Shown: one piece after another, positions 1 through 64,000 of the stretch
Position numbering within the stretch: the first letter of the stretch is position 1
How the letters are laid out: each line of letters opens with the position of its first letter
NCBI GenBank assembly: GCA_026197075.1
Contig: JAPHQV010000025.1
Location: forward strand, 62,001-126,000
Direction of reading: 5' to 3'
Length of the DNA stretch: 64,000 nt
Source of the DNA: Gammaproteobacteria bacterium
Lineage (GTDB): Bacteria > Pseudomonadota > Gammaproteobacteria > DSM-19610
Notes under the pieces: model-generated
What the model saw: only the letters and a program-made list of their open reading frames with translations
Database searches by the model: none
What the model was told of the DNA's origin: nothing
Position numbers and translations under genes: made by a program

Positions 1-983
1 TGGATGGCGATACGCTGGTCGAAATTGCCCTCGGCGATGGCGCGGGTGGCCTTCACCAGGGACTGGATGGGACGGGTCAGGGTGCGGCGGCTGATGCCGA
101 TCCCCACCAGGGCTGCCAGCAACAGGATCAGGGCGGAGGCGATCAGGGCGCTGCGCACCAGTTCCTGGTAGGGCCCCCAATAGGCGGACAGGGGTCGGGC
201 CAGCAGCAGCTGGGCCGCCGTGCCACCGCCACCCGCGGTAGCCAGGATCCGATGCAGGCGGCCCACATGGGCCTTGCCCTCCACGTCGAAGCGCAATACC
301 GCGCTGTTGCCGTCGGCAGGCATGCGCCGCGCGATATCCGCCAGGCCGGGCTGGCTGCTGCCCAGCACCAGGTCGTCACGGAATACCACCACCTCGGCCT
401 GTACCAGCGAATGAATGCGTTCCACGTCCCGCTGGGCGAATTCCTCGCCCACCAACATGACCCCCAGGTGTCCGCCCAGGGGATGTTCGATGGGAATGGC
501 CACCAGGCGCAGCAGGTTGTCGTACACCATGCCATTGCCGAAGGCCGCCTCGACGCCGCCGCTGGTCAGTTGCTGTACCAGGTCCTGCAAGACCTTCGAG
601 GACAACACTTGCGGTGAGGTAAAGTGGGGTTTGCGCCCCTGTCCGACGGCACCGCCTGCGCCGTCGTCCAGGTAAATGGCCATCATGTCCACGCCGGGCC
701 GGCCATGCAGGTCTTCGAGCATGCTGCGCACCGTGTGCAAGTCGCCGGTCAGGGTCGCGGCCACCAGGCTGGGCTCGCCGCGCATGCCGCGCGCGGTGGT
801 CAACAAACGGCCAAAGGCGCTCTTCTCCGATTCCACGTAGATTTCATGGGCGCGTTCCAGGTCGGTGGCGCTGGCCTGGTGTACATGGTCGTCAAGCAGG
901 AAATAGCCGAGCAGGCTTACGCTGCACAGCACCGCCACCACCAGCAGGGTGACAAATAGCGTGTTCCGGGCCTCCAGGTTCAT
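1..983 (-). CDS. Membrane sensor protein with HAMP domain (3' part missing)
   Basis: The frame is open from an ATG at 983 to the left edge, so only the N-terminal ~327 residues are present. It begins with a hydrophobic segment (about residues 9-30), followed by a ~240-residue extracytoplasmic region. A second hydrophobic segment (about 275-295) leads into a HAMP-like stretch with a Pro-Ile-Gln motif and EGNFDQRI near the edge. This is the layout of chemoreceptors, histidine kinases and HAMP-linked nucleotide cyclases. The output domain lies outside the window, so the class cannot be decided. It starts 9 bp after the stop of the cupredoxin-like gene on the same strand, so the two are probably co-transcribed. 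The ligand is unknown. Confidence 0.75.
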   Translation of the reverse strand, partial: MNLEARNTLFVTLLVVAVLCSVSLLGYFLLDDHVHQASATDLERAHEIYVESEKSAFGRLLTTARGMRGEPSLVAATLTGDLHTVRSMLEDLHGRPGVDMMAIYLDDGAGGAVGQGRKPHFTSPQVLSSKVLQDLVQQLTSGGVEAAFGNGMVYDNLLRLVAIPIEHPLGGHLGVMLVGEEFAQRDVERIHSLVQAEVVVFRDDLVLGSSQPGLADIARRMPADGNSAVLRFDVEGKAHVGRLHRILATAGGGGTAAQLLLARPLSAYWGPYQELVRSALIASALILLLAALVGIGISRRTLTRPIQSLVKATRAIAEGNFDQRIAI

Positions 984-992
984 GGCCGCTCC

Positions 993-1712
993 TCAATCCC
1001 TGGGAAACAGTGCATCGATCCGTCCCTCCATGGGCGCGGCCTGGCGCTGCTGGCCTGCCGCGCCGCCACCGCGGGTATCCAGCTCGATCCGCAAGGGTGG
1101 AGGCTCTGTCATGGCCACGGTCTTGAGCAGCCGGGTCTCGGCGCCCAGGGCCGCTGCCCGCAACTGCCATTGTCCCGCCGCCAGCCCCTCGAAGCGAAAC
1201 ATCGAGCCGGGCTCCACCATGCGGAGCAGGGGGGTGGTGACCGCATCCACACGCGCGAAGCTGCGGCTGTGGATACGACAGAACAGGTGCCAGACGCCCT
1301 CGCTGGCAAGCCGGAACTCGGCCTGGGCCGCGGCACCGGTGCTGTGCTTGTCCAACACGGCCTCGATGGGCTGGGTGGCGGAAAGGGCGAAGATTTCATG
1401 GTGGACCTCATCCTGATTGAGGATCTGCAGGCTGTCGCCGACCTGCAGGGTAAGAAAGGCCGGACGCATCTGGCCGTCCTTCAGCAGCAAACGGTGCTGT
1501 CGCGCGGGGCCGCGCGGCGGCAGTGGCTGCCCCTCCAGGGGTTGCAGGCTCACACTGATGCCGCCCGTGGGTGCCACGGCAGAATCCTGGAACAACCCGG
1601 TCTGGCGCAGGTGCACCACACCCACCATCTCGGCCGCATGACCAGCAGAGGCCGCCAGCAGCATTCCTGCCAGGCAGCCCCATGTCAGTTCCCTTATTCC
1701 CGCCGTGCACAT
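993..1712 (-). CDS. Secreted cupredoxin-like protein (methylamine-utilisation-type)
   Basis: 239 residues with a signal peptide (about 1-27, ending at an Ala-rich cleavage site). The middle carries a cupredoxin-like pattern: an Asn-rich turn with His104-His105, then Cys145 and His148 in the stretch WHLFCRIHSR. This resembles a type I copper ligand set, though a downstream Met ligand is not certain. Proteins of this kind are often labelled methylamine utilisation protein because of distant similarity to Mau cupredoxins, but no methylamine dehydrogenase genes are seen. It lies directly upstream of the HAMP sensor, so a periplasmic partner or redox/copper-sensing role is possible, but this is inference. 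Confidence 0.6.
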   Translation of the reverse strand: MCTAGIRELTWGCLAGMLLAASAGHAAEMVGVVHLRQTGLFQDSAVAPTGGISVSLQPLEGQPLPPRGPARQHRLLLKDGQMRPAFLTLQVGDSLQILNQDEVHHEIFALSATQPIEAVLDKHSTGAAAQAEFRLASEGVWHLFCRIHSRSFARVDAVTTPLLRMVEPGSMFRFEGLAAGQWQLRAAALGAETRLLKTVAMTEPPPLRIELDTRGGGAAGQQRQAAPMEGRIDALFPRD

Positions 1713-1794
1713 GACGTCCGCTTTCGGTACCCTTGGGGTTTACACCTCACGCTAGCGGCGCGTGGCCCGGAAACCTGAAGCCGCGGGAGCCCCG

Positions 1795-2181
1795 ATGAAC
1801 CATCCCTCCGACAGCCTGGAAGACCTGCGCCAGCGCCTCGCCGAGTTTGCGCGCCAGCGCGACTGGGAACAATTCCATTCTCCCAAGAATCTGTCCATGG
1901 CCCTGATCGCCGAGGCCGCCGAGCTGGTGGAACACTTCCAGTGGCTCACGGAATCCCAGAGTCTCCAGCTCGACGCGGACCAGCTCGCGGCGGTACGGCT
2001 GGAGCTGGCCGACATCCTCATCTACCTGGTGCGCACCGCGGATCGCCTCGACATCGACCTGATCGCCGCGGCCCGCGACAAGATCGCCATCAACGAGCAG
2101 CGCTTCCCGGCGGCACAGGTGCGCGGCCTCGCCTCCCGAGGCAGCGAGGCCCCTTCCCGTCAAAAGTTTGACGAAAGCTGA
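1795..2181 (+). CDS. MazG-like nucleotide pyrophosphohydrolase
   Basis: 128 residues, the size of small all-alpha MazG-like/dCTPase house-cleaning enzymes that hydrolyse non-canonical or excess dNTPs to monophosphate and pyrophosphate. The metal-binding pattern is visible as E40-A-A-E43 and E70-L-A-D73, the EXXE...EXXD signature of the family. The ATG at 1795 is chosen over an in-frame GTG at 1762 because it gives the usual family start and has a GGAG about 8 bases upstream. It sits divergently from the cupredoxin gene and upstream of the PAS/GGDEF gene, with no obvious functional link. Confidence 0.85.
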   Translation: MNHPSDSLEDLRQRLAEFARQRDWEQFHSPKNLSMALIAEAAELVEHFQWLTESQSLQLDADQLAAVRLELADILIYLVRTADRLDIDLIAAARDKIAINEQRFPAAQVRGLASRGSEAPSRQKFDES

Positions 2182-2317
2182 TATCCCCGCGCCAAGTCCC
2201 CCTTTTCCCGCCTAAAGTTTCCCTGGCCGCAACCGCTAACCCGGGCATTCCAGGTGGCGACGGTGCCGCCTGCCCGCATCCCTTGCGATGCCCCCAGCGA
2301 CCCGGGAGACCCATCCG

Positions 2318-3070
2318 ATGAAGGATACCGCCGCCATTCTCGCCACCTGCCCCACCGCCCTGCTGGTGGTGGATGCCCAGGGGCATGTCCAGGCCCACAA
2401 CCCGGCCCTGCTGGCCCTGACCGGCCTGTCCGCCAGCGACCTGGCGGACCCCACGCTCGCCACGCTGCGCACCCTGGACGGTGACGCGCTGTGGACCCGC
2501 CCCGATGGCCAGGACCTGCACCTGCGGGTCCTGCACAGCCCGCTGGAGGGTGGTGGCGAGACGCTCTGGATCCAGGATCTCAGCGAATCGCAGGGGCTGC
2601 GCGAGGAATTGCGCGCCCAGTCCCTCACCGATGCGCACACGGGCCTGTTCAACACCCGTGGCGTGACCCTGGCCCTGGAACCCCAGGTGGCGCGCTCGCG
2701 GCGCTACAGCAGCCCCATGGCGGTCATCATGATGGAAGCCGGCGCGGAGCCGGCCTCCGCCGAAACCCAGCGGGTGGTGGCACGTCTGCTCAAGGATCAG
2801 CTGCGCTGGGCCGATATCATCGGCTGTAGCGAGCAGGGTGAATTCATCCTGGTCCTGCCCGAAACCAGTCGCGATGACGCCCTCAAGCTGGCGGACAAGC
2901 TCTCGGCGCACCTGCGCGGACCCGACGGGGACTCCGTCCCCGAACTGTGGCCCTGCTACGGGGTGACCGAGTGGCGCAAAAGCGACAGCGCCACCACCTT
3001 GCTGCAGCGCGCCGCATCGGCCCTGCAACAGGCACGCGACGCACAACAGGGCATGGCCGTGGCCCTGTAA
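2318..3070 (+). CDS. PAS and degenerate GGDEF domain protein
   Basis: 250 residues. The N-terminal ~90 residues look like a PAS fold (LLVVDAQGHVQAHNPALLAL). A GGDEF-family domain starts at about residue 100 with the typical DAHTGLFNTRG entry motif (105-115). The active-site loop, normally GGDEF or GGEEF, reads SEQGEF (171-176), so the two glycines and the catalytic acidic residue are not conserved and cyclase activity is unlikely. A sensory or nucleotide-binding role is more plausible. The ATG at 2318 has a GGGAGA about 10 bases upstream; an ATG at 2288 is an alternative. It ends 50 bp before cyaA on the same strand, which suggests co-expression. Confidence 0.75.
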   Translation: MKDTAAILATCPTALLVVDAQGHVQAHNPALLALTGLSASDLADPTLATLRTLDGDALWTRPDGQDLHLRVLHSPLEGGGETLWIQDLSESQGLREELRAQSLTDAHTGLFNTRGVTLALEPQVARSRRYSSPMAVIMMEAGAEPASAETQRVVARLLKDQLRWADIIGCSEQGEFILVLPETSRDDALKLADKLSAHLRGPDGDSVPELWPCYGVTEWRKSDSATTLLQRAASALQQARDAQQGMAVAL

Positions 3071-3120
3071 CCATAACGCCGGGTGGTACCGGCCATCGGA
3101 AAAGCAGCATCGACCCACGC

Positions 3121-5997
3121 ATGGCATCGCCCAAAACCGACAGCGCCCCGGCCACCCTGCCTCCCAGCGAGGACAACCTGCCTATCGACGCCCTCGAGAT
3201 CCGGGCCGTCAAGCGCCGCTTCCTCGCCCTCAACCAGGACCGGATGCGGCGCGTGCAGGAGGCCATGCGCGAGCGGCAGCGGGATTTCCTCGAACTGCTG
3301 CCCCTGCTCTACCACATCAATCACCCCATGCTGCCGGGCTTCATCTCCACCAGCACGCCCTGCGGCATCTCCGACTACACGCCGAGCAAGCGCAGCATCG
3401 ACGCCGGCCGACGCCTGGCGCAAAGCTTCAGCTACCAGCGTCGCGCCCTGCCGCGCTATGACGTCCTCGCCATCTACCTGATGGGCAGCAGCGGCACCAT
3501 TGCCTATTCGGAAAAGAGTGACTTCGACATCTGGATCTGTCATCGCCCGGAGCTGGACAGCGCCGGCCGCGAGGCCCTGCGCGCCAAGGCCGACGGCATC
3601 GAGTCCTGGGCCGAATCCCTGGGTCTGGAAGTGCACTTCTTCATCATGGACGACGCCAGTTTCCGGGAGCGGCGCCATGACGACCTGTCCACGGAAAGCA
3701 GCGGCAGTTCCCAGCACACCCTGCTGCTCGACGAGTTCTACCGCACCGGCCTGCTGGTGTGCGGCCGCTTTCCGGTCTGGTGGCTGGTGCCGCCGGAATA
3801 CGAGAAACAGTACGACGCCTATGTGAGCAAACTCCTGACGCGGCGCTTCGTACGCCCCGACGATGTGCTGGACTTCGGTGGTGTGGCGGAACTGCCCGCC
3901 GGGGAATTCTTCGGCGCCACCCTGTGGCAGCTCTACAAGGCCGTGGATTCCCCCTACAAGTCGATACTCAAGATCCTGCTCATGGAGTCCTATGCCAGCG
4001 AGTATCCCAATGTGAATTTCCTCTGCGTACGTTTCAAGCAGGAAATCCACCGGGATGCGCCCAGCCTGGATCGCCTCGATCCCTACGTGCTGATGCTCAA
4101 CGGCGTGGAGGAATACCTGCTCGATCGCGCGGAACACGAGCGCCTGGAACTGGCGCGCCGTTGTTTCTATATCAAGGTCAACGAACCCATGAGCGAGAAG
4201 GATCGGCCGCTCACCATGACCTGGCGCCGCGAAGCCATGCGCGAAATGGTCGAAGCCTGGGGCTGGTCGCCAGCCAGGCTCGTCGAACTGGACGTCCGGG
4301 AATCCTGGAAGTACCACAAGGTCAACGAGGAACGGCGCACCCTGGTGGAGGAACTCACCTGCAGCTACCGCGCCTTGTCGCGCTTCGGGCGCGAGCACCA
4401 GGACGAGATGGTGATCGACCCCGCGGACATGAACCTGCTCGGCCGCAAGCTGTACGTGGCCTTCGAGCGCAAGGCCGGCAAGGTGGAATTCGTCAACCCG
4501 GGGATCTCCCGCGACCTGACCGAGGAGCGCCTGGCCATCTTCCAGGGCAAGGCGCAGGACCAGACCGTGTGGAGCCTGTACCAGGGGGCCAGCGAAGAGG
4601 AGATGACCGGCAAGCCCCTCAAACGCAGCCACAACCTCGTCGACCTGCTGGCCTGGGCCTATTTCAATGGTCTCATCAATCCCAATGGCACCCTGGTGAG
4701 CGCGTTCCCACCCAATGGGGACCTGAATTCCTGGGAGCTGGGTTGCGTGATCGACGTCCTGCAGCAGAGCTTCCCGCGTGGCCTGCTGCGCGAGAACAAC
4801 ATGGAGGCCCTGGGCAAACCGGCGCTCACCAAGCGCGCCGCCCTGATCGTCAACCTGGCGCGCGACCCCATGGGCCATCTCACCCGCCAGGGTAAACAGC
4901 TGGTCAGCGAGCGCATCGACCCGCTCAGCTTCGGGGCCGCGGCCGAAAGCCTGGCCGTGACCTTCGACCAGATCCTGGTCAGCAGCTGGCACGAGGTGTT
5001 GACCTTCCGCCATGCCGGCGAGACCGGGCTCATGGACTGCCTGACCGAATACCTGGCCTGGCATCCCATCTCCAGTGGCACCGTTCCGGCCCATGTGGAC
5101 TGCTCCAGCTTTTCCTCCACCCGTGGACCCTTCATCGCCCGACGCGTGGAAGAGGTCTTCAACAGCGTGATCCGCTGTTTCTACGAGGAGGAATGGAAGG
5201 AAACCGCCCGCTACGCGGTACGGGTGGGGCAGCATTTCTACGTACTGCAGGCGGAAAACGATGTACCGCGCTATGAGCGCCTGGACAGTTATGGCGCCCT
5301 GATCCAGCACCTGTCACGCCCCCAGGAACAGTTCAGCCCCGTGCGCCTGGACAGCTGGCTGCTCACCGATACCCCGCTGCCGAAGTTGTACAGCGTCAAT
5401 CGCCCCGGAGTGGTGCAGCTGTTCTACCAGGTGCAGGGCAGCCGCGCCCAGGTCCACGTGCTGGATGAGAAGGGTTCCCTGTTCACCCAGAAAGTGGCCT
5501 TCCACGACGGCCTGACCTTGCTTACCCAGTTCCAGCGCTTCTTCGAGTCGGTGCATTACCGCCGCGACAGCCAGCTGGAGGAACCCGGCCACAGCGCCAG
5601 CGAATGCATGGTGGAGTACTACCAGGTGTCGCGCGACTCCCTGGGGGATTACCACCTGGACGAGCAGACCATCAATCCCTACCGGCAATCACGCAACTAC
5701 TTCGGCATCCAGGTGCTGGGCGACCTGCTGGAAAACAACCGCACCCTGTTCACCATGTACTGTGGTGAACGGGAATTCTCCACCCTGGAGCATGGCGAAC
5801 GGCTGTTCGAGGAAGTGGCGCGCCACGTGGTCAGCCAGCGCGCCAGCGGCGCCGTCTATCCCATCTACATCACCGACATCGACCTGTCGCGCAACCTGCT
5901 CGGCGCCGAGGCCGGCAGCGGCCTGCAGACGGTGCATTTCCTCAACTACAAGAAGCGCATCGAACAACACCTCAATGAGGTGATGGCGCGCTTGTAG
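3121..5997 (+). CDS. cyaA: Class I adenylate cyclase
   Basis: 958 residues, in the 850-950 range of gammaproteobacterial class I adenylate cyclases, which make cAMP from ATP in the cytoplasm. The nucleotidyltransferase signature is clear: G122-S-S-G-T126 followed by SDFDIW with the metal-binding aspartates D134 and D136. The C-terminal half is the family's regulatory region. The frame is also open further upstream, but the ATG at 3121 gives the expected N-terminus and follows the preceding stop by 50 bp. It lies about 2.6 kb before lptM-lysA, recalling the cyaA-lysA neighbourhood of pseudomonads; cyaY is not present between them. Confidence 0.95.
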   Translation: MASPKTDSAPATLPPSEDNLPIDALEIRAVKRRFLALNQDRMRRVQEAMRERQRDFLELLPLLYHINHPMLPGFISTSTPCGISDYTPSKRSIDAGRRLAQSFSYQRRALPRYDVLAIYLMGSSGTIAYSEKSDFDIWICHRPELDSAGREALRAKADGIESWAESLGLEVHFFIMDDASFRERRHDDLSTESSGSSQHTLLLDEFYRTGLLVCGRFPVWWLVPPEYEKQYDAYVSKLLTRRFVRPDDVLDFGGVAELPAGEFFGATLWQLYKAVDSPYKSILKILLMESYASEYPNVNFLCVRFKQEIHRDAPSLDRLDPYVLMLNGVEEYLLDRAEHERLELARRCFYIKVNEPMSEKDRPLTMTWRREAMREMVEAWGWSPARLVELDVRESWKYHKVNEERRTLVEELTCSYRALSRFGREHQDEMVIDPADMNLLGRKLYVAFERKAGKVEFVNPGISRDLTEERLAIFQGKAQDQTVWSLYQGASEEEMTGKPLKRSHNLVDLLAWAYFNGLINPNGTLVSAFPPNGDLNSWELGCVIDVLQQSFPRGLLRENNMEALGKPALTKRAALIVNLARDPMGHLTRQGKQLVSERIDPLSFGAAAESLAVTFDQILVSSWHEVLTFRHAGETGLMDCLTEYLAWHPISSGTVPAHVDCSSFSSTRGPFIARRVEEVFNSVIRCFYEEEWKETARYAVRVGQHFYVLQAENDVPRYERLDSYGALIQHLSRPQEQFSPVRLDSWLLTDTPLPKLYSVNRPGVVQLFYQVQGSRAQVHVLDEKGSLFTQKVAFHDGLTLLTQFQRFFESVHYRRDSQLEEPGHSASECMVEYYQVSRDSLGDYHLDEQTINPYRQSRNYFGIQVLGDLLENNRTLFTMYCGEREFSTLEHGERLFEEVARHVVSQRASGAVYPIYITDIDLSRNLLGAEAGSGLQTVHFLNYKKRIEQHLNEVMARL

Positions 5998-6015
5998 GAC
6001 AATGGGTGAGGTAGC

Positions 6016-6462
6016 CTATTCCGCCTCCCGCACCACCTCCAGCAATTCCCGCAGATCCCGTGCCCAGCGCTCGAAATAGGGCTGCAGTTCCGGTTGCGGA
6101 TACAGGCGGCTGAACTCGGCCGGGTCGTAGCTGACCAGCAGGGTCTCGTTGCCCTCCGCGAACACGGCGATCTTCAGTGGCAGGTAGGGGATCAACAGCG
6201 GGTATTTTTCCGTCACCTCGCGCAGTTCCTCGATCTTGCCGAGAAACACCACCCGGTACAGGTCCGTGGTGAACCCGGAGGCGGTCAGGCCGATGTCCAC
6301 GCGCTGCACCCGCGACAAGGTGTAGCCCTGCAACTCGATGGCCCCCTGCAGGGTGAGCATGGCTTCGGGAAAGCTCTGTGCCGAGCGCACCATGAGCAGA
6401 CCCTCGGCCTGGACCGGCAGCAGCCAGGCGAGCAGTGCCAACAGGCACACGGCCTGTTTCAT
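6016..6462 (-). CDS. Secreted DUF302 domain protein
   Basis: 148 residues with a signal peptide (about 1-19, ending VQA-E). The rest matches a DUF302 domain: early QSFPEAMLTLQGAIELQG, then a central VVFLGKIEEL segment and LLVSYDP. DUF302 function is not established. The ATG at 6462 is chosen because it opens the signal peptide; the frame is open upstream but runs through an inverted-repeat element. The next gene upstream on the same strand also ends in a DUF302 domain, so the two are probably a functional pair. Confidence 0.75.
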   Translation of the reverse strand: MKQAVCLLALLAWLLPVQAEGLLMVRSAQSFPEAMLTLQGAIELQGYTLSRVQRVDIGLTASGFTTDLYRVVFLGKIEELREVTEKYPLLIPYLPLKIAVFAEGNETLLVSYDPAEFSRLYPQPELQPYFERWARDLRELLEVVREAE

Positions 6463-6472
6463 ACCGGTTTTC

Positions 6473-6605
6473 CACCGCAAAGACGCAAAGGACGCCAAGG
6501 ATTTACAGAATCGGTACATGCCCTTTCCGGACTGCCCATGCCTGGAGATGATGATCCTGGACATGAATCCCGATTTTTCTTCGCGTCCTTTGCGTCTTTG
6601 CGGTG
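6473..6605. repeat. Long-armed inverted repeat, copy A
   Basis: Perfect 23-bp arms at 6473-6495 and 6583-6605, read as CACCGCAAAGACGCAAAG plus GACGC, and its exact complement, around an 87-bp core. It separates the two DUF302 genes. Copies B (21109-21256) and C (40578-54890, interrupted) have the same architecture and similar arms. Confidence 0.9.
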
Positions 6606-6617
6606 TAGAAATCGCCT

Positions 6618-7649
6618 TCACAGCGTGGCCTCCTCGAGCATGGCCTCGTACATGCGCGCCATTTTCTCGCAGGCCTCGTCCAGTTCACGGTTGTTGAACA
6701 GGTAGCTGAGGCGCCGCGGGTTGATGGTCATCACCCGCACCTCGCCCTCCTGCTCCACCACCGTCACCCGGCAGGGCAGGAACAGGCCCACGCGCGGATC
6801 GATCTTGAGCACGTCGTCGAGCAACTTGAAGTTACAGGAGTAGATGACGACCTGGCGTGGATCCTCCTCGCCCTCGGGCACCAGGCCGTCCTGCAGGTAC
6901 TGCTCGCGGATGAGCCGGAAATTGTAGCCGATGGCGGCGCGCTGCACGCTTTCGATGGTTTCCTTCATCCCGTAGGGGGATACCCGCACGAACACGGGGG
7001 GGTCGTCCTCCGCCTTGTGTGGCATGTCGACCTGTTCCTCGAAGGAACGGACATAGGCCACCACGGCATCGATATCCGCCTCGCTCAAGCCCTGCTCCAG
7101 GAAGGAGGTCATGGGTGTGCCTTCGCGGCCGTGCATCAGGGTGTGCTTGATCATGCCGTCGGGGGCGGCGGCCAGGAAACCGGCATTGTTCAGGGCCGGC
7201 GCGATGATGGGCAGATCGCGGGGGCGGGAGAAGGTGACCCCGGTACCGTGGCCGCCCTTGCCGTCGGCGCCATGGCAGGCGGCGCAGTGCTCGGCGAACA
7301 GGGTCTTGCCACGCTGCACGTCACCGGGGATGCGCGCGGCCATGGCATCCGGTGTCTGGGGATGCCAGCCGCGGATATGGGCAACGATGGCCTCCACCTC
7401 GGCGTCGGAGAGCCCGCTGAAGGCGGGCATTACCCGGCCGGGGCGGCCGTGGCGAATGGTCTTTTCCAGGTAGGCATCGGGCGCACCGGCCAGAAAGGCG
7501 GGCAGTGCGAGGGGCACGCCCACGCCACCGGTGCCCTCCACCCCATGACAGGCCGCGCAGTGGCGGGCATAGAGGCGGCTGCCGTCGGGTTCCGCCTGGA
7601 CCGTGGCAAGGCCCAGCAGGGCGACGAGGAATACAAGACTGCGTTTCAC
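6618..7649 (-). CDS. Periplasmic diheme cytochrome c fused to DUF302
   Basis: 343 residues. A signal peptide (1-19) is followed by two cytochrome c class I domains, each with a CAACH heme-binding motif (31-35 and 122-126) and a following methionine ligand region (VMPAF, TPMTSF). From about residue 225 to the end is a DUF302 domain. A GTG start at 7649 is preferred: it has TTGGAG 6-7 bases upstream and opens exactly at the signal peptide. The diheme part implies periplasmic electron transfer; what DUF302 adds is unknown. The downstream gene encodes a separate secreted DUF302 protein, about 155 bp away across inverted repeat A. Confidence 0.85.
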   Translation of the reverse strand: MKRSLVFLVALLGLATVQAEPDGSRLYARHCAACHGVEGTGGVGVPLALPAFLAGAPDAYLEKTIRHGRPGRVMPAFSGLSDAEVEAIVAHIRGWHPQTPDAMAARIPGDVQRGKTLFAEHCAACHGADGKGGHGTGVTFSRPRDLPIIAPALNNAGFLAAAPDGMIKHTLMHGREGTPMTSFLEQGLSEADIDAVVAYVRSFEEQVDMPHKAEDDPPVFVRVSPYGMKETIESVQRAAIGYNFRLIREQYLQDGLVPEGEEDPRQVVIYSCNFKLLDDVLKIDPRVGLFLPCRVTVVEQEGEVRVMTINPRRLSYLFNNRELDEACEKMARMYEAMLEEATL

Positions 7650-7791
7650 AGTAGCTCCAAGAGGATTGACAGCGGGTCGCTGCTCCTGCGGGTGTGTCGT
7701 GTAACCGGTTGCCACCGGTAGGAGCGGCCCCGGGAAGGTCCAGCGTGTACCCAGGCTATCCGATGTGAGATCGACCTATCATTGATATAGA

Positions 7792-8457
7792 TCATGCCAG
7801 CCGGCGCGCCAGCCAGGCGCGGATATCCGCCACCTCCTCCATGCACACGGAATGGGCCATGGGATAACCGTGCCATTCGACCTCGCAGCCCAGGTCTTCC
7901 AGCCGGTCGCGGCTGCGTGCCCCCACCGGCAGTGGGATCACCTCGTCGCGGTCACCGTGGCCGAAGAACACCGGCAGACCTTGCTGCACCGCGTCCATTT
8001 CCTCGGCCACCGTGTCCAGCAGGGGGAGGTAGGTGGACAGGGCAAGCACTCCCGCCAGGCGTTGCGGGTAGCGCAGCGCCACATGCAGGGCCACGGCACC
8101 GCCCTGGGAGAAGCCTGCCAGCACGATACGCCGGGCCGGCACGCCGCGCTCGACCTCGCGCACCACCAGGTCCGCGACACGACCCGCCGAGCGGTGCATA
8201 CCCGCCGCGTCCTGGTTCGCCGTCAGGTCCAGGCCCACGATATCGTACCAGGCGGGCATGACATAGCCCTGGTTGATGGTCACTGGCAGTTCGGGCGCAT
8301 GGGGCAATACGAAGCGCACGCCTTGCTCCACCAGTCCCAGCTCCGGCACCAGCCCCTCGAAGTCATGGCCGCTGGCGCCCAGGCCGTGCAGCCAGATGAC
8401 ACTGGCGGTGGCCGACGTGGGGGGATCGATCTCGATGGCGGGCAGGTAGTCAGTCAT
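7792..8457 (-). CDS. Carboxylesterase/phospholipase family alpha/beta hydrolase
   Basis: 221 residues, the size of the small cytosolic carboxylesterase family (YpfH/EstB type). The nucleophile elbow GFSQGG puts Ser at residue 117. The other likely triad members are an Asp in HGDRDEV (169-171) and His202 in PMAHS. The oxyanion motif LHGLGASG is at 23-30. The ATG at 8457 opens at the typical N-terminus; the frame runs much further upstream only as the shadow of lysA. It is divergent from lptM-lysA. The natural substrate is unknown. Confidence 0.85.
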   Translation of the reverse strand: MTDYLPAIEIDPPTSATASVIWLHGLGASGHDFEGLVPELGLVEQGVRFVLPHAPELPVTINQGYVMPAWYDIVGLDLTANQDAAGMHRSAGRVADLVVREVERGVPARRIVLAGFSQGGAVALHVALRYPQRLAGVLALSTYLPLLDTVAEEMDAVQQGLPVFFGHGDRDEVIPLPVGARSRDRLEDLGCEVEWHGYPMAHSVCMEEVADIRAWLARRLA

Positions 8458-8641
8458 GACCCGCAGTACACCGGTAAGCGGTGGCGAAAGCAACCCGGGA
8501 GTACCTGCATCCTTCCCCACCGACGTCATGCCGGTGAATGCCGGCATCCATGTGTATCCAGGCACGACCTGCTCCGGTTCAACCAGACATCGCCTTTGCC
8601 GTATACTGCCCCCTGTTTCACACACCCCGGAAAACCCCGAC

Positions 8642-8755
8642 ATGTCCAAGCCCTTCCCGCTGCTGGTGCTCCTGCTCTGCCTGTCCGGCTGCGGCCAGAA
8701 GGGCCCGTTATACCTGCCCGACGCCGACTCCAACGCCAGCCAGGAAACACACTGA
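8642..8755 (+). CDS. lptM: LPS translocon maturation chaperone lipoprotein LptM (YifL)
   Basis: A 37-residue lipoprotein: short hydrophobic signal, lipobox LSGC with the lipidated Cys at 17, then the family signature CGQKGPLYLP and a short acidic tail. In Enterobacteria LptM assists folding of the LptD-LptE outer membrane translocon. Its stop overlaps the first base of the lysA ATG (TGATG), so translation is probably coupled. lptM next to lysA or dapF is a well-known gammaproteobacterial arrangement. Confidence 0.9.
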   Translation: MSKPFPLLVLLLCLSGCGQKGPLYLPDADSNASQETH

Positions 8756-10005
8756 TGGACCATTTCGAGTACCGCGACGGCCGCCTGTGGGCCGAGGATG
8801 TGGACCTGGGGAACGTCGCGCAAGCGCATGGCACACCCGCCTACGTCTATTCCCGTGCCACCCTGGAACGCCACTGGCGTGCCTTCGATGATGCCTTTGG
8901 CTCCCGCCCCCACCTGGTCTGCTATGCCGTCAAGGCCAATTCCAACCTGGCGGTGCTGAACCTGCTGGCGCGCCTGGGCTCGGGCTTCGACATCGTCTCC
9001 GGCGGCGAGCTGGAACGGGTGTTGCGCGCCGGTGGCGACCCCGGCAAGGTGGTGTTCTCCGGCGTCGGCAAACAACCCGCGGAATTGCGCCGCGCCCTGG
9101 AGGTGGGCATCCGCTGCTTCAACGTGGAATCGGCACCGGAGCTGGAGGCCCTGCAAGGGGTGGCCGCCGAACTGGGCGTGCAGGCCCCCGTGTCCCTGCG
9201 CGTCAACCCCGACGTGGACGCCGGCACCCATCCGTATATCTCCACCGGCCTGAAGGAAAACAAGTTCGGCATCGCCGTGGAGGACGCCCGTGCCGTGTAC
9301 CGGCGCGCCCGCGAGCTGCCCAATATCCGTATCACCGGGCTGGACTGCCACATCGGCTCCCAGCTCACCGAGACCCGGCCCTTCGTCGACGCCCTGGCGC
9401 GCGTGCTGGACCTGGCCCGCGCCCTGGAACAGGACGGCATCGCGCTCGAGCACCTGGACCTGGGAGGCGGCCTGGGTGTGCGCTACCGCGATGAACAGCC
9501 GCCGCAGCCGCAGGAATACCTGCGCCCACTGCTGGAGGCGCTGGACGATTGTCCCTACGAGATCCTCATCGAACCGGGCCGCGCCATCATCGCCAACGCC
9601 GGTGTACTGCTGACCCGCGTCACCTACCTGAAATGCAGCGAGCACAAGAACTTCGCCATTGTCGACGCGGCCATGAACGACCTGCTGCGCCCCGCCCTGT
9701 ACGGCGCCTGGCAGGACATCGTGCCGGTGGCCCCGCGCACCAGCGGTAACAAGCGTACCTATGACGTGGTGGGCCCCGTGTGCGAGACCGGCGATTTCCT
9801 GGGCAAGGACCGCGAACTGACCCTGGAGCCTGGCGACCTGCTGGCGGTGCGCTCCGCCGGCGCCTACGGTTTTTCCATGAGCTCCAACTACAACACCCGG
9901 CCGCGCGCCGTGGAGCTGCTGGTGGATGGTGAGCGCGTGCACGTGGCGCGGGAGCGGGAAGGCCTGGACGACCTGATGCGCGGGGAGCGCGTGCTGGCGG
10001 AGTAA
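8755..10005 (+). CDS. lysA: Diaminopimelate decarboxylase
   Basis: 416 residues, the normal length. This PLP enzyme makes lysine from meso-diaminopimelate. The PLP lysine is K60 in CYAVKAN. Other family landmarks are HIGSQ, the glycine-rich DLGGGLGVRY phosphate-binding loop, EPGR, CETGD (substrate Cys from the partner subunit) and the C-terminal AYGFSMSSNYN. It overlaps lptM by one base. In many relatives dapF follows immediately; here about 1.96 kb of other genes lie in between. Confidence 0.97.
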   Translation: MDHFEYRDGRLWAEDVDLGNVAQAHGTPAYVYSRATLERHWRAFDDAFGSRPHLVCYAVKANSNLAVLNLLARLGSGFDIVSGGELERVLRAGGDPGKVVFSGVGKQPAELRRALEVGIRCFNVESAPELEALQGVAAELGVQAPVSLRVNPDVDAGTHPYISTGLKENKFGIAVEDARAVYRRARELPNIRITGLDCHIGSQLTETRPFVDALARVLDLARALEQDGIALEHLDLGGGLGVRYRDEQPPQPQEYLRPLLEALDDCPYEILIEPGRAIIANAGVLLTRVTYLKCSEHKNFAIVDAAMNDLLRPALYGAWQDIVPVAPRTSGNKRTYDVVGPVCETGDFLGKDRELTLEPGDLLAVRSAGAYGFSMSSNYNTRPRAVELLVDGERVHVAREREGLDDLMRGERVLAE

Positions 10006-10058
10006 AGCAGCTGAATTGACCCGCGCCATTTGCACATGAATCCACTCCGACTCAGCCC

Positions 10059-10439
10059 ATGAGCAAATCGACCACTACCTACTGGAATGCGCTGGCCCCG
10101 GACAACCGCGAGCGCTGGACGCCCATCGAGGGACTCGAGGGAATGGCCGAACAGCTGACCCTCAGCCTCGACCCCGACACGGGGGAATACACCCGCCTGA
10201 CGCGCTTCCTGCCGGGCGCCGATACCACTTCCACCGGAGGGAACATCCATGCCTACCCGGAAGAGGTCTTCATCGTCAGCGGCCGCCTCTACGACCAGGC
10301 CTTCGGCCTGTGGCTGGAAGCCGGCCATTATGCGAGCCGGCCGCCGGGCGAACTGCACGGACCGTTCCACACCGACACCGGCTGCGTGGTGCTGGAGGTG
10401 TCGTTCCCCAATCGCGTTGCCGGCCCTGCCGAACCCTGA
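10059..10439 (+). CDS. Cupin domain protein
   Basis: 126 residues forming a single cupin fold of the ChrR/anti-sigma cupin kind. It has GGNIHAYPEEVFIVSGRLYD, which fits cupin motif 1 with a His and Glu metal-ligand pattern, and GHYASRPPGELHGPFHTDTGC, which fits motif 2. A metal-dependent dioxygenase or sensor role is possible; no substrate can be assigned. It begins 53 bp after lysA and is the first of three genes separating lysA from dapF. Confidence 0.65.
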   Translation: MSKSTTTYWNALAPDNRERWTPIEGLEGMAEQLTLSLDPDTGEYTRLTRFLPGADTTSTGGNIHAYPEEVFIVSGRLYDQAFGLWLEAGHYASRPPGELHGPFHTDTGCVVLEVSFPNRVAGPAEP

Positions 10440-10522
10440 CCCGCGCCCCCTGTGGAAGCAGGCTTGCCCGCGTACGACCAGAACGGAATAACAAGGGCGA
10501 GATCGAATCGAAGGACCAGAAC

Positions 10523-11059
10523 ATGAAACACAAGATCCTCGATAGTTGCTGTCGAGACGAGGTAACGAACCTTTTTCGGTCGGTTTTCACCGCATCTGAG
10601 GGAGAGAAGGAGGGGAGGCTGATTGGCGATCTTGCCGCAAAACTGTCTTCAAGAATCGACCATCAGGAAATAATCTGTGTCGGCACAGATGATGAAGGAT
10701 CAATCATTGGCGCGGCTTTTTTTACTCGTCTTCGATGTAATGAAGGCATCCAGGTTTACATGCTGGCTCCTGTCGCGGTTGCCACCAACCATCAGGGGAA
10801 AGGCGTCGGACAAGCGCTGATCCATTTTGGTCTTGATGAGTTGAAAAGACGATCTGTGGCAGTAGTGGTCACATATGGTGATCCATCTTTCTATTCCAGG
10901 ACAGGGTTTCGACCCCTGTCAGAAAATGTCATCCAGGCTCCGCTGAAGCTCTCAATGCCGGAAGGCTGGCTTGGCCAGTCCTTACTGGAAGAGCCCATTC
11001 CGACTATCAATGAGCGTCCCACTTGCGTTCAGGAATTCATTGATCCTGCTTATTGGTGA
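10523..11059 (+). CDS. GNAT family N-acetyltransferase
   Basis: 178 residues similar to YhbS-type GNAT acetyltransferases. The acetyl-CoA loop is visible as VATNHQGKGVGQALIHFGL, followed by the typical YGDPSFYSRTGFRP. The ATG at 10523 is followed by a clean N-terminus; a GAAGGA lies about 10 bases upstream. The gene is plainly A+T-richer than lysA and dapF on either side and uses codons rare in its neighbours (AGA, TTT, ATA), which suggests recent acquisition. The acceptor substrate is unknown. Confidence 0.8.
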   Translation: MKHKILDSCCRDEVTNLFRSVFTASEGEKEGRLIGDLAAKLSSRIDHQEIICVGTDDEGSIIGAAFFTRLRCNEGIQVYMLAPVAVATNHQGKGVGQALIHFGLDELKRRSVAVVVTYGDPSFYSRTGFRPLSENVIQAPLKLSMPEGWLGQSLLEEPIPTINERPTCVQEFIDPAYW

Positions 11060-11239
11060 TGACCAATAGGTGACAATGAACTCCAGGGCACGCCCTGCTT
11101 CTATGCGCACCCCAGACCCCAGGCGCCGAACAGACCCGGAAGTGTGAATGGCGTCTCCGACATCGACCCCACAGCGACCCTGCCATGCCGTCATCTATAC
11201 TTCCGTTACTGCGCACAAGGGTACAGAGGGAGAAGAACG

Positions 11240-11824
11240 GTGAAACGCATCGTCATCATTCAGGGCCACCCGGACCCGGAGACCAGGCACTTCGGCCATG
11301 CGCTGGCGCAGGCCTACCGGGAGGGCGCCGAGGCGGCCGGTCACGAGGTGCGGCTGATCGAGGTGGCCAAGCTGGAGTTCCCGTTGCTGCGCAGCCAGGA
11401 GGATTTCGACCAGGGTCAGCCTCCCGAGGCCGTGCGCCCGGCCCAGGAGGCCATCGAGTGGGCCGATCACCTGGTGATCCTCTATCCCCTGTGGCTCGGC
11501 ACCCTGCCGGCCCTGCTCAAGGGCTTCCTGGAACAGGTGTTGCGCCCGGGCTTCGCCTTCACGCGAACCGCTCCGGACAAACCGGCGAAGAAACGGCTCA
11601 CCGGGCGCAGCGCCCGGGTGGTGGTCACCATGGGCATGCCGGCCTTCGCCTACCGCTGGTTCTACCGCGCCCACAGCCTGAAGAACCTGGAGCGCAATGT
11701 CCTGAAGTTCTGCGGCATCGGGCCGGTGCGCAGCAGCCTGATCGGCATGGTCGAAGGGGGTGACGGGCACAGGCGGGAGAGGTGGCTGGTGAAGATGCGT
11801 GCGCTGGGGAAGGCGGGGCGTTAG
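11240..11824 (+). CDS. Flavodoxin-fold NAD(P)H quinone oxidoreductase
   Basis: 194 residues, matching the KefF/YwrO/NQO-like flavodoxin family that reduces quinones with NAD(P)H and bound FMN. Visible landmarks are the N-terminal phosphate loop IIQGHPDPETRHFGHAL, the central YPLWLGTLPALLKGFLEQVLRPGFAF and TMGMPAFAYRWFY. A GTG start at 11240 is preferred because AGAGGGAG lies 6-13 bases upstream; the frame is open earlier but without such a site. It is the last gene of the cassette between lysA and dapF. Confidence 0.8.
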   Translation: MKRIVIIQGHPDPETRHFGHALAQAYREGAEAAGHEVRLIEVAKLEFPLLRSQEDFDQGQPPEAVRPAQEAIEWADHLVILYPLWLGTLPALLKGFLEQVLRPGFAFTRTAPDKPAKKRLTGRSARVVVTMGMPAFAYRWFYRAHSLKNLERNVLKFCGIGPVRSSLIGMVEGGDGHRRERWLVKMRALGKAGR

Positions 11825-11885
11825 GTAAAATGCTGACCTGTTCACCCCCGGATGTGAAGCTTGATACGGGCCTGGATCGCCCAAC

Positions 11886-11912
11886 CATTCGCGGCCGAAG
11901 GCCGCTCCTACC
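11886..11912. repeat. REP-like palindrome
   Basis: GCGGCCGAAGGCCGC (11891-11905) within a motif that, read on the minus strand, is GGTAGGAGCGGCCTTCGGCC and onward. The arms closely resemble the perfect inverted repeat between mshE and mshG (63146-63200), and half of it recurs near 7718. It is a dispersed intergenic repeat family. Confidence 0.6.
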
Positions 11913-11962
11913 GTCCCGGTCCGTGCTATTGCAAAGCCTTGGGGAACCCGTACCCTGTGTCG

Positions 11963-12793
11963 ATGGAACTCCGCTTCACCAAGATGCACGGCCTGGGCAA
12001 TGACTTCGTGGTCATCGATGGCGTGCGCCAGTCCGTCGACCTGGATCCCGGGCAGGTTCGCTTCCTGGCCGACCGCCGCCTCGGCATCGGCTGTGACCAG
12101 GTGCTGGTGGTGGAGCCGGCGCGGGATCCGCAGGCCGCCTTCCGCTACCGCATCTTCAACGCCGATGGCGGTGAGGTGGAACAGTGCGGTAACGGCGCGC
12201 GCTGTTTTGCCCGCTTCGTGCGTGACCAGGGCCTCACCGATCTCGATATCATCCCGGTGGAGACCCGTGCCGGGCTCATCGAGCTGCGCCTGCTGGCCGA
12301 CGGCCAGGTGCGCGTGAACATGGGACTACCCCGCTTCGAACCCGCCGACATCCCTTTCGATGCCCCACAACGCGCCGCCCACTACGCCTTGGGCCTGAAC
12401 GGCAAGTCGCTGGACATCGGCGCCGTATCCATGGGCAACCCCCATGCCGTGCTGCAGGTGCCCGAACTGGACCATGCCCACGTGGAGGAACTAGGCCCCT
12501 GGATCGAAAGCCATGCGCGCTTTCCAAACCGCGTCAACGTGGGATTCATGCAGGTGCTGGACCGCGCTCACATCCGCCTGCGCGTATTCGAGCGCGGTGC
12601 CGGCGAAACCTTGGCCTGTGGCACCGGCGCCTGCGCCGCCGTGGCGGTGGGCATCGACCAGGGTGTGCTGGATCGTGAGGTGGACGTCACGCTGCCGGGC
12701 GGGCATCTTGTGGTAAGCTGGGCCGCAGATGACCAGCCCGTGATGATGACGGGGCCAGCCACCACCGTATTCGAGGGACGCATTGCCTTATGA
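11963..12793 (+). CDS. dapF: Diaminopimelate epimerase
   Basis: 276 residues, the usual length. This cofactor-independent enzyme interconverts LL- and meso-diaminopimelate for lysine and peptidoglycan. Both catalytic cysteines are in their expected motifs: [13 protein letters not shown] and [10 protein letters not shown]. The start [17 protein letters not shown] is the family N-terminus. It overlaps the DUF484 gene by 4 bp (ATGA), so dapF-DUF484-xerC form an operon. Confidence 0.97.
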
Positions 12794-13506
12794 CCACATC
12801 CGCCGAAGCCGGGAAAAAGCCAGTCATGATCCTCACCGCCACCCAGGTGGCCGAATACCTGCGCGAGCATCCCGAGTTCTTCAACGAACAAACAGAACTG
12901 GTTGCCGAGCTGCGCATCCCCCATCCCGTCGGCCCCGCCATTTCCCTGCTGGAACGCCAGGTGACGGTGATGCGCGATCAGAACCGCGACCTCAAGCGCA
13001 AGCTCATGGACCTGGTGCAGGTGGCGCGCGACAACGATCGCCTCAATGAACGCATGCACCAGTTGATCCTGGACCTGATCAAGGCCGGCAGCCTGGAGCA
13101 GGTCATCGATACCCTCAACGATCACCTGCGCGGCGAGTTCAAGGCCGACACCCTCAGCCTGCTGCTCTACGACATGGACCGGAACCGGGCACGCGAGTGC
13201 GGCATCCTGCCCATCGCCCGCGACGACGCGGCCCTGGAACATTTCGCCAGCTTTCACAAGTCCGGCCGCCCCCTGTGCGGGCGCCTGAAGCAGGCCCAGC
13301 TGGAATTCCTGTTCGGCGACCAGGCCCCGGCGGTGGGGTCCGCCGCCCTGGTACCCATCGGTCGTGATGCCAGCCAGGGCATGCTCGCCATCGGCAGCAG
13401 CGAGGCCAACCGCTTTCATCCGGGCATGGGCACCCTGTTCCTGAGCCACCTCGGCGAGTTGATCAGCGCCGTGCTCGAACCCCATCTGCCGCGGGCATCC
13501 GGCTGA
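12790..13506 (+). CDS. DUF484 family protein
   Basis: 238 residues matching DUF484: an N-terminal [20 protein letters not shown] segment, a coiled-coil stretch (about residues 55-100) and a GAF-like C-terminal half. It sits between dapF and xerC, overlapping dapF by 4 bp and ending 8 bp before xerC, the conserved place of this family. The function is not established; the GAF-like fold suggests ligand binding. Confidence 0.9.
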
Positions 13507-13514
13507 AGGATCCC

Positions 13515-14417
13515 ATGGACCCGGAGGCCCATGACTGGGTGGCGCGCTTTCTCGGCCACCTGGACCATGAGCGCCGCTACTCGCAACACACCCTGCGCAA
13601 TTACCGGCGCGACCTGGAACAGGTAATGGCCTATTGCGGCCGGCAGGGCATCGCCCGCTGGCCCGATCTCGACGCTCACCAGGTACGCGCCCTGGCCGCC
13701 GAGGGATTCCGCCAGGGCCTGGCGGGCGCCAGCCTGCAGCGCCGGCTCTCGGCCCTGCGCGGCCTGTACCGTTTTCTCATCCGCGAAGGCCTGGCGCGCG
13801 CCAACCCCGCCGCCGACATCCGCGCCCCGAAAAGCCCGCGCACCCTGCCCGATGCCATGGACGTGGACCGCATCGGCCAGTTACTCAATGGCCAGGCCAA
13901 CGAGCCACTCGAGGTGCGCGACCTCGCCATGTTCGAGCTGCTCTATTCCTCGGGCCTGCGCCTGGCGGAACTGGTGTCCCTGAATCTGCACGACATCGAC
14001 CGCCAGGCCGGCAATATGACCGTCACCGGCAAGGGTTCGCGCACCCGCACCCTGCCGGTGGGCCGCAAGGCGCTGACGGCCCTCGAGGTCTGGCTGCCGA
14101 CACGCATGGCCCTGGCCAAACCCGGGGAACCGGCCCTGTTCGTCAATCGCCGGGGCACGCGCCTCAGCGGTCAGTCGGTGGAAAAGCGCCTCGATCGCTG
14201 GACCCGGCGTCTGGGCCTGCCCAAGACCCATCCCCATGCCCTGCGCCATTCCTTCGCCAGCCACCTGCTGGAATCCAGCGGCGACCTGCGCGCCGTGCAG
14301 GAGCTGCTCGGCCACGCCAACATCAGCACCACCCAGGTGTACACCCACCTGGATTTCCAGCACCTGGCGCAGGTCTACGACCAGGCGCATCCGCGCGCGA
14401 AACGCAAGAAGGAATAG
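13515..14417 (+). CDS. xerC: Site-specific tyrosine recombinase XerC
   Basis: 300 residues. The N-terminal SAM-like core-binding domain (HERRYSQHTLRNYRRDL) is followed by the catalytic domain with the usual Arg (SSGLRLAEL), HALRHSFASHLL (His and Arg), LLGHANISTTQVYTHLD (His and nucleophilic Tyr) and C-terminal YDQAHPRAKRK. With XerD it resolves chromosome dimers at dif. Gene order and length match XerC rather than a phage integrase. Confidence 0.95.
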   Translation: MDPEAHDWVARFLGHLDHERRYSQHTLRNYRRDLEQVMAYCGRQGIARWPDLDAHQVRALAAEGFRQGLAGASLQRRLSALRGLYRFLIREGLARANPAADIRAPKSPRTLPDAMDVDRIGQLLNGQANEPLEVRDLAMFELLYSSGLRLAELVSLNLHDIDRQAGNMTVTGKGSRTRTLPVGRKALTALEVWLPTRMALAKPGEPALFVNRRGTRLSGQSVEKRLDRWTRRLGLPKTHPHALRHSFASHLLESSGDLRAVQELLGHANISTTQVYTHLDFQHLAQVYDQAHPRAKRKKE

Positions 14418-14422
14418 GACCC

Positions 14423-14442
14423 TGTCGGGCTTCAGCCCGACA
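14423..14442. repeat. Palindromic hairpin after xerC
   Basis: A perfect 20-bp palindrome (TGTCGGGC, TTCA, GCCCGACA) just after the xerC stop. It contains the stop codon of the opposite methyltransferase gene. It lacks a T-run on either side. The core TCGG...GCTTCAGCCCGA recurs in the hairpin between gpsA and trmL. It may end or stabilise both convergent transcripts. Confidence 0.7.
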
Positions 14443-15118
14443 AACCCGCCATCGAACCCGCGCAGGCCGTGCAGGGCGCGTACTCTTCCACGGGCACCGG
14501 CTTGCGGTTGCACACCCGCAGCAAGGTCCAGTAGCCGAAGGCGTTCACCGGCACCTGCTCGTCGATCTCCAGCCCCGTGTCGCGGGAAAATTTTTCCAGG
14601 CAGAAATCGGGATGAAAGCCCACCATGTCCGACAGGGGCGCCAGCAGGCGCTCGACGCGGCCGATGAAGGGATGGGTATTGCGGAAGTGGTTGACGATGA
14701 ACAGCTCGCCACCGGGACGGCAGACGCGGCGCATCTCCGCCACCAGGCGTGCCGGCGAGGGCACCACCGACGCCACGTACATGGCGACCACCTTGTCGAA
14801 ACTGTCGTCGGCGAAGCCCAGCTGTTCGGCATCCATGCGCGCCAGCCAGGTCTGCCGGCCCGCGCCATCACGGCGCAGGCGCGCCTGGGCCCCATTCAGC
14901 ATCTCCTGGGAAATATCGATTCCCACCACCTGCACGCTGTCCGGGTAGGAGGGCAGGGACAGGCCCGTGCCGACCCCCACCTCCAGAATGCGCTGGCCCG
15001 GCTGGCAATCGAGCTTGTCGATGGCCATGCGCCGCCCCGGCTCGAACAGGCGGCCGAAACAGGTATCGTAAATCTTCGCATAGCGGCGATAGGTCTTCTC
15101 GATCACCTGGCGTTCCAT
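14432..15118 (-). CDS. Class I SAM methyltransferase, possibly phospholipid N-methyltransferase
   Basis: 228 residues. The SAM-binding motif ILEVGVGTGLSLPSYP is at about 43-58, VVGIDISQEML follows, and the region FDKVVAMYVASVVPSP corresponds to motif II. The N-terminal KTYRRYAKIYDTCFGRLFEPGRR and overall layout resemble the Rhodobacter-type PmtA/UbiE-like phosphatidylethanolamine N-methyltransferases, but substrate assignment is inference. The ATG at 15118 matches the family start; an in-frame ATG at 15175 would add 19 residues and has no clear ribosome site. It converges on xerC. Confidence 0.75.
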   Translation of the reverse strand: MERQVIEKTYRRYAKIYDTCFGRLFEPGRRMAIDKLDCQPGQRILEVGVGTGLSLPSYPDSVQVVGIDISQEMLNGAQARLRRDGAGRQTWLARMDAEQLGFADDSFDKVVAMYVASVVPSPARLVAEMRRVCRPGGELFIVNHFRNTHPFIGRVERLLAPLSDMVGFHPDFCLEKFSRDTGLEIDEQVPVNAFGYWTLLRVCNRKPVPVEEYAPCTACAGSMAGLSG

Positions 15119-15255
15119 GTATGGCGGTTCCCCGTGTGAAGAATGAATCACTGGCTCGTGATAAGAATAGGCCATGACTGTGGCATAAAGTGCCCACGGG
15201 CAAAAGAGGGGATTATCCGGCGCCGGGCATCCGCTTGCGGTAGCGGGAATCTGTG

Positions 15256-16470
<1,215 letters not shown>

Positions 16471-16473
16471 GGT

Positions 16474-17535
16474 TCACAGTTCCGCGTACAGACGGCCGGG
16501 GTTGAACAGGCGCTGGGGATCCAGGGCCTGCTTGACCCGGCGATGCAGGGCCAGCAGGGGCGCGGGCAGGGGATGGAAGACCTCGCCACGGCCATCATGG
16601 TGGCGGAACAAGGTGGCGTGGCCGCCGGCCCGCGCCACCCGTTCCCGCAGTTCGTCCGCGGCAAGGTCTCCGATCACCCAGCGCTGGGCACCGCCCCAGT
16701 CCAACAGGCACTCGTCCTGCAGGGGGGTGGCCGGTGGCAGGGACAGGCGCCACAGGGGGCCCGGCTGTCCGAAAAAGGGCAGACGCTGTTCCTTGAGGTC
16801 GGCCCAGAAGGACGGCCCCGGCCCCAGCGCCTCCCCCCCCAGCTGCTGGCGAGTCTCGGCCAGGGTCTGCTCGCCGCCCCCCAGGCGTACGTACAGGCGG
16901 CCATCAGTGTGGCACAGGCCGGTGATGGGCAAGGCCTGGCGCGACCAACGGATCATGCGCTCCAGGGCCTGGGACGCACTGACTTCCTGCACCAGGGTAA
17001 GCTCCCCCTGTGGACTGGGCAGCACCTTGAGGGACACCTCCAGCAATACCCCGAGGGTGCCCTGGGCGCCGGCCATCAAGCGCGACACATCGTAGCCGGC
17101 CACGTTCTTCATCACCCGGCCGCCGAAATCGAGGCGTTCGCCGCGCCCGTTGATGAGCTGCACACCCAGCACCGCGTCCCGCACCGCCCCGGCGAAGGGC
17201 CGGCGCGGGCCCGCCAGACCACTGGCCACGGCACCGCCGATGGTGGCCCCGGGACCGAAGGCGGGGGGCTCGAAGGGCAATTGCTGACCCTGTTCCGACA
17301 GCAGCGCCTCCACCTCCGCCAGGGGCGTGCCCGCGCGCAGGGTGATGGCCAGTTCCGTGGGCTCATAGGCCACCACGCCCGTGTGGCCGGCGACACACAG
17401 GGACGTGCAGCCCGCGTCCACCTGGCGGCCATGGAAGGCCTTGCTGTCGCCGCCCGCGATACGCAGCGGCGTACCTGCTGCCGCCGCGGCGCGCACCTGT
17501 TCCGTCAATGACTCGCCCAGGTCCTGTTCGTGCAT
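16474..17535 (-). CDS. glcE: Glycolate oxidase FAD-binding subunit
   Basis: 353 residues. An FAD-binding type 4 (PCMH) fold is shown by EPTELAITLRAGTPLAEVEALL, FGPGATIGGAVASGLAGPRRPFAG and KNVAGYDVSRLMAGAQGTLGVLLEV. It is the accessory flavin subunit of glycolate dehydrogenase, which oxidises glycolate to glyoxylate. The start at 17535 follows the glcD stop by 5 bp, so it is translated within the glcDEF operon. Confidence 0.93.
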   Translation of the reverse strand: MHEQDLGESLTEQVRAAAAAGTPLRIAGGDSKAFHGRQVDAGCTSLCVAGHTGVVAYEPTELAITLRAGTPLAEVEALLSEQGQQLPFEPPAFGPGATIGGAVASGLAGPRRPFAGAVRDAVLGVQLINGRGERLDFGGRVMKNVAGYDVSRLMAGAQGTLGVLLEVSLKVLPSPQGELTLVQEVSASQALERMIRWSRQALPITGLCHTDGRLYVRLGGGEQTLAETRQQLGGEALGPGPSFWADLKEQRLPFFGQPGPLWRLSLPPATPLQDECLLDWGGAQRWVIGDLAADELRERVARAGGHATLFRHHDGRGEVFHPLPAPLLALHRRVKQALDPQRLFNPGRLYAEL

Positions 17536-17540
17536 AGGCG

Positions 17541-19031
17541 TCAGAACCTGGGCAATTCGGGATGGGGCAACTGCCCACCGTGCACATGCATGGCGCCGAA
17601 CTCGGCACAGCGGTGTAGGGTGGGAACCGCCTTGCCGGGGTTGAGCAGGCCATCGGGATCGAAGGCCGCCTTGAGGGCGTGGAACTGTTGCAACTCGGCG
17701 GGCGCGAACTGCACGCACATCTGGTCCAGCTTCTCGATGCCCACGCCGTGCTCGCCGGTGACCGTACCACCCATCTCCACGCACAGTTCCAGGATGCGGC
17801 CGCCGAAGGCCTCGGCCCGTTCCAGCTCTCCGGGGTTGTTGGCATCGAAGAGAATCAGAGGATGCAGATTGCCGTCGCCCGCATGGAACACATTGGCCAC
17901 CCGCAGGCCATACTCCTGCTCCATCTCGGCGATGCGCCGCAGCACCGGGCCCAGGTGACGGCGCGGGATGGTGCCGTCCATGCAGTAGTAATCGGGCGAG
18001 ATGCGCCCCACGGCGGGGAAGGCCGCCTTGCGCCCGGCCCAGAAGCGGGCCCGTTCCGCATCGTCCGACGCCGTGCGCACCTCGCGGGCGCCGCAGTCCA
18101 GCAACAGGCGGCGTACCACCATGACCTGCTCGGACACTTCGGCATTGGTGCCGTCCAGTTCGCACAACAGGATGGCCGCGGCTTCCACCGGATAGCCCGC
18201 GTGTACGAAGGCCTCGGCGGCGCGGATGGCGGGGTTGTCCATCATTTCCAGGCCGGCGGGGATGATGCCGGCCCCGATGATGCGTGCCACCGCCGCGCCG
18301 GCGGTCTCGATGTCGTCGAAGGCCGCCAGCAGCGCCTGGGCGCGCTCGGGGCGCGGCAACAGCTTGACCGTCACCTCGGTGATCACCCCCAACATGCCCT
18401 CGGAGCCATTGATCACAGCGAGCAGGTCATAGCCCGGCGCATCCAGCGCCCGGGAGCCAAGGGTGATCTGTTCGCCCTCGATGGTGAGCAGTTCCACCGC
18501 CAGCACGTTATGTACCGTCAGGCCGTATTTCAGGCAATGCACGCCACCGGAGTTCTCCGCCACGTTGCCGCCGATGGAGCAGGCGATCTGGGACGAGGGA
18601 TCGGGCGCGTAGTAGAGGCCGTGGGAGGCGGCGGCCTCGGAGATGGCCAGGTTGCGTACCCCGGGCTGCACCCGGGCACAGCGGTTGTCCGGGTCGATCC
18701 CGAGGATGCGATTGAAGCGGGCCATGCCCATGAGCACGCCATGGGCGAGGGGCAGGGCACCGCCGGACAGGCCGGTGCCGGCACCCCGGGTCACCACCGG
18801 CACCTGCTGCTCGCGGCAGATGCGCAGCACCGCCTGTGCCTGCTCCAGCGTTTCCGGCAGCACCACCAGCATGGGCAGGTGACGGTAGGCCGACAGGCCA
18901 TCGCACTCATACGGGCGCAACTCCTCGGCCTCCGTCAGCAGGGCCGCGGGCGGCAGCACTCCGCCCAGGGCGCGGATCAGTTCCTGGCGCCGGGCGGGGC
19001 TGATGGACGTTGTGGCGGGCTGGGCGGACAA
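17541..19031 (-). CDS. glcD: Glycolate oxidase catalytic FAD subunit
   Basis: 496 residues, matching E. coli GlcD (499). It has an FAD-binding type 4 domain ([33 protein letters not shown]) and a C-terminal FAD-oxidase domain with [11 protein letters not shown] and TGEHGVG. A TTG start at 19031 is inferred: AGGAGG lies 6 bases upstream and no ATG is suitably placed. It is the first gene of glcDEF, which salvages glycolate. No glc regulator or malate synthase is visible nearby. It is divergent from hslVU across a 162-bp spacer. Confidence 0.93.
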
Positions 19032-19193
19032 GGCGGCCTCCTGGTGGGGATTCACCCGTTTATGGCCGGCATTGTATACAGATTGCCGGACCGTATGCCC
19101 CCAGGCCTGACCGGGATTTGCCGCCGCCTGCTGCGTGCCGGGCTTCTGGTGTACAATCACTGGCCTTTTAGCGCATTTCCAGGGATCCTCGCA

Positions 19194-19745
19194 GTGGAAC
19201 AATTTCGCGGCACCACCATTCTCTCGATCCGGCGCAACGGCCGGGTCGTCATCGGCGGCGATGGCCAGGTGTCCCTGGGCAATACCATTATGAAGGGCAA
19301 TGCCCGCAAGGTGCGTCGCCTGTTCCATGATCGCATCATCGCCGGCTTCGCCGGCGGCACCGCCGATGCCTTCACCCTGTTCGAGCGCTTCGAGGGCAAG
19401 CTGGAAAAACACCAGGGCAATCTGGTCCGTTCCGCCGTGGAATTGGCCAAGGACTGGCGCACTGACCGCATGTTGCGCCGCCTGGAGGCCCTGCTGGCCG
19501 TGGCGGACAAGGATGCCTCGCTTATCATCACCGGCAACGGCGACGTGATCGAACCGGAGGAAGGCCTGATCGCCATCGGCTCCGGCGGTCCCTATGCCCA
19601 GGCCGCAGCGCGTGCCCTGCTGGAGAACACGGAACTGGAAGCCCGCGACATCGTCGAGAAAGGCCTGTCCATCGCCGCGGACATCTGCATCTACACCAAC
19701 CACAACCGCACCATCGAAGAACTCGATTTCAGCGCCGAGCGATAG
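19194..19745 (+). CDS. hslV: ATP-dependent protease peptidase subunit HslV
   Basis: 183 residues with a GTG start. After a short propeptide the mature N-terminal threonine lies in [11 protein letters not shown], the family's active-site start. GGDGQVSLG and GNARKVRRL follow as usual. HslV forms the proteasome-like double hexamer that degrades substrates unfolded by HslU. It ends 7 bp before hslU. Confidence 0.96.
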
Positions 19746-19752
19746 AGACCCC

Positions 19753-21090
19753 ATGTCCGACATGACCCCCCGCGAGATCGTCCAGGAACTGGACAAGCAC
19801 ATCATCGGCCAGGACGCCGCCAAGCGTTCCGTGGCCATCGCCCTGCGCAACCGCTGGCGGCGTATGCAGGTGGCGGAACCCCTGCGTGGTGAAATCACCC
19901 CCAAGAACATTCTGATGATCGGCCCCACCGGCGTGGGCAAGACCGAGATCGCGCGCCGCCTGGCACGGCTGGCCAACGCACCCTTCCTCAAGGTGGAGGC
20001 TACCAAATTCACCGAGGTGGGCTATGTGGGCCGTGACGTGGAGTCCATCATTCGCGACCTGGTGGACATCGCCCTCAAGATGACACGCGAGGAAGAGATG
20101 GCCAAGGTGCGGCACCGCGCCGAGGATGCCGCCGAGGAGCGCATTCTCGACATCCTGCTGCCGCGTCCGCGCGCAGGCGTCGGCTTCAGCCCGGAGACCC
20201 CGGAACAAGCCGATTCGGATACCCGCCAGAAGCTGCGCAAGCGTCTGCGCGAAGGCGGTTTCGACGACAAGGAAATCGAAGTGGAGGTATCCGCCAACCC
20301 CATCGGCGTGGAGATCATGGCCCCGCCCGGCATGGAGGACATGACCAACCAGCTGCAGAGCCTGTTCGCCAACATGGGCAGCGGCCGCACCAAGACCCGC
20401 AAGCTGCGCGTGGCCGAAGCCCTCAAGGTGCTGACCGAGGAAGAGGCGGGTAAGATGGTGAACGAGGAAAACGTCAAGCTGCGCGCCCTGCAGAGCGTGG
20501 AGCAGAACGGTATCGTGTTTCTCGACGAGATCGACAAGGTCACCCAGCGCTCCGATACCACCGGCCCCGGGGTATCGCGCGAGGGCGTGCAGCGCGACCT
20601 GCTGCCCCTGGTGGAAGGCAGCACCGTCACCACCAAGCACGGCATGGTGAAGACCGATCACATCCTGTTCATCGCCTCCGGCGCCTTCCACCTGGCCAAG
20701 CCCTCGGACCTGATCCCGGAACTGCAGGGCCGCCTGCCCATCCGGGTGGAACTGGGCGCCCTGGGCGTGGACGATTTCGTGCGTATCCTCACCGAGACCG
20801 ACGCCTCCCTGACCCAGCAGTACAGTGCCCTGCTGGCCACCGAGGGCGTGACCCTGAGCTTCACCACCGACGGCATTGCCCGCCTTGCGGAGATCGCCTG
20901 GGAGGTGAACGAGCGCACCGAGAACATCGGTGCCCGGCGCCTGCATACCGTCATGGAGCGACTGCTGGAGACCATTTCCTACGAAGCCTCGGACAAATCC
21001 GGCACAAGTCTCGCGGTAGACAAGGACTACGTCGACGCGCATCTTGCCGAGTTGTCCCGTGACGAGGACTTGAGTCGCTATATATTGTAA
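19753..21090 (+). CDS. hslU: HslU ATPase/unfoldase
   Basis: 445 residues. An AAA+ domain with Walker [10 protein letters not shown] (57-65), the pore loop GYVGRD, an intermediate I-domain and Walker [10 protein letters not shown]. The C-terminal DLSRYIL matches the tail that inserts into HslV and activates it. It is an operon with hslV, followed by inverted repeat B. Confidence 0.97.
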
Positions 21091-21108
21091 TTTGATTAAG
21101 ACCCGGTC

Positions 21109-21256
21109 CACCGCAAAGGCGCAAAGGGCGCAGAGAAAAGCAAAATGATGTAATGATGAAGCCTGTGATGAACAGGCCGGTGTGGCAGGTTGCCGAAAAG
21201 TGCCATCATCAATTACAAACCTTATTTTACTTTGCGCCCTTTGCGCCTTTGCGGTG
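21109..21256. repeat. Long-armed inverted repeat, copy B
   Basis: Perfect 23-bp arms at 21109-21131 and 21234-21256, read as CACCGCAAAGGCGCAAAG plus GGCGC and its exact complement, around a 102-bp A+T-rich core. It lies between hslU and the DUF971 gene. The two positions that differ from copy A are changed in both arms, keeping the pairing. Confidence 0.9.
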
Positions 21257-21284
21257 AATACCCCCGGGTTTTACGGAGAACCAA

Positions 21285-21659
21285 ATGTCCAACAATCCAA
21301 AACCGACCGACATCAAGCTGCACCAGAAGTCCCGCATGCTGGAGATCACCTTCGACACCGGGGAGACCTTCCAGCTGCCCTGCGAATACCTGCGCGTCTA
21401 CTCCCCTTCCGCCGAGGTGCAGGGCCACGGCCCCGGCCAGGGCAAGCTGCAGGTGGACAAGGAAGACGTGAACATCACCAATATCTCCCAGGTGGGCACC
21501 TACGCCATCCAGCTGTATTTTGATGACGATCATGACACCGGCATCTATTCCTGGGATACCCTGTACGAACTGGGCAGGAACCAGGAAAAGAACTGGCAGG
21601 ATTATCTCGACCGCCTGAAGGCGGCCGGCGCCCCCCACAGTCAACTGGGTAGCAAGTAA
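21285..21659 (+). CDS. DUF971 (gamma-butyrobetaine hydroxylase N-terminal-like) protein
   Basis: 124 residues matching the DUF971 fold, the small domain found at the N-terminus of gamma-butyrobetaine hydroxylases. Visible segments are [31 protein letters not shown] and [24 protein letters not shown]. The domain alone, between hslVU and ubiE, is a conserved gammaproteobacterial arrangement. Its role is not established; a hydroxylase catalytic domain is absent. Confidence 0.9.
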
Positions 21660-21664
21660 GCCAC

Positions 21665-22417
21665 ATGAACACGGAAGACAAGACCACCCACTTCGGCTTC
21701 CAGCAGGTACCGCTGGAGGAAAAGGTCCGCAAGGTGGGCGCGGTGTTCGATTCCGTGGCCGGCAAGTACGATGTCATGAACGACGTGATGTCGCTGGGCA
21801 TCCATCGCCTGTGGAAGCGTTTCACCATCGAGCAGAGCGGCGTGCGCAGCGGCCAGCGGGTACTGGACCTGGCCGGCGGTACCGGCGACCTGGCCGCGCG
21901 CTTTTCGCGCATGGTGGGCACGGAGGGCGAAGTGGTACTGGCGGACATCAACGGTGCCATGCTGCGCCAGGGCCGTGCGCGGCTGCTGGACCAGGGGATC
22001 AACGGCAATGTGCGCTATGTACAGGCCAATGCCGAATGCCTGCCCTTCCCCGACCAGCACTTCGACTGCATCACCATGGCCTTCGGGCTGCGCAATGTCA
22101 CCGACAAGCAGGCGGCGCTGGCCTCCATGTTCCGCATCCTCAAGCCCGGCGGCCGGCTGCTGGTGCTGGAATTCTCCAAGGTGACCACGCCGGGGCTCAA
22201 ACCACTCTACGATTTCTACTCCTTTCAGATCCTGCCGCGCATGGGCAGGCTCATCGCCAATGACGAGGCCAGCTACCGCTACCTGGCCGAATCCATCCGC
22301 ATGCATCCCGACCAGGAAAGCCTTAAGGGCATGATGGAACAGGCGGGTTTCGAGGATTGCGGCTATTTCAATCTCAGCGGCGGCATCGTGGCGCTGCATC
22401 GCGGGTTCCGCTTTTGA
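21665..22417 (+). CDS. ubiE: Demethylmenaquinone/2-polyprenyl-6-methoxy-benzoquinol methyltransferase
   Basis: 250 residues. It has the UbiE signatures [26 protein letters not shown] and [15 protein letters not shown] (SAM binding), plus [15 protein letters not shown] and [30 protein letters not shown]. This C-methyltransferase acts in ubiquinone and menaquinone synthesis. It begins 5 bp after the DUF971 gene and precedes an RDD gene and ubiJ-ubiB in one direction. Confidence 0.97.
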
Positions 22418-22431
22418 CCGGGACACCCGCC

Positions 22432-22902
22432 ATGCAATACGCCACCCCCGGCCGTCGCCTGCTGGCACTGCTGATCGATACCCTGCTGCTGTTGTTCCTG
22501 CTGCGCCTGTTCCACTTTCTGCCCCTGCTGCTGGATCCCCCCCTGATCCTGGCCAGGGGCGGCGACATCCCGGCGCCGGCCGCACTCCCCTGGCCAGCGC
22601 TGTTGCTCGCCGCCATGCTGCTCAGTGCCCTGCTGTGGAACTGCTGCGCGGGTACGCCGGGCAAGCTGCTGGCCGGGATACAGGTCATCGCCGTGCGTTC
22701 CGGCACGGCTCCTGGTCTCGCACAGGGCCTGGTGCGCTTCGCCGGCTACGGACTGTCCCTGCTGCCCGCTGCGCTGGGCTTTTTCTGGATCCTGCGCGAC
22801 CCGCGCAGGCAGGGTTTTCATGACAAGCTGAGTCGCACCCTGGTGATCGAGGATGACGAATCCGGGAAATCCCTGGCCCAGCTGCTGCGCGAGGCCGCCT
22901 GA
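22432..22902 (+). CDS. RDD family membrane protein
   Basis: 156 residues with hydrophobic segments at about 9-35, 50-67 and 100-120. The RDD signature is visible near the N-terminus (GRRLLALLIDTLLLL) and in GTPGKLLAGIQVI. The C-terminus is RRQGFHDKLSRTLVI. The function of RDD proteins is mostly unknown (some act in ion transport). It sits between ubiE and ubiJ with a 14-bp gap upstream and a 1-bp overlap with ubiJ, so it is co-expressed with the ubiquinone genes. Confidence 0.8.
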   Translation: MQYATPGRRLLALLIDTLLLLFLLRLFHFLPLLLDPPLILARGGDIPAPAALPWPALLLAAMLLSALLWNCCAGTPGKLLAGIQVIAVRSGTAPGLAQGLVRFAGYGLSLLPAALGFFWILRDPRRQGFHDKLSRTLVIEDDESGKSLAQLLREAA

Positions 22903-23528
22903 TGCTGCCCACGGTCGCCACCGCCGCCCTGGAGGCTGCCCTCAACCGCTACCTGGCACTGGACCCCGATACCCTGGCCCGCATGGCGAAACTGGAGGGG
23001 CGGGTGATCGGCCTGCATTGGCGCGGTACCGATCTGGCCCTGTACTTCCTACCCGGCCCCGGCGGGGTGCAGGTGCTCAGCCACTATGAAGGTGAGCCGG
23101 ACACCCTGCTGAGCGGCAGTCCCCTGGCCCTGGCGGAACTGGGCCTGGGCGGCGACCGGGAACGGGCGCTGTTCTCCGGTGCCGTGGAGATCCGTGGCGA
23201 CAGCGCCACTGGCCAGCGTTTCCAGCAGATCCTCGAAACCATGGACATCGACTGGGAGGAGCATCTGGCGCGGCTCATCGGCGACCTGCCCGCCCACCAG
23301 GCGGCACGGCTGGCCCGGCAGGGACAGCAGTATGCACAACACAGCGTGGACACCCTGCGCCAGGACCTGGGTGAATACCTTACCGAGGAATCCGGTCTGC
23401 TGCCGGCACGCATCCAGGTGGAAAACTTTCTGGCCGACATCGACCGGCTGCGCATGGATACCGACCGGCTGGAGGCCCGGGTGCAGCGTTTGCTAACGCA
23501 CGCCCGTCACGAACCCTCCGCTTCATGA
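22902..23528 (+). CDS. ubiJ: Ubiquinone biosynthesis accessory factor UbiJ
   Basis: 208 residues: an N-terminal SCP2-like lipid-binding domain (residues ~15-110, with [21 protein letters not shown]) and a C-terminal helical/coiled region. With UbiK it is needed for assembly of the aerobic Ubi complex. It overlaps the RDD stop by 1 bp and the ubiB start by 4 bp, so translation is coupled. Confidence 0.92.
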
Positions 23529-25183
23529 TCCGCTTTTCCCACTTCTTCCGGCTGGCCCACATCAGCCTGGTACTGGCCCGCCACGGCCTGGACGAGATCG
23601 TGCTGGCCACCCACCTGTTCCGGCCGGTGCGCTTCCTGCTCTACCTGGCGCCCTGGAACTGGTTCCGGCGCTACCCCGACCCGCCCGGCGTGCGCATTCG
23701 CCGCGCCCTGGAGGACCTGGGACCCATCTTCGTCAAGTTCGGCCAGATCCTGTCCACCCGCAAGGACCTGCTGCCCGACGACATCGCCAGCGAACTCACG
23801 CGGCTGCAGGACCGCGTGCCGCCCTTTCCCGGCGCCCTGGCACGCCAGGTGGTGGAACGGGCCTACGGCTGTCCACTGGAGCAGGTGTTCCAGCGTTTCG
23901 AGGAAACGCCACTGGCCTCCGCCTCCATCGCCCAGGTGCATACCGCCACCCTCATGGACGGTACCGACGTGGTGGTCAAGGTGGTGCGCCCCGGCATCGA
24001 GAAAGTCATCCGCCGCGATGTATCACTGTTGCTCTATATCGCCGAACTGGCGGAGCGCTATTGGCGCGAAGGCCGGCGCCTGCGCCCATGCGAGGTGGTG
24101 GCGGAATTCCAGAAGACCCTCTATGACGAACTGGACCTGCTGCGCGAGGCGGCCAACGCCTCCCAGTTGCGCCGCAACTTCTCCACCTCGATGCTGCTCT
24201 ACGTGCCCGAGGTGTACTGGCCCCACTGCCAGCGCAACGTGATGGTCATGGAACGCATCTACGGCACGCCCATCGGCAATATCGAAGAACTGCGCCGCCA
24301 GGGCGTTGACTTCAAGGAATTGGCCGAGCGCGGCGTGGAGATCTTCTTCACCCAGGTGTTCCGCGACAACTTCTTCCATGCGGACATGCATCCCGGCAAC
24401 ATCTTCGTCGGAGCCGATCATCGCTACATCGCCGTGGATTTCGGCATCATGGGCACCCTGAGCCCGGTGGACCAGCACTACCTGGCTGAGAACTTCCTGG
24501 CCTTCTTTCACCGCGACTATCGCCGCGTGGCGGAACTGCACGTGGAATCGGAATGGGTGCCGGCGGGCACCCGGGTGGATGAATTCGAGGCCGCCATTCG
24601 CACCGTCTGCGAACCCATTTTCGAACGGCCGCTGAAGGACATCTCCTTCGGTCACCTGCTGCTGCGCCTGTTCCAGACCGCGCGCCGCTTCAATATGGAG
24701 GTGCAGCCGCAGCTGGTGCTGCTGCAGAAGACCCTGCTAAACATCGAGGGGCTGGGCCGCCAGCTCTATCCCGAGCTGGACCTGTGGCAGACCGCCAAAC
24801 CCTTCCTGGAACGCTGGATGAGCGAGCAGGTGGGGGCGCGCGCACTGTGGAAGAACCTGCGCAAGAGCGCGCCCCAGTGGGCCGAGACCCTGCCGGAGAT
24901 TCCGGCCCTGATGCACAAGACCTTGAGCGCCGCCAGCGAGGGCAAGCTGCAACTGCAATGGCAGTCGGAGGAACTGGTCAAACTGCGCCGTGAACTGCGC
25001 CAGCACCACAAGCGCAACTTCGCCGCCATCGTCGGCACCGGCCTCCTGCTCTCCGCCGCCATCATCTTCGGTCTCGACGGTTATGCGCCCGCCATGCTGG
25101 GTGGCGCGCCGCTGTTGAGCTGGCTGCTCGGCGTCGTGGGTGTCGCCATCCTGCTCTGGGCCTGGCCCGGGGACGAGCGCTGA
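23525..25183 (+). CDS. ubiB: Ubiquinone biosynthesis regulatory kinase-like protein UbiB
   Basis: 552 residues, the usual length. The atypical kinase family motif [11 protein letters not shown] (KxGQ), [18 protein letters not shown] and [17 protein letters not shown] are all present. Two transmembrane segments lie at the C-terminus (about 500-520 and 525-545). UbiB is an ABC1/ADCK-family membrane ATPase required for ubiquinone synthesis. Confidence 0.96.
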
Positions 25184-25276
25184 AAAACCGACACCTTTCA
25201 TATTGGCCTGCTTGGTCTATGCTTTCATCCATAGACTCGACCTTCCCGAAAACGATTTGCCTGGAGGAAAAGCAAC

Positions 25277-25645
25277 ATGGCCACATCGATGGATGACATC
25301 CTGCACCCTGGACAGGACAAGAATCAGGATCCCGCCTTTCCCCACGCACCCCGGGGCTGGACTCGTCAGGCAGGCGAGGACCAGGCGAAGGAAGAAGGCC
25401 TGGAATTGGGAAATGATCACTGGGAACTGGTGAAGGCACTGCAGGAATTCTATGACCGTCACGAAGACGATGAAATCCAGCTACGCGAGTTGCGTGACGC
25501 CCTGGAGGAACATTTCCACCACAAGGGCGGTAATCGCTACCTCCACACCCTGTTCCCGGGCGGCCCGATCGCCCAGGGCTCGCGAATTGCCGGCCTGGAA
25601 GCCCCCTTCGGCGCGGAAGACAAGAATTTCGGCAGCGTGGCATGA
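25277..25645 (+). CDS. DsrC/TusE-like protein without cysteines
   Basis: 122 residues. From residue 27 it follows the DsrC/TusE fold: GWTRQAGEDQAKEEGLELGN (family GWxxxxAxxxAxxxGIxLT), HWELVKALQEFYDRH and LEEHFHHKGGNRYLHTLFPGGPIAQGSRIAGL. The usual C-terminal tail with the sulfur-carrying Cys (and the second Cys of true DsrC) is replaced by FGAEDKNFGSVA; there is no cysteine in the protein. Such cysteine-free relatives have been called RspA and are thought to be regulatory. The ATG at 25277 has GGAGG 9-13 bases upstream. It is a single gene between ubiB and a sugar dehydrogenase. Confidence 0.8.
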   Translation: MATSMDDILHPGQDKNQDPAFPHAPRGWTRQAGEDQAKEEGLELGNDHWELVKALQEFYDRHEDDEIQLRELRDALEEHFHHKGGNRYLHTLFPGGPIAQGSRIAGLEAPFGAEDKNFGSVA

Positions 25646-25663
25646 ATACCGGCCGGTAATCCC

Positions 25664-26806
25664 ATGCCGCTGATGTACCAACCAGGCCCGCTGCTTGCGG
25701 GCATGTTAGTGCTGAGCAGCCTGTGGCCCCTGGCCCTGCCGGCCGGTGCGGCCGACATCCAGTTGAGTCAGCATCACGACTACCGCATCGAGGTCCTGTT
25801 CGAGGGACTCGAACACCCCTGGTCCCTGGCCTTCCTGCCTGACGGCCGGCTGCTGGTCACCGAGCGGCCGGGACGCCTGTTGCTGCTCGACCCTCGCACC
25901 GGCTCGCGCCGGCAGGTCCAGGGTACGCCCGAGGTGGTGGCCCGCAGCCAGGGCGGCCTGCTGGATGTGGCCCTCCACCCCGACTTCGCCAGCAATGGCT
26001 GGGTGTACCTGAGCTATGCGGCACGCCAGGACGGCGGCCTGTCCACCCACGTGGGGCGCGGCCGTCTGCGCGACGGTCGCCTGGAGGATTTCGAGCCGCT
26101 GTTCCAGGCCGAGCCCGGCCTGGGCAGCGGCCAGCACTTCGGTTCCCGCCTGCTCTTCGACCGCGATGGCTACCTGTTCATCACCCTCGGCGACCACGGT
26201 GAGCGCGACAGCGCCCAGGACCTTGGCAGCCACATGGGCGGACTGATCCGGCTCCACGACGACGGCCGCGTCCCGACCGACAACCCCTTCGTGGGCCGTG
26301 AAGGTGCCCGGCCGGAGATCTACAGCTACGGTCACCGCAATCCCCAGGGCATCGCCCTGCACCCGGACACCGGCGCGGTGTGGCTGCACGAGCACGGCCC
26401 CCGCGGCGGGGACGAAATCAACCTCCCCGAGGCGGGCCTCAACTACGGCTGGCCGGTCACCACCCACGGGCGTGAATACCACGGGCCGAGGATCGGCCCC
26501 GCGCCACCCCAGCCCGGCTTCGCCTCCCCCATCCATCACTGGACTCCCTCCATCGCCCCCTCGGGCATGGCCTTCTACCAGGGCGAGGCCTTTCCCGACT
26601 GGAAAGGGGACCTCTTCGTCGGGGCCCTGGCGCATCGTCACCTGCAACGGCTGCGCTTCGCTGGCCGTGAACGGGTGGAGCAGGAGCCGCTGCTGGAAGA
26701 ACAGGGCTGGCGGATCCACGATGTCCGCACGGGCCCCGACGGCTATCTCTACCTCCTCCCGGACGAAGACCCCGCCAGCCTGATTCGCCTGGTTCCCGCC
26801 CGCTGA
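25664..26806 (+). CDS. PQQ-dependent sugar dehydrogenase family protein
   Basis: 380 residues with an N-terminal signal peptide (cleaved after about AGA-AD, residue 28-29). It is a six-bladed propeller of the soluble glucose dehydrogenase/YliI family: LEHPWSLAFLPDGRLLVTERPGRL, GGLLDVALHPDF, GDHGERDSAQD, YGHRNPQGIALHP, EHGPRGGDEINLPEAGLNYGW. The family is periplasmic and oxidises aldoses with PQQ. No PQQ synthesis genes are in the window. It starts 18 bp after the DsrC-like gene. Confidence 0.88.
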   Translation: MPLMYQPGPLLAGMLVLSSLWPLALPAGAADIQLSQHHDYRIEVLFEGLEHPWSLAFLPDGRLLVTERPGRLLLLDPRTGSRRQVQGTPEVVARSQGGLLDVALHPDFASNGWVYLSYAARQDGGLSTHVGRGRLRDGRLEDFEPLFQAEPGLGSGQHFGSRLLFDRDGYLFITLGDHGERDSAQDLGSHMGGLIRLHDDGRVPTDNPFVGREGARPEIYSYGHRNPQGIALHPDTGAVWLHEHGPRGGDEINLPEAGLNYGWPVTTHGREYHGPRIGPAPPQPGFASPIHHWTPSIAPSGMAFYQGEAFPDWKGDLFVGALAHRHLQRLRFAGRERVEQEPLLEEQGWRIHDVRTGPDGYLYLLPDEDPASLIRLVPAR

Positions 26807-26838
26807 ACCAGGAGAGGAAATCCAGGGCCGGGGCACTA

Positions 26839-26867
26839 TTGACAATAATAATGATTCTCATTAATAA
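26839..26867 (+). promoter_or_regulatory. tonB promoter with overlapping Fur box
   Basis: A -35 TTGACA (26839-26844) and a -10-like TAATAA (26862-26867) are 17 bp apart. The spacer holds AATAATGATTCTCATTAAT (26847-26865), a close match to the 19-bp Fur box palindrome. Iron-loaded Fur would block RNA polymerase here. The predicted transcription start is at about 26873-26875, almost at the tonB ATG. Confidence 0.88.
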
Positions 26868-26875
26868 TCGCGTTT

Positions 26876-27604
26876 ATGTTATTACACGCCTCCACAGCGG
26901 CATCGCTGCACACCCCGTCGGCCGCGGCCAGGCGTCCGGGCCTGCGCCTGGCGCTGGGTGGAAGCCTGCTCCTGCACGGGGTGGCCGTGGCCTGGATGCT
27001 GCAGGAGCCGGCGCCGGAGGCCGTGGATTCCCCGCCCCTGGTGCAGGTGGCCATCCTGGAAGCCCCGCCACCTTTGGCGCCGCCGCAACCTGTGGCCCCA
27101 TCGGAGCCGGTTCGCGACGAAACGCCCCCGCCTATCGCGGTGAAGGCCCCCGACGGGCGCCCGGAACCCGAGCCACTGCCGGAAAAAAAACCCGAACCTG
27201 AGCCGGAACCCGAAATCGTCGAACAGGCGCCGCCCGAGGTCCCGACCGAGGTGATGGAACCCACTCCACCCGAGCCGGAGCCCGCCCGGGTCGCACAGGT
27301 GGAAGCACCCCAGGCGACCGTGACCCCGCCGGTCTACGAGGCCGACTACCTCCGCAACCCGCCGCCCTCCTATCCGCGCCTGTCCCGGCGCCTGCGCGAG
27401 GAAGGCGAGGTGGAATTGCGCGTGCGCGTGGACCCGGCGGGCCAGCCCGTGGTCGTGGAACTGGCCCGTTCCAGCGGTTCGGGCCGGCTCGACGAGGCCG
27501 CCCTGCGGGCGGTACGCGACTGGCGCTTCGAACCCGCCCGCCGTGGCGGCCAGGCCGTGGAGGCCTGGGTCCGGGTGCCCATCCTGTTCAAACTGGAGGC
27601 TTGA
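26876..27604 (+). CDS. tonB: Energy transducer TonB
   Basis: 242 residues: an N-terminal membrane anchor (about 27-44, LALGGSLLLHGVAVAWML), a Pro/Glu-rich periplasmic spacer (about 58-145) and a C-terminal TonB domain (about 155-242) with YPRLSRRLREEGEVELRV and ALRAVRDWRFEPARRGGQ. It couples the proton gradient to outer membrane receptors. It is the first gene of the Fur-controlled tonB-exbB-exbD-hemP operon. No ribosome site precedes the ATG, which is nearly at the predicted transcription start, so it may be leaderless. Confidence 0.92.
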   Translation: MLLHASTAASLHTPSAAARRPGLRLALGGSLLLHGVAVAWMLQEPAPEAVDSPPLVQVAILEAPPPLAPPQPVAPSEPVRDETPPPIAVKAPDGRPEPEPLPEKKPEPEPEPEIVEQAPPEVPTEVMEPTPPEPEPARVAQVEAPQATVTPPVYEADYLRNPPPSYPRLSRRLREEGEVELRVRVDPAGQPVVVELARSSGSGRLDEAALRAVRDWRFEPARRGGQAVEAWVRVPILFKLEA

Positions 27605-28321
27605 ATGAATATTGCGTTGGTATTCCAGCAGGGCGACTGGGTCCTGATCGGGGTGTTCCTCACCCTGTTGCTCATGTCGGTGGCCACCTGGGCGCTGATC
27701 CTCAACAAGACGGTCGCGGCCTGGCGCATGCGCCAGGCCAGTCGCTGGTTCGAGCAGGCCTTCTGGGATGCCCGGGGCAACGCCCAGGCCCTGGAGCTGG
27801 CCGAGCACTCCGCGTCCCCCCTGGCCGCCATTGCCCGGGCCGGCATCCGCGGCCTGAACCATTATCGCAGCCGCGACCCGGCACGACTGGGCGATGCCTG
27901 CAACGCCGATGAATTCCTGGTGCGCACCATCCGCAATGCCCTCAACCGGGAGCAGGCGCGCCACCAGTCGGGGCTGACCGTGCTGGCCTCTGTTGGCAGT
28001 ATCGCACCTTTTATCGGCCTGTTCGGCACCGTTTGGGGTATTTATCACGCACTCATGGACATCGCCGCAACCGGCAGCGCCTCCCTGGACGTGGTGGCCG
28101 GTCCCCTGGGCGAGGCCCTGGTGGCCACCGCCGCCGGACTCGCGGCCGCCATTCCCGCCGTGCTGGCCTACAACGCGGTCAACCGCTTCAACCGCACCCA
28201 GGCCCAGGAGATGGACGCCTTTGCCCATGACCTGCACGCCTACCTCACCACCGGGGAGCTGGTCATGTCCGACACCGTGCCGGTCGCCGCGGCCGGGCGT
28301 CCCGCGGCGGAGTCCGCCTGA
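27605..28321 (+). CDS. exbB: Biopolymer transport protein ExbB
   Basis: 238 residues of the MotA/TolQ/ExbB channel family. Three transmembrane segments (about 14-35, 125-147, 165-190) are visible. The conserved SVGSIAPFIGLFGTVWGI and GLAAAIPAVLAYN are present. With ExbD it forms the proton channel that drives TonB. It begins immediately after the tonB stop. Confidence 0.94.
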   Translation: MNIALVFQQGDWVLIGVFLTLLLMSVATWALILNKTVAAWRMRQASRWFEQAFWDARGNAQALELAEHSASPLAAIARAGIRGLNHYRSRDPARLGDACNADEFLVRTIRNALNREQARHQSGLTVLASVGSIAPFIGLFGTVWGIYHALMDIAATGSASLDVVAGPLGEALVATAAGLAAAIPAVLAYNAVNRFNRTQAQEMDAFAHDLHAYLTTGELVMSDTVPVAAAGRPAAESA

Positions 28322-28743
28322 TGGCCTTCGGCGGTTTCAGCCAGGAGGGCGGGGGAGACATGGCGGAGATCAACGTCATTCCCCTGGTTGACATCATGCT
28401 GGTACTGCTGGTGATCTTCATCATCACCGCGCCGGTGATCACCCATTCGGTGAAGGTGGACCTGCCCCGCGTCAGTCACGAACGCAACGAGGTGCCGCCG
28501 CAGGCGGTGACCCTGAGCCTGGATGCCGACGGCGCCCTGTACTGGGATCAGGAGCCCCTGGCGGCGGAATCACTGGAGAGCCGCCTGGAGCGGGCGGTGG
28601 CGGAGCAACCGGAACTGGAACTGCACCTGCGCGCCGACCAGCACACCCCGTACGAGCGCCTGGCCCGGATCCTGACCCAGGCGCGTGCCGCCGGCGTGCT
28701 GCGCATCGGCTTCATCACCGAGCCGGAAGGAGGTGCCCGGTGA
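28321..28743 (+). CDS. exbD: Biopolymer transport protein ExbD
   Basis: 140 residues. A short cytoplasmic N-terminus is followed by one transmembrane helix (about 18-40) containing PLVDIMLVLLVIFIITAP, with the conserved membrane Asp that carries protons. A periplasmic domain follows. It overlaps exbB by one base and hemP by 4 bases. Confidence 0.94.
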   Translation: MAFGGFSQEGGGDMAEINVIPLVDIMLVLLVIFIITAPVITHSVKVDLPRVSHERNEVPPQAVTLSLDADGALYWDQEPLAAESLESRLERAVAEQPELELHLRADQHTPYERLARILTQARAAGVLRIGFITEPEGGAR

Positions 28744-28907
28744 AAGACCTCACGGCACCACGGACCCCGACCGGCGCGCGACCGGCGCCGCGCATGATTC
28801 CCAGCGAACAATTGCTGGGCGCACAGGGACAGCTCCTTATTGAACACCAGGGTGAGCGCTATGTGCTGCGCGTCACCCGGCAGGGGAAACTCATCCTGAC
28901 GAAGTAG
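28740..28907 (+). CDS. hemP: Hemin uptake protein HemP
   Basis: 55 residues from a GTG overlapping the exbD stop (GTGA). The C-terminal half carries the HemP signature: SEQLLGAQGQLLIEHQGERY then VLRVTRQGKLILTK, ending in the family's typical RQGKLILTK. An internal ATG (28794) would give a 37-residue form. HemP is a small conserved protein next to iron/heme uptake genes and can act as a regulator of heme receptor expression in some bacteria. Here it closes the tonB operon before an outer membrane receptor gene. Confidence 0.85.
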   Translation: MKDLTAPRTPTGARPAPRMIPSEQLLGAQGQLLIEHQGERYVLRVTRQGKLILTK

Positions 28908-28919
28908 CGTGAGCGAACA

Positions 28920-29071
28920 CTGGCATGACTTCCTGTCCCGTCGGCAGGTGTCGGCCGCAGGGATGCGGCCGTCAAGCCTACAGGGACAAGGTGAGGCCGC
29001 GTAGCGGTCGAGAAGGTGCCCTGGGGCATGTATTCACGGCGTCCTGCCGACGGGACAGGAGGTCATGCCAG
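28920..29071. repeat. 28-bp inverted repeat between hemP and the receptor gene
   Basis: Arms at 28920-28947 and 29044-29071 match at 27 of 28 positions (one pairing to G-T in RNA), with a 96-bp loop that itself holds a GGCCGCAGGGATGCGGCC hairpin. It has no T-run. The 286-bp spacer has no gene. The arms are unrelated in sequence to copies A-C but have a similar layout. Confidence 0.85.
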
Positions 29072-29193
29072 CGCAGACACCAGCCAACAAACCAGATTCA
29101 AAACAGCCAGCCAGTAAGTCCCCTTCCGCCCCACGGCGGCCGGATCTTCAGCCAGCCAGTCCATGTTGAAGTAACCCACAAGGGAGACCTATT

Positions 29194-31476
29194 GTGAACC
29201 ATCGCAAAACCAATCCGTTCCGCCCCGGCCCGCTGACGGCCGCCATGGCCCTGGCCCTCGCGACCGGCCCCGTACTGGCACAGGCAAGTGATGACACCAG
29301 CCGTGCCAACGCAACTCCAAGATCCGAGACCTCGCTGAACCGCATCCTGGTCACCGCCTCGCCGGAACAGGCCGCCGAGACCGCCGGCTCGGTGCAGGTC
29401 ATCGACGCCGAGACCCTGGAACAGCACGCCTACTCCGACGTCAACCGGGTGCTGCGCCAGGTGCCGGGCCTGAACATCGTCGAGGAGGAAGGCTTCGGTA
29501 TCCGCCCCAACATCGGCATCCGCGGTTCCGGTACAGACCGCAACAGCAAGATCACGGTGATGGAGGACGGCGTGCTGATCGCGCCCGCGCCCTATGCGGC
29601 GCCGGCGGCCTATTACTTCCCGCGCATGCCTCGCATGAGCGGCGTCGAGGTATCGAAAGGCCCTGCGGCCATCAAGTACGGTCCGCATACCGTCGGCGGC
29701 GCGGTCAACCTGAGTTCCACGCCCATCCCGGAACCGGCCGATGGCGGTTTCGGTGGCAAGCTGGATCTGTTCGCCGGCGAATTCGGCACCACCCGCGGTC
29801 ATGGCGTGGTGGGCGGCTATGTCACCACCGGCCAGGCCTTCGATTACGGCGTGATGCTGGAAACCCTGCAGGAGAAATCCGACGGCTTCAAGCAGCTGGA
29901 TTCCGGGGGCACCACCGGCTATGACATCGAGGACTATGTGTTCAAGTTCGCCCTGCGTTCCGCCCCTGACGCCGCGCGGCAGCAGTCGCTGGAATTCAAG
30001 CTGCAGAATTCCGAGGAGGTCTCCGATGAAACCTACCTGGGCCTGACCCTGGACGACTTCCGCGCCACTCCCTTCCGCCGCTATGCCGGCAGCCAGGTCG
30101 ACCAGATGAATGTCGATCACGAGACCTACCAGCTCACCCATAACATCGAACTGGGCGAGCGCATCGACCTCACCACCATCGCCTATCGTACCGATACCCG
30201 GCGCAACTGGTACAAGCTGAACGATGTACGCGACGGCGGATCCTATCGCGGCATCAGTGCCGTGCTGGCCGATCCGGCCAGCTTCGCGACCGCCTACCAG
30301 ACCCTGACCGGGGTGGACAGCGCGCCGGGCGACCTGCGCGTACGCGCCAACAACCGTGAATACTATTCCCATGGTATCCAGTCGGTACTGGGCATCGGCT
30401 TCGATACCGGTGCGGCAACCCACCAGCTGGAGGCCTCGGTGCGTTATCACCAGGACGAGGAGGACCGCTTCCAGCATCAGGACACCTACCAGATGGTCAA
30501 CGGCACCATGGTGCTCACCAGCGCCGGCGCGCCCGGCAGCCAGGCCAACCGCATCGGCGAGGCCGAGGCCTGGGCCCTGTTCGTGCGCGACACCATCGAT
30601 TGGGAACGCTGGACCCTGGTGCCGGGCCTGCGCTACGAAACCATCGACCTCAAGCGCACCGACTATGGCAGTGCTGACCCGAACCGCACCAGCCCCACCA
30701 ATGTGCGTGAAAATACCGTGGATGTCTGGATCCCGGGCATCGGCGCCATGTACCACCTCGACGGGGGATGGCGACTGGTGGCCGGTGTGCACCGCGGCTT
30801 CTCCAGCCCGGGCCCCGGCTCGACCGCCGATCCCGAGAAGTCCTGGAATTACGAGGCCGGGGTGCGCTTCGCCGACCAGGGCACGCATTTCGAGGCCATC
30901 GGCTTCTTCAACGACTACTCCAATCTGGTTGGTACCTGCACCGCCTCCACCGGTGGCGGCTGCACCATCGGTGATCAGTTCGAGGGCGGCGAGGCACGGG
31001 TCTACGGCCTGGAGCTGGTCGCGGGACATGACGCCGGACGCCAGCTGGGCTGGGGCCTGTCCGTTCCCCTGGCCGCGACCTACACCTATATGAAGGGCGA
31101 ATTCCGCAACAGCTTCAGCAGCAGCTTCGGGGAGTGGGGCGATGTCCAATCCGGGGATGAACTGCCCTACATGCCCAGGCATCAGCTGACCCTGAGCGCC
31201 GGCCTGGAGGGCAACGACTGGCGCACCACCCTGACCATGAACTACGTGGACGAGGCACGGGCCCAGGCCGGTACGGGGGCGATTCCGGAAGGCCAGCGCG
31301 TCGACAGTCGAACCCTGTTCGACATTTCCGGCGAGTACGATGTGACACGCAACGCCAGCCTGTTCGCCAGCGTGCAGAACCTCACCGACGAGGTCTACAA
31401 CGCCGGCTTCCGGCCCGCCGGTGCCCGCCCCGGCATGCCGCGCACCTTCATGGCAGGGGTGAAGGTGGACTTCTAG
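29194..31476 (+). CDS. TonB-dependent outer membrane receptor, FecA-like
   Basis: 760 residues with a GTG start (GGGAG 8-12 bases upstream). Signal peptide about 1-28; TonB-box-like ILVTAS near 48; plug domain with VNRVLRQVPGLNIVEEEG, IGIRGSG and VEVSKGPAAIKYGPHTVGGAVNL; then a 22-strand-type barrel ending in the terminal aromatic (KVDF). The plug resembles ferric-dicitrate (FecA) receptors more than heme receptors: the typical heme motif FRAP/NPNL is not seen, although the neighbour is hemP. The substrate is therefore uncertain; ferric siderophore or citrate is the first guess. Confidence 0.9.
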   Translation: MNHRKTNPFRPGPLTAAMALALATGPVLAQASDDTSRANATPRSETSLNRILVTASPEQAAETAGSVQVIDAETLEQHAYSDVNRVLRQVPGLNIVEEEGFGIRPNIGIRGSGTDRNSKITVMEDGVLIAPAPYAAPAAYYFPRMPRMSGVEVSKGPAAIKYGPHTVGGAVNLSSTPIPEPADGGFGGKLDLFAGEFGTTRGHGVVGGYVTTGQAFDYGVMLETLQEKSDGFKQLDSGGTTGYDIEDYVFKFALRSAPDAARQQSLEFKLQNSEEVSDETYLGLTLDDFRATPFRRYAGSQVDQMNVDHETYQLTHNIELGERIDLTTIAYRTDTRRNWYKLNDVRDGGSYRGISAVLADPASFATAYQTLTGVDSAPGDLRVRANNREYYSHGIQSVLGIGFDTGAATHQLEASVRYHQDEEDRFQHQDTYQMVNGTMVLTSAGAPGSQANRIGEAEAWALFVRDTIDWERWTLVPGLRYETIDLKRTDYGSADPNRTSPTNVRENTVDVWIPGIGAMYHLDGGWRLVAGVHRGFSSPGPGSTADPEKSWNYEAGVRFADQGTHFEAIGFFNDYSNLVGTCTASTGGGCTIGDQFEGGEARVYGLELVAGHDAGRQLGWGLSVPLAATYTYMKGEFRNSFSSSFGEWGDVQSGDELPYMPRHQLTLSAGLEGNDWRTTLTMNYVDEARAQAGTGAIPEGQRVDSRTLFDISGEYDVTRNASLFASVQNLTDEVYNAGFRPAGARPGMPRTFMAGVKVDF

Positions 31477-31522
31477 GCGCACAGGTCATGCCGGCTGCGT
31501 CGGCATGACGGACCTGAAAACG

Positions 31523-31552
31523 AAAGGGCGGCACCGAGGTGCCGCCCTTTTT
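31523..31552 (+). terminator. Intrinsic terminator after the receptor gene
   Basis: A perfect stem AAAGGGCGGCACC / GGTGCCGCCCTTT (31523-31550, loop GA) followed by a T-run to 31552, 47 bp after the receptor stop. The symmetrical A/T flanks let it also end transcripts of the opposite DJ-1 gene. Confidence 0.92.
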
Positions 31553-31572
31553 CATGTAGCAGAGTTCCTGTC

Positions 31573-32130
31573 TCAGGCCGCCGGTCGCTGCAGGCCCTTT
31601 TCGACTTCATCGCGGCGCGCGCGCCCGGCCAGTTTCTCGATCAGCTCCAGGGCGAAGTCCATCGCCGTGCCCGGGCCGCGCGAGGTGATGATCTTGTCGT
31701 CCACCACCACCGCCTGTTCCAGGTACTGTACGTCGGCGAGATCCGCCTCCGGGATGGCACCGGGGAAGCTGGTGGCGCGGCGTCCGCGCAGCAGGCCGGC
31801 GCGGGCCAGCACCTTGGGAGCGGCGCAGATGGCCGCGGTGTATTTCTGCTCGGCGGCCATGCTGGTGAGCAGCTGGTGAATACGGGGATCGGCGTTGAGG
31901 TGATCGGCGCCGGGCAGGCCGCCGGGCAATACGATCATGTCGAAGCTGTGTGCGAGCACCTGGGCGAGGCTGGCATCGGGGATCAGCACCGTGCCACGCG
32001 AGGCGCGCACCGGCTTGTCATCGAGCCCCGCTGTCACCACCTCGATGCCGGCACGACGCAGCAGGTCGATGATGGTGATGGCCTCGAGCTCCTCGCAGCC
32101 TTGGGCTAGCGGTACCAGGACTGTTGCCAT
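31573..32130 (-). CDS. DJ-1/PfpI (YajL-like) family protein
   Basis: 185 residues. The flavodoxin-like fold of YajL/DJ-1 is shown by VLVPLAQGCEELEAITIIDLLRRAGI, FDMIVLPGGLPGA and the nucleophile elbow AAICAAP with its reactive Cys. The catalytic Glu in GCEELE is conserved. Members protect against carbonyl/oxidative damage as chaperones or glyoxalase-like deglycases; the exact activity is debated. Its start overlaps the 3' end of the YibQ-like gene by 25 bp, so they are transcribed together. Confidence 0.9.
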   Translation of the reverse strand: MATVLVPLAQGCEELEAITIIDLLRRAGIEVVTAGLDDKPVRASRGTVLIPDASLAQVLAHSFDMIVLPGGLPGADHLNADPRIHQLLTSMAAEQKYTAAICAAPKVLARAGLLRGRRATSFPGAIPEADLADVQYLEQAVVVDDKIITSRGPGTAMDFALELIEKLAGRARRDEVEKGLQRPAA

Positions 32131-32915
32131 TGGGACTCCCTCCCTCGTTGCACCTGGATCACGTCCGCCACCGGCACCACGCGCACATCGCGCAGCGCGG
32201 GCAGTTCCTCTTCCAGCACCCGCAGGGTGCTGGCATAGGGGTGGCCAATGGCGGTGGCGGAGCCATTGCGCCGGGCCAGCGCCAGCAGGCGGCGGAACTG
32301 GAAGCGCACCGCCTCGATGTCCGGATCGGAGTCCAGGAACACGTCCCGGTCCACGCTCGGAACACCGTGCTCGTCCGCCACCCGCCGCGCCACGGTATCC
32401 ACCGTGGTACGACTGTCTACAAAGAATAGACGATCGTGACGACGCATCTCGTGCATCAACCACATCATGTGTCCGGGATGGCGGGTCAGCAGGCTGCCCA
32501 TGTGATTGTTGATACCGCTCACGTGGGGCACCGCCGCCAGGTCCTCCTGCAGGGTGCGCAGGAACTGGGCCTGGGTCATGTCCAGGGTGACCCCGCCAGG
32601 GTCGAGAGGGCGATGGTCCACCGTGGCCATGGGCAGGTGCAGGATGACCTCCTTGTGCACCGCGTGGGCACGCATGGCCAGCTCGCGGGTATGGGGGGCA
32701 TGGGGCAGGAAGGCGCAGGCAACGGGCACCGGCAGGTCCACGACACGCTGGCCGGAGGCACGGTCCAGCCCCAGGTCGTCGATGATGATGCTGATCACCG
32801 GCCGGAACTGCGCCGCGGCGCAACCGCTGGCCAACAGCAAACACAGCAACAACCAGCCTCGCAGGCTCGTGGCGTGCCGGAACTTCAACGCCGTACAGCG
32901 TTGAAGCCGGGGCAT
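32106..32915 (-). CDS. Divergent polysaccharide deacetylase (YibQ-like)
   Basis: 269 residues with an N-terminal signal (about 20-36, lipobox-like LASGCAA). It matches the divergent polysaccharide deacetylase family: SIIIDDLGLDRASGQRVVDLPVPVACAFLPHAPH, EVILHLPM and INNHMGS, with the metal-site Asp/His pattern partly kept. It lies downstream of the S41 protease and EnvC, the usual cell-envelope neighbourhood of YibQ. Activity is unproven. Confidence 0.88.
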   Translation of the reverse strand: MPRLQRCTALKFRHATSLRGWLLLCLLLASGCAAAQFRPVISIIIDDLGLDRASGQRVVDLPVPVACAFLPHAPHTRELAMRAHAVHKEVILHLPMATVDHRPLDPGGVTLDMTQAQFLRTLQEDLAAVPHVSGINNHMGSLLTRHPGHMMWLMHEMRRHDRLFFVDSRTTVDTVARRVADEHGVPSVDRDVFLDSDPDIEAVRFQFRRLLALARRNGSATAIGHPYASTLRVLEEELPALRDVRVVPVADVIQVQRGRESQWQQSWYR

Positions 32916-34240
32916 CAGCGACCCATCTCCCGCTGGATGACCAGGCCGCGCAGCATGTTCAGCGCCTCGTAGAGGTGGTAATCACGCTGGGCCAGGGATT
33001 CCTCTTCCGCCTCTTCCTCGCCAGGCGGCACGACCACCGGCTCCGGCAACACGGGCGCCTCCTTGCCATTGGACAAGTGCCGGGTCAGGTTGGCTTCCTT
33101 GACGGGGTCGAAGGCCGTTTCCAGGGCCGAGACCTTCAGGTCCTCCAGCTTGATGTCGGGCACGATGCCCTCGGCCTGGATGGAGCGGCCCGAGGGGGTG
33201 TAATAGCGTGCTGTCGTCAGCTTCACGGCAGAGCCGCTGCTGAGCGGCAGGATCGTCTGTACCGAACCCTTGCCGAAGGTCTGGGAGCCCATGATGATGG
33301 CGCGGCGCTGATCCTGCAGGGCGCCGGCGACGATTTCCGAGGCCGAGGCCGAACCCTGGTTCACCAGTACCACCAGTGGCGCATCATCCAATACGTCGTC
33401 GGGAGTGGCGTTGAAACGCAGCCGGGAATCATTCACCCGGCCCTCGGTGTAGACGATCAGGCCCTTGCGCAAAAAGGCATCGGATACCGCCACGGCACCG
33501 TTCAGCACCCCGCCGGGGTTGTTGCGCAGATCCAGCACCATACCCTTGATGGGGCCCTCGTTCTCCTTCTTGAGGTCTGCCACGGCCTGCAGCAGGCCAT
33601 CCGCGGTCTTGGCCTGGAACTGGGAGATGCGCACATAGCCGTAACCGGGCTCGAGCATGCGGCTGCGCACGCTCTTGACCGTGATGATGTCACGGGTCAC
33701 GGTGATCTTGAGGGGAGCATCCACGCCGCTGCGCACGATGGTGAGCACGATGCTGGTACCGGGCTTGCCGCGCATGATCTTCACGGCATCGTTGAGGGCC
33801 ATGCCCTTCACCGGTGTATCGTCCAGACGGATGATCAGGTCACCCGCCTGGACGCCGGCGCGCTGCGCCGGGGTATCATCGATGGGGGCGATGACCTTCA
33901 CGAAGCCATCCTCCATGCCCACCTCGATGCCCAGGCCACCGAATTCTCCCGAGGTTCCCACCTGCAGTTCCTTGAACTGTTCACGGTCGAGATAGGCGGA
34001 GTGGGGATCCAGACCGGTGAGCATGCCCCGGATGGCATTTTCCAGGAGATCGCGGTCGTTCACGTCCTCCACATAGTCATTCTTGATGCGTCCGAACACA
34101 TCGGTGAAGGCGCGCAGTTCCTCGACGGGGAGGGTCACGGCGGGCTCGCGCTCCGCGAATACGCCATGGCCGATGGAAATGGTCAGGCCCAGCAACAGTC
34201 CGGTAAGGATCAGTAAAAGGTTCTGGGTTTTCAATTTCAT
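32915..34240 (-). CDS. ctpA: S41 family carboxy-terminal processing protease
   Basis: 441 residues: signal anchor (about 8-27), PDZ domain (about 95-170, GGLGIEVGMEDGFVKVIAPIDDTPAQRAGVQAGD), then the S41 serine protease core with LDLRNNPGG, the nucleophilic Ser in GSASASEIVAGAL and the general-base Lys in FGKGSVQTI. C-terminal processing proteases act in the periplasm on cell-wall hydrolases and tail-tagged proteins. It lies between envC and the YibQ-like gene in one minus-strand run, the common order gpmI-envC-ctpA-yibQ. Confidence 0.94.
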   Translation of the reverse strand: MKLKTQNLLLILTGLLLGLTISIGHGVFAEREPAVTLPVEELRAFTDVFGRIKNDYVEDVNDRDLLENAIRGMLTGLDPHSAYLDREQFKELQVGTSGEFGGLGIEVGMEDGFVKVIAPIDDTPAQRAGVQAGDLIIRLDDTPVKGMALNDAVKIMRGKPGTSIVLTIVRSGVDAPLKITVTRDIITVKSVRSRMLEPGYGYVRISQFQAKTADGLLQAVADLKKENEGPIKGMVLDLRNNPGGVLNGAVAVSDAFLRKGLIVYTEGRVNDSRLRFNATPDDVLDDAPLVVLVNQGSASASEIVAGALQDQRRAIIMGSQTFGKGSVQTILPLSSGSAVKLTTARYYTPSGRSIQAEGIVPDIKLEDLKVSALETAFDPVKEANLTRHLSNGKEAPVLPEPVVVPPGEEEAEEESLAQRDYHLYEALNMLRGLVIQREMGR

Positions 34241-34373
34241 GGTTGTCTTCCGTGTGGCGCCTGGCCACCTGCTGGTCTCGTCATGCCGACTTACCGGGCC
34301 CTGCCGGGGTATCGCCCGGTGTCGACGATACCATAGGCCTGATTTGACGGGAAATTAGTTGAATGGTTCCGGC

Positions 34374-35561
34374 TCAGCGCCGGACGATCCAGGATGCGGG
34401 ATTCACCGGCCGGCCCTCTTGTCGCACCTCGAAATACAGCCCGGCCTCGCCCAGGTCGCCCCCATCGCCCACGCCGGCAATCACCTCCCCGGTCTCCACC
34501 CATTCACCGGCCTCCTTGTAGAGGCCCTGGTTGTGCCCGTACAGGGTCATGTAGCCATCGCCGTGGTCCACGATGATGAGCAGGCCGAATCCGCGCAGCC
34601 AGTCGGCAAAGGCCACCCTACCATGGGACACGGCCCGAACCTCGGCGCCGCGGGGGGCCCGGATCAGGATGCCGCGCCAGGTAAGGTCCCCCACGGCGCG
34701 CCGACTGCCGAACGAGGCCACCAGGCTTCCCTGCACCGGCCAGTCCAGCTTGCCCTTGCGCGAAGGGAAGGGGCGCGAATCCCCGGGTGCGGCGGGAATG
34801 TCGGACAACAGATCGCGCAGGGAACGCACCAGTTCCTGCAGGCGCTGTTCATCCCGGGTGAGCTGCTCCAGCTCCGTGCCCTTGCTGCGCATCTGCTCCT
34901 GCAGGCGGGCCAACAGTTGCTGGCGTTCCTGCTGACGCTGCGTCAGCGTCAGGGCGTGGGCCTGGCGCTGGTCATGCAGGCGGGAAAGCACGGTGCGTTC
35001 GGCGGCGATCTCCTGCTCCAGGCGCGCGATTTCCTCCAGGCGCTGCCTCACCGCCGCCATGCGCGTGCTGCGTGCCTCGGCAAAGTATCGGTAGTAGCTG
35101 AGCATGCGCCCGACACTGACCGGGTCTTCCTGGTTGAGCAGCAACTTGACCCGTTCCTGGCGACCCATGACATACGCGGCGCGGGCATCCCGTTCCAGCT
35201 GCCGCCGCAAGCCGTCCAGCCCCTCACGCTCCCGCTCCCGCTCGACGCCGAGGGTCTCCAGGCGGCGCTCCTGCTGCTCCAGCTGGCCGGCCAGGGCGCG
35301 CAGCTCGCGGTTCGCCTCCCCGATGTCCCGTTCCGCAGCACGCAGGGATTGCTGCAGCTTGTCGCGGCGCTCGCGTTCCGTCTCCAGTTCCTGCCGCAGC
35401 ACCTCGATGCGCTGCCGCAATTCCTGCAACTGGCGTGCAGTGGCGACGGGGTCGTCGCTGGCGGACAGGGGACTGACCAGAAGCCACAGGCCCAGCAACA
35501 ACCCCGGGGCGGTGCGACGCCACGCCCGGCGCGGGGCGGCTGCTTCGGGCTCAGGCGTCAT
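34374..35561 (-). CDS. envC: Murein hydrolase activator EnvC
   Basis: 395 residues with a signal peptide (about 14-33), long coiled coils (about 40-255) and a C-terminal LytM/M23 domain (about 290-395). The M23 zinc ligands are degenerate (WRGILI in place of the HxxxD motif), as in EnvC proteins that activate amidases rather than cut peptidoglycan. The start overlaps the gpmI 3' end by 11 bp, coupling the two. Confidence 0.93.
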
Positions 35562-37146
35562 GAACCCCCAGGGAGGGCTCGGCCTGTTCCTGGCTGGCCA
35601 CAGGGAATTCGAGCAGTGGACGGCCGCTCATTTCATTGGGCTTGGGCAGGTTCATGGCGTGCAGCATGGTGGGCACCACATCGCACAGGGAGCCGCCGTT
35701 CTCGTGCATGATCGCCGGCCGGCCCACGTAGATGAGCGGTACCGGACAAATGGAGTGGGCGGTGTGGGGCTGGCCCGTTTCCTCGTTGCGCATCTGCTCG
35801 GCATTGCCATGATCGGCGGTGATGAGCATTTCGCCGCCGACCTTCTGCAAGGCCGTATCGATACGGCCGAGGCACAGGTCCAGGGCCTCGATGGCCTTGA
35901 CGGCGGCATCGAAGTGACCCGTGTGTCCCACCATGTCGGGATTGGCGTAGTTGCAGATGATTACGTCGTAGTGCTGTTCCTCGATGGCCGCCACCAGCTT
36001 GTCGGTCAGTTCGAAGGCGCTCATCTCGGGCTGCAGGTCGTAGGTGGCCACCATGGGCGAGGGCACCAGCACCCGGTCCTCGCCAGGGAAGGGGTCTTCC
36101 ACGCCGCCATTGAAGAAGAAGGTGACGTGGGCATATTTTTCCGTCTCGGCGATGCGCAGCTGGCGCAGGCCGAGACTGGCGGCGTATTCACCGAAGACAT
36201 TGGTGAGACGTTCGGCAGGGAAAGCCACCGGGATGTCGAATTCGGAATTGTACTCGGTGAGACTGACGAAGCTGGCGATCGCCGGGATGTGCTCGCGCGC
36301 GAAACCATCGAAATCCGGCTCGATGAAGGGACGGGTGATCTGCCGGGCACGATCGGAGCGGTAGTTCATGAACACCACGACGTCGCCATCCTCGATGCGC
36401 ACCGGCTGTTCGCCGGCGGGCACGATGGCGGTGGCCTGGACGAATTCATCCCCTTCGTCCCGGCCGTAGGCCTGCTCGAGGCCCTTGAGCGCGCTCTCCG
36501 CTTGGAATTCCGCCTTGCCCTGGGTGATCAGGTCATAGGCCGCCTGGATACGGGGCCAGCGATGGTCGCGGTCCATGGCGTAGTAGCGGCCGATGATGGA
36601 GGCGATGCGGCCGCTGCCCAGTTCCCGGAACTTGTCCTCCATGAGCCGCAGGGAGGCGGCGGCGCTGCGTGGCGGGGTGTCGCGACCATCGAGAAAGGCG
36701 TGCATATAGACCTTCTTCGCGCCCCGCCGGGCGGCCAGCTCCGCCATGGCGTGGATATGCTCCTCGTGGCTGTGCACGCCGCCGGGCGACAGCAGGCCGA
36801 GGATATGCACGGCACGACCGGTGTTCACCGCCAGGTCCACGGCATCGGTGAGGGTGGCATTGTTGAAGAAGGAGCCGGTCTTGATGGAACGGCTGACGCG
36901 GGTGAACTCCTGGTAGACCACGCGCCCGGAACCCAGATTGAGATGTCCCACCTCCGAGTTGCCCATCTGGTCGCCGGGCAGTCCGACGGCGGCGCCCGAG
37001 GTGCGGATCAGGGTATGGGGATACTGCGCCCAGAGGCGGTCCCAGTTGGGCTTGCGTGCCGCGGCAATGGCGTTGAAGCTGGGGTCTTCACGGTAGCCCC
37101 ATCCATCCAGAATCAGCAGGACCATGGGCTTGGGGGTTACAGACAT
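35551..37146 (-). CDS. gpmI: 2,3-bisphosphoglycerate-independent phosphoglycerate mutase
   Basis: 531 residues, alkaline-phosphatase superfamily with two Mn ions. The phosphoserine nucleophile is S64 in [16 protein letters not shown] near the N-terminus and [12 protein letters not shown] and [10 protein letters not shown] carry metal ligands. It interconverts 3- and 2-phosphoglycerate in glycolysis. The ATG at 37146 has GAGAGA 5-10 bases upstream. It is the first gene of the envelope run. Confidence 0.96.
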
Positions 37147-37257
37147 GGGTCTCTCGGGGGTTGCCAGGTTCAAAGAAAGGGTTTAGAACAAGTCTAACGT
37201 CAACGGACTCATTTCACCAGCCAGCCGGGTTGCCGGCCCAAGTGGAAAAGAAACACC

Positions 37258-37284
37258 TTTCCAACAGGTGTATTATTGTATAAT
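37258..37284 (+). promoter_or_regulatory. Candidate promoter of the ArsR-type regulator gene
   Basis: A consensus -10 TATAAT lies at 37279-37284 in an A+T-rich patch. A weak -35 (TTTCCA, 37258-37263) is 15 bp upstream. Transcription would begin near 37291, which rules out earlier start codons for the downstream gene. Confidence 0.55.
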
Positions 37285-37380
37285 GTTTTGGTTATAAAAG
37301 GCAGTCTGGCAGTACTATCCAAAATGAGTCCATATTGTAGTTACGATTCCAATGAAACGCTGTTTGCGGGGCTACTGAAT

Positions 37381-37698
37381 ATGATCGAGACCAGCGACGA
37401 GCTGATCACCCAGGACGACGACATCGAACGGGCCTCCCGTTCCCTCAAGGCCATGTCTCATCCCCTGCGCCTGAAGATCCTGTGTACCCTGGGTGACCAT
37501 GAAGTGAGCGTGCAGGACATCGTCGAGCACGTCGGGACCTCCCAGAGCAACATCTCCCAACACCTGGCCATCCTGCGTGACAAGGGCATCCTGGCTTCGC
37601 GCAAGGACGCCAACCGGGTCTACTACCGGGTGGGCGACGCCCGCACCCTGCAACTGATCAGCATGATGCGCGAAGTATTCTGCTCCGTGGGCCGCTGA
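37381..37698 (+). CDS. ArsR-family winged-helix transcriptional regulator
   Basis: 105 residues with an ArsR-type fold: LKAMSHPLRLKILCTLGDHEVSVQDIVEHVG, then the recognition helix region TSQSNISQHLAILRDKGIL and the wing ASRKDANRVYYRVGD. The typical metal-binding CxC in helix 3 is absent, so the signal may be redox or sulfide rather than metal; only one Cys (in FCSVG) lies near the end. The ATG at 37381 is chosen as the usual start; 37324 is possible. It precedes a rhodanese gene by 57 bp, a pairing common for sulfur-responsive ArsR proteins. Confidence 0.8.
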   Translation: MIETSDELITQDDDIERASRSLKAMSHPLRLKILCTLGDHEVSVQDIVEHVGTSQSNISQHLAILRDKGILASRKDANRVYYRVGDARTLQLISMMREVFCSVGR

Positions 37699-37755
37699 GG
37701 CCCGTTCCACCAAGGTACCGTTCCAAGAGCATTTCCCGGCAGGTTTTCCTTTCCC

Positions 37756-38181
37756 ATGAGTCAACTTTTCGAGTTTTTCGGCAACCACCCCATCCTGACC
37801 CTGGCCCTGGTGGCCATCCTGGTCATGCTGGTGGGCTCCGAGATCCAGCGCCGCTTGCGCAGCATCCAGGATGTCGGCCCCATGGAGGCCGTCCGCCTGT
37901 TGAACCAGCAGAACGCCCTGTTCATCGACACCCGCACCGAGGGCGAATACAAGGAAGGCCACATTGTCGATGCCCTGCATATCCCGCTCGGAGATCTCGA
38001 GCGGCGCGCCGATGAACTGAACAAATACAAGGCACGGCCCCTGATCGCCTATTGCCGTTCCGGCCACCGATCCGCCAGCGCCGGTGGCAAGCTGAAGAAA
38101 CTCGGCTTCGAAACCGTGTACAACCTGGGCGGCGGCATCATGGCCTGGCAGAGCGCCAACCTGCCCGTCACCCGGAAGTAG
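37756..38181 (+). CDS. Membrane-anchored rhodanese-like protein (YibN type)
   Basis: 141 residues: one N-terminal transmembrane helix (about 12-28), then a rhodanese domain with the active-site loop Cys100 in AYCRSGHRSA and the entry motif DTRTEGEYKEGHI. YibN-type rhodaneses commonly precede grxC and secB. Sulfurtransferase activity is likely; the sulfur acceptor is unknown. Confidence 0.9.
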   Translation: MSQLFEFFGNHPILTLALVAILVMLVGSEIQRRLRSIQDVGPMEAVRLLNQQNALFIDTRTEGEYKEGHIVDALHIPLGDLERRADELNKYKARPLIAYCRSGHRSASAGGKLKKLGFETVYNLGGGIMAWQSANLPVTRK

Positions 38182-38186
38182 CGGCC

Positions 38187-38441
38187 ATGGCCAAGGTCGA
38201 GATCTATTGCAGCAATTTCTGCATCTACTGCACCATGGCGTTACAATTGCTGGACCGCAAGGGTGTGGCCTACCACAAGATCCAGGTGGACCGGGATGAT
38301 GGCCTGCGCACTGAAATGGAGCAGCGCAGCCAACGCAGCACGGTACCGCAGATCTTCATCGACGACCGTCACGTCGGTGGTTGCGATGACCTCATGGCAC
38401 TGGACCGCGCCGGCCAGCTCGACCCGCTGCTGCACACTTGA
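38187..38441 (+). CDS. grxC: Glutaredoxin 3
   Basis: 84 residues with the glutaredoxin fold: MAKVEIYCSNFCIYC, TVPQIFIDDRHVGGCDDLMAL. The active site reads C-I-Y-C (residues 12-15) instead of the usual C-P-Y-C. It starts 5 bp after the rhodanese stop and precedes secB, the conserved order. It reduces disulfides and mixed disulfides with glutathione. Confidence 0.92.
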   Translation: MAKVEIYCSNFCIYCTMALQLLDRKGVAYHKIQVDRDDGLRTEMEQRSQRSTVPQIFIDDRHVGGCDDLMALDRAGQLDPLLHT

Positions 38442-38501
38442 ATTTGCAATCCATCCGGCCAGGACAGCGGCCCGGAACCATAACATAACGGGGGAATTTC
38501 C

Positions 38502-38996
38502 ATGACCGACGACAACACCCAGGCCGCCCAGGACAAGCCGGCCCAGCAATTCGCCATCCAGAAGCTGTACATGAAGGATATGTCCTTCGAGACGCCGAAT
38601 TCGCCCTCCATCTTCACCTCGGAGTGGAAGCCCGATATCAACCTGCAGCTCAACAGCGATGCCAAACCAGTGGCCGAAGGGGTCTACGAGGTCGTGCTGT
38701 CGGTCACCGTGACCGCCAAGCTGAGTGACAAGACCGCCTACCTGGCGGAGGTGCAGCAGGCCGGAATCTTCACCGTGAACGGTTTCGACGCAGGCCAGCA
38801 GGGTCCCATGCTGGGCGCCTTCTGCCCCAACGTCCTGTATCCCTTCGCCCGCGAGGCGGTGGCGGACCTGATCGGCAAGGGCGGCTTCCCGCCGGTCTAC
38901 CTGGCCCCGGTCAACTTCGATGCCCTGTACGCCCAGAAACAGCAGGAAACCCAGGCACAGGTGGCCACCGGCGGACCGGAAGGCGCCGCCCACTAG
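38502..38996 (+). CDS. secB: Protein-export chaperone SecB
   Basis: 164 residues. Family landmarks are AIQKLYMKDMSFETPNSP, the hydrophobic-groove strands and GAFCPNVLYPFAREAVADLIGKGGFPPVYLAPVNFDALY. SecB is a tetramer that keeps preproteins unfolded and hands them to SecA. It lies between grxC and gpsA as in E. coli. The ATG at 38502 has a GGGGG 7-11 bases upstream. Confidence 0.97.
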   Translation: MTDDNTQAAQDKPAQQFAIQKLYMKDMSFETPNSPSIFTSEWKPDINLQLNSDAKPVAEGVYEVVLSVTVTAKLSDKTAYLAEVQQAGIFTVNGFDAGQQGPMLGAFCPNVLYPFAREAVADLIGKGGFPPVYLAPVNFDALYAQKQQETQAQVATGGPEGAAH

Positions 38997-39007
38997 GGCG
39001 TCCAGCC

Positions 39008-40015
39008 ATGAACGGGAGCAGCGCAGCCTGCGCGGTACTGGGCGCCGGCTCCTGGGGTACGGCACTGGCCATCCTGCTGGCCCGCCAGGGGCACCCGGTA
39101 CACCTCTGGGGGCACCTGCAGGCGGACATCGACCGCCTGTCGCATGACCGCGCCAACGAACAGTACCTGCCGGGCATCCCCTTTCCCGAATCCCTGGCCT
39201 GCACCGCCGACCTGGGCGCGGCCCTGGAGGGCGCACCCCTCATCCTGGTGGCCGTGCCCAGCCACGCCTTCGCCACGGTACTGACGGCCCTCCAGCCACG
39301 ACTGCGCCCCGGCCAGCGCATCGCCTGGGCCACCAAGGGCCTGGAGACCGGCACCGGCCGCTTCCTGCACCAGGTGTTCGCGGATATCCTGGGTGAGGCC
39401 ATGGCCCCGGCCCTGATCTCCGGTCCCACCTTCGCGCGCGAGGTGGCCCTGGGTCTGCCCACCGCCGTCACCGTCGCCAGTCCCGACGAGGTCTTTGCCG
39501 ACCAGCTGGCCCAGAACCTCAGTGGCCCGGATTTCCGCGCCTACACCAGTGGCGATGTGCAGGGCGTGGAGCTGGGTGGCGCGGTGAAGAATGTCATGGC
39601 CATCGCCGCCGGTATCTCTGATGGCCTGGGCTTCGGTGCCAACAGTCGTGCCGCCCTCATCACCCGCGGACTGCACGAGATCATGCGGCTGGGCGAGACC
39701 CTGGGCGGCCAGCGGGAAACCTTCATGGGCCTGGCCGGGGTGGGTGACCTGGTGCTCACCTGCACCGATGACCAGTCGCGCAACCGGCGCCTGGGACTGG
39801 CCCTGGGTCGCGGCGAGCCGCGCGACCGGGCCATCGCGACCATCGGCCAGGCGGTGGAAGGGGTACACACGGCGCGGGAAGTGGTGGCCCTGGCGCGCCG
39901 CCATGGCGTGGAGATGCCCATCAGTGAACAGGTGTGCCGGGTATTGTTCGAGGATCATGATCCCCGACAGGCGGTCCATGAACTGCTGGGGCGCTCGCTG
40001 AAGGCGGAGCTGTAG
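39008..40015 (+). CDS. gpsA: NAD(P)-dependent glycerol-3-phosphate dehydrogenase
   Basis: 335 residues. It has the Rossmann motif VLGAGSWGTALAILLARQG (10-28), then ATKGLE, GPTFAREVALGLPTAV, the catalytic-lysine segment ELGGAVKNVMAIAAGISDGLG and GLAGVGDLVLTC. It makes glycerol-3-phosphate for phospholipids. It follows secB by 11 bp; its stop lies inside a palindrome shared with trmL. Confidence 0.97.
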   Translation: MNGSSAACAVLGAGSWGTALAILLARQGHPVHLWGHLQADIDRLSHDRANEQYLPGIPFPESLACTADLGAALEGAPLILVAVPSHAFATVLTALQPRLRPGQRIAWATKGLETGTGRFLHQVFADILGEAMAPALISGPTFAREVALGLPTAVTVASPDEVFADQLAQNLSGPDFRAYTSGDVQGVELGGAVKNVMAIAAGISDGLGFGANSRAALITRGLHEIMRLGETLGGQRETFMGLAGVGDLVLTCTDDQSRNRRLGLALGRGEPRDRAIATIGQAVEGVHTAREVVALARRHGVEMPISEQVCRVLFEDHDPRQAVHELLGRSLKAEL

Positions 40016-40042
40016 GTCGGACTGAAGCCCGACCTACAGCTC
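40007..40042. terminator. Palindrome holding both stops of gpsA and trmL
   Basis: A perfect 14-bp stem (GAGCTGTAGGTCGG at 40007-40020 with its complement at 40029-40042) and an 8-base loop. The gpsA TAG and the trmL stop, on opposite strands, are both in the stem. There is no clear T-run, so it may act as a Rho-linked or stabilising hairpin for both convergent genes. Confidence 0.6.
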
Positions 40043-40525
40043 GAGCTGCGACCCGGACTGCGAAACCGCCCCCGCGAAATCCGTCTGCCGCCAGGCCTCG
40101 TACAGGAACACGGCCACGGCATTGGACAGGTTCAGGCTGCGCGATCCCGGCACCATCGGCAGGCGCAGGATCTGATCGACACCACATTGCGCCAGGACGT
40201 CCTCCGGCAGGCCGCGCGACTCTGGTCCGAACAGCAGGGCATCGCCGGGCCGGTAGGCCACTTCCGTATGGCGTCGCCGGCCCTTGGTGGAACAGGCCCA
40301 CACCCGCGCCGGCCGGATGGTCGCGCGAAAGTCCGCCAGGTTCTCGTGCACCCGGACCTCGGCCCATTCCCGGTAGTCGAGGCCGGCGCGGCGCAACTTG
40401 CTGTCCTCCAGCTCGAAACCCAGCGGCCGGACCAGGTGCAAATGGCTGCCGGTATTGGCGCAGAGGCGTATGATATTGCCGGTGTTGGGCGGAATCTCCG
40501 GCTGATACAGGACGATGTGAAACAT
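40034..40525 (-). CDS. trmL: tRNA (cytidine/uridine-34-2'-O)-methyltransferase TrmL
   Basis: 163 residues, SPOUT-fold methyltransferase. The motifs PPNTGNIIRLCANTGSHLHLVRPLGFELEDSKLRRAGLDY, LFGPESRGLPEDVL and RIPM-like LPMVPGSRSLNLSNAVAVFLYEAW form the knotted SAM site. It methylates the wobble ribose of leucine tRNAs. It is the last host gene before the mobile element. Confidence 0.95.
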   Translation of the reverse strand: MFHIVLYQPEIPPNTGNIIRLCANTGSHLHLVRPLGFELEDSKLRRAGLDYREWAEVRVHENLADFRATIRPARVWACSTKGRRRHTEVAYRPGDALLFGPESRGLPEDVLAQCGVDQILRLPMVPGSRSLNLSNAVAVFLYEAWRQTDFAGAVSQSGSQLEL

Positions 40526-40577
40526 GATGACCGGAACGCTCAGGCAGGTGACCCACCATTATCCCGAACCCCGTGTT

Positions 40578-40668
40578 CACCGCAAAGGCGCAAAGTACGC
40601 AAAGCACCCACCAAGACCGGAATAATGGGTTTTATAAACCTTACTGAATGAATTCTTTGCGTACTTTG
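40578..40668. repeat. Long-armed inverted repeat, copy C (left part, split by the mobile element)
   Basis: The left arm is intact: 27 bp at 40578-40604, CACCGCAAAGGCGCAAAG followed by TACGCAAAG. The right arm is cut: its first 14 bases are at 40655-40668, and its last 21 bases, including an 8-bp duplicate, are at 54870-54890. Joined at the duplicated GTACTTTG, the arm pairs perfectly over 27 bp with the left arm. The core is 50 bp and A+T-rich. Confidence 0.9.
40661..40668. repeat. Target-site duplication, window-left copy
   Basis: GTACTTTG, directly before the element end. The same octamer is at 54870-54877. Mu-like transposases usually duplicate 5 bp, so 5 of these 8 are probably the true duplication and the rest chance or end sequence. 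Confidence 0.8.
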
Positions 40669-40711
40669 AGCGGCCGCGAGATAAATCGGACCAAAAATGC
40701 AAGATAATTGA
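40669..40711. repeat. Element terminus next to trmL (Mu right-end equivalent)
   Basis: Read inward the end is AGCGGCCGCGAGATAA, with a second GATAA 23 bp further in. The other end, read inward from 54869, has CCGC and GATAA at nearly the same distance and the same 23-bp GATAA spacing, with ATGCA before the second GATAA at both ends. These are likely transposase-binding sites. Confidence 0.6.
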
Positions 40712-40883
40712 ATGGTGGGATTTTCCACCATATGGAAGCGAAATTCCATAATTACTCCATTATTTCCGCCCCCATGTCAGCATATTGACCTAGCTCGCGC
40801 TGTTGGGTAGCGGCTCGGAGCACCTTTATGCCACCGCCTCCCTGCTATACTGACTTGGAAAAATCATAATAAGGAGAGGCTTC

Positions 40884-41225
40884 ATGCGTGCCATCATCAC
40901 CCTATCCCTGTTCCTGGTCTTCATCAGCCAAGCCATCGCATCTGGCGTTTATCGCTGGGTGGATTCAGAGGGCAACACGCATTTCGGAGATCGTCCGCCT
41001 ACGCTAGAGGCCGAACAAATCAAGGCACCAAGCCGGGTGGGTGGCGAGCCCCTCCCGCTGGACCAGGCGACTGACGCCACAATTTCGGAGTCTGCTAAGG
41101 TCCAGGTAGAACTCTGGAAACAGCAGCATAATTACAAAAGGGCGCTGGAAGACCTTGATCGCGCACGTGAGCGCCGCAAGGAGCTAGAAGAACGCGGGCG
41201 CGCCTTTCAGGAAGAGTTCAGGTAA
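40884..41225 (+). CDS. Secreted DUF4124 protein (cargo gene of the element)
   Basis: 113 residues with a signal peptide (about 1-19). The start of the mature part, GVYRWVDSEGNTHFGDRPP, is the DUF4124 signature. The C-terminal 35 residues are a charged helix. It has its own promoter-like TATACT (40846-40851) and a strong AAGGAGAGG ribosome site, and is the only gene on the plus strand besides the repressor. It runs toward the tape measure gene at the element's end, as lysogenic-conversion genes do. Residues 91-112 resemble residues ~667-688 of the tape measure protein (12 of 23 aligned identical). Function unknown. Confidence 0.8.
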   Translation: MRAIITLSLFLVFISQAIASGVYRWVDSEGNTHFGDRPPTLEAEQIKAPSRVGGEPLPLDQATDATISESAKVQVELWKQQHNYKRALEDLDRARERRKELEERGRAFQEEFR

Positions 41226-41251
41226 CAGAGTAACGAGCCTCGCCATTGGGA

Positions 41252-44200
41252 TCATCGTGTCACCCTCCCGCCGCGCTTCAGCGACTCCCGCGCGAACGCC
41301 CGCTTCATATCCTCCGCCGTGTTGGCGGAGGCAGTGACGGGGAAATGCTGACCATCCAGGTACAAGTTGACGGGCGTGCCATCACTGCCGCCACCACCCG
41401 CGACCGACGGCACATCGGGTATGCGTAGGTTGTTGATGATACTGGGCGCGCCCACTGCACCAGCGGCTGCGCCCACCAGGCCGCCGCTGGCGAACTTCGG
41501 TATCAGCAGGCGGTTGATGCCCTCGATGAACGGCAGGCCGTAATGCCGCACCGCCTTCGCCCGCAGCATGTACTCGTTCTTGGAACCCCACAGGAGGATT
41601 GAGTCCGAGGTCTCGGTGCCCGGTCCGTTGATGGGCCCGCCGCTGGCACGGCGTGGTGCGTTCTCTAATAATTTCTCTACGCGAGTATCCGGCGCTCCAG
41701 GCTCCTGTAACACAACCGGCATTATTATGGGGTTCTTCTCCAGCTTATTCTGAAGCAGCTGTCGCAATTCGTCGGCGCTTTTGTCAGCGCTTTCTTTATT
41801 GAATCCTATTTCCAGTTCCTTAAGAAATCCGGCCTTATTAACCAATTCTTGTATTTGAATATTTGCTTCTTCGAGATCCTGAGTGGCCTCAATTTCCTGC
41901 CCTTCACCAATGCCTTCCCATATTTTCCGGACCTCTCCTGCCAAGCGCTTCATTTCCGTTGCAGTTAGAGTGCCCTCCTCACGAGCGCGCCGTAATCGTT
42001 CTTCCAGTAGCTCCGCGCCTTCAGTTGCCGTTCCAAAGTCACCAGCACCCAGAGCATCCTTCGCCCTTATAAACTGGTTGTAGACATTTACGGAATTCTC
42101 GGTAGGTGTCTCTTCCTGTTTCTTGGGCTGGGAAAATTCATCCTCAAAATCTTTCCCGCGTTGTTCAAGTTGCTTGCGGATTTCCTGTGCCTTCCGCAGC
42201 TTTTTGTTTGCATCGTCATATAATTTAAGCTGCTCAGTAAGCTGCTTTTTGATTTTATCGGTCTCGTCTTTTTTGATGTCAGCCACCGTATCTCGGTGAT
42301 CTGCCATTGACTTTTCACGCTGCTCTTGAAGCTTTTTCACTTTACCGAAGGTTTCACGGAAAGTGCGCTCCTGACTGGCAATCTCCAGAAGATCCTTGCT
42401 TATTTCTGCTGTCGGGCCTTCTTGGTCGGCATGCACTCTGCTGGCCGTGTCTCTGAATTTTGTATAGAAATCCCTCGCCGCCTGAAGGCGCTTCATATAG
42501 GCTGCCAATTCATGTGCCGAGAGGCGATCCATTTCGTCGGCAGTGAGTATCTGAAGGTCAGCATACTCTTGCTGTTCCGCCATCATCTCTTGCAGCCGCT
42601 GCTGGTCTGTACGTTTGCGCTCTTCAATCTCTGCCTTGATCTTATTCAGCTTCAGGTGCGCATCCACCACCGCCAGAATCGCCGCCGCCAAGCCGGACAT
42701 CCACAGGCCCGACGACAGCGCCACGGTGCCCACCTTGCCCAGCAGCGTGATCGCTTGCGGCACCGTATTGGCGAGCGCACCCAGGCCGCCACTGGCCAGG
42801 CGCAGGGCGTTCCACACCTGGCGCAGGCCAACCACCCAGGCCGCCTTGGCGGCGACCAGGGCGGTGATGCCCAGCAGGAGGCCCTTCACGGGCGTTGGCA
42901 GCTCGTTCAGACCCTGGGCCACGCGTGTGAGGATCTCCACCAGCGGCGTGCCTGCGGTCACCAGGTCACCGATCTGCAACGACAGCTCTGCCATTGCGGC
43001 GCGGAACTCGCGCATTCGCTGCTCGGGGGTATCCGCCATCTTGGCGTACGCCTCGTCGGTAGCCCCAGCGGCCTGGTGCATGGATTCGATGGAGCCCGCC
43101 AGCGCATCGATGTCCCGCGTCAACGCCAGCACGCCGGTGCGAGCGGTCACGTCCGGCACGATCTGGCGCAGGGTCTCGGGGTCCAGGTTCAGGCGGGCGA
43201 TCTGCTCCAAGGTGCCGAACAGGCCGTTCCAGCTGATGCCCAGCTCGTCCATCTGCTTCTTGGCCTCGGGAACGGGCGTGGACAGGGCGGTGATGGCCGA
43301 TCGAATGGAGGTGGTTGCCACGGCCGTATCGATGCCAGCCTGCGTCATCGAGGCAATGGACGCGGCCAGCTCCTCGAAGGGTACCTTGGCGGCGGCCGCG
43401 ATCGGAAGCGCCTGCCCCAGACTGGCGGAGAGTTGCGGCAGGGTAGTGACGCCGTTCTTCACCGTGTTGAACAGCACGTCGTACACCTGGCCAAGCTGAT
43501 CGATTTCCTTGCCATAGGCGTTGACCACGGCCAGGCCCACGCGGGCGGCACTCTGGGTGTCTGTTACGCCCGCCACCGCGGCCCGGGTCGATTGGCGCAG
43601 CACCTCGATGGCGTTGCCCTCGGGCACCCCGGCAGAGATGATGTCGTACAGCGCCTGGGCAGCGGCGGGCGCGACCACACCCATCTCCACCGCCAGCGCA
43701 CGCACCTCCTGGGTCAGCTCGGCGAAGCGCGCCGGGCTCACATCAATGAGCGTGAATACCTCCGCCATGCGGGTCTGGAACTCGCTCGCCCCACCACCAG
43801 CTGCGGTGAGCATGCGCACCACGCCATAACCTGCGCCAGCGAGGGCCAGCATGCCGATCTTGGCTTGTCCCATCACTTGCACCCACCCGGTTTTCTCCTG
43901 GGTGAGCTTGCGCACGCCTTCCTGCATCTGCACATGGGCGCGGGTGAGTTCCCGGCCGGAGATCTGGCCCGAACGGGCCAGAGTCTGGTAGTCGGTTCGG
44001 AGTTGGCGGATCTCGCTATTGAGGTCACCGAAGGGGCGCATTCCCAATCGCTTCATGGCGTCGCCGATGCGCCGAGACCCGGTGGTAGTCACCCGTTCCA
44101 GGCCCTGGATCTCGCCCCGGTAAGCAGCTGCACCCGCCTTTATGGAGCGCTGAAATTCCTCTGCACGTAGCCGTAATGTAAATTCAACGGTATTGTTCAT
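41252..44200 (-). CDS. Phage tail tape measure protein
   Basis: 982 residues, uninterrupted. Residues ~115-460 form the TP901-type tape measure core (FQTRMAEVFTLIDVSPARFAELTQEV, ALYDIISAGVP, QALPIAAAAKVPFEELAASIASM). Hydrophobic segments follow at about 435-455 and 488-510, then a charged coiled-coil region (about 517-850) and a Gly-rich C-terminus (RRASGGPINGPGTETSDSIL, KFASGGLVGAAAGAVG) typical of Mu-like tape measures. It normally sets tail length and helps DNA ejection. The central coiled-coil part is visibly A+T-richer than both ends, so the gene is mosaic. No tail tube, sheath or baseplate gene accompanies it. Its ATG overlaps the stop of a 93-codon frame (ATGA). Confidence 0.93.
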   Translation of the reverse strand: MNNTVEFTLRLRAEEFQRSIKAGAAAYRGEIQGLERVTTTGSRRIGDAMKRLGMRPFGDLNSEIRQLRTDYQTLARSGQISGRELTRAHVQMQEGVRKLTQEKTGWVQVMGQAKIGMLALAGAGYGVVRMLTAAGGGASEFQTRMAEVFTLIDVSPARFAELTQEVRALAVEMGVVAPAAAQALYDIISAGVPEGNAIEVLRQSTRAAVAGVTDTQSAARVGLAVVNAYGKEIDQLGQVYDVLFNTVKNGVTTLPQLSASLGQALPIAAAAKVPFEELAASIASMTQAGIDTAVATTSIRSAITALSTPVPEAKKQMDELGISWNGLFGTLEQIARLNLDPETLRQIVPDVTARTGVLALTRDIDALAGSIESMHQAAGATDEAYAKMADTPEQRMREFRAAMAELSLQIGDLVTAGTPLVEILTRVAQGLNELPTPVKGLLLGITALVAAKAAWVVGLRQVWNALRLASGGLGALANTVPQAITLLGKVGTVALSSGLWMSGLAAAILAVVDAHLKLNKIKAEIEERKRTDQQRLQEMMAEQQEYADLQILTADEMDRLSAHELAAYMKRLQAARDFYTKFRDTASRVHADQEGPTAEISKDLLEIASQERTFRETFGKVKKLQEQREKSMADHRDTVADIKKDETDKIKKQLTEQLKLYDDANKKLRKAQEIRKQLEQRGKDFEDEFSQPKKQEETPTENSVNVYNQFIRAKDALGAGDFGTATEGAELLEERLRRAREEGTLTATEMKRLAGEVRKIWEGIGEGQEIEATQDLEEANIQIQELVNKAGFLKELEIGFNKESADKSADELRQLLQNKLEKNPIIMPVVLQEPGAPDTRVEKLLENAPRRASGGPINGPGTETSDSILLWGSKNEYMLRAKAVRHYGLPFIEGINRLLIPKFASGGLVGAAAGAVGAPSIINNLRIPDVPSVAGGGGSDGTPVNLYLDGQHFPVTASANTAEDMKRAFARESLKRGGRVTR

Positions 44201-44478
44201 GGGGCCCCTCGGTCTAGGGTTGGGTGCATCTTTTGATGATGATTAGATAGTTGGAATGTGCTACTGAATTCCGCCATTAATTCGGATAAAAAAAGCGGCG
44301 GCGCACTCGGCCCATCGAGTATGCCGCCGCAAAAATCCACGGATAGGGGCTGCCAACAGGAGTTTGGCAGGGGATTACCGCAGTCTCCCTGGTGGCGTTG
44401 TACTACAGGCTCTATCCCGGCCACCTTGCGAGACAGAGCCACCCGTGAAGGCACGATTTCTGAGGAGCACGTCATCAT
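44197..44478 (-). CDS. Small ORF spanning a terminator, coupled at both ends
   Basis: 93 residues, no family recognised (MMTCSSEIVPSRVALSRKVA at the start). Its ATG overlaps the upstream gene's stop (ATGA) and its stop overlaps the tape measure ATG (ATGA). An intrinsic terminator lies inside it and is read as GGILDGPSAPPLFLSE. The exact coupling on both sides argues that it is translated, though composition alone is not convincing. The gene preceding a tape measure is often a tail assembly chaperone; no sequence evidence supports that here. Confidence 0.45.
   Translation of the reverse strand: MMTCSSEIVPSRVALSRKVAGIEPVVQRHQGDCGNPLPNSCWQPLSVDFCGGILDGPSAPPLFLSELMAEFSSTFQLSNHHQKMHPTLDRGAP
44288..44330 (-). 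terminator. Intrinsic terminator upstream of the tape measure gene (T2)
   Basis: Minus-strand stem GCGGCGGC (44330-44323) with its complement (44302-44295), an inner stem ACTCG/CGAGT and a 6-base loop, followed by seven T (44294-44288). It would end late transcripts about 90 bases before the tape measure gene unless anti-terminated or covered by ribosomes. Confidence 0.88.
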
Positions 44479-45116
44479 GGGATCATTGAAGGTGAAATGC
44501 CCAATTGCTCGAACAAGAGCCTTTCAGCATCAATTTGCTGAGCAAATTCATTCTTCCCGTCCGTGCGGTTTGATCTAGCCCGCTTGGCGGAAAACAGTAC
44601 GCCTCGCTTCTTATCGTGCTGCGGAACACTCTCGCAAGCCGGTAAATGGAATGCTGGTATTAGCAGCTCGGGCGTTGCGCGCGTCGTGACCATTTTGCTG
44701 GAAACTCGTTTACTGGAAATCCTTTTCTGATCAAGACTGCAAGACATGGATTCTAGCGCAATAATCCGTTTGTAATTATTGGCAACCTCTAACGCCGCTC
44801 GCGTGTACTGTTCGCACGCGAACTCCATTTCTGACAGGAGAAGCGCCTTCATTACGTCTGGAGATGCCAGCAGGAGATGAGCAAGTTCAGATTCCAACTC
44901 AGACAAGTATCGTTCAAGCCCCTCACCCTCCTTCAACTCCGCCGGAGTCAGGGAAGACGGAGAGCTATTGACGAGCTTTTTATGGCCTTCATAAGCAGCA
45001 CGCAAGCGATTCACCCTGGGTCGCAGTACATCCATGCGCGCCTGGTGATCCAGTACGCTTTTCACGCTGCCGTGCTTGGCTGTTGGTGTACTTCCCTTTT
45101 CCTGTTGAGTGGTCAT
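44475..45116 (-). CDS. Hypothetical phage protein with helical N-terminal half
   Basis: 213 residues, no recognised family. Residues ~30-130 are predicted helical (VLRPRVNRLRAAYEGHKKLV, GLERYLSELESELAHLL). The stretch CEQYTRAALEVANNYKRIIALE resembles TYSSYLDNANKVIADMKRIAAL in the next gene upstream (45269-46054), so the two may be distant paralogues. The C-terminal third is basic. It starts directly after the stop of a 37-codon ORF (TAGATG) and ends overlapping the next frame (ATGA). Its place between mor and the tape measure is where capsid genes would be expected. Confidence 0.6.
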   Translation of the reverse strand: MTTQQEKGSTPTAKHGSVKSVLDHQARMDVLRPRVNRLRAAYEGHKKLVNSSPSSLTPAELKEGEGLERYLSELESELAHLLLASPDVMKALLLSEMEFACEQYTRAALEVANNYKRIIALESMSCSLDQKRISSKRVSSKMVTTRATPELLIPAFHLPACESVPQHDKKRGVLFSAKRARSNRTDGKNEFAQQIDAERLLFEQLGISPSMIP

Positions 45117-45131
45117 CTAGGTGTCCAAGGC
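45114..45131. repeat. 18-bp direct repeat, copy 1
   Basis: CATCTAGGTGTCCAAGGC. It recurs with one change at 45228-45245. On the minus strand each copy reads GCCTTGGAC, A or G, CCTAG, then ATG: a stop directly followed by a start codon. The repeats bound a 114-bp (38-codon) cassette holding terminator T1. Confidence 0.85.
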
Positions 45132-45230
45132 TAGTAAAGACTGTGTATAAAAAGGCGGTGGCGCCCCAGCAGGCCCCGCGCCCCCCGGCTCGGGTTTAAT
45201 AAGCGCCACCGCACAAACCGGGTGTTTCAT
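45117..45230 (-). CDS. 37-residue ORF spanning terminator T1
   Basis: Starts at ATG 45230-45228, directly after a TAG in another frame, and stops with TAG abutting the next gene's ATG. The product is MKHPVCAVALIKPEPGGAGP and 17 more residues ending LLALDT. The terminator arms are read as codons (AVALI... and GAPPPF). No family recognised. It could be a leader peptide or only a frame preserved by the duplication that created the cassette. Confidence 0.35.
   Translation of the reverse strand: MKHPVCAVALIKPEPGGAGPAGAPPPFYTQSLLALDT
45149..45212 (-). terminator. Intrinsic terminator T1
   Basis: Minus-strand stem GCGGTGGCGC (45212-45203) with its complement (45164-45155), a long G+C-rich 38-base loop, then C and five T (45153-45149). 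It follows the 45269-46054 gene and lies inside the 37-codon ORF. Confidence 0.75.
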
Positions 45231-45245
45231 CTAGGCGTCCAAGGC
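45228..45245. repeat. 18-bp direct repeat, copy 2
   Basis: CATCTAGGCGTCCAAGGC, 17 of 18 bases identical to 45114-45131, at the other edge of the T1 cassette. Confidence 0.85.
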
Positions 45246-45268
45246 CAGGAACGGGTTCGGATAATCGA

Positions 45269-46054
45269 CTAATTCAGGTCAAATATCCCTGAATCCCGCA
45301 ACCGCTCCCGCTCAGCTTCGACCGCTTGATCGAGTTCGTTCAAACCACCAATTCCACATGCATATAACGAATTTGAACAGAACAATCGACCGCTGGCCGG
45401 ATCGTGTGCATTGATCTCACCGTCATGCGGTAAATTAAACATCGGCAGCAATGTGCGACGCCATTGATACGCGGTAAATGGATACGAGTTATCTCCGGTG
45501 ACTTCTCCGAATATCACATCAAGTGCTGCGATCCGTTTCATGTCGGCGATAACCTTGTTTGCGTTATCCAGATAAGATGAGTACGTCGCAGCCGCTTCAT
45601 CAATTACAAACCGCCTGACAATATCCGGCGTCAACTGTTCCATGCGCTCCAGCTCTTGCTCGGCCTGTGCCTTTCTGCGCCGCAGCCCTTCAACCACCTG
45701 CTCAGCACGCAAATAATCGCTGGCTTCGCCCGCACCTTGTGCGTCAGTATAACCACCCATCGCGCTACTGATCTTGCGATCGATTTCCGCAATGTCGGCA
45801 TCTCGTTTATTTCCGAGTGCAAGGTCGGCCAGAGCATCCTCTCTTTCGCGACGCAATGTGCAGACCTGTGCTGCTACAGTCTCATCCGCAGACTCAAGTG
45901 CGCCAAGCTTTTCTTCCTGCTCAGCGAGCATTTGAACGAGCTTGGAAACTGCTAACTGCTGGCTTGATAGCGCCTCACGATGCTCCTGGAGCTCGCTCCT
46001 GGCCGACTTTACTTGCTTTTCTTTTCCTCTTTTCATGACGCTCATAATGCTCAT
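45269..46054 (-). CDS. Hypothetical coiled-coil protein
   Basis: 261 residues. The first ~130 residues are a charged coiled coil (MLAEQEEKLGALESADETVA). The rest is mixed, with TYSSYLDNANKVIADMKRIAAL near 175 and SGRLFCSNSLYACGIGGLNEL near 225. No family recognised. The start has a GAGG ribosome site in a spacer that is nearly identical to the one before the shorter copy at 46159-46473. The C-terminus may be frameshifted: beyond the stop another frame reads DYPNPFLALDA and then stops next to the 18-bp repeat. A structural or regulatory phage role is possible but unsupported. Confidence 0.6.
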   Translation of the reverse strand: MSIMSVMKRGKEKQVKSARSELQEHREALSSQQLAVSKLVQMLAEQEEKLGALESADETVAAQVCTLRREREDALADLALGNKRDADIAEIDRKISSAMGGYTDAQGAGEASDYLRAEQVVEGLRRRKAQAEQELERMEQLTPDIVRRFVIDEAAATYSSYLDNANKVIADMKRIAALDVIFGEVTGDNSYPFTAYQWRRTLLPMFNLPHDGEINAHDPASGRLFCSNSLYACGIGGLNELDQAVEAERERLRDSGIFDLN

Positions 46055-46605
46055 ATTGGCCTCTCAAAATGGTGGCAATTTCTGCCTCACTGGATGTGCT
46101 CGTGACAGTTCACATGGGCGCTTGTTTCATGATCTCCAGAATTCGGTAAACACTCCTTTCAGTGAGTCTGCATTCCCGAGCAATTGATCTTTCGGGCGAT
46201 TCCCGCAAGGGCGGCGTCTCGGTTTTTTCCGAGTGAAAGGGCAGCCACGGTGGCGTCTCGGTTTTTTCCTAGCGAAAGGACAGCAAGGACATCCTCTCTT
46301 GCGCGACGCAATACGCCTACCTGAGCCGCGACAGCATCATCCGCAGCTTCAAGCGCGCCAAGCTTTTCTTCCTGCTCAGCGAGCATTTGATTTGATAGAG
46401 CTTCACGGTGTTCCTGGGCCTCGCCCTTGGCTGATTTCACTTGCTTTGTTTTTTCACTTTTCATGATGCTCATATTGACCTCTCAAAATGGTGGCAATTT
46501 CTGCCTCACTGGGTGTGCTCGTGACAGTTCACATGGGCGCTTGTTTCATGATCTCCAGAATTCGGTAAACACTCCTTTCCGTGAGTCCGCACTTCCGAGC
46601 AATCC
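45765..46605. repeat. Tandem duplication covering the end of mor and the start of the coiled-coil gene
   Basis: Two copies of about 420 bp (45765-46185 and 46186-46605). The non-coding part and mor tail (46045-46185 versus 46463-46605) are almost identical, while the coiled-coil coding parts differ at many sites and by small indels. The right copy continues into the intact mor gene; the left copy has only mor's last ~25 codons. Confidence 0.85.
46159..46473 (-). pseudogene. Truncated copy of the coiled-coil gene
   Basis: 104 codons. Residues 1-96 match the N-terminus of the 45269-46054 product (shared MLAEQEEKLGALE, AAQV, EHREALS), with a 9-residue deletion and an internal 11-residue duplication (ALSLGKNRDA twice). 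After the duplication joint the frame enters the mor remnant out of frame (NCSGMQTH) and stops. It keeps its ribosome site and could still yield a short coiled-coil peptide, but it is best seen as a duplication by-product. Confidence 0.7.
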
Positions 46606-46933
46606 TCGCAATAGACCACCCGCGACCGACCCATTCCATGATTTGATCATTTCGACGTCGGCGGTGAAGATTCATGAGTCGCGGGACCTCCAACTCTTCC
46701 CCACCCATTTCACGCGACAAAATACTTGCTACTTGAACGCCAATACAGGTAGATAATGCGCTGTTTGGCGTCGGTCGCGTCGGAACATACACCCTGGTCC
46801 CACCGTAGTGGTGCATCAGCGAAAAAATCGCCTCTGATCCAATAAGTGTGGCGAGGTGCTTCATGCGTGGACTCAGCAGCTCAACCAGGCTCTCATCCTC
46901 TATCTTCGAGGAAGCTCCAAAGGTCGGTTTCAT
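46529..46933 (-). CDS. mor: Mor-type middle transcription activator
   Basis: 134 residues matching the Mor/C activator family of Mu-like phages: an N-terminal dimerisation part (LLSPRMKHLATLIGSEAIFSLMHHYGG, TRVYVPTRP) and a C-terminal helix-turn-helix (QIMEWVGRGWSIARIARKCGLTERSVYRIL). In Mu, Mor turns on the middle promoter, leading to late gene expression. A perfect palindrome lies ~40 bp upstream of the start. The element thus retains the switch to late transcription despite lacking most late genes. Confidence 0.88.
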   Translation of the reverse strand: MKPTFGASSKIEDESLVELLSPRMKHLATLIGSEAIFSLMHHYGGTRVYVPTRPTPNSALSTCIGVQVASILSREMGGEELEVPRLMNLHRRRRNDQIMEWVGRGWSIARIARKCGLTERSVYRILEIMKQAPM

Positions 46934-46970
46934 ACGCTGAAGTATGTCAGTGTAAAGGGGGCTCGGTTAT

Positions 46971-46986
46971 CCTGACATGTGTCAGG
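46971..46986. promoter_or_regulatory. Palindromic operator candidate upstream of mor
   Basis: CCTGACATGTGTCAGG, a perfect 16-bp palindrome apart from its centre, 38-53 bp upstream of the mor start. A related half-site ATGTCAG is at about 46944-46950. It could bind a dimeric repressor or activator controlling middle transcription. Confidence 0.5.
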
Positions 46987-47069
46987 GTACGGGGCGGGTG
47001 CGGGGTAGACCTGACAGCAGCGGAATAGACCTGGCGAAGCATGCCTGCCAATTCAATCATCCCTTCCCG

Positions 47070-47477
47070 TCAGATGGCGTTTCTTCGGTTGACCATCGCC
47101 TTAAGCGCTGTTAGTACGTTCCCGGCCACGCGTGCATCCAAGAACCGCAGCGATGATATTTTGAACTTGTTTTCGATCCATCGCTCGAGTCCTTCATCCT
47201 GGCCGTCGGTATACTGCTTCCAAAGCCCTCGGATGTACTCAATCTGCGCCGGGGTTGCCATTCCAGATCGATGGCCATAGCTGCGCTGCTGGCGCAGCGT
47301 AAGAAATCCTAAGGATTCGAAGCGAACCAGAACCCTTTCGAACCCATCTTCATCCAAGTGACGTGCGCTATCGACCCCAGCCGCCTCATGAAGGATGGAT
47401 CGATATTCAGATTCCGAGAGCCCCATCTGTTGCTTCGCTACATGGATGAGCCCCAGCTTTTCCTTCGATATGGTCAT
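47070..47477 (-). CDS. gemA: GemA-like protein (Mu gp16, DUF1018)
   Basis: 135 residues of the DUF1018/GemA family of Mu-like phages: EKLGLIHVAKQQMGLSESEYRSILHEAAG, then HLDEDGFERVLVRFESLGF and ATPAQIEYIRGLWKQYTDG. In Mu, GemA modulates host gene expression and DNA topology early in infection. The ATG at 47477 has GCGGAG 8 bases upstream; two earlier in-frame starts are less well placed. It lies upstream of mor in the same direction. Confidence 0.88.
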   Translation of the reverse strand: MTISKEKLGLIHVAKQQMGLSESEYRSILHEAAGVDSARHLDEDGFERVLVRFESLGFLTLRQQRSYGHRSGMATPAQIEYIRGLWKQYTDGQDEGLERWIENKFKISSLRFLDARVAGNVLTALKAMVNRRNAI

Positions 47478-47586
47478 TATCATATCTCCGCGCAAGGGTG
47501 GACACATTTAGGGGGAGGCTCTGCCGAAGAGTTGTGTGGGGCGGGGACATGCATCATGTCCCCGTCAAATCACACACCTTCAGACA

Positions 47587-48183
47587 TTAGGCAGCCTCCG
47601 CATCGCCTCCGGGAGTACTTGAGGAGATTTCTTCATACCGTGCCAGCATCGCTGAATCGAGATCTTCAACAGCATCTCTCGCAAGCGATATTAGTCGTCG
47701 CACACGGTCCCGCGCTTCTGGTGCGCTTATAAGCAAATCGCCGTGATCTTCGGCAAGTTGGTCGGCAGCCCAAATCATGGACATGGTTTCTTTCACATTG
47801 ATATAGATCTTGTCGGCAAAATACTCCCATTCCTGCACGCGTCCTGATTCATCCTGTGGTATGTGTAGCCCACCTTTCAGGGTCATACCTCTAATTGAAC
47901 CAGCTTGCATCATGATGGAGTCGCCGATATCCACGGCCTGATCCTTCGCCACATTGGTCAGGTTATGAAATCTCTCCCACGCTTCGTCCTCATCAATCGT
48001 CAAATCACCTCCGCCATCGGCCAGCATGTCCAAAGCCCATAACGTGGAAATAAGCAACCTCATCTCCCAGTGAATCTCATCGATCAGGAGCCTCCATAGT
48101 TGACAGGGGTCCTTTTCCACTCCGCTTGAGTGAGAGAGACGTTTCATAGTCGCGTCAACCTTCTTTACCCTTGTACCTTTCAT
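47587..48183 (-). CDS. Hypothetical protein with internal repeat
   Basis: 198 residues, no recognised family. Two related segments of ~55 residues: MRLLISTLWALDMLADGGGD... (about 41-92) and VKETMSMIWAADQLAEDHGD... (about 131-183), each a helix followed by acidic loop and a second helix (LTNVAKDQAVDIGDSIM, LISLARDAVEDLDSAM). This points to an internal duplication. It lies between the ATPase and gemA in the early region; a short GGGGACAT hairpin (47543-47563) follows it. Confidence 0.6.
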   Translation of the reverse strand: MKGTRVKKVDATMKRLSHSSGVEKDPCQLWRLLIDEIHWEMRLLISTLWALDMLADGGGDLTIDEDEAWERFHNLTNVAKDQAVDIGDSIMMQAGSIRGMTLKGGLHIPQDESGRVQEWEYFADKIYINVKETMSMIWAADQLAEDHGDLLISAPEARDRVRRLISLARDAVEDLDSAMLARYEEISSSTPGGDAEAA

Positions 48184-48553
48184 ATTTCATGAGTCCTCGT
48201 TGCAATTTTTCGTTGTTCCTGCATGCGGGTGGTTACACGTCACACGATGACAGGTCGAATCGGTCCTGGTGCAATCGGCTGGCGATCCAACCGAGACGCG
48301 ATGGTTGTCCACCAGCGCACTGCCGGGGCAAAAATGACCCGAATCCCTCCCCACCCATCCAACCACGCACCTCCAGAACGCCCGGCGCATTGCAAAGGCG
48401 TTTAACTCGTCCGTAGAGTGACTTTCTGTCCCTCACCGAGGGGGCAGGCGCGGTTTTGGTGCTGCACAGCCCTGAGGGGCTCACAGGAGCCCCCCAGCTT
48501 GAGCGATACCCGGGCAGAAATTGTGTATATTTCATCTCGGCAGCCCGCATGGT
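48184..48553 (-). other. 370-bp spacer with structured sequence, possible small ORF
   Basis: Between the ATPase gene and the 47587 gene. A 105-codon minus-strand frame (48233-48550) fills most of it, but its composition (Arg, Ser, Gly, Cys rich) is unlike a typical protein. The part at 48440-48495 can form stacked hairpins (GGGGGCTCC...; GAGCCCCTCAGGGCT; CCCCTCGGTGAGGG). It may be an RNA element or a leader. No family recognised. Confidence 0.35.
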
Positions 48554-49780
48554 TCAGACGCCCCTTACGATTTCACTGCTGACCCGGGCCGATCCCACCT
48601 CAGCGGCCAGGTTGAGGCACTTCACCACCATATTGTTCACGACCAGGGGGTAGTGCATGCCGATCCCCTCCTTGGCACCCCGCATGTGCGTCAGCCGGGC
48701 ACGGATCGCATCAAAGGCGTCTTTTTCGAAGACATCATCCAGCCCTTTATTCAGCCGGTTCAGCTTCAGCTTCAGGTAGCCCTCCAGATCACCCCCCAGC
48801 GGCAGCAGCTCGGCAATCTCGCAGCGGCGGATTACTTCCCGTGCCTGCCAGTTTTGCCGCTCGTCCAGTTTGCCCTTCAGCTCGGGCTGACCAATCAGGA
48901 TGATCGACAGGAGCTTCCGGAAACCATCTTCAAGTTCGTAGAAGCGCTTCAGGTATTTCAATGTGGGAACGGCCAGGTCATGAGCCTCCTCAATCAGCAG
49001 GACATGGTTATTGCCTGCCCGGCTGGACCCTGTGAGCAGTTGCTCGATCTGACGGGCCTTGGCCTCCAGCGACCGCCGGGGCCGCTCCTGGGAGAGATCG
49101 GCAATGATCGCATCGCAGATAGACCCCGCAGTCAATCGCTCCTTGTCGATGATGCGCGGCTGGATGCAGGTGATGGGGTGCTCTTCGCGCCGTATGCGAT
49201 CAATCAGGTCGCGGCGCAGCACGGTCTTGCCTGCCCCTGACTCGCCGATCACCGCAAGAAACCCGCCATGCTTTGCCGTCGTGAACATGGCCTCCCTGAC
49301 ATATCGATGCTCATCGGACAGGAATACATCCTCGGGCCCTTGCACGTCGTCCTGAAAAGGGTCGCGAAACAGCGTAAAATGTCGTCTTGCATTCTGTGTT
49401 AACATCTCATTCTCCGGTAGTTGAATTACGTCATCGATCGGAGCGGTGGCCCGACCAGTCCGCGTCTGACTCTGCCAGGAGGTGCGCGGTTGGTACGGGC
49501 CATCGTCTTTCTCGAATGCCACTTCTATATCCTCCTCAGATGCGCCTCTCTCCCGTAGAAACGATATGAACGCTTCGCGCAGCTGCGAGGTATCCTGACG
49601 GGCGGGCCAGATATCCCGGGTCAGCATCAGCGTGACGGCGGATTCGTTCAGTCCGAGCGTTCGCGCCAGGGCGACCTGCGGCACCCGGAGTACGACAAGA
49701 AGCTTCTTGGCCTTTAGCGGCGTATGAGGCCGCCCCCGGCGCTCTTCCCAGGTAGTTGACTTGCGTTGCGTGAGTGACAT
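48554..49780 (-). CDS. Transposition ATPase, MuB/TnpB-like
   Basis: 408 residues. An N-terminal helix-turn-helix (about 33-58, VPQVALARTLGLNESAVTLML) precedes an AAA+ domain of the ExeA/TniB type: Walker A IGESGAGKT (178-186), Walker B HVLLIEEAHDL and the sensor region SIILIGQPEL. MuB-like ATPases bind target DNA and activate the transposase. It lies 12 bp downstream of the transposase gene. The HTH-plus-AAA layout matches the B subunit of BcepMu-like phages. Confidence 0.9.
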   Translation of the reverse strand: MSLTQRKSTTWEERRGRPHTPLKAKKLLVVLRVPQVALARTLGLNESAVTLMLTRDIWPARQDTSQLREAFISFLRERGASEEDIEVAFEKDDGPYQPRTSWQSQTRTGRATAPIDDVIQLPENEMLTQNARRHFTLFRDPFQDDVQGPEDVFLSDEHRYVREAMFTTAKHGGFLAVIGESGAGKTVLRRDLIDRIRREEHPITCIQPRIIDKERLTAGSICDAIIADLSQERPRRSLEAKARQIEQLLTGSSRAGNNHVLLIEEAHDLAVPTLKYLKRFYELEDGFRKLLSIILIGQPELKGKLDERQNWQAREVIRRCEIAELLPLGGDLEGYLKLKLNRLNKGLDDVFEKDAFDAIRARLTHMRGAKEGIGMHYPLVVNNMVVKCLNLAAEVGSARVSSEIVRGV

Positions 49781-49792
49781 GCATATACCCTC

Positions 49793-51547
49793 CTAGTTCG
49801 CTATTAATACTGATGGACCTGGTGTCACGGAAACTCCGGTCAGCCAAGCCATCACCTCTTCGATTGCGCTCTCGGCAATACCGTCCGGGTAGCGCTCGCG
49901 AATCCGTTGATTTTCGTCCGCCGTGAGTGGGCGGCCCAGCATTGAGACAAGCCGCTTCATGGCTTCAATTAGTGGCAGTGGGCGCAGCTCAACGCTGCAC
50001 TGCCCTGGCATGTCTAGCTTGGTGCCTGGGCGATTCATGAAATAGGCAGCCGTCTCAGGGACAAGATAACCGATGGGATCAATGCGCCCATCAAATGCCG
50101 GTTCTCGCTTGACGCGCTTTTTATCTGCCTCTTTCTGGGTATCTACGTTATAGGCCGCCTTCAGCAAGCCCTTTCGATTTCGGTCTGCGCGGGTGTCGGG
50201 ATTTGATTTGTAGCCTTGGCCGAAGACAGGCGCGTTGACGAAAAATCCGGCTGAATCGGTTTCTTCCGGCACGCACTCGTATATCACTTCTCGCCGGTCT
50301 GCATCATTGAATCGGACATCGATATTCGGATAACGATAGGGGTTCACGCTCACACGAACAGTGTCGCCAACCATGACTCCAGGGATATGTTTTACTGAGT
50401 AGGCTTGTGAGCGCTGGCCTCTAAGCGCATAGCTGACCATGAGGTTCGGCCTGACTGTGCGGTCTTCGATGCCCTCTGCCAGCAACTGCTCGCACACCTC
50501 ACGCGGAGGGCATAGTCGCAACTGTTCTTTCGAAATCGTCTGCCAGAGCCCATACCGTGACGACCCATGACGGCTATGTGGCTTTTGTGCGTTATAATGG
50601 CGTGTCCATATCCTGGCCGCTTCGTTCAGGTGGTCAAGGTCGGTGACTTTCATCGTAAACAAGCGACCTTCAAAGCCGCATTCGATGATGTCTTGCGCAC
50701 CCTCGACCTGGCCTTTTGCCCTGGGGTTTCCAGGCATGTGCGCCCAGTGCTTGACCCCCAGCAATCCTAGAAATCCCTTGATCAGCTGGCTTTGGTTCGC
50801 GCTCCCTGCGTCCCATACGAGCATTTCAGGGACCCCCCGCAAGGGTTCCTGGGGATGATCGCGACCAGCGAATGCATCAACCAGGAATTCGAATATCGTC
50901 TCCCTATCTTCGCCAGGGCGGAGGAAATAGCGCACGTAGAACGCGCCGCTGTAGTGATCGGTGACCACGTACCGCATTACGCGGTCATTCGACACCTTTG
51001 CAAAGTTATTTGGCTTGTTCTTATAGAACCGCTCTTTATCCATGACCGCGAGGCCGCCATTATCCAGGTAATACAACACGCAAACCGAGGCATCGAACTG
51101 CCATACATGATTCGGGTGCAAGGATCGCATGGAGATATGCGGCGAAGGCTGTTTCAGCTGCTTGGGATGTAGCCCATACTCCTCCAGGGAGCGCAGCATT
51201 GTGGACGGCGAAGCATCCGTAAAAATCAGTTTATTTGCTCGCGCGATATCCATCGCATCTGCGACGCACAAGAGCTGCTTTCCCGTGGCGCGCGATGAAC
51301 CGATTAGCAACCCTGACACGGCCTGGGCTTCCTCGAATGTAACTTTGCATTTGCCAGTATCTGACCGGGGCTTCCGACCCGACGACCACCCCACTGATTT
51401 CAGGTGTGAATACAGCGTATTCCGTGACACACCAAGCAACCGGGTGGCGGTATCGACCAGGGCTCCCTTCTCGCTATGCGGCACGCATTCCAGCCGCAGC
51501 GCCAGATCGTGCAGGTATGCCTTGTCGATTTGCTTCTTTCGCCCCAT
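49793..51547 (-). CDS. DDE transposase, Mu A/Tn552-like
   Basis: 584 residues. An N-terminal helix-turn-helix (TRLLGVSRNTLYSHLKSVGW) is followed by an rve integrase core with the DDE triad D152 (WQFDAS), D246 (VWDAGS) and E282 (NPRAKGQVEGAQ), then a beta-barrel-like C-domain (MVSYALRGQRSQAYSVKHIP). The layout is that of Mu transposase and the Tn552/IS1604 family. The ATG at 51547, 8 bp after the upstream stop, is preferred to upstream in-frame starts that overlap the preceding gene. All catalytic residues are present, so it may be active. Confidence 0.93.
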   Translation of the reverse strand: MGRKKQIDKAYLHDLALRLECVPHSEKGALVDTATRLLGVSRNTLYSHLKSVGWSSGRKPRSDTGKCKVTFEEAQAVSGLLIGSSRATGKQLLCVADAMDIARANKLIFTDASPSTMLRSLEEYGLHPKQLKQPSPHISMRSLHPNHVWQFDASVCVLYYLDNGGLAVMDKERFYKNKPNNFAKVSNDRVMRYVVTDHYSGAFYVRYFLRPGEDRETIFEFLVDAFAGRDHPQEPLRGVPEMLVWDAGSANQSQLIKGFLGLLGVKHWAHMPGNPRAKGQVEGAQDIIECGFEGRLFTMKVTDLDHLNEAARIWTRHYNAQKPHSRHGSSRYGLWQTISKEQLRLCPPREVCEQLLAEGIEDRTVRPNLMVSYALRGQRSQAYSVKHIPGVMVGDTVRVSVNPYRYPNIDVRFNDADRREVIYECVPEETDSAGFFVNAPVFGQGYKSNPDTRADRNRKGLLKAAYNVDTQKEADKKRVKREPAFDGRIDPIGYLVPETAAYFMNRPGTKLDMPGQCSVELRPLPLIEAMKRLVSMLGRPLTADENQRIRERYPDGIAESAIEEVMAWLTGVSVTPGPSVLIAN

Positions 51548-51554
51548 AGGATGA

Positions 51555-52520
51555 TTACTCCGCCTCAGCTCCTGTGGCGTTTTGTATCCATGAATCATCG
51601 ATATCCAGATCCACCGTGGGCAGGGAATACTGTTGCTGGAGGCGGTCCAGGGCAATCCTGATTCGCGCAACACCTTGGGCACAGGAGTGTCGTAGCTCAC
51701 GGGGAGCATCCTCCCAGCCGAGCACCTCGCCAATTACGCGGCTTGGGACATGCAGAGACTGAATGGCGTCACGCACACCCTGATCGAGTTTTTCGGACAG
51801 ATCCCGTGCCAGGTCATCCGTACCCAAGGATTCACGCCTGTGTATCAGCCTTTCCAGCTCGTCGATTTTTTCAGCCCGTTTCTGGATGACTTTTCGGGAG
51901 GCATCAAGGTCAGCGGCCAGGTCATCGGCCCGACGTTCGAGCGCCTGACGTTCACGTGCATGGCGTTCATCTAGTCTCTCGATCAGATCCTCGATCGCCT
52001 CTTTGTCGCCCAGCCTGACCGCTTCGCCGTTGATGACCATTTGCCGATCATCGTCCGGCAGCTTCCGCAGTTTCCGCAGCGACCGGTAGCCGATCCCGGC
52101 GCGAGTCATGGCGTCAAGGGCCTCCTCGCCAAACTCGCGAAGGTTCTGTAGCTGCTCGTCGATCTTGCGCCGGGAATATCCCAGGGCCTCGCAGAATCCT
52201 TCCCAAGTGGCGACCGTCGCCAGTTCCCCGCCATCCGGTGTAGTTATCTTTTTCCCCGCAAGCGATTGATAAAGCTTATTTTCCTTGATGTAGGCCAGAT
52301 CCGACAAACTGGCGACGGTCGCCAGTTTTGCAATCCCCTGAGCCATTTGAATGCGTCCAACCAGCTGATTGGCAAGATCGCGGTTCTCGGTGTAGCCGGA
52401 GACCCTGTACTCCTCTTCCGCCTGGAGGAGTTGCTGCCGGTCAGCCTGATTTGCAGCCAGGTCAGCAGCCTCGACCTGGTGATGCAGCTCCTGTGCTTGC
52501 TGTCTCGTTTTCCCGCTCAT
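51555..52520 (-). CDS. Phage DNA-binding/coiled-coil protein of the early operon
   Basis: 321 residues, family not firmly recognised. A central part with helix-turn-helix character (WEGFCEALGYSRRKIDEQL, GYRSLRKLRKLPDDDRQMVI) is followed by a long coiled coil (about 175-235, ERQALERRADDLAADLDASR). The layout recalls ParB/KfrA-like DNA-binding proteins found just ahead of transposase genes in BcepMu-like phages. It overlaps the next upstream gene by 4 bp. A role in transposition control or DNA organisation is inference. Confidence 0.65.
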   Translation of the reverse strand: MSGKTRQQAQELHHQVEAADLAANQADRQQLLQAEEEYRVSGYTENRDLANQLVGRIQMAQGIAKLATVASLSDLAYIKENKLYQSLAGKKITTPDGGELATVATWEGFCEALGYSRRKIDEQLQNLREFGEEALDAMTRAGIGYRSLRKLRKLPDDDRQMVINGEAVRLGDKEAIEDLIERLDERHARERQALERRADDLAADLDASRKVIQKRAEKIDELERLIHRRESLGTDDLARDLSEKLDQGVRDAIQSLHVPSRVIGEVLGWEDAPRELRHSCAQGVARIRIALDRLQQQYSLPTVDLDIDDSWIQNATGAEAE

Positions 52521-52864
52521 GCGCGCAACTCCTTGCCAGTGACCGCCATATACTCATTGCGGACCTCGTGTATCCGCCGGAGCGCGTGCTGTTCATAGGC
52601 CGTGGCGATCCGGGCAAGCCGGGTACTTACCCGCCAGCGCACTGCTTTGGTCCCGGGCTCATGAATCTGCACCACCCACCCCAAAGCCAACCAGGTATGA
52701 AGGGCACGCCACACCGTAGTGACAGGGATTCCGGTGGACTCTGCGATTTCCGCATCCGTCCTACCGGCAAAATCGTCTTCGAAAAGCGCCTCGAATACCT
52801 CGGTGGCGCGCTGGAGGGACTTGGTGAGCCCCGGCTTATTGTGTTTACCGTTTGTGCGATGCAC
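52517..52864 (-). CDS. Winged-helix DNA-binding protein (IclR-type HTH)
   Basis: 115 residues. A winged helix at about 15-70: LQRATEVFEALFEDD, then GRTDAEIAESTGIPVTTVWRAL as the recognition helix and a wing (WVVQIHEPGTKAVRWRVS). It resembles the DNA-binding domain of IclR regulators without a ligand domain. It overlaps both neighbours, so the early genes are one operon. Confidence 0.7.
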   Translation of the reverse strand: MHRTNGKHNKPGLTKSLQRATEVFEALFEDDFAGRTDAEIAESTGIPVTTVWRALHTWLALGWVVQIHEPGTKAVRWRVSTRLARIATAYEQHALRRIHEVRNEYMAVTGKELRA

Positions 52865-53258
52865 GCTGCTTCTCCTTCCGATGCTTGGTTTGCAGCCCTA
52901 GCTGGGCGCGAAGTCTCGTAACGTAGCGGTGAATCGAGCTTTTTGTTGGGGAATCCTCTACCCCAAACCGCTCGACACAGAGCGCCGCCAACTTGGTATA
53001 GGGAATAGCGATGCGCTCGTTAATGAATTTCTTGATTTCCGGGTTTCGTTCGATTTTGGAATGGAACCCGGGCACGCGAATCAAGGAGACAGGATCAATC
53101 TCCGGGGAGATGGCCAAACGACTCCATTCCACCTCAGGTAACGCCGAGAGAACACGCCTCAGCGCGCAATTGAGCACCAGCACGGCATAGGTAGGGGACA
53201 GGTCGGAAAGGCTATCAGTGATCGCAGCCGCTCGTTGTTGGAGGTTGATTTTGTCCAT
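52845..53258 (-). CDS. Phage early protein with C-terminal HTH
   Basis: 137 residues, no firm family. The N-terminal half is helical (LSDLSPTYAVLVLNCALRRVL). The C-terminal part IPYTKLAALCVERFGVEDSPTKSSIHRYVTRLRAQLG has helix-turn-helix character and a basic tail. It overlaps the preceding gene by one base and the following by 20 bp in the early operon. Confidence 0.6.
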   Translation of the reverse strand: MDKINLQQRAAAITDSLSDLSPTYAVLVLNCALRRVLSALPEVEWSRLAISPEIDPVSLIRVPGFHSKIERNPEIKKFINERIAIPYTKLAALCVERFGVEDSPTKSSIHRYVTRLRAQLGLQTKHRKEKQRASHKR

Positions 53259-53734
53259 CAGGCATCCTCCTGGAAGAGATCGAGCTCGGGGTTATTAAGC
53301 TTGATAACGTTTTCGTGGTGCCCGGCGATCTGTGCCATCACTCCACTGAGGGCCTGGAGGGTGTCGCCGCTGTCGGCTTCGCCACGATAGAAGCAGGCGA
53401 GGAGTTCCACGGCCTCGCTGAATCCCGTATGCAGCTCAAGGAGCGAGTTGTCAGCAACTGGCCGTCCGGCCGGAATGTCGATGAGCAGCTTGTGCGCGCT
53501 ATGCGCTATATGGTTTGTGAGGTAGTGAGTTCCGCATGCGAACTCAAACGCGCGGATTTTTTCGCTGGGCATAGACCCTTTCGCCAGCCACTTATAGATG
53601 GCCCATTCCGTCGTTCCGACCAAATCGGCCACACGGGCGACGGAGCGACGGTGCCTCAATCTGGCATGATCAAGGCAGAGGCGGATCGCGTCGCCTTGCG
53701 TGCGAGGGGTGGCGTGCGGTTTCGGCCTACTCAT
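53258..53734 (-). CDS. Phage regulatory protein with HTH
   Basis: 158 residues. The N-terminus carries a CII-like helix-turn-helix (VARVADLVGTTEWAIYKWLAKGSMPSEKIRAFEFACGTHYLTNHIA). The C-terminal part is helical and acidic. The ATG at 53734 is preferred over a TTG at 53749. Early operon position suggests a regulator; target unknown. Confidence 0.6.
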   Translation of the reverse strand: MSRPKPHATPRTQGDAIRLCLDHARLRHRRSVARVADLVGTTEWAIYKWLAKGSMPSEKIRAFEFACGTHYLTNHIAHSAHKLLIDIPAGRPVADNSLLELHTGFSEAVELLACFYRGEADSGDTLQALSGVMAQIAGHHENVIKLNNPELDLFQEDA

Positions 53735-53812
53735 CGGGGTCGATTCCAAAAATTGTCGGCGCCTGCCGTATACGTCCTGGTGGCAGCGTTGTACGGTTGC
53801 GCCATGACGCGA

Positions 53813-54037
53813 TTACGCACAGAGCGAAACTTTGGACACGCCAGCATCGTGAACAGCTTGACTGCGCACCTTTCGACCCTCTGGGCCGTTCCATGCCCCC
53901 ATCAATGCAGCTTTTACATTGGTAGGGTTCCACCCCTGGGCACGGCACCAGGCGGTGAAGGTGGTTCCCTTGCGGATGAACCCGGCTCTAACCTCCAAAT
54001 ACAGGTCCGCCGATGGTTTGATGTTGTTGATTTCCAT
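53813..54037 (-). CDS. Ner-like small DNA-binding protein
   Basis: 74 residues, first gene of the early operon, divergent from the repressor, which is the place of ner in Mu. KGTTFTAWCRAQGWNPTNVKAALMGAWNGPEGRKVRSQAV fits a short helix-turn-helix. By analogy it would shut down early and repressor transcription. Family match is by position and general form, not clear sequence identity. Confidence 0.6.
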   Translation of the reverse strand: MEINNIKPSADLYLEVRAGFIRKGTTFTAWCRAQGWNPTNVKAALMGAWNGPEGRKVRSQAVHDAGVSKVSLCA

Positions 54038-54115
54038 AGACCCTCGCTTCAGACTCGCTTAGTGATTTAACACATCCAAACGCACTACGGATTAAAATAA
54101 GCTGGAAACATCGTA
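54038..54115. promoter_or_regulatory. Divergent early/repressor control region
   Basis: 78 bp between the Ner-like and repressor genes. It holds two CTCGCTT repeats 11 bp apart (54043-54049, 54054-54060), one helical turn, and an A+T-rich stretch (ATTAAAATAAG, from 54091) suited to a promoter for the repressor. The repeats are likely operator sites. Confidence 0.5.
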
Positions 54116-54772
54116 ATGTCAATTGAAAATACGGCGTTTAGATCTGAATTTGGCGACAGGCTGAAAGCGGCCAGAAAAATCATGGGGTTGAATCAGGCTG
54201 AATTTGCCACACGGATCGGTGTGGCCCGGGACACGTATGGTCGTTATGAGCGGGGAGAGTTATCTCCCGCAACAGAGGTTTTTGCGTTGATTGCCCGTGA
54301 ATTGTCGGATATTACCGACGCAAATTGGCTGCTTTTCGGCGGCGACCAGGTACACGCAGAGAAAATTGAGACGAAATTCTTCTGCCAGGTGCTGGCAAGT
54401 CTCGACGATGAAAGCAGCCCACTTAAGGGGCGGAATTCTGTTGATTTCGGATATTTTGCGGCAGTGATCTACAACCGGGTTATGGCTTTCTTCCTTCCTT
54501 ACGGCTTAGAGCCAGATCAAGCGCGCTGGGCTGAAGAAATGCGAATAGCATTAGCCAAGCTCGATGCAATCCTCTCTGCCCAATGGGTATGGTCTCTTGA
54601 GCACGTCCCCCACTCTTCCAGTATAAGCAGTGAGGTAATGCAGGATCCCAAATTCCTCGAACTCATTGAGAAAGCGAAACGACTTGGTGATGGCATAAAC
54701 CCTGATATTGCAAAATTGAAATGGGGGCCTGGTGGCGAGCTAGAGCGGTTGTTTATTGACGCTTTGATTTGA
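54116..54772 (+). CDS. CI-like repressor with XRE-type HTH
   Basis: 218 residues. The helix-turn-helix at 10-60 (FGDRLKAARKIMGLNQAEFATRIGVARDTYGRYERGELSPATEVF) is of the HTH_3 type. The C-terminal part has no visible S24 autoprotease motif, so SOS-driven self-cleavage is not evident. It is the only early gene on the plus strand and lies next to the element end, as c does in Mu. Likely keeps the element silent. Confidence 0.85.
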   Translation: MSIENTAFRSEFGDRLKAARKIMGLNQAEFATRIGVARDTYGRYERGELSPATEVFALIARELSDITDANWLLFGGDQVHAEKIETKFFCQVLASLDDESSPLKGRNSVDFGYFAAVIYNRVMAFFLPYGLEPDQARWAEEMRIALAKLDAILSAQWVWSLEHVPHSSSISSEVMQDPKFLELIEKAKRLGDGINPDIAKLKWGPGGELERLFIDALI

Positions 54773-54826
54773 AATCCGTGTTTCATTTTCTCCCCCACGG
54801 CTCCCCGTTAAGTTTCGGTAAATCCC

Positions 54827-54869
54827 GTTTATCCTGCATCCTCCGGTGCGCTTATCATGCGGGGGTGTA
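54827..54869. repeat. Element terminus next to the repressor (Mu left-end equivalent)
   Basis: Read inward from 54869 it is TACACCCCCGCATGATAA, then a second GATAA 23 bp on, preceded by ATGCAG. It is an imperfect inverted match to the other end (40669-40711). The outermost bases are not a canonical TG...CA pair, so the exact end is uncertain by a few bases. Confidence 0.55.
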
Positions 54870-54890
54870 GTACTTTGCGCCTTTGCGGTG
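54870..54890. repeat. Target-site duplication (window-right copy) and remainder of inverted repeat C
   Basis: GTACTTTG (54870-54877) repeats 40661-40668. It continues as CGCCTTTGCGGTG, the missing end of the right arm of copy C. Confidence 0.85.
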
Positions 54891-54917
54891 AAAACATCAT
54901 GAAAACGAACACCCGGC

Positions 54918-55907
54918 ATGAGCACAATGGCAAGCACTGACCAGAACCACAAACTGCGCATCGATTTCTGCGGCATGAAATTCAACAGCCCGTTGGTGCT
55001 GCTGTCGGGCTGCGTGGGCTTCGGCGAGGAATACACCCGTGTGGCCGGCTTTTCCAACCGCGACGTGGGCGCCGTGTGCCTCAAGGGCACCACCGGTAGC
55101 GCGCGCCTCGGTAACCCCGCCCACCGGGTGTACGAGACCCCCATGGGCATGCTCAATGCCATCGGCCTGCAGAACCCGGGCGTGGACCGGGTGGTGGACG
55201 GCATCCTGCCAACCCTGGATTTCGACGAGACGCGCTTCATCGCCAATGTCTCCGGCTCCACGATCGAGGAATACATCGCCGTCACGCGCCGCTTCGACGA
55301 CTCGCCCATCGACGCCATCGAAATCAACATCTCCTGCCCCAACGTGAAGGAAGGCGGCGTGGCCTTCGGCAACGACCCGGACATGTCGGCACGGGTGGTG
55401 GCGGCCTGCCGCGCCGTGACCCGCAAACCCCTCATCACCAAGCTCTCCCCCAACCAGACCGATATCGCCGAGAACGCGCGGCGCTGCATCGAGGCCGGCA
55501 CCGACGGCTTCGCCGTCATCAACACCCTGATGGGCATGGCGGTGGATATCGAGACGCGCACCCCGGTGATCGGCAACAATCAGGGTGGTCTGTCCGGCCC
55601 GGCCATCAAGCCCGTGGCCCTGCTCAAGGTCCACCAGGTGCACCAGGTGTGCAAGGCCCACGGCATCCCCATCATCGGCCAGGGCGGCGTCACCACGGCG
55701 GAGGATGCCCTGGAGTTCCTCATCGCCGGCGCCAGCGCCGTGGGTGTGGGTACCGCCCTGTTCTACGATCCCCTGGTGTGCCCGAAGATCAACCAGGGCA
55801 TCCTCGCCTACCTCCACCGCCACGGCCTGGACCAGGTCGGCCAGCTCACCGGCAGCCTGTCCCTGAACCAGTCCCCCGTCCGCCACACCCCCGCCTGCGG
55901 CGGCTGA
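54918..55907 (+). CDS. Dihydroorotate dehydrogenase-like FMN enzyme
   Basis: 329 residues, TIM barrel of the dihydroorotate dehydrogenase superfamily. The catalytic base is a cysteine (C140 in INISCPNVKEGG), as in class 1 enzymes; class 2 PyrD has Ser. FMN-site motifs are NPVV-like NSPLVLLSGCVGFGEEY, KLSPNQTDI, NTLMGMAVDI, GGLSGPAIKPVALL and GQGGVTTAEDALEFLIAGASAVGVGTA. It is closest to class 1B catalytic subunits or dihydropyrimidine dehydrogenase subunits; no partner FeS/FAD subunit gene is adjacent. The mobile element is inserted 48 bp upstream of its start and has displaced whatever promoter was there. Confidence 0.85.
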   Translation: MSTMASTDQNHKLRIDFCGMKFNSPLVLLSGCVGFGEEYTRVAGFSNRDVGAVCLKGTTGSARLGNPAHRVYETPMGMLNAIGLQNPGVDRVVDGILPTLDFDETRFIANVSGSTIEEYIAVTRRFDDSPIDAIEINISCPNVKEGGVAFGNDPDMSARVVAACRAVTRKPLITKLSPNQTDIAENARRCIEAGTDGFAVINTLMGMAVDIETRTPVIGNNQGGLSGPAIKPVALLKVHQVHQVCKAHGIPIIGQGGVTTAEDALEFLIAGASAVGVGTALFYDPLVCPKINQGILAYLHRHGLDQVGQLTGSLSLNQSPVRHTPACGG

Positions 55908-56117
55908 CCCCTCCCAACTGGAACGATCCTTGCTGTCAGTATCCAGCAGGCGTTAATTCGTCAGCTTTTTGACGTCTGGCCGTCTAATTAAACCTGTGGC
56001 GTTTTTTACCGCTACAACGATGGCTTAGCCACCAATCGGGGTCCCGGGAAGCCAAGGCTTGCACGGCCCCGCCAGGGATGCCGGACCGGCTCCCCCGCAA
56101 GGACGTACAGGGACTAC
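55908..56117 (+). other. Leader region of the MSHA operon
   Basis: 210 bp without a gene. It holds a stable hairpin (CGGGG 56037-56041 with CCCCG 56067-56071, inner AAGCC/GGCTT) and further short stems up to the start codon. No match to the c-di-GMP (GEMM) riboswitch consensus was seen. A structured leader or promoter region is likely. Confidence 0.4.
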
Positions 56118-56726
56118 ATGCAGCAGATCAACCTCTATCAGCCGATGTTTCGCAAGGAGCGCAAACGCTTCTCGGCCCTGGCCTTGCTGCAGATCGGCCT
56201 TGCCTGCCTGCTGTTGCTGGCCGCCATCGGCGTGTATTTCCAGGTACATCTGCACCGCCTGCAGGCCAGTGAACAATCCCTGGCCAGCCAGCATCGCCAT
56301 CTCGAAAAGACCCTCGCCGCCTTGCGCGGCGATGGCGAGGACCCCGCCCTGGCGGCCATGGATACGCACATCGCCGAACTGGAAACCCGTCTGCGCGAAC
56401 GGGAAAGCCTGCTGGCCGGCATTGCCCGTCTGGCCACAGGCCGAAACGGTTTCGCGCCCCTGCTGCGGGCGCTGAGCCAGCAGCGCGTCCCGGGCCTGTG
56501 GCTCACCAGTGTGCATTTCGAGGCCGGCGGCCGGGAGGTGCAGCTGCGCGGGGTGGCCCTGGAGGACGGCCTCGTGCCGCGCTACCTGGAAATCCTGCCG
56601 GAACACGAACAACTGCAGGCCCTCGATTTCCAGCAGGTACAACTGCAGCGTCACCAGTCCGGGGAGCCGAGCCTGAACTTCACCTTGCGCACCCAGGGCC
56701 TGGCCCTGTCGGGGGGTGACCAGTGA
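56118..56726 (+). CDS. MSHA biogenesis PilN-like protein (MshI2-type)
   Basis: 202 residues: MQQINLYQPMFRKERKRFSAL cytoplasmic start, one transmembrane helix (about 21-44), coiled coil (about 45-100) and a periplasmic ferredoxin-like domain. This is the PilN layout; the QINLYQP motif normally contacts the PilM-like ATPase MshI. No PilM-like gene precedes it here. First gene of the msh operon; it overlaps mshJ by 4 bp. Confidence 0.85.
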   Translation: MQQINLYQPMFRKERKRFSALALLQIGLACLLLLAAIGVYFQVHLHRLQASEQSLASQHRHLEKTLAALRGDGEDPALAAMDTHIAELETRLRERESLLAGIARLATGRNGFAPLLRALSQQRVPGLWLTSVHFEAGGREVQLRGVALEDGLVPRYLEILPEHEQLQALDFQQVQLQRHQSGEPSLNFTLRTQGLALSGGDQ

Positions 56727-57382
56727 AGGCACGATTGCAACACTGGGCGACCACCATCGATGCCCTGGGGCTGCGCGAACGCATCTTCCTGTTGCTGAGC
56801 CTGGTGGCAGTCCTGTTCCTGATCATGGACACCCTGGTCTACCAGCCTGCCCTTGACGAGCAACGCCGCAGCCGGGACGCCATCGACAACCTGCAGGCAC
56901 GACTCTCCCTGCTGGAGCTGGAATCACGCGACATCGCCCGGGAGCAGGCGGCGGATCCCCTTGCCTGGCGCAAGCGCCGGGTGGCCGAGCTGGAAGCCAG
57001 CCTCGGCGATCGGGATGATCAACTCCGTGCCCGCCTGGGCACGCTGGTGGAACCGCGCCAGGCGGCGCCGCTGTTACGCGACATCCTTGCCCGGGAGCCC
57101 GGGCTCACCTTGCTGGGCCTCGAAACCGAGGTCGTCAGCCTGGACCAGGCCCTGTTCACGAGCCTGTCCGACAACAACACCCTGCCCACCAACCTGGGCC
57201 GCTACCAGCTGACCCTGCGCCTGGAGGGCAGTTACCTGGCCACCCTGCGTTTCCTGGAGCGCCTGGATACCCTGCCCTGGGCCCTGTTTTCCGATCAATT
57301 GGAGCTGGAGGTGGAAGAACATCCCCGCGCCCGGGTCACCCTGCGTCTCTATACCCTGGGCGCCTACGGAGGTGAGGCATGA
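56723..57382 (+). CDS. mshJ: MSHA biogenesis protein MshJ (PilO-like)
   Basis: 219 residues from a GTG overlapping the previous stop. One transmembrane helix (about 22-42), coiled coil (about 45-110) and a PilO-like domain (about 115-215). It pairs with the PilN-like protein as the periplasmic alignment complex. It ends overlapping mshK by 4 bp. Confidence 0.85.
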   Translation: MKARLQHWATTIDALGLRERIFLLLSLVAVLFLIMDTLVYQPALDEQRRSRDAIDNLQARLSLLELESRDIAREQAADPLAWRKRRVAELEASLGDRDDQLRARLGTLVEPRQAAPLLRDILAREPGLTLLGLETEVVSLDQALFTSLSDNNTLPTNLGRYQLTLRLEGSYLATLRFLERLDTLPWALFSDQLELEVEEHPRARVTLRLYTLGAYGGEA

Positions 57383-57705
57383 ACGCCCGACGCGGCGCCC
57401 TGACCTTCCTGTTGCTGGTCCTGCTGCCGCTGGCCCAGGGCCTGGCCGAGCCGGCCGACCCCACCGCGCCCAGCCGGCCCAATCATCCCGGCCAGCAGGG
57501 AACGGGTTGGGCATTGCACTCCACCCTCGTCGGCCCGGAACGACGCGGCGCCGTCATCAACGGCCAGCGGGTGCAGGTGGGCGACCGGATCGACGGTGCG
57601 CGCGTGGCCCGCATCGAGGCCGGCGAAGTCCTGCTGGACACCCCGGAACGACGCATCACCCTGCGTCTGCTTCCCAACCCCCTGCGAATTCACGCCCGAG
57701 ACTAA
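57379..57705 (+). CDS. mshK: MSHA biogenesis protein MshK (PilP-like)
   Basis: 108 residues with a signal peptide (about 1-23, ending GLAEP), a proline-rich link DPTAPSRPN and a small C-terminal beta domain (WALHSTLVGPERRGAVINGQ, LLDTPERRITLRLLP) as in MshK. It likely links the PilN/PilO-like pair to the MshL secretin. Confidence 0.85.
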   Translation: MNARRGALTFLLLVLLPLAQGLAEPADPTAPSRPNHPGQQGTGWALHSTLVGPERRGAVINGQRVQVGDRIDGARVARIEAGEVLLDTPERRITLRLLPNPLRIHARD

Positions 57706-57709
57706 TGCC

Positions 57710-59458
57710 ATGAACGCGAGCCGACTTCCCATCCACCTGTACTGCCTGTTCCCGCTGCTGCTGGGCCTGGCGGCCTGCCAGTCGAACCCGGCGCGCAACC
57801 ATTCCGGCGTGGAAGGCTCGCTGCACGAGAGCCTCGAGGCCAGCCGGGAGATCGCACCGCCGGCACCGCCCGCGGAGGTGACCGATGCCCTGCTGCCACC
57901 CCTGGAGATCCCGCTGCCCGCCGGCCCCTCGGCGCGCGAGCAGCGCTTCGACGTGGCGGTGCGCAACGCTCCGGCGCAGGAATTCTTCATGAGCCTGGTG
58001 GCCGGCACCTCTCTCAACCTGGTGGTGCATCCCCAGGTGGAGGGCGAGATCTCCCTCAATTTGCGCAACGTAACCATCGAGGAAGTGCTGGAGACGGTAC
58101 AGGACATGTACGGCTACCAGTACCGCGAGCAGCGCGGCCTCTATCAGATCCTGCCGGCGCGCATGCGCTCGCGCATCTACAAGGTGGATTACCTGAATGT
58201 GACCCGCAACGGCCAGTCCAACACCCTGGTGAGTTCCGGCCAGGTGAGCCAGAACGTGAGCAAGGACGATGAATCCGGCACCAGCGGCAGCCGGAAGACC
58301 AGCACCGGCCAGTCCGATGGCAAGCAGCCCGGCAGCCGGGTGGAGACCCGTTCGGAATCCAATTTCTGGAGTGATCTGGGTACGGCTCTGGACATCATCG
58401 TGGGCCAGGAGGAAGGCCGCAGCGTGGTCCTCAATCCCCATGCCGGCATCGTGGTGGTGCGTGCCATGCCCGACGAGCTGCGTGACGTGGAGGACTTTCT
58501 CACCACCATGCAGGGTGTGGCGCATCGCCAGGTGCTGCTGGAGGCCAAGATCCTCGAGGTCACCCTGCGTGATCGCTTCCAGTCCGGCATCAACTGGACG
58601 GCCCTCGCCGAGGTGGGTCGCAACAAATCCATCCTGTTCGGCCAGACCGGCGGCGGTACCATCTTCGAGAACGGCGTCACCGGCCTGGCCGGCTCCGTGC
58701 AGCCGCTGGTGAGCGGTACCCAGGTCATCGGCCTGCCCACCACGGCCCTGGGCGGCATGTTCAGCATCGACGCCAACCTCAACGACTTCAATGCCCTCAT
58801 CGAGCTGCTGCAGACCCAGGGTGACGTGCATGTGCTGTCCAGCCCGCGCGTGGCCACGGTGAACAACCAGAAGGCCGTCATCAAGGTGGGCTCCGACGAG
58901 TTCTTCGTCACGGATGTCAGCACCGATACCGACACCACCACCACCGGCGTCAACCAGACGGTGGACATCACCCTCACACCCTTCTTCTCCGGCGTGGCCC
59001 TGGACGTGATCCCGCAGATCGATGCGAACGGCACCGTTACCCTGCACATCCACCCCACCGTGAGCGAGGTGGCCGAGGAGATCAAGGAGATCGCCACCAG
59101 CGTGAATAACTCGCTGAGCATTCCCCTGGCTCGGAGCACGGTGCGCGAATCCGACACCATCATCCGCGCGCAATCGGGTCAGGTGGTGGTGATCGGCGGC
59201 CTGATGGAGAACGTCACGCGCAATACTGTTTCCCGTACCCCGTTCCTGGGGGACCTGCCCGGCGTCGGCGGCATGTTCCGCCACACCAAGCAGGAAACCG
59301 TGAAGAGCGAACTGGTGATCCTGTTGCGGCCCATGGTGGAGCAGGGCAACGAAGTCTGGGCCGGCGACCTGCAGCGCACCGCGGAACGCTTCCGCGCCCT
59401 CTCCGACGAGGGCGATGCCGGCGAGCGTGACCGCCTGCTCCAGCAGTGGAGCCAGTAG
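57710..59458 (+). CDS. mshL: MSHA secretin MshL
   Basis: 582 residues, lipoprotein (lipobox GLAAC, Cys23). The N-terminal STN/secretin domain (FDVAVRNAPAQEFFMSLVAGT) is followed by N-domain and a secretin core with VPFLGDLPG-like RTPFLGDLPGVGGMFR and the C-terminal SELVILLRPMV. A Ser/Gly/Lys-rich linker (about 175-215) is typical. It forms the outer membrane channel for the pilus. Confidence 0.95.
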   Translation: MNASRLPIHLYCLFPLLLGLAACQSNPARNHSGVEGSLHESLEASREIAPPAPPAEVTDALLPPLEIPLPAGPSAREQRFDVAVRNAPAQEFFMSLVAGTSLNLVVHPQVEGEISLNLRNVTIEEVLETVQDMYGYQYREQRGLYQILPARMRSRIYKVDYLNVTRNGQSNTLVSSGQVSQNVSKDDESGTSGSRKTSTGQSDGKQPGSRVETRSESNFWSDLGTALDIIVGQEEGRSVVLNPHAGIVVVRAMPDELRDVEDFLTTMQGVAHRQVLLEAKILEVTLRDRFQSGINWTALAEVGRNKSILFGQTGGGTIFENGVTGLAGSVQPLVSGTQVIGLPTTALGGMFSIDANLNDFNALIELLQTQGDVHVLSSPRVATVNNQKAVIKVGSDEFFVTDVSTDTDTTTTGVNQTVDITLTPFFSGVALDVIPQIDANGTVTLHIHPTVSEVAEEIKEIATSVNNSLSIPLARSTVRESDTIIRAQSGQVVVIGGLMENVTRNTVSRTPFLGDLPGVGGMFRHTKQETVKSELVILLRPMVEQGNEVWAGDLQRTAERFRALSDEGDAGERDRLLQQWSQ

Positions 59459-59467
59459 GGCGAACCC

Positions 59468-60376
59468 ATGTACCAGACCCACTTCGGCCTCGCCAGCCTG
59501 CCCTTCACCATCACGCCGGACACGGGCTTTTTCCATAATGCCGGCACCCACCAGGAGGCACTCAACGTGCTGCTGGTGGCGCTGCGCACGGGCGAGGGCT
59601 TCATCAAGGTCACCGGCGAAGTAGGCACCGGCAAGACCCTGCTGTGCCGGCAGCTGCTCAACCACCTGGACGCGGGCTTCGTCACCGCCTACATCCCCAA
59701 TCCCTTCCTGAACCCCATCGCCCTGCGCATGGCGCTGGCCGAGGAGTTGGGTATCGAATTCGCGCGCAACATCGGCCAGCACCGCCTGCTCAAGCTCATC
59801 ACCGAACGGCTGGTGGAGCTGAATGCCGCCGGCAAACGCGTGGTGCTGCTGCTGGACGAGGCCCAGGCCATGCCCGACGACAGCCTGGAGGCCCTGCGCC
59901 TGCTGACCAACCTGGAAACCGAACACGACAAGCTGATGCAGGTGGTACTGTTCGGCCAGCCGGAACTGGACCGGCGCCTGGGCCATCCGCACCTGCGCCA
60001 GCTGCGCCAGCGCATCGTCTTCTCCCACCAGTTGCAGCCCCTGGGACTCGCGGGCCTGCGTGCCTACCTGGACCACCGGCTGCGGGTGGCGGGCCACGGG
60101 GGCGACCGACTGTTCACGGAGCGGGCGCTGCGCCGGCTGCACCGCGCCAGTCGTGGTATCCCACGCCTGGTCAATGTGTTGTGTCACAAGGCCCTGCTGG
60201 TCGCCTACGGGCGCGGCGACCGGGTCATCGACCATCGCCACCTGCAGCGCGCCATCACCGATACGGAAGATGCCGGACCGGCCCCCCGCAACCGGGGTCC
60301 GCTGGTGCGCTGGCTGAGCGCGGCCCTGGTGGCCGGGCTGGGCGTCGCCGGCACCGCCTGGGGATTCCGGCCATGA
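59468..60376 (+). CDS. mshM: MSHA biogenesis ATPase MshM (ExeA-like)
   Basis: 302 residues. AAA+ ATPase of the ExeA type: MYQTHFGLASLPFTITPDTGFFH start, Walker A GEVGTGKT (about 51-58), Walker B VVLLLDEAQAM. A short hydrophobic segment lies at the C-terminus (about 280-298). MshM-type ATPases are thought to help assemble the secretin through peptidoglycan. It overlaps mshN by 4 bp (ATGA). Confidence 0.92.
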   Translation: MYQTHFGLASLPFTITPDTGFFHNAGTHQEALNVLLVALRTGEGFIKVTGEVGTGKTLLCRQLLNHLDAGFVTAYIPNPFLNPIALRMALAEELGIEFARNIGQHRLLKLITERLVELNAAGKRVVLLLDEAQAMPDDSLEALRLLTNLETEHDKLMQVVLFGQPELDRRLGHPHLRQLRQRIVFSHQLQPLGLAGLRAYLDHRLRVAGHGGDRLFTERALRRLHRASRGIPRLVNVLCHKALLVAYGRGDRVIDHRHLQRAITDTEDAGPAPRNRGPLVRWLSAALVAGLGVAGTAWGFRP

Positions 60377-61425
60377 GCCTCATCAACGACATGCTGCGCG
60401 ACCTGGATGCCCGCCGCCAACCGCCCGGCGGCCTGGATGCCTTCGCCCTGCCAGGTGTGGGATCGAATCTCGCGACCCATGCGCCGGTGTTGCCGCTGGG
60501 GCGGCTGTTGCTGGTCATCGGCCTGGTCGTGGGGGTGGCGATGGGTGGATTGTATGCCTGGACGCCCGGCAACCCGGTCGTGCCGGAATTCGCCCCACCG
60601 GTGGTGCCCTCGAGCCCACCATTGCATACGGCACCCGCGCCGGTCCTGGTCGAGGCGGTGTCCCCGGTCCCGCAGGAAACCCCGGTCGAGCCCCGGGACA
60701 CGCATGTCCATGGCGCCGAGTCAGCGCCCCGCGAACCACTGCCGAAGGCCCCGCTGCCTGCCGTCGCACACAAGGCGCCGGCCGTGATTTCCACCGCGCC
60801 CGTGACGACGGCGGACGCGGCCAGTGTTTCCCGGACCCGGGTGCGCACCCTGACACCCGCCGAGCAGGCCCGGCAGGCCTTCGAACAGGGCGCCGCCGCC
60901 CTGCGCCAGGGACAACCCCGGCGTGCCGAGGATTTGTTGCGGGAAGCCCTGGCGCTGCAGCCCGGCCACAGCCAGGCCCGTCTGGCCCTGGCCAGCCTCC
61001 AGCTGCGCCTGCAACGCCCGGATGAGGCCCTGGCCCTGCTTGCCGCGGGCCTGGTCCTGGAACCGCGATCGGTGGAGCTCGCACGCCTGCGCGGCCACCT
61101 GTTGTTGCAACAGGACCGACTGCAGGAGGCACGCCGGGTTCTGGAAACCGCGGCAACCGACGCAGGTCAGCGCGCCGACTACCAGGCCCTGCTCGGCACC
61201 CTCTACCAGCGTCTCGGCGAACATGAACAGGCCGTGAACCGTTACCGCCAGGCCTTAAGCCTGCAGCCCGATCAGGGCCTGTGGTGGATGGGCCTGGGGG
61301 TCTCCCTGGAGCAGACACATCAGGGCGGCGCCGCGCGCGAGGCCTTCCGCACCGCGCTCGGCTATCCGCTGAGCCCGGCGCTGCAACAGTACATCCAGGG
61401 CCGCCTGACGGCGCTGGGAAGGTAA
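60373..61425 (+). CDS. mshN: MSHA biogenesis protein MshN (TPR)
   Basis: 350 residues: MSLINDMLRDLDARR start typical of MshN, a transmembrane helix (about 40-60), a Pro/Ala-rich linker (60-155) and TPR repeats (about 165-345, QAFEQGAAALRQGQPRRAEDLL, YQALLGTLYQRLGEHEQAVNRY). It starts inside the mshM stop and ends 4 bp before mshE. Confidence 0.92.
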   Translation: MSLINDMLRDLDARRQPPGGLDAFALPGVGSNLATHAPVLPLGRLLLVIGLVVGVAMGGLYAWTPGNPVVPEFAPPVVPSSPPLHTAPAPVLVEAVSPVPQETPVEPRDTHVHGAESAPREPLPKAPLPAVAHKAPAVISTAPVTTADAASVSRTRVRTLTPAEQARQAFEQGAAALRQGQPRRAEDLLREALALQPGHSQARLALASLQLRLQRPDEALALLAAGLVLEPRSVELARLRGHLLLQQDRLQEARRVLETAATDAGQRADYQALLGTLYQRLGEHEQAVNRYRQALSLQPDQGLWWMGLGVSLEQTHQGGAAREAFRTALGYPLSPALQQYIQGRLTALGR

Positions 61426-61429
61426 GCAC

Positions 61430-63130
61430 ATGGCACAGACCAAACGCATCCGGCTCGGCGACCTGCTGGTGGAGAACAAGATCATCTCCGAGGCCCAGCT
61501 GCAGCAGGCCCTGGCCGACCAGAAAAAAAGCGGTCGCAAGCTCGGCCGGGTACTGATCGAAAACGGTTTCGTCAAGGAAGACGCCATGCTCGAACTGTTG
61601 TCGCGGCAGCTCGACATCCCGCACATCGATCTCAACAGCTTCACCCTGAATCCCGAACTGGTACAGCGCCTGCCGGAGACCCATGCGCGGCGCTACCGCG
61701 CCCTGGTGTTGAAGGAGACCCGCGACGGCCTGCTGGTGGGCATGGCCGACCCCACCGACATCTTCGGCTACGACGACCTGGTGCGCATCCTCAAGCAGCC
61801 CATCCAGCCGGCGGTGGTGAAGGAAAGCGACCTGCTGCACCAGATCGACCACCTCTACCAGCAGGGCGCCCAGCTCAAGAGCCTGGCCAGCGAAGTGGGC
61901 CAGGACCTCGATGAATCCGCCTTCGACCTCGGCACCCTGAGTGCCGACTCCAGCGCCAACGACGCGCCGGTGGTACGCCTGATCCAGACTGTGTTCGAGG
62001 AGGCCGCCAAGGCCAACGCCTCCGACATCCACATCGAACCCGACGAAACCGTGCTGCGCATCCGCCGTCGCATCGACGGCGTGTTGCACGAGACGGTCAT
62101 GGACGACAAGCGTATCGCCCCGGCGCTGATCTCGCGCCTCAAGCTCATGGGCGGCGCCGACATCTCGGAAAAACGCCTGCCCCAGGACGGACGCTTCACC
62201 GTGCGCGTACGCGACAAGAGCCTGGATGTGCGCCTGGCCACCATCCCCACCCAGAACGGCGAGGCGGCAGTCATGCGCCTGCTGGACCAGGGCAACGCCA
62301 CCCGTAACCTGGCGGAACTGGGCCTGCCCGAGGAACTGCTGCCGCGCCTGCGCCAGGTGATCCACAAGCCGCATGGACTGGTGCTGGTCACCGGCCCCAC
62401 GGGCAGCGGCAAGACCACAACCCTCTATGCCGCGCTGACGGAACTCAACAAGCCGCAACGCAAGATCATCACCGTGGAAGACCCGGTGGAATACCGGCTG
62501 CCACGCATCAACCAGGTGCAGGTGAACACCAAGATCGGGCTGGATTTCGCGCGCGTGTTGCGCACCGCCCTGCGCCTCGACCCCGACATCATCCTGGTGG
62601 GCGAGATCCGCGACCGTGACACCGGCGAGATCGCCCTGCGCGCGGCACTGACCGGCCACCTGGTGTTGTCCACCCTGCATACCAACGATGCCGTGAGCAG
62701 TGCCACGCGCCTCATCGACATGGGCATGGAGGGTTACCTGGTGGCCTCCGCCGTGCACGCCATCCTGGCCCAGCGCCTGGTGCGCTGCATCTGCCCCAAA
62801 TGCAGCACCGAGGCAACACCCGACGCCGGCGAGGCCGCCTGGCTGCACAGCCAACTGGGCGCGAAGGCCGACGGCATGACCTTTCACCAGGGCGCCGGCT
62901 GCAACCACTGCAACCACACCGGCTACAGCGGGCGCATGGGGGTCTACGAGCTGCTGGTGATGGAAGGTGCGCTGGCCGAGGCCTTGCGCCGCAACGACCA
63001 CGAGGGCTTCGAACGCGCGGCCCTGGCCCAGCCCGGCTACCAGCCGCTGGTGATGAACGCCCTCGACTATGCCAGGCAGGGCAAGACCACCCTGGGCGAG
63101 GTCATGCGCCTGAGCGGGTGGGTGGAATAG
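61430..63130 (+). CDS. mshE: MSHA pilus extension ATPase MshE
   Basis: 566 residues, GspE/PilB-type hexameric ATPase. The N-terminal MshEN domain has RIRLGDLLVENKIISEAQLQQALADQKKSGRKLGRVLIENGFV, the region known to bind c-di-GMP in MshE proteins (RLGDLL...L...Q...G.LG..L). Walker A GPTGSGKTT is at about 322-330, with Asp box EDPVEY, Walker B VGEIRD and a zinc-binding CICPKC...CNHCNH motif (about 452-505). It drives pilus extension. Confidence 0.95.
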   Translation: MAQTKRIRLGDLLVENKIISEAQLQQALADQKKSGRKLGRVLIENGFVKEDAMLELLSRQLDIPHIDLNSFTLNPELVQRLPETHARRYRALVLKETRDGLLVGMADPTDIFGYDDLVRILKQPIQPAVVKESDLLHQIDHLYQQGAQLKSLASEVGQDLDESAFDLGTLSADSSANDAPVVRLIQTVFEEAAKANASDIHIEPDETVLRIRRRIDGVLHETVMDDKRIAPALISRLKLMGGADISEKRLPQDGRFTVRVRDKSLDVRLATIPTQNGEAAVMRLLDQGNATRNLAELGLPEELLPRLRQVIHKPHGLVLVTGPTGSGKTTTLYAALTELNKPQRKIITVEDPVEYRLPRINQVQVNTKIGLDFARVLRTALRLDPDIILVGEIRDRDTGEIALRAALTGHLVLSTLHTNDAVSSATRLIDMGMEGYLVASAVHAILAQRLVRCICPKCSTEATPDAGEAAWLHSQLGAKADGMTFHQGAGCNHCNHTGYSGRMGVYELLVMEGALAEALRRNDHEGFERAALAQPGYQPLVMNALDYARQGKTTLGEVMRLSGWVE

Positions 63131-63145
63131 CAGAATTCATGTAGA

Positions 63146-63200
63146 AGCGGCCTCTGGCCGCGAACTGCTCTTGCACGACGCTTCGCGGCCAGAGGCCGCT
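63146..63200. repeat. REP-like perfect inverted repeat between mshE and mshG
   Basis: 19-bp perfect arms (AGCGGCCTCTGGCCGCGAA at 63146-63164, complement at 63182-63200) around a 17-bp loop; each arm is itself nearly palindromic. Same family as 11886-11912. It lies within an operon and could attenuate or stabilise its mRNA. Confidence 0.85.
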
Positions 63201-63250
63201 CTTACGGGCAGGGACGTACAGGAAAGGTTTAGACGAGGCACGGGTTCGAA

Positions 63251-64000
63251 ATGGCACTGTTCCAATACAAGGCACGCGGCAGTCGCGGCGACGCAGTGGA
63301 AGGCACCATCGAGGCCGCCTCCAGCGACGCGGCCGCCGCACGCCTGATGGAAGGCGGACTCACGCCCGTGGATATCGTCATGGCCACGGAGACGAAGCGT
63401 GCCGGCGGCCTGAACCGTGACCTGAGCGAGATCTTCCCGCCCAAGGTGGGGCTGGCGGACCTGATCCAGTTCAGCCGCCAGATGCACAGCCTGTTGCGCG
63501 CCGGCGTGCCCATCCTCACGGCCCTGACCGGCCTGGCCGGCAACACCCGCAACCCGACCCTGGCCAAGGCCATCGCCGACATCAATACCAGCCTGGGCGC
63601 CGGTCGCGACCTGGCCTCTTCCCTGAGCCAGCACCCGGAGATTTTTTCGCTGTTCTACGTGAGCCTGGTGCGGGTGGGCGAGACCACCGGCCAGTTGGAT
63701 GAGATCTTCGAACAACTGGGCTTCTACCTGGAGCGCGAGAAACATACCAAGGAACAGGTAAAGTCGGCCCTGCGTTATCCCACCTTCGTGCTGACGGCCA
63801 TCGCCATCGCCATCGTCATCATCAACATCTTCGTCATCCCGGCCTTCGCCACCACCTTCGCCCGCTTCGGCGCCGACCTGCCCCTGGCCACCCGTGGCCT
63901 CATGGGCCTGTCCAGTTTCATGGTGAACCACTGGCCCGGCCTGCTGATCGGTCTGCTGGCGGCCTTCTTTGGCCTGCGCCACTGGCTGCGCACCCCGCAG
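63251..64000 (+). CDS. mshG: MSHA biogenesis inner membrane protein MshG (3' part missing)
   Basis: 250 residues present, open at the right edge. GspF/PilC family platform protein: N-terminal MALFQYKARGSRGDAVEGTIEAAS, the first GspF domain with LIQFSRQMHSLLRAGVPILTAL and VRVGETTGQLDEIFEQLGFYLE, and a transmembrane helix near 178-198. It anchors the pilus machinery and contacts MshE. The family is about 400 residues, so ~155 are missing. Confidence 0.92.
   Translation, partial: MALFQYKARGSRGDAVEGTIEAASSDAAAARLMEGGLTPVDIVMATETKRAGGLNRDLSEIFPPKVGLADLIQFSRQMHSLLRAGVPILTALTGLAGNTRNPTLAKAIADINTSLGAGRDLASSLSQHPEIFSLFYVSLVRVGETTGQLDEIFEQLGFYLEREKHTKEQVKSALRYPTFVLTAIAIAIVIINIFVIPAFATTFARFGADLPLATRGLMGLSSFMVNHWPGLLIGLLAAFFGLRHWLRTPQ

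Follow-up and report, generated by a model that had tools for sequence, protein, structure and literature searches.

Phage satellites of the SaPI, PICI, cf-PICI and P4 types are about 10–16 kb in size and integrate by means of site-specific integrases. Most of them have no terminase-portal set of their own, and the capsid is redirected by scaffold mimics or capsid homologues: CpmB of SaPI1 reproduces the capsid-binding motif found at the C-terminus of the helper scaffold and, in competing with that scaffold, changes capsid size (PMC5644958), and SaPIbov5 uses a capsid homologue (Ccm) instead of a scaffold mimic (PMC8569155). The PLE satellites of Vibrio cholerae combine defence and piracy and contribute their own tape measure protein (TMP), TAC and baseplate hub BhuB to chimeric tails built with helper parts; deletion of the PLE tmp gene lowers transduction by 96–99.9%, and putative tmp genes have been reported in cf-PICIs (PMC12987554, the latter in its Ext. 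Data Fig. 10). PLE rely on phage ICP1 and have not been described as transposable elements of the Mu type. Among transposable phages, B3 (Beetrevirus) is 38 kb long; its late region is complete and lies on the repressor side, and Mor occupies the left end. Mini-Mu, a laboratory construct without selection, is a short Mu-type element mobilised by phage functions. We found no description of a Mu-type or transposable satellite in the literature covered, which largely excluded subscription journals and preprints.

The window analysed here, a 64,000-nt stretch of a gammaproteobacterial contig, contains a Mu-type element similar in size to the SaPI, PICI, cf-PICI and P4 satellites (Table 1). We consider it, with a probability of roughly three in four, to be a member of a family of 12–15.5-kb transposable phage satellites, which would exchange some components of the helper's head and tail for their own, as PLE do with TMP. 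The family of short elements is not previously described; we infer that its members depend on a helper and are packaged by it, and the particles in which they travel are most likely produced for the most part by some other phage.

Table 1. Features of the window element (window coordinates) and the other complete short elements (lengths)
Feature	Position or length	Strand	Basis and remarks
Whole element	40667..54869	.	14,203 bp; ends and target-site duplication, empty site in close relative
Target-site duplication GTACTT, TMP side	40661..40666	.	6-bp duplications in 9/9 complete elements, window included
Target-site duplication GTACTT, repressor side	54870..54875	.	Matches TMP-side copy
TMP-side terminus TGAGCGGCCGCGAGATAAAT	40667..40686	+	Family consensus TGTAGCGCnnCAcGATAATT
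Repressor-side terminus TACACCCCCGCATGATAAG	54851..54869	-	Relatives: TG...GATAA
DUF4124 gene, accessory, between TMP and element end	40884..41225	+	PF13511 7e-12
TMP, 982 aa, siphophage type	41252..44200	-	PF10145 3e-31, phrog_991 2e-50
ORF Z, 93 aa, reality unsure	44197..44478	-	4-base overlaps with both Y and TMP
Y, 213 aa, X2 paralogue	44475..45116	-	phmmer: X2 5e-11, L100 X2 1.5e-9
X2, 261 aa coiled-coil protein, hallmark of the window's branch of short elements	45269..46054	-	HMM
X1, truncated tandem duplicate of X2	46159..46473	-	83–95% direct repeats; X2 HMM 3e-5
Mor-type late activator	46529..46933	-	PF08765 7e-14, phrog_836 2e-29
GemA	47070..47507	-	PF06252 7e-21; 52% identical to L041 GemA
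Early ORF, 198 aa, no family match (Pfam, PHROGs)	47587..48183	-	ORF list
Transposition ATPase B	48554..49780	-	AAA_22; phrog_296 1e-62; 64% identical to L041 B
Transposase A (DDE), B3-like	49793..51733	-	rve; phrog_310 4e-92
DUF3102-type early protein	51555..52520	-	phrog_4623 1e-68
IclR-HTH regulator	52517..52864	-	PF09339 4e-7, phrog_1368
orf4, small early ORF	52845..53258	-	Kept in relatives
CII-like activator	53258..53749	-	phrog_101 8e-18
Ner-like regulator	53813..54037	-	phrog_15281 4e-19, phrog_925 1e-6
Repressor, Xre/HTH_3	54116..54772	+	PF01381 2e-10
L101, complete short element	12,323 bp		TG..CA, 6-bp duplication; inside GGDEF gene
L104, complete short element	12,869 bp		TG..CA, 6-bp duplication
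L184, complete short element	12,993 bp		TG..CA, 6-bp duplication
L041 (Sedimenticola), complete short element	15,465 bp		TG..CA, 6-bp duplication
L044 (Neptuniibacter), complete short element	14,173 bp		TG..CA, 6-bp duplication
L015, complete short element	14,018 bp		TG..CA, 6-bp duplication
L046 (Vibrio cincinnatiensis), complete short element	12,359 bp		TG..CA, 6-bp duplication
L196, complete short element	11,822 bp		TG..CA, 6-bp duplication

The first-pass annotation had described a complete early region (repressor, Ner-like regulator, A and B) followed by GemA and Mor, and all of these were recovered by Pfam and PHROGs, by which the genes were named. The early region is intact; the alignments show no variation at D214, D308 and E344 in A or in the B Walker motifs. 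As in Mu/B3-like phages, an A+B transposition module stands under repressor/Ner control, and the likeness to B3 extends to homologous A (37% identity), B, CII-like and GemA proteins, a Mor gene, an early module divergent from the repressor, and transposition itself. In contrast to SaPI, PICI, cf-PICI and P4 satellites, the short elements use a DDE transposase and an ATPase and insert at many sites; no site-specific integrase was found among the window element ORFs, which include a DDE transposase instead. Mu/B3-like phages also bring their own terminase, portal, capsid and complete tail, but the window element does not: terminase, portal, capsid, tube and baseplate genes were not found in it with Pfam and PHROGs, and the full-length TMP gene is its only virion gene, as had been read from the sequence. 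The three ORFs between Mor and TMP that had seemed unfamiliar are present, although they now resolve into X2, its paralogue Y, a truncated duplicate X1, and the small ORF Z, for which neither Pfam nor PHROGs gave a family match. The start of X2 is duplicated in tandem (46042–46184 and 46461–46603, 95% over 143 nt), which leaves X1 as a truncated ORF.

Because members of the family start with TG and have 6-bp duplications, we moved the left end of the element from 40669 to 40667; the right end, 54869, was kept. The TMP-side end reads TGAGCGGCCGCGAGATAA and the repressor-side end TACACCCCCGCATGATAA, where TA takes the place of the TG of the relatives; despite this TA, GATAA is kept at the same positions in the ends of the window element. 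Sequences common to short-element ends are TGTnnnnnnnnAAGATAAT and TGTAGCGCnnCAcGATAATT. Since all nine complete elements, the window's included, show a 6-bp duplication, that of the window is not a chance repeat. Judged from such ends, the B3-like Mu-type module (repressor, Ner, A, B, GemA and Mor) inserts these elements with 6-bp target duplications. At the site itself, the element interrupts a host palindromic repeat that is intact elsewhere in the window. In the closest relative genome, of the same genus, both flanks (89% and 95% identical) are present and the element is missing. Copies of the host repeat, which is intergenic and has arms reading CGCAAAGGCGCAAAG spaced about 100–120 bp, lie at 6476–6602, 21112–21253 and, split by the element, 40581–40604 with 54873–54887.

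Relatives were found by searching with A and B and then reading the gene surroundings. This search for the same architecture in other genomes, which the first-pass annotation had proposed, yielded a lineage of short elements in several genera, with 24 distinct transposases from elements of window-like architecture in gammaproteobacteria and viral metagenome contigs (Sedimenticola L041, Neptuniibacter L044, IMG/VR L101–L108 and G962 L184, and also Vibrio, Marinobacter and Motilimonas). Labels of short elements were assigned by reading gene content, and the contigs L007, L008, L011 and L043 are incomplete. The shared order is repressor, Ner, CII-like, small ORF, IclR-HTH, DUF3102, A, B and Mor, after which a few morphogenesis genes follow on the same strand up to the element end. 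Besides the window element, eight complete elements of 11.8–15.5 kb have TG...CA ends and perfect 6-bp duplications. Viral contigs were also scanned with nothing but the R-end sequence, and hence irrespective of late-gene content. Of the nine contigs returned, eight hold short elements or parts of such elements and one, without phage-module context, is an apparent chance match; no full phage was among them. The exact R-end pattern was found in none of 369 class genomes, and within the window's own family and order, A was found in the window copy only.

Downstream of Mor, the annotated gene maps show a small, interchangeable block of virion genes that most often ends with TMP by the terminus. 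TMP genes, of types that differ among the branches, occur in seven of the eight complete relatives and overall in the window element, L041, L044, L046, L101, L103, L104, L105, L108, L184, L193, L196, L007 and L014; L015 and L045 have none. The accompanying genes vary: in L101 and L104, TMP is joined by a phrog_1005/Phage_cap_E capsid and a Mu gpP-type hub; in L103, by the same capsid and hub types and a TAC-like ORF; in L184, by capsid and TAC; in L193 and L196, by a Mu gpT capsid and TAC; in L041, by a gpI protease and TAC; and in the window, by X2/Y. Compared by gene type rather than by alignment, the sets TAC+TMP (L041, L184) and hub, TAC-like ORF and TMP (L103) resemble those of PLE; of these genes, the window element has TMP only. 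Terminase, portal, sheath, fibre and lysis genes were found in no complete short element, and the complete relatives have no unannotated ORF of terminase size except the AAA cargo of L015, although a strongly diverged virion gene could escape single-sequence phmmer. The short elements form a conserved lineage with its own regulation and mobility and incomplete virion genes, as in satellites. L015 carries defence-like cargo (L015:13344-15704 and 17885-19066), in which an AAA ATPase matches PDC-S06, a family of candidate defence genes (E 2e-180), and a DUF2971 protein matches PDC-S31.

A short locus would also result if a Mu/B3-like prophage, once full-length, had lost late genes through deletions and retained TMP by accident. 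The truncated duplicate X1, the TA terminus and the failure to find a helper in the window genome fit such decay, as do the different late-gene subsets in relatives, of which L007 has only part of a capsid gene. At the level of the family, however, ends, ORFs and dN/dS are intact, and the one TA terminus and one truncated duplicate ORF are features of the window copy. Decay does not readily account for nine elements of 11.8–15.5 kb with both ends intact and target-site duplications, nor for tree clades composed solely of short elements. In a tree of A built from 138 transposases, one all-short clade has 13 members (support 98) and another has eight; the window A falls in a 14-row clade (support 98) with the eight-row all-short clade and five other loci, including full phages of B3 layout. 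The short/full label changes four times on this tree versus 22.4 times in shuffles (0/500); shortness is therefore inherited and old. One member, L100, has a B 62% identical to that of the window and an A from another clade, so that modules are exchanged and A and B reassort.

Selection on the retained genes points the same way. Between the short elements L101 and L104, dN/dS is 0.052 for TMP, 0.046 for capsid, 0.084 for hub, 0.077 for A and 0.073 for B. By this estimate, strong purifying selection acts on the three virion genes (0.05–0.08), at a level like that of A and B. A lineage of uniform size with intact ends and selected structural genes also rules out that every relative is full length. 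The late block, moreover, is on the wrong side for a B3-type deletion. In contrast to B3, the window element lacks late genes on the repressor side and has TMP beyond Mor, and the full phages closest in A (L006, L087) follow the B3 plan, with late genes diverging on the repressor side and Mor at the far end. Their late genes lie across the early module, so the TMP block is not a leftover but was acquired by capture or rearrangement; this gene order leads us to reject a simple history of two deletions around TMP, which the first-pass annotation had named as the minimum for a random remnant. The satellite proposal made there is partly supported, in that relatives are not all full length and the nearest relative has an empty site.

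The short elements also have genes of their own, X2/Y and small coil genes, which count against accidental decay. The X2 HMM matches only X2 and Y of the window, L041, L100 and L107/L108; a second coiled-coil family occurs in other short elements, the window having the X2 family only. In a control set of 15,854 ORFs, drawn from full phages and other contigs, neither X2/Y nor this second family had a match, and peptide patterns from X2 alone or from the X2 pair alignment returned nothing in viral contigs. Taken together, we regard a decayed prophage as unlikely.

The retained structural proteins could instead act against phages, the element being an unpackaged transposon whose TMP, scaffold-tail and capsid proteins are decoys that spoil superinfecting phages. 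Structural subsets could indeed poison assembly, L015 carries the candidate defence genes PDC-S06 and PDC-S31, and PLE join defence to piracy (PMC12987554), so this reading and that of a satellite are not mutually exclusive. As the sole function, we find it quite improbable, since the repressor-Ner-GemA-Mor circuitry with the A/B module is of the inducible replicon type, and TMP and capsid are under purifying selection as if used in assembly. Transposition alone would account for the ends and target duplications if the elements were plain transposons with phage-derived passengers, never packaged and without effect on phages; the recurring choice of TMP, capsid and scaffold, and the selection on them, would then be unexplained, and we consider this highly implausible. 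Mini-Mu is likewise an imperfect parallel, because the natural short elements keep A/B and a dedicated morphogenesis block.

Returning to the satellite reading, the TMP of the window element offers a hint of its likely partner. It is 66% identical over residues 1–975 of 982 to the TMP of L003, a 39.5-kb phage with terminase, portal, capsid and major tail genes, and its GC content is mostly 0.64–0.67, versus about 0.55 in the early module; on these two grounds, it looks recently captured from a siphophage. Between the two TMP genes dN/dS is 0.28, so purifying selection is weaker here than among members of the L101 group. The likely helper of the window copy would be a B3/D3112-type siphophage such as L003. 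No resident helper was detected in the window genome, in which neither a Mu-type portal nor, in a search that had no positive control, an L003-type terminase was found; a Mu portal was found in only one of six host genomes tested. With one terminus reading TA for TG and no resident helper found, the window copy may no longer move.

We propose that, upon derepression or induction, A and B would amplify the element by transposition and a Mor-class activator would switch on the downstream block, possibly linking the element to a transposable phage that is infecting or has been induced alongside it. Terminase, portal, neck, tube and tip would come from a Mu- or B3-like phage, either co-resident or infecting, and would package and deliver the element. 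The element TMP would replace the helper part, giving chimeric tails, and elsewhere in the family TAC, hub, capsid or scaffold-tail proteins would do so; the extra capsid or scaffold-tail proteins of the relatives may redirect the head, probably to a size fitting about 14 kb.

We give even odds to a broader proposal, namely that satellites moving by Mu-type replicative transposition are widespread and form chimeric virions, with their own TMP and an extra capsid or multi-headed scaffold-tail protein per lineage, and that satellite DNA with host DNA on either side is delivered by the Mu-like phages of the host. If true, such elements would be transposing, generalized-transduction satellites, and because Mu-type packaging takes host DNA, they could be efficient gene movers. 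The satellites compared here (P4, PICI, cf-PICI and PLE) are of the island type; a transposing family would differ from them and would show that satellites arose from, or captured, a phage transposition engine. It would also extend the recently discovered use of a satellite-encoded tape measure to siphophage and Mu-like helpers.

Small proteins with a recurring QIAG(N/R)D-type motif, without a Pfam match for those scanned, adjoin the repressor in several relatives (L101:699-1160, L015:6027-6494, L041:6139-6564 and L044:6294-6713); the window element, whose end comes directly after the repressor, has none.

Full-length Mu-like gpI proteins have one C-terminal copy of a scaffold motif of the kind LxxEELAxCKxLGIxPEEYLK, and this gpI motif occurs two to three times in short proteins of L041, L009, L100, L108 and L176 (E 1e-16 to 3e-8). 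A copy seen by eye at the C-terminus of the window Y was below significance in the HMM and was rejected. In Motilimonas cestriensis, whose genome holds both a short element and a complete Mu-like prophage, the gpT proteins of the two are 72% identical, and their A and B proteins are unrelated. The prophage lies on G978 contig C55 at 37001–87000 (L199–L201) and has a siphophage-type tail; the short element is L045. With multiplied scaffold-binding motifs and spare capsid genes at hand, the control of capsid size can be tested directly, and this species, with a short element and a complete Mu-like prophage, provides a natural test pair. L176, a short element on a 13,174-bp viral contig, belongs to a different transposase clade, adjoins a kdsB-like host gene, and carries a triple scaffold-motif protein together with gpG and a gpP-type hub; it may represent a separate emergence of this life style.
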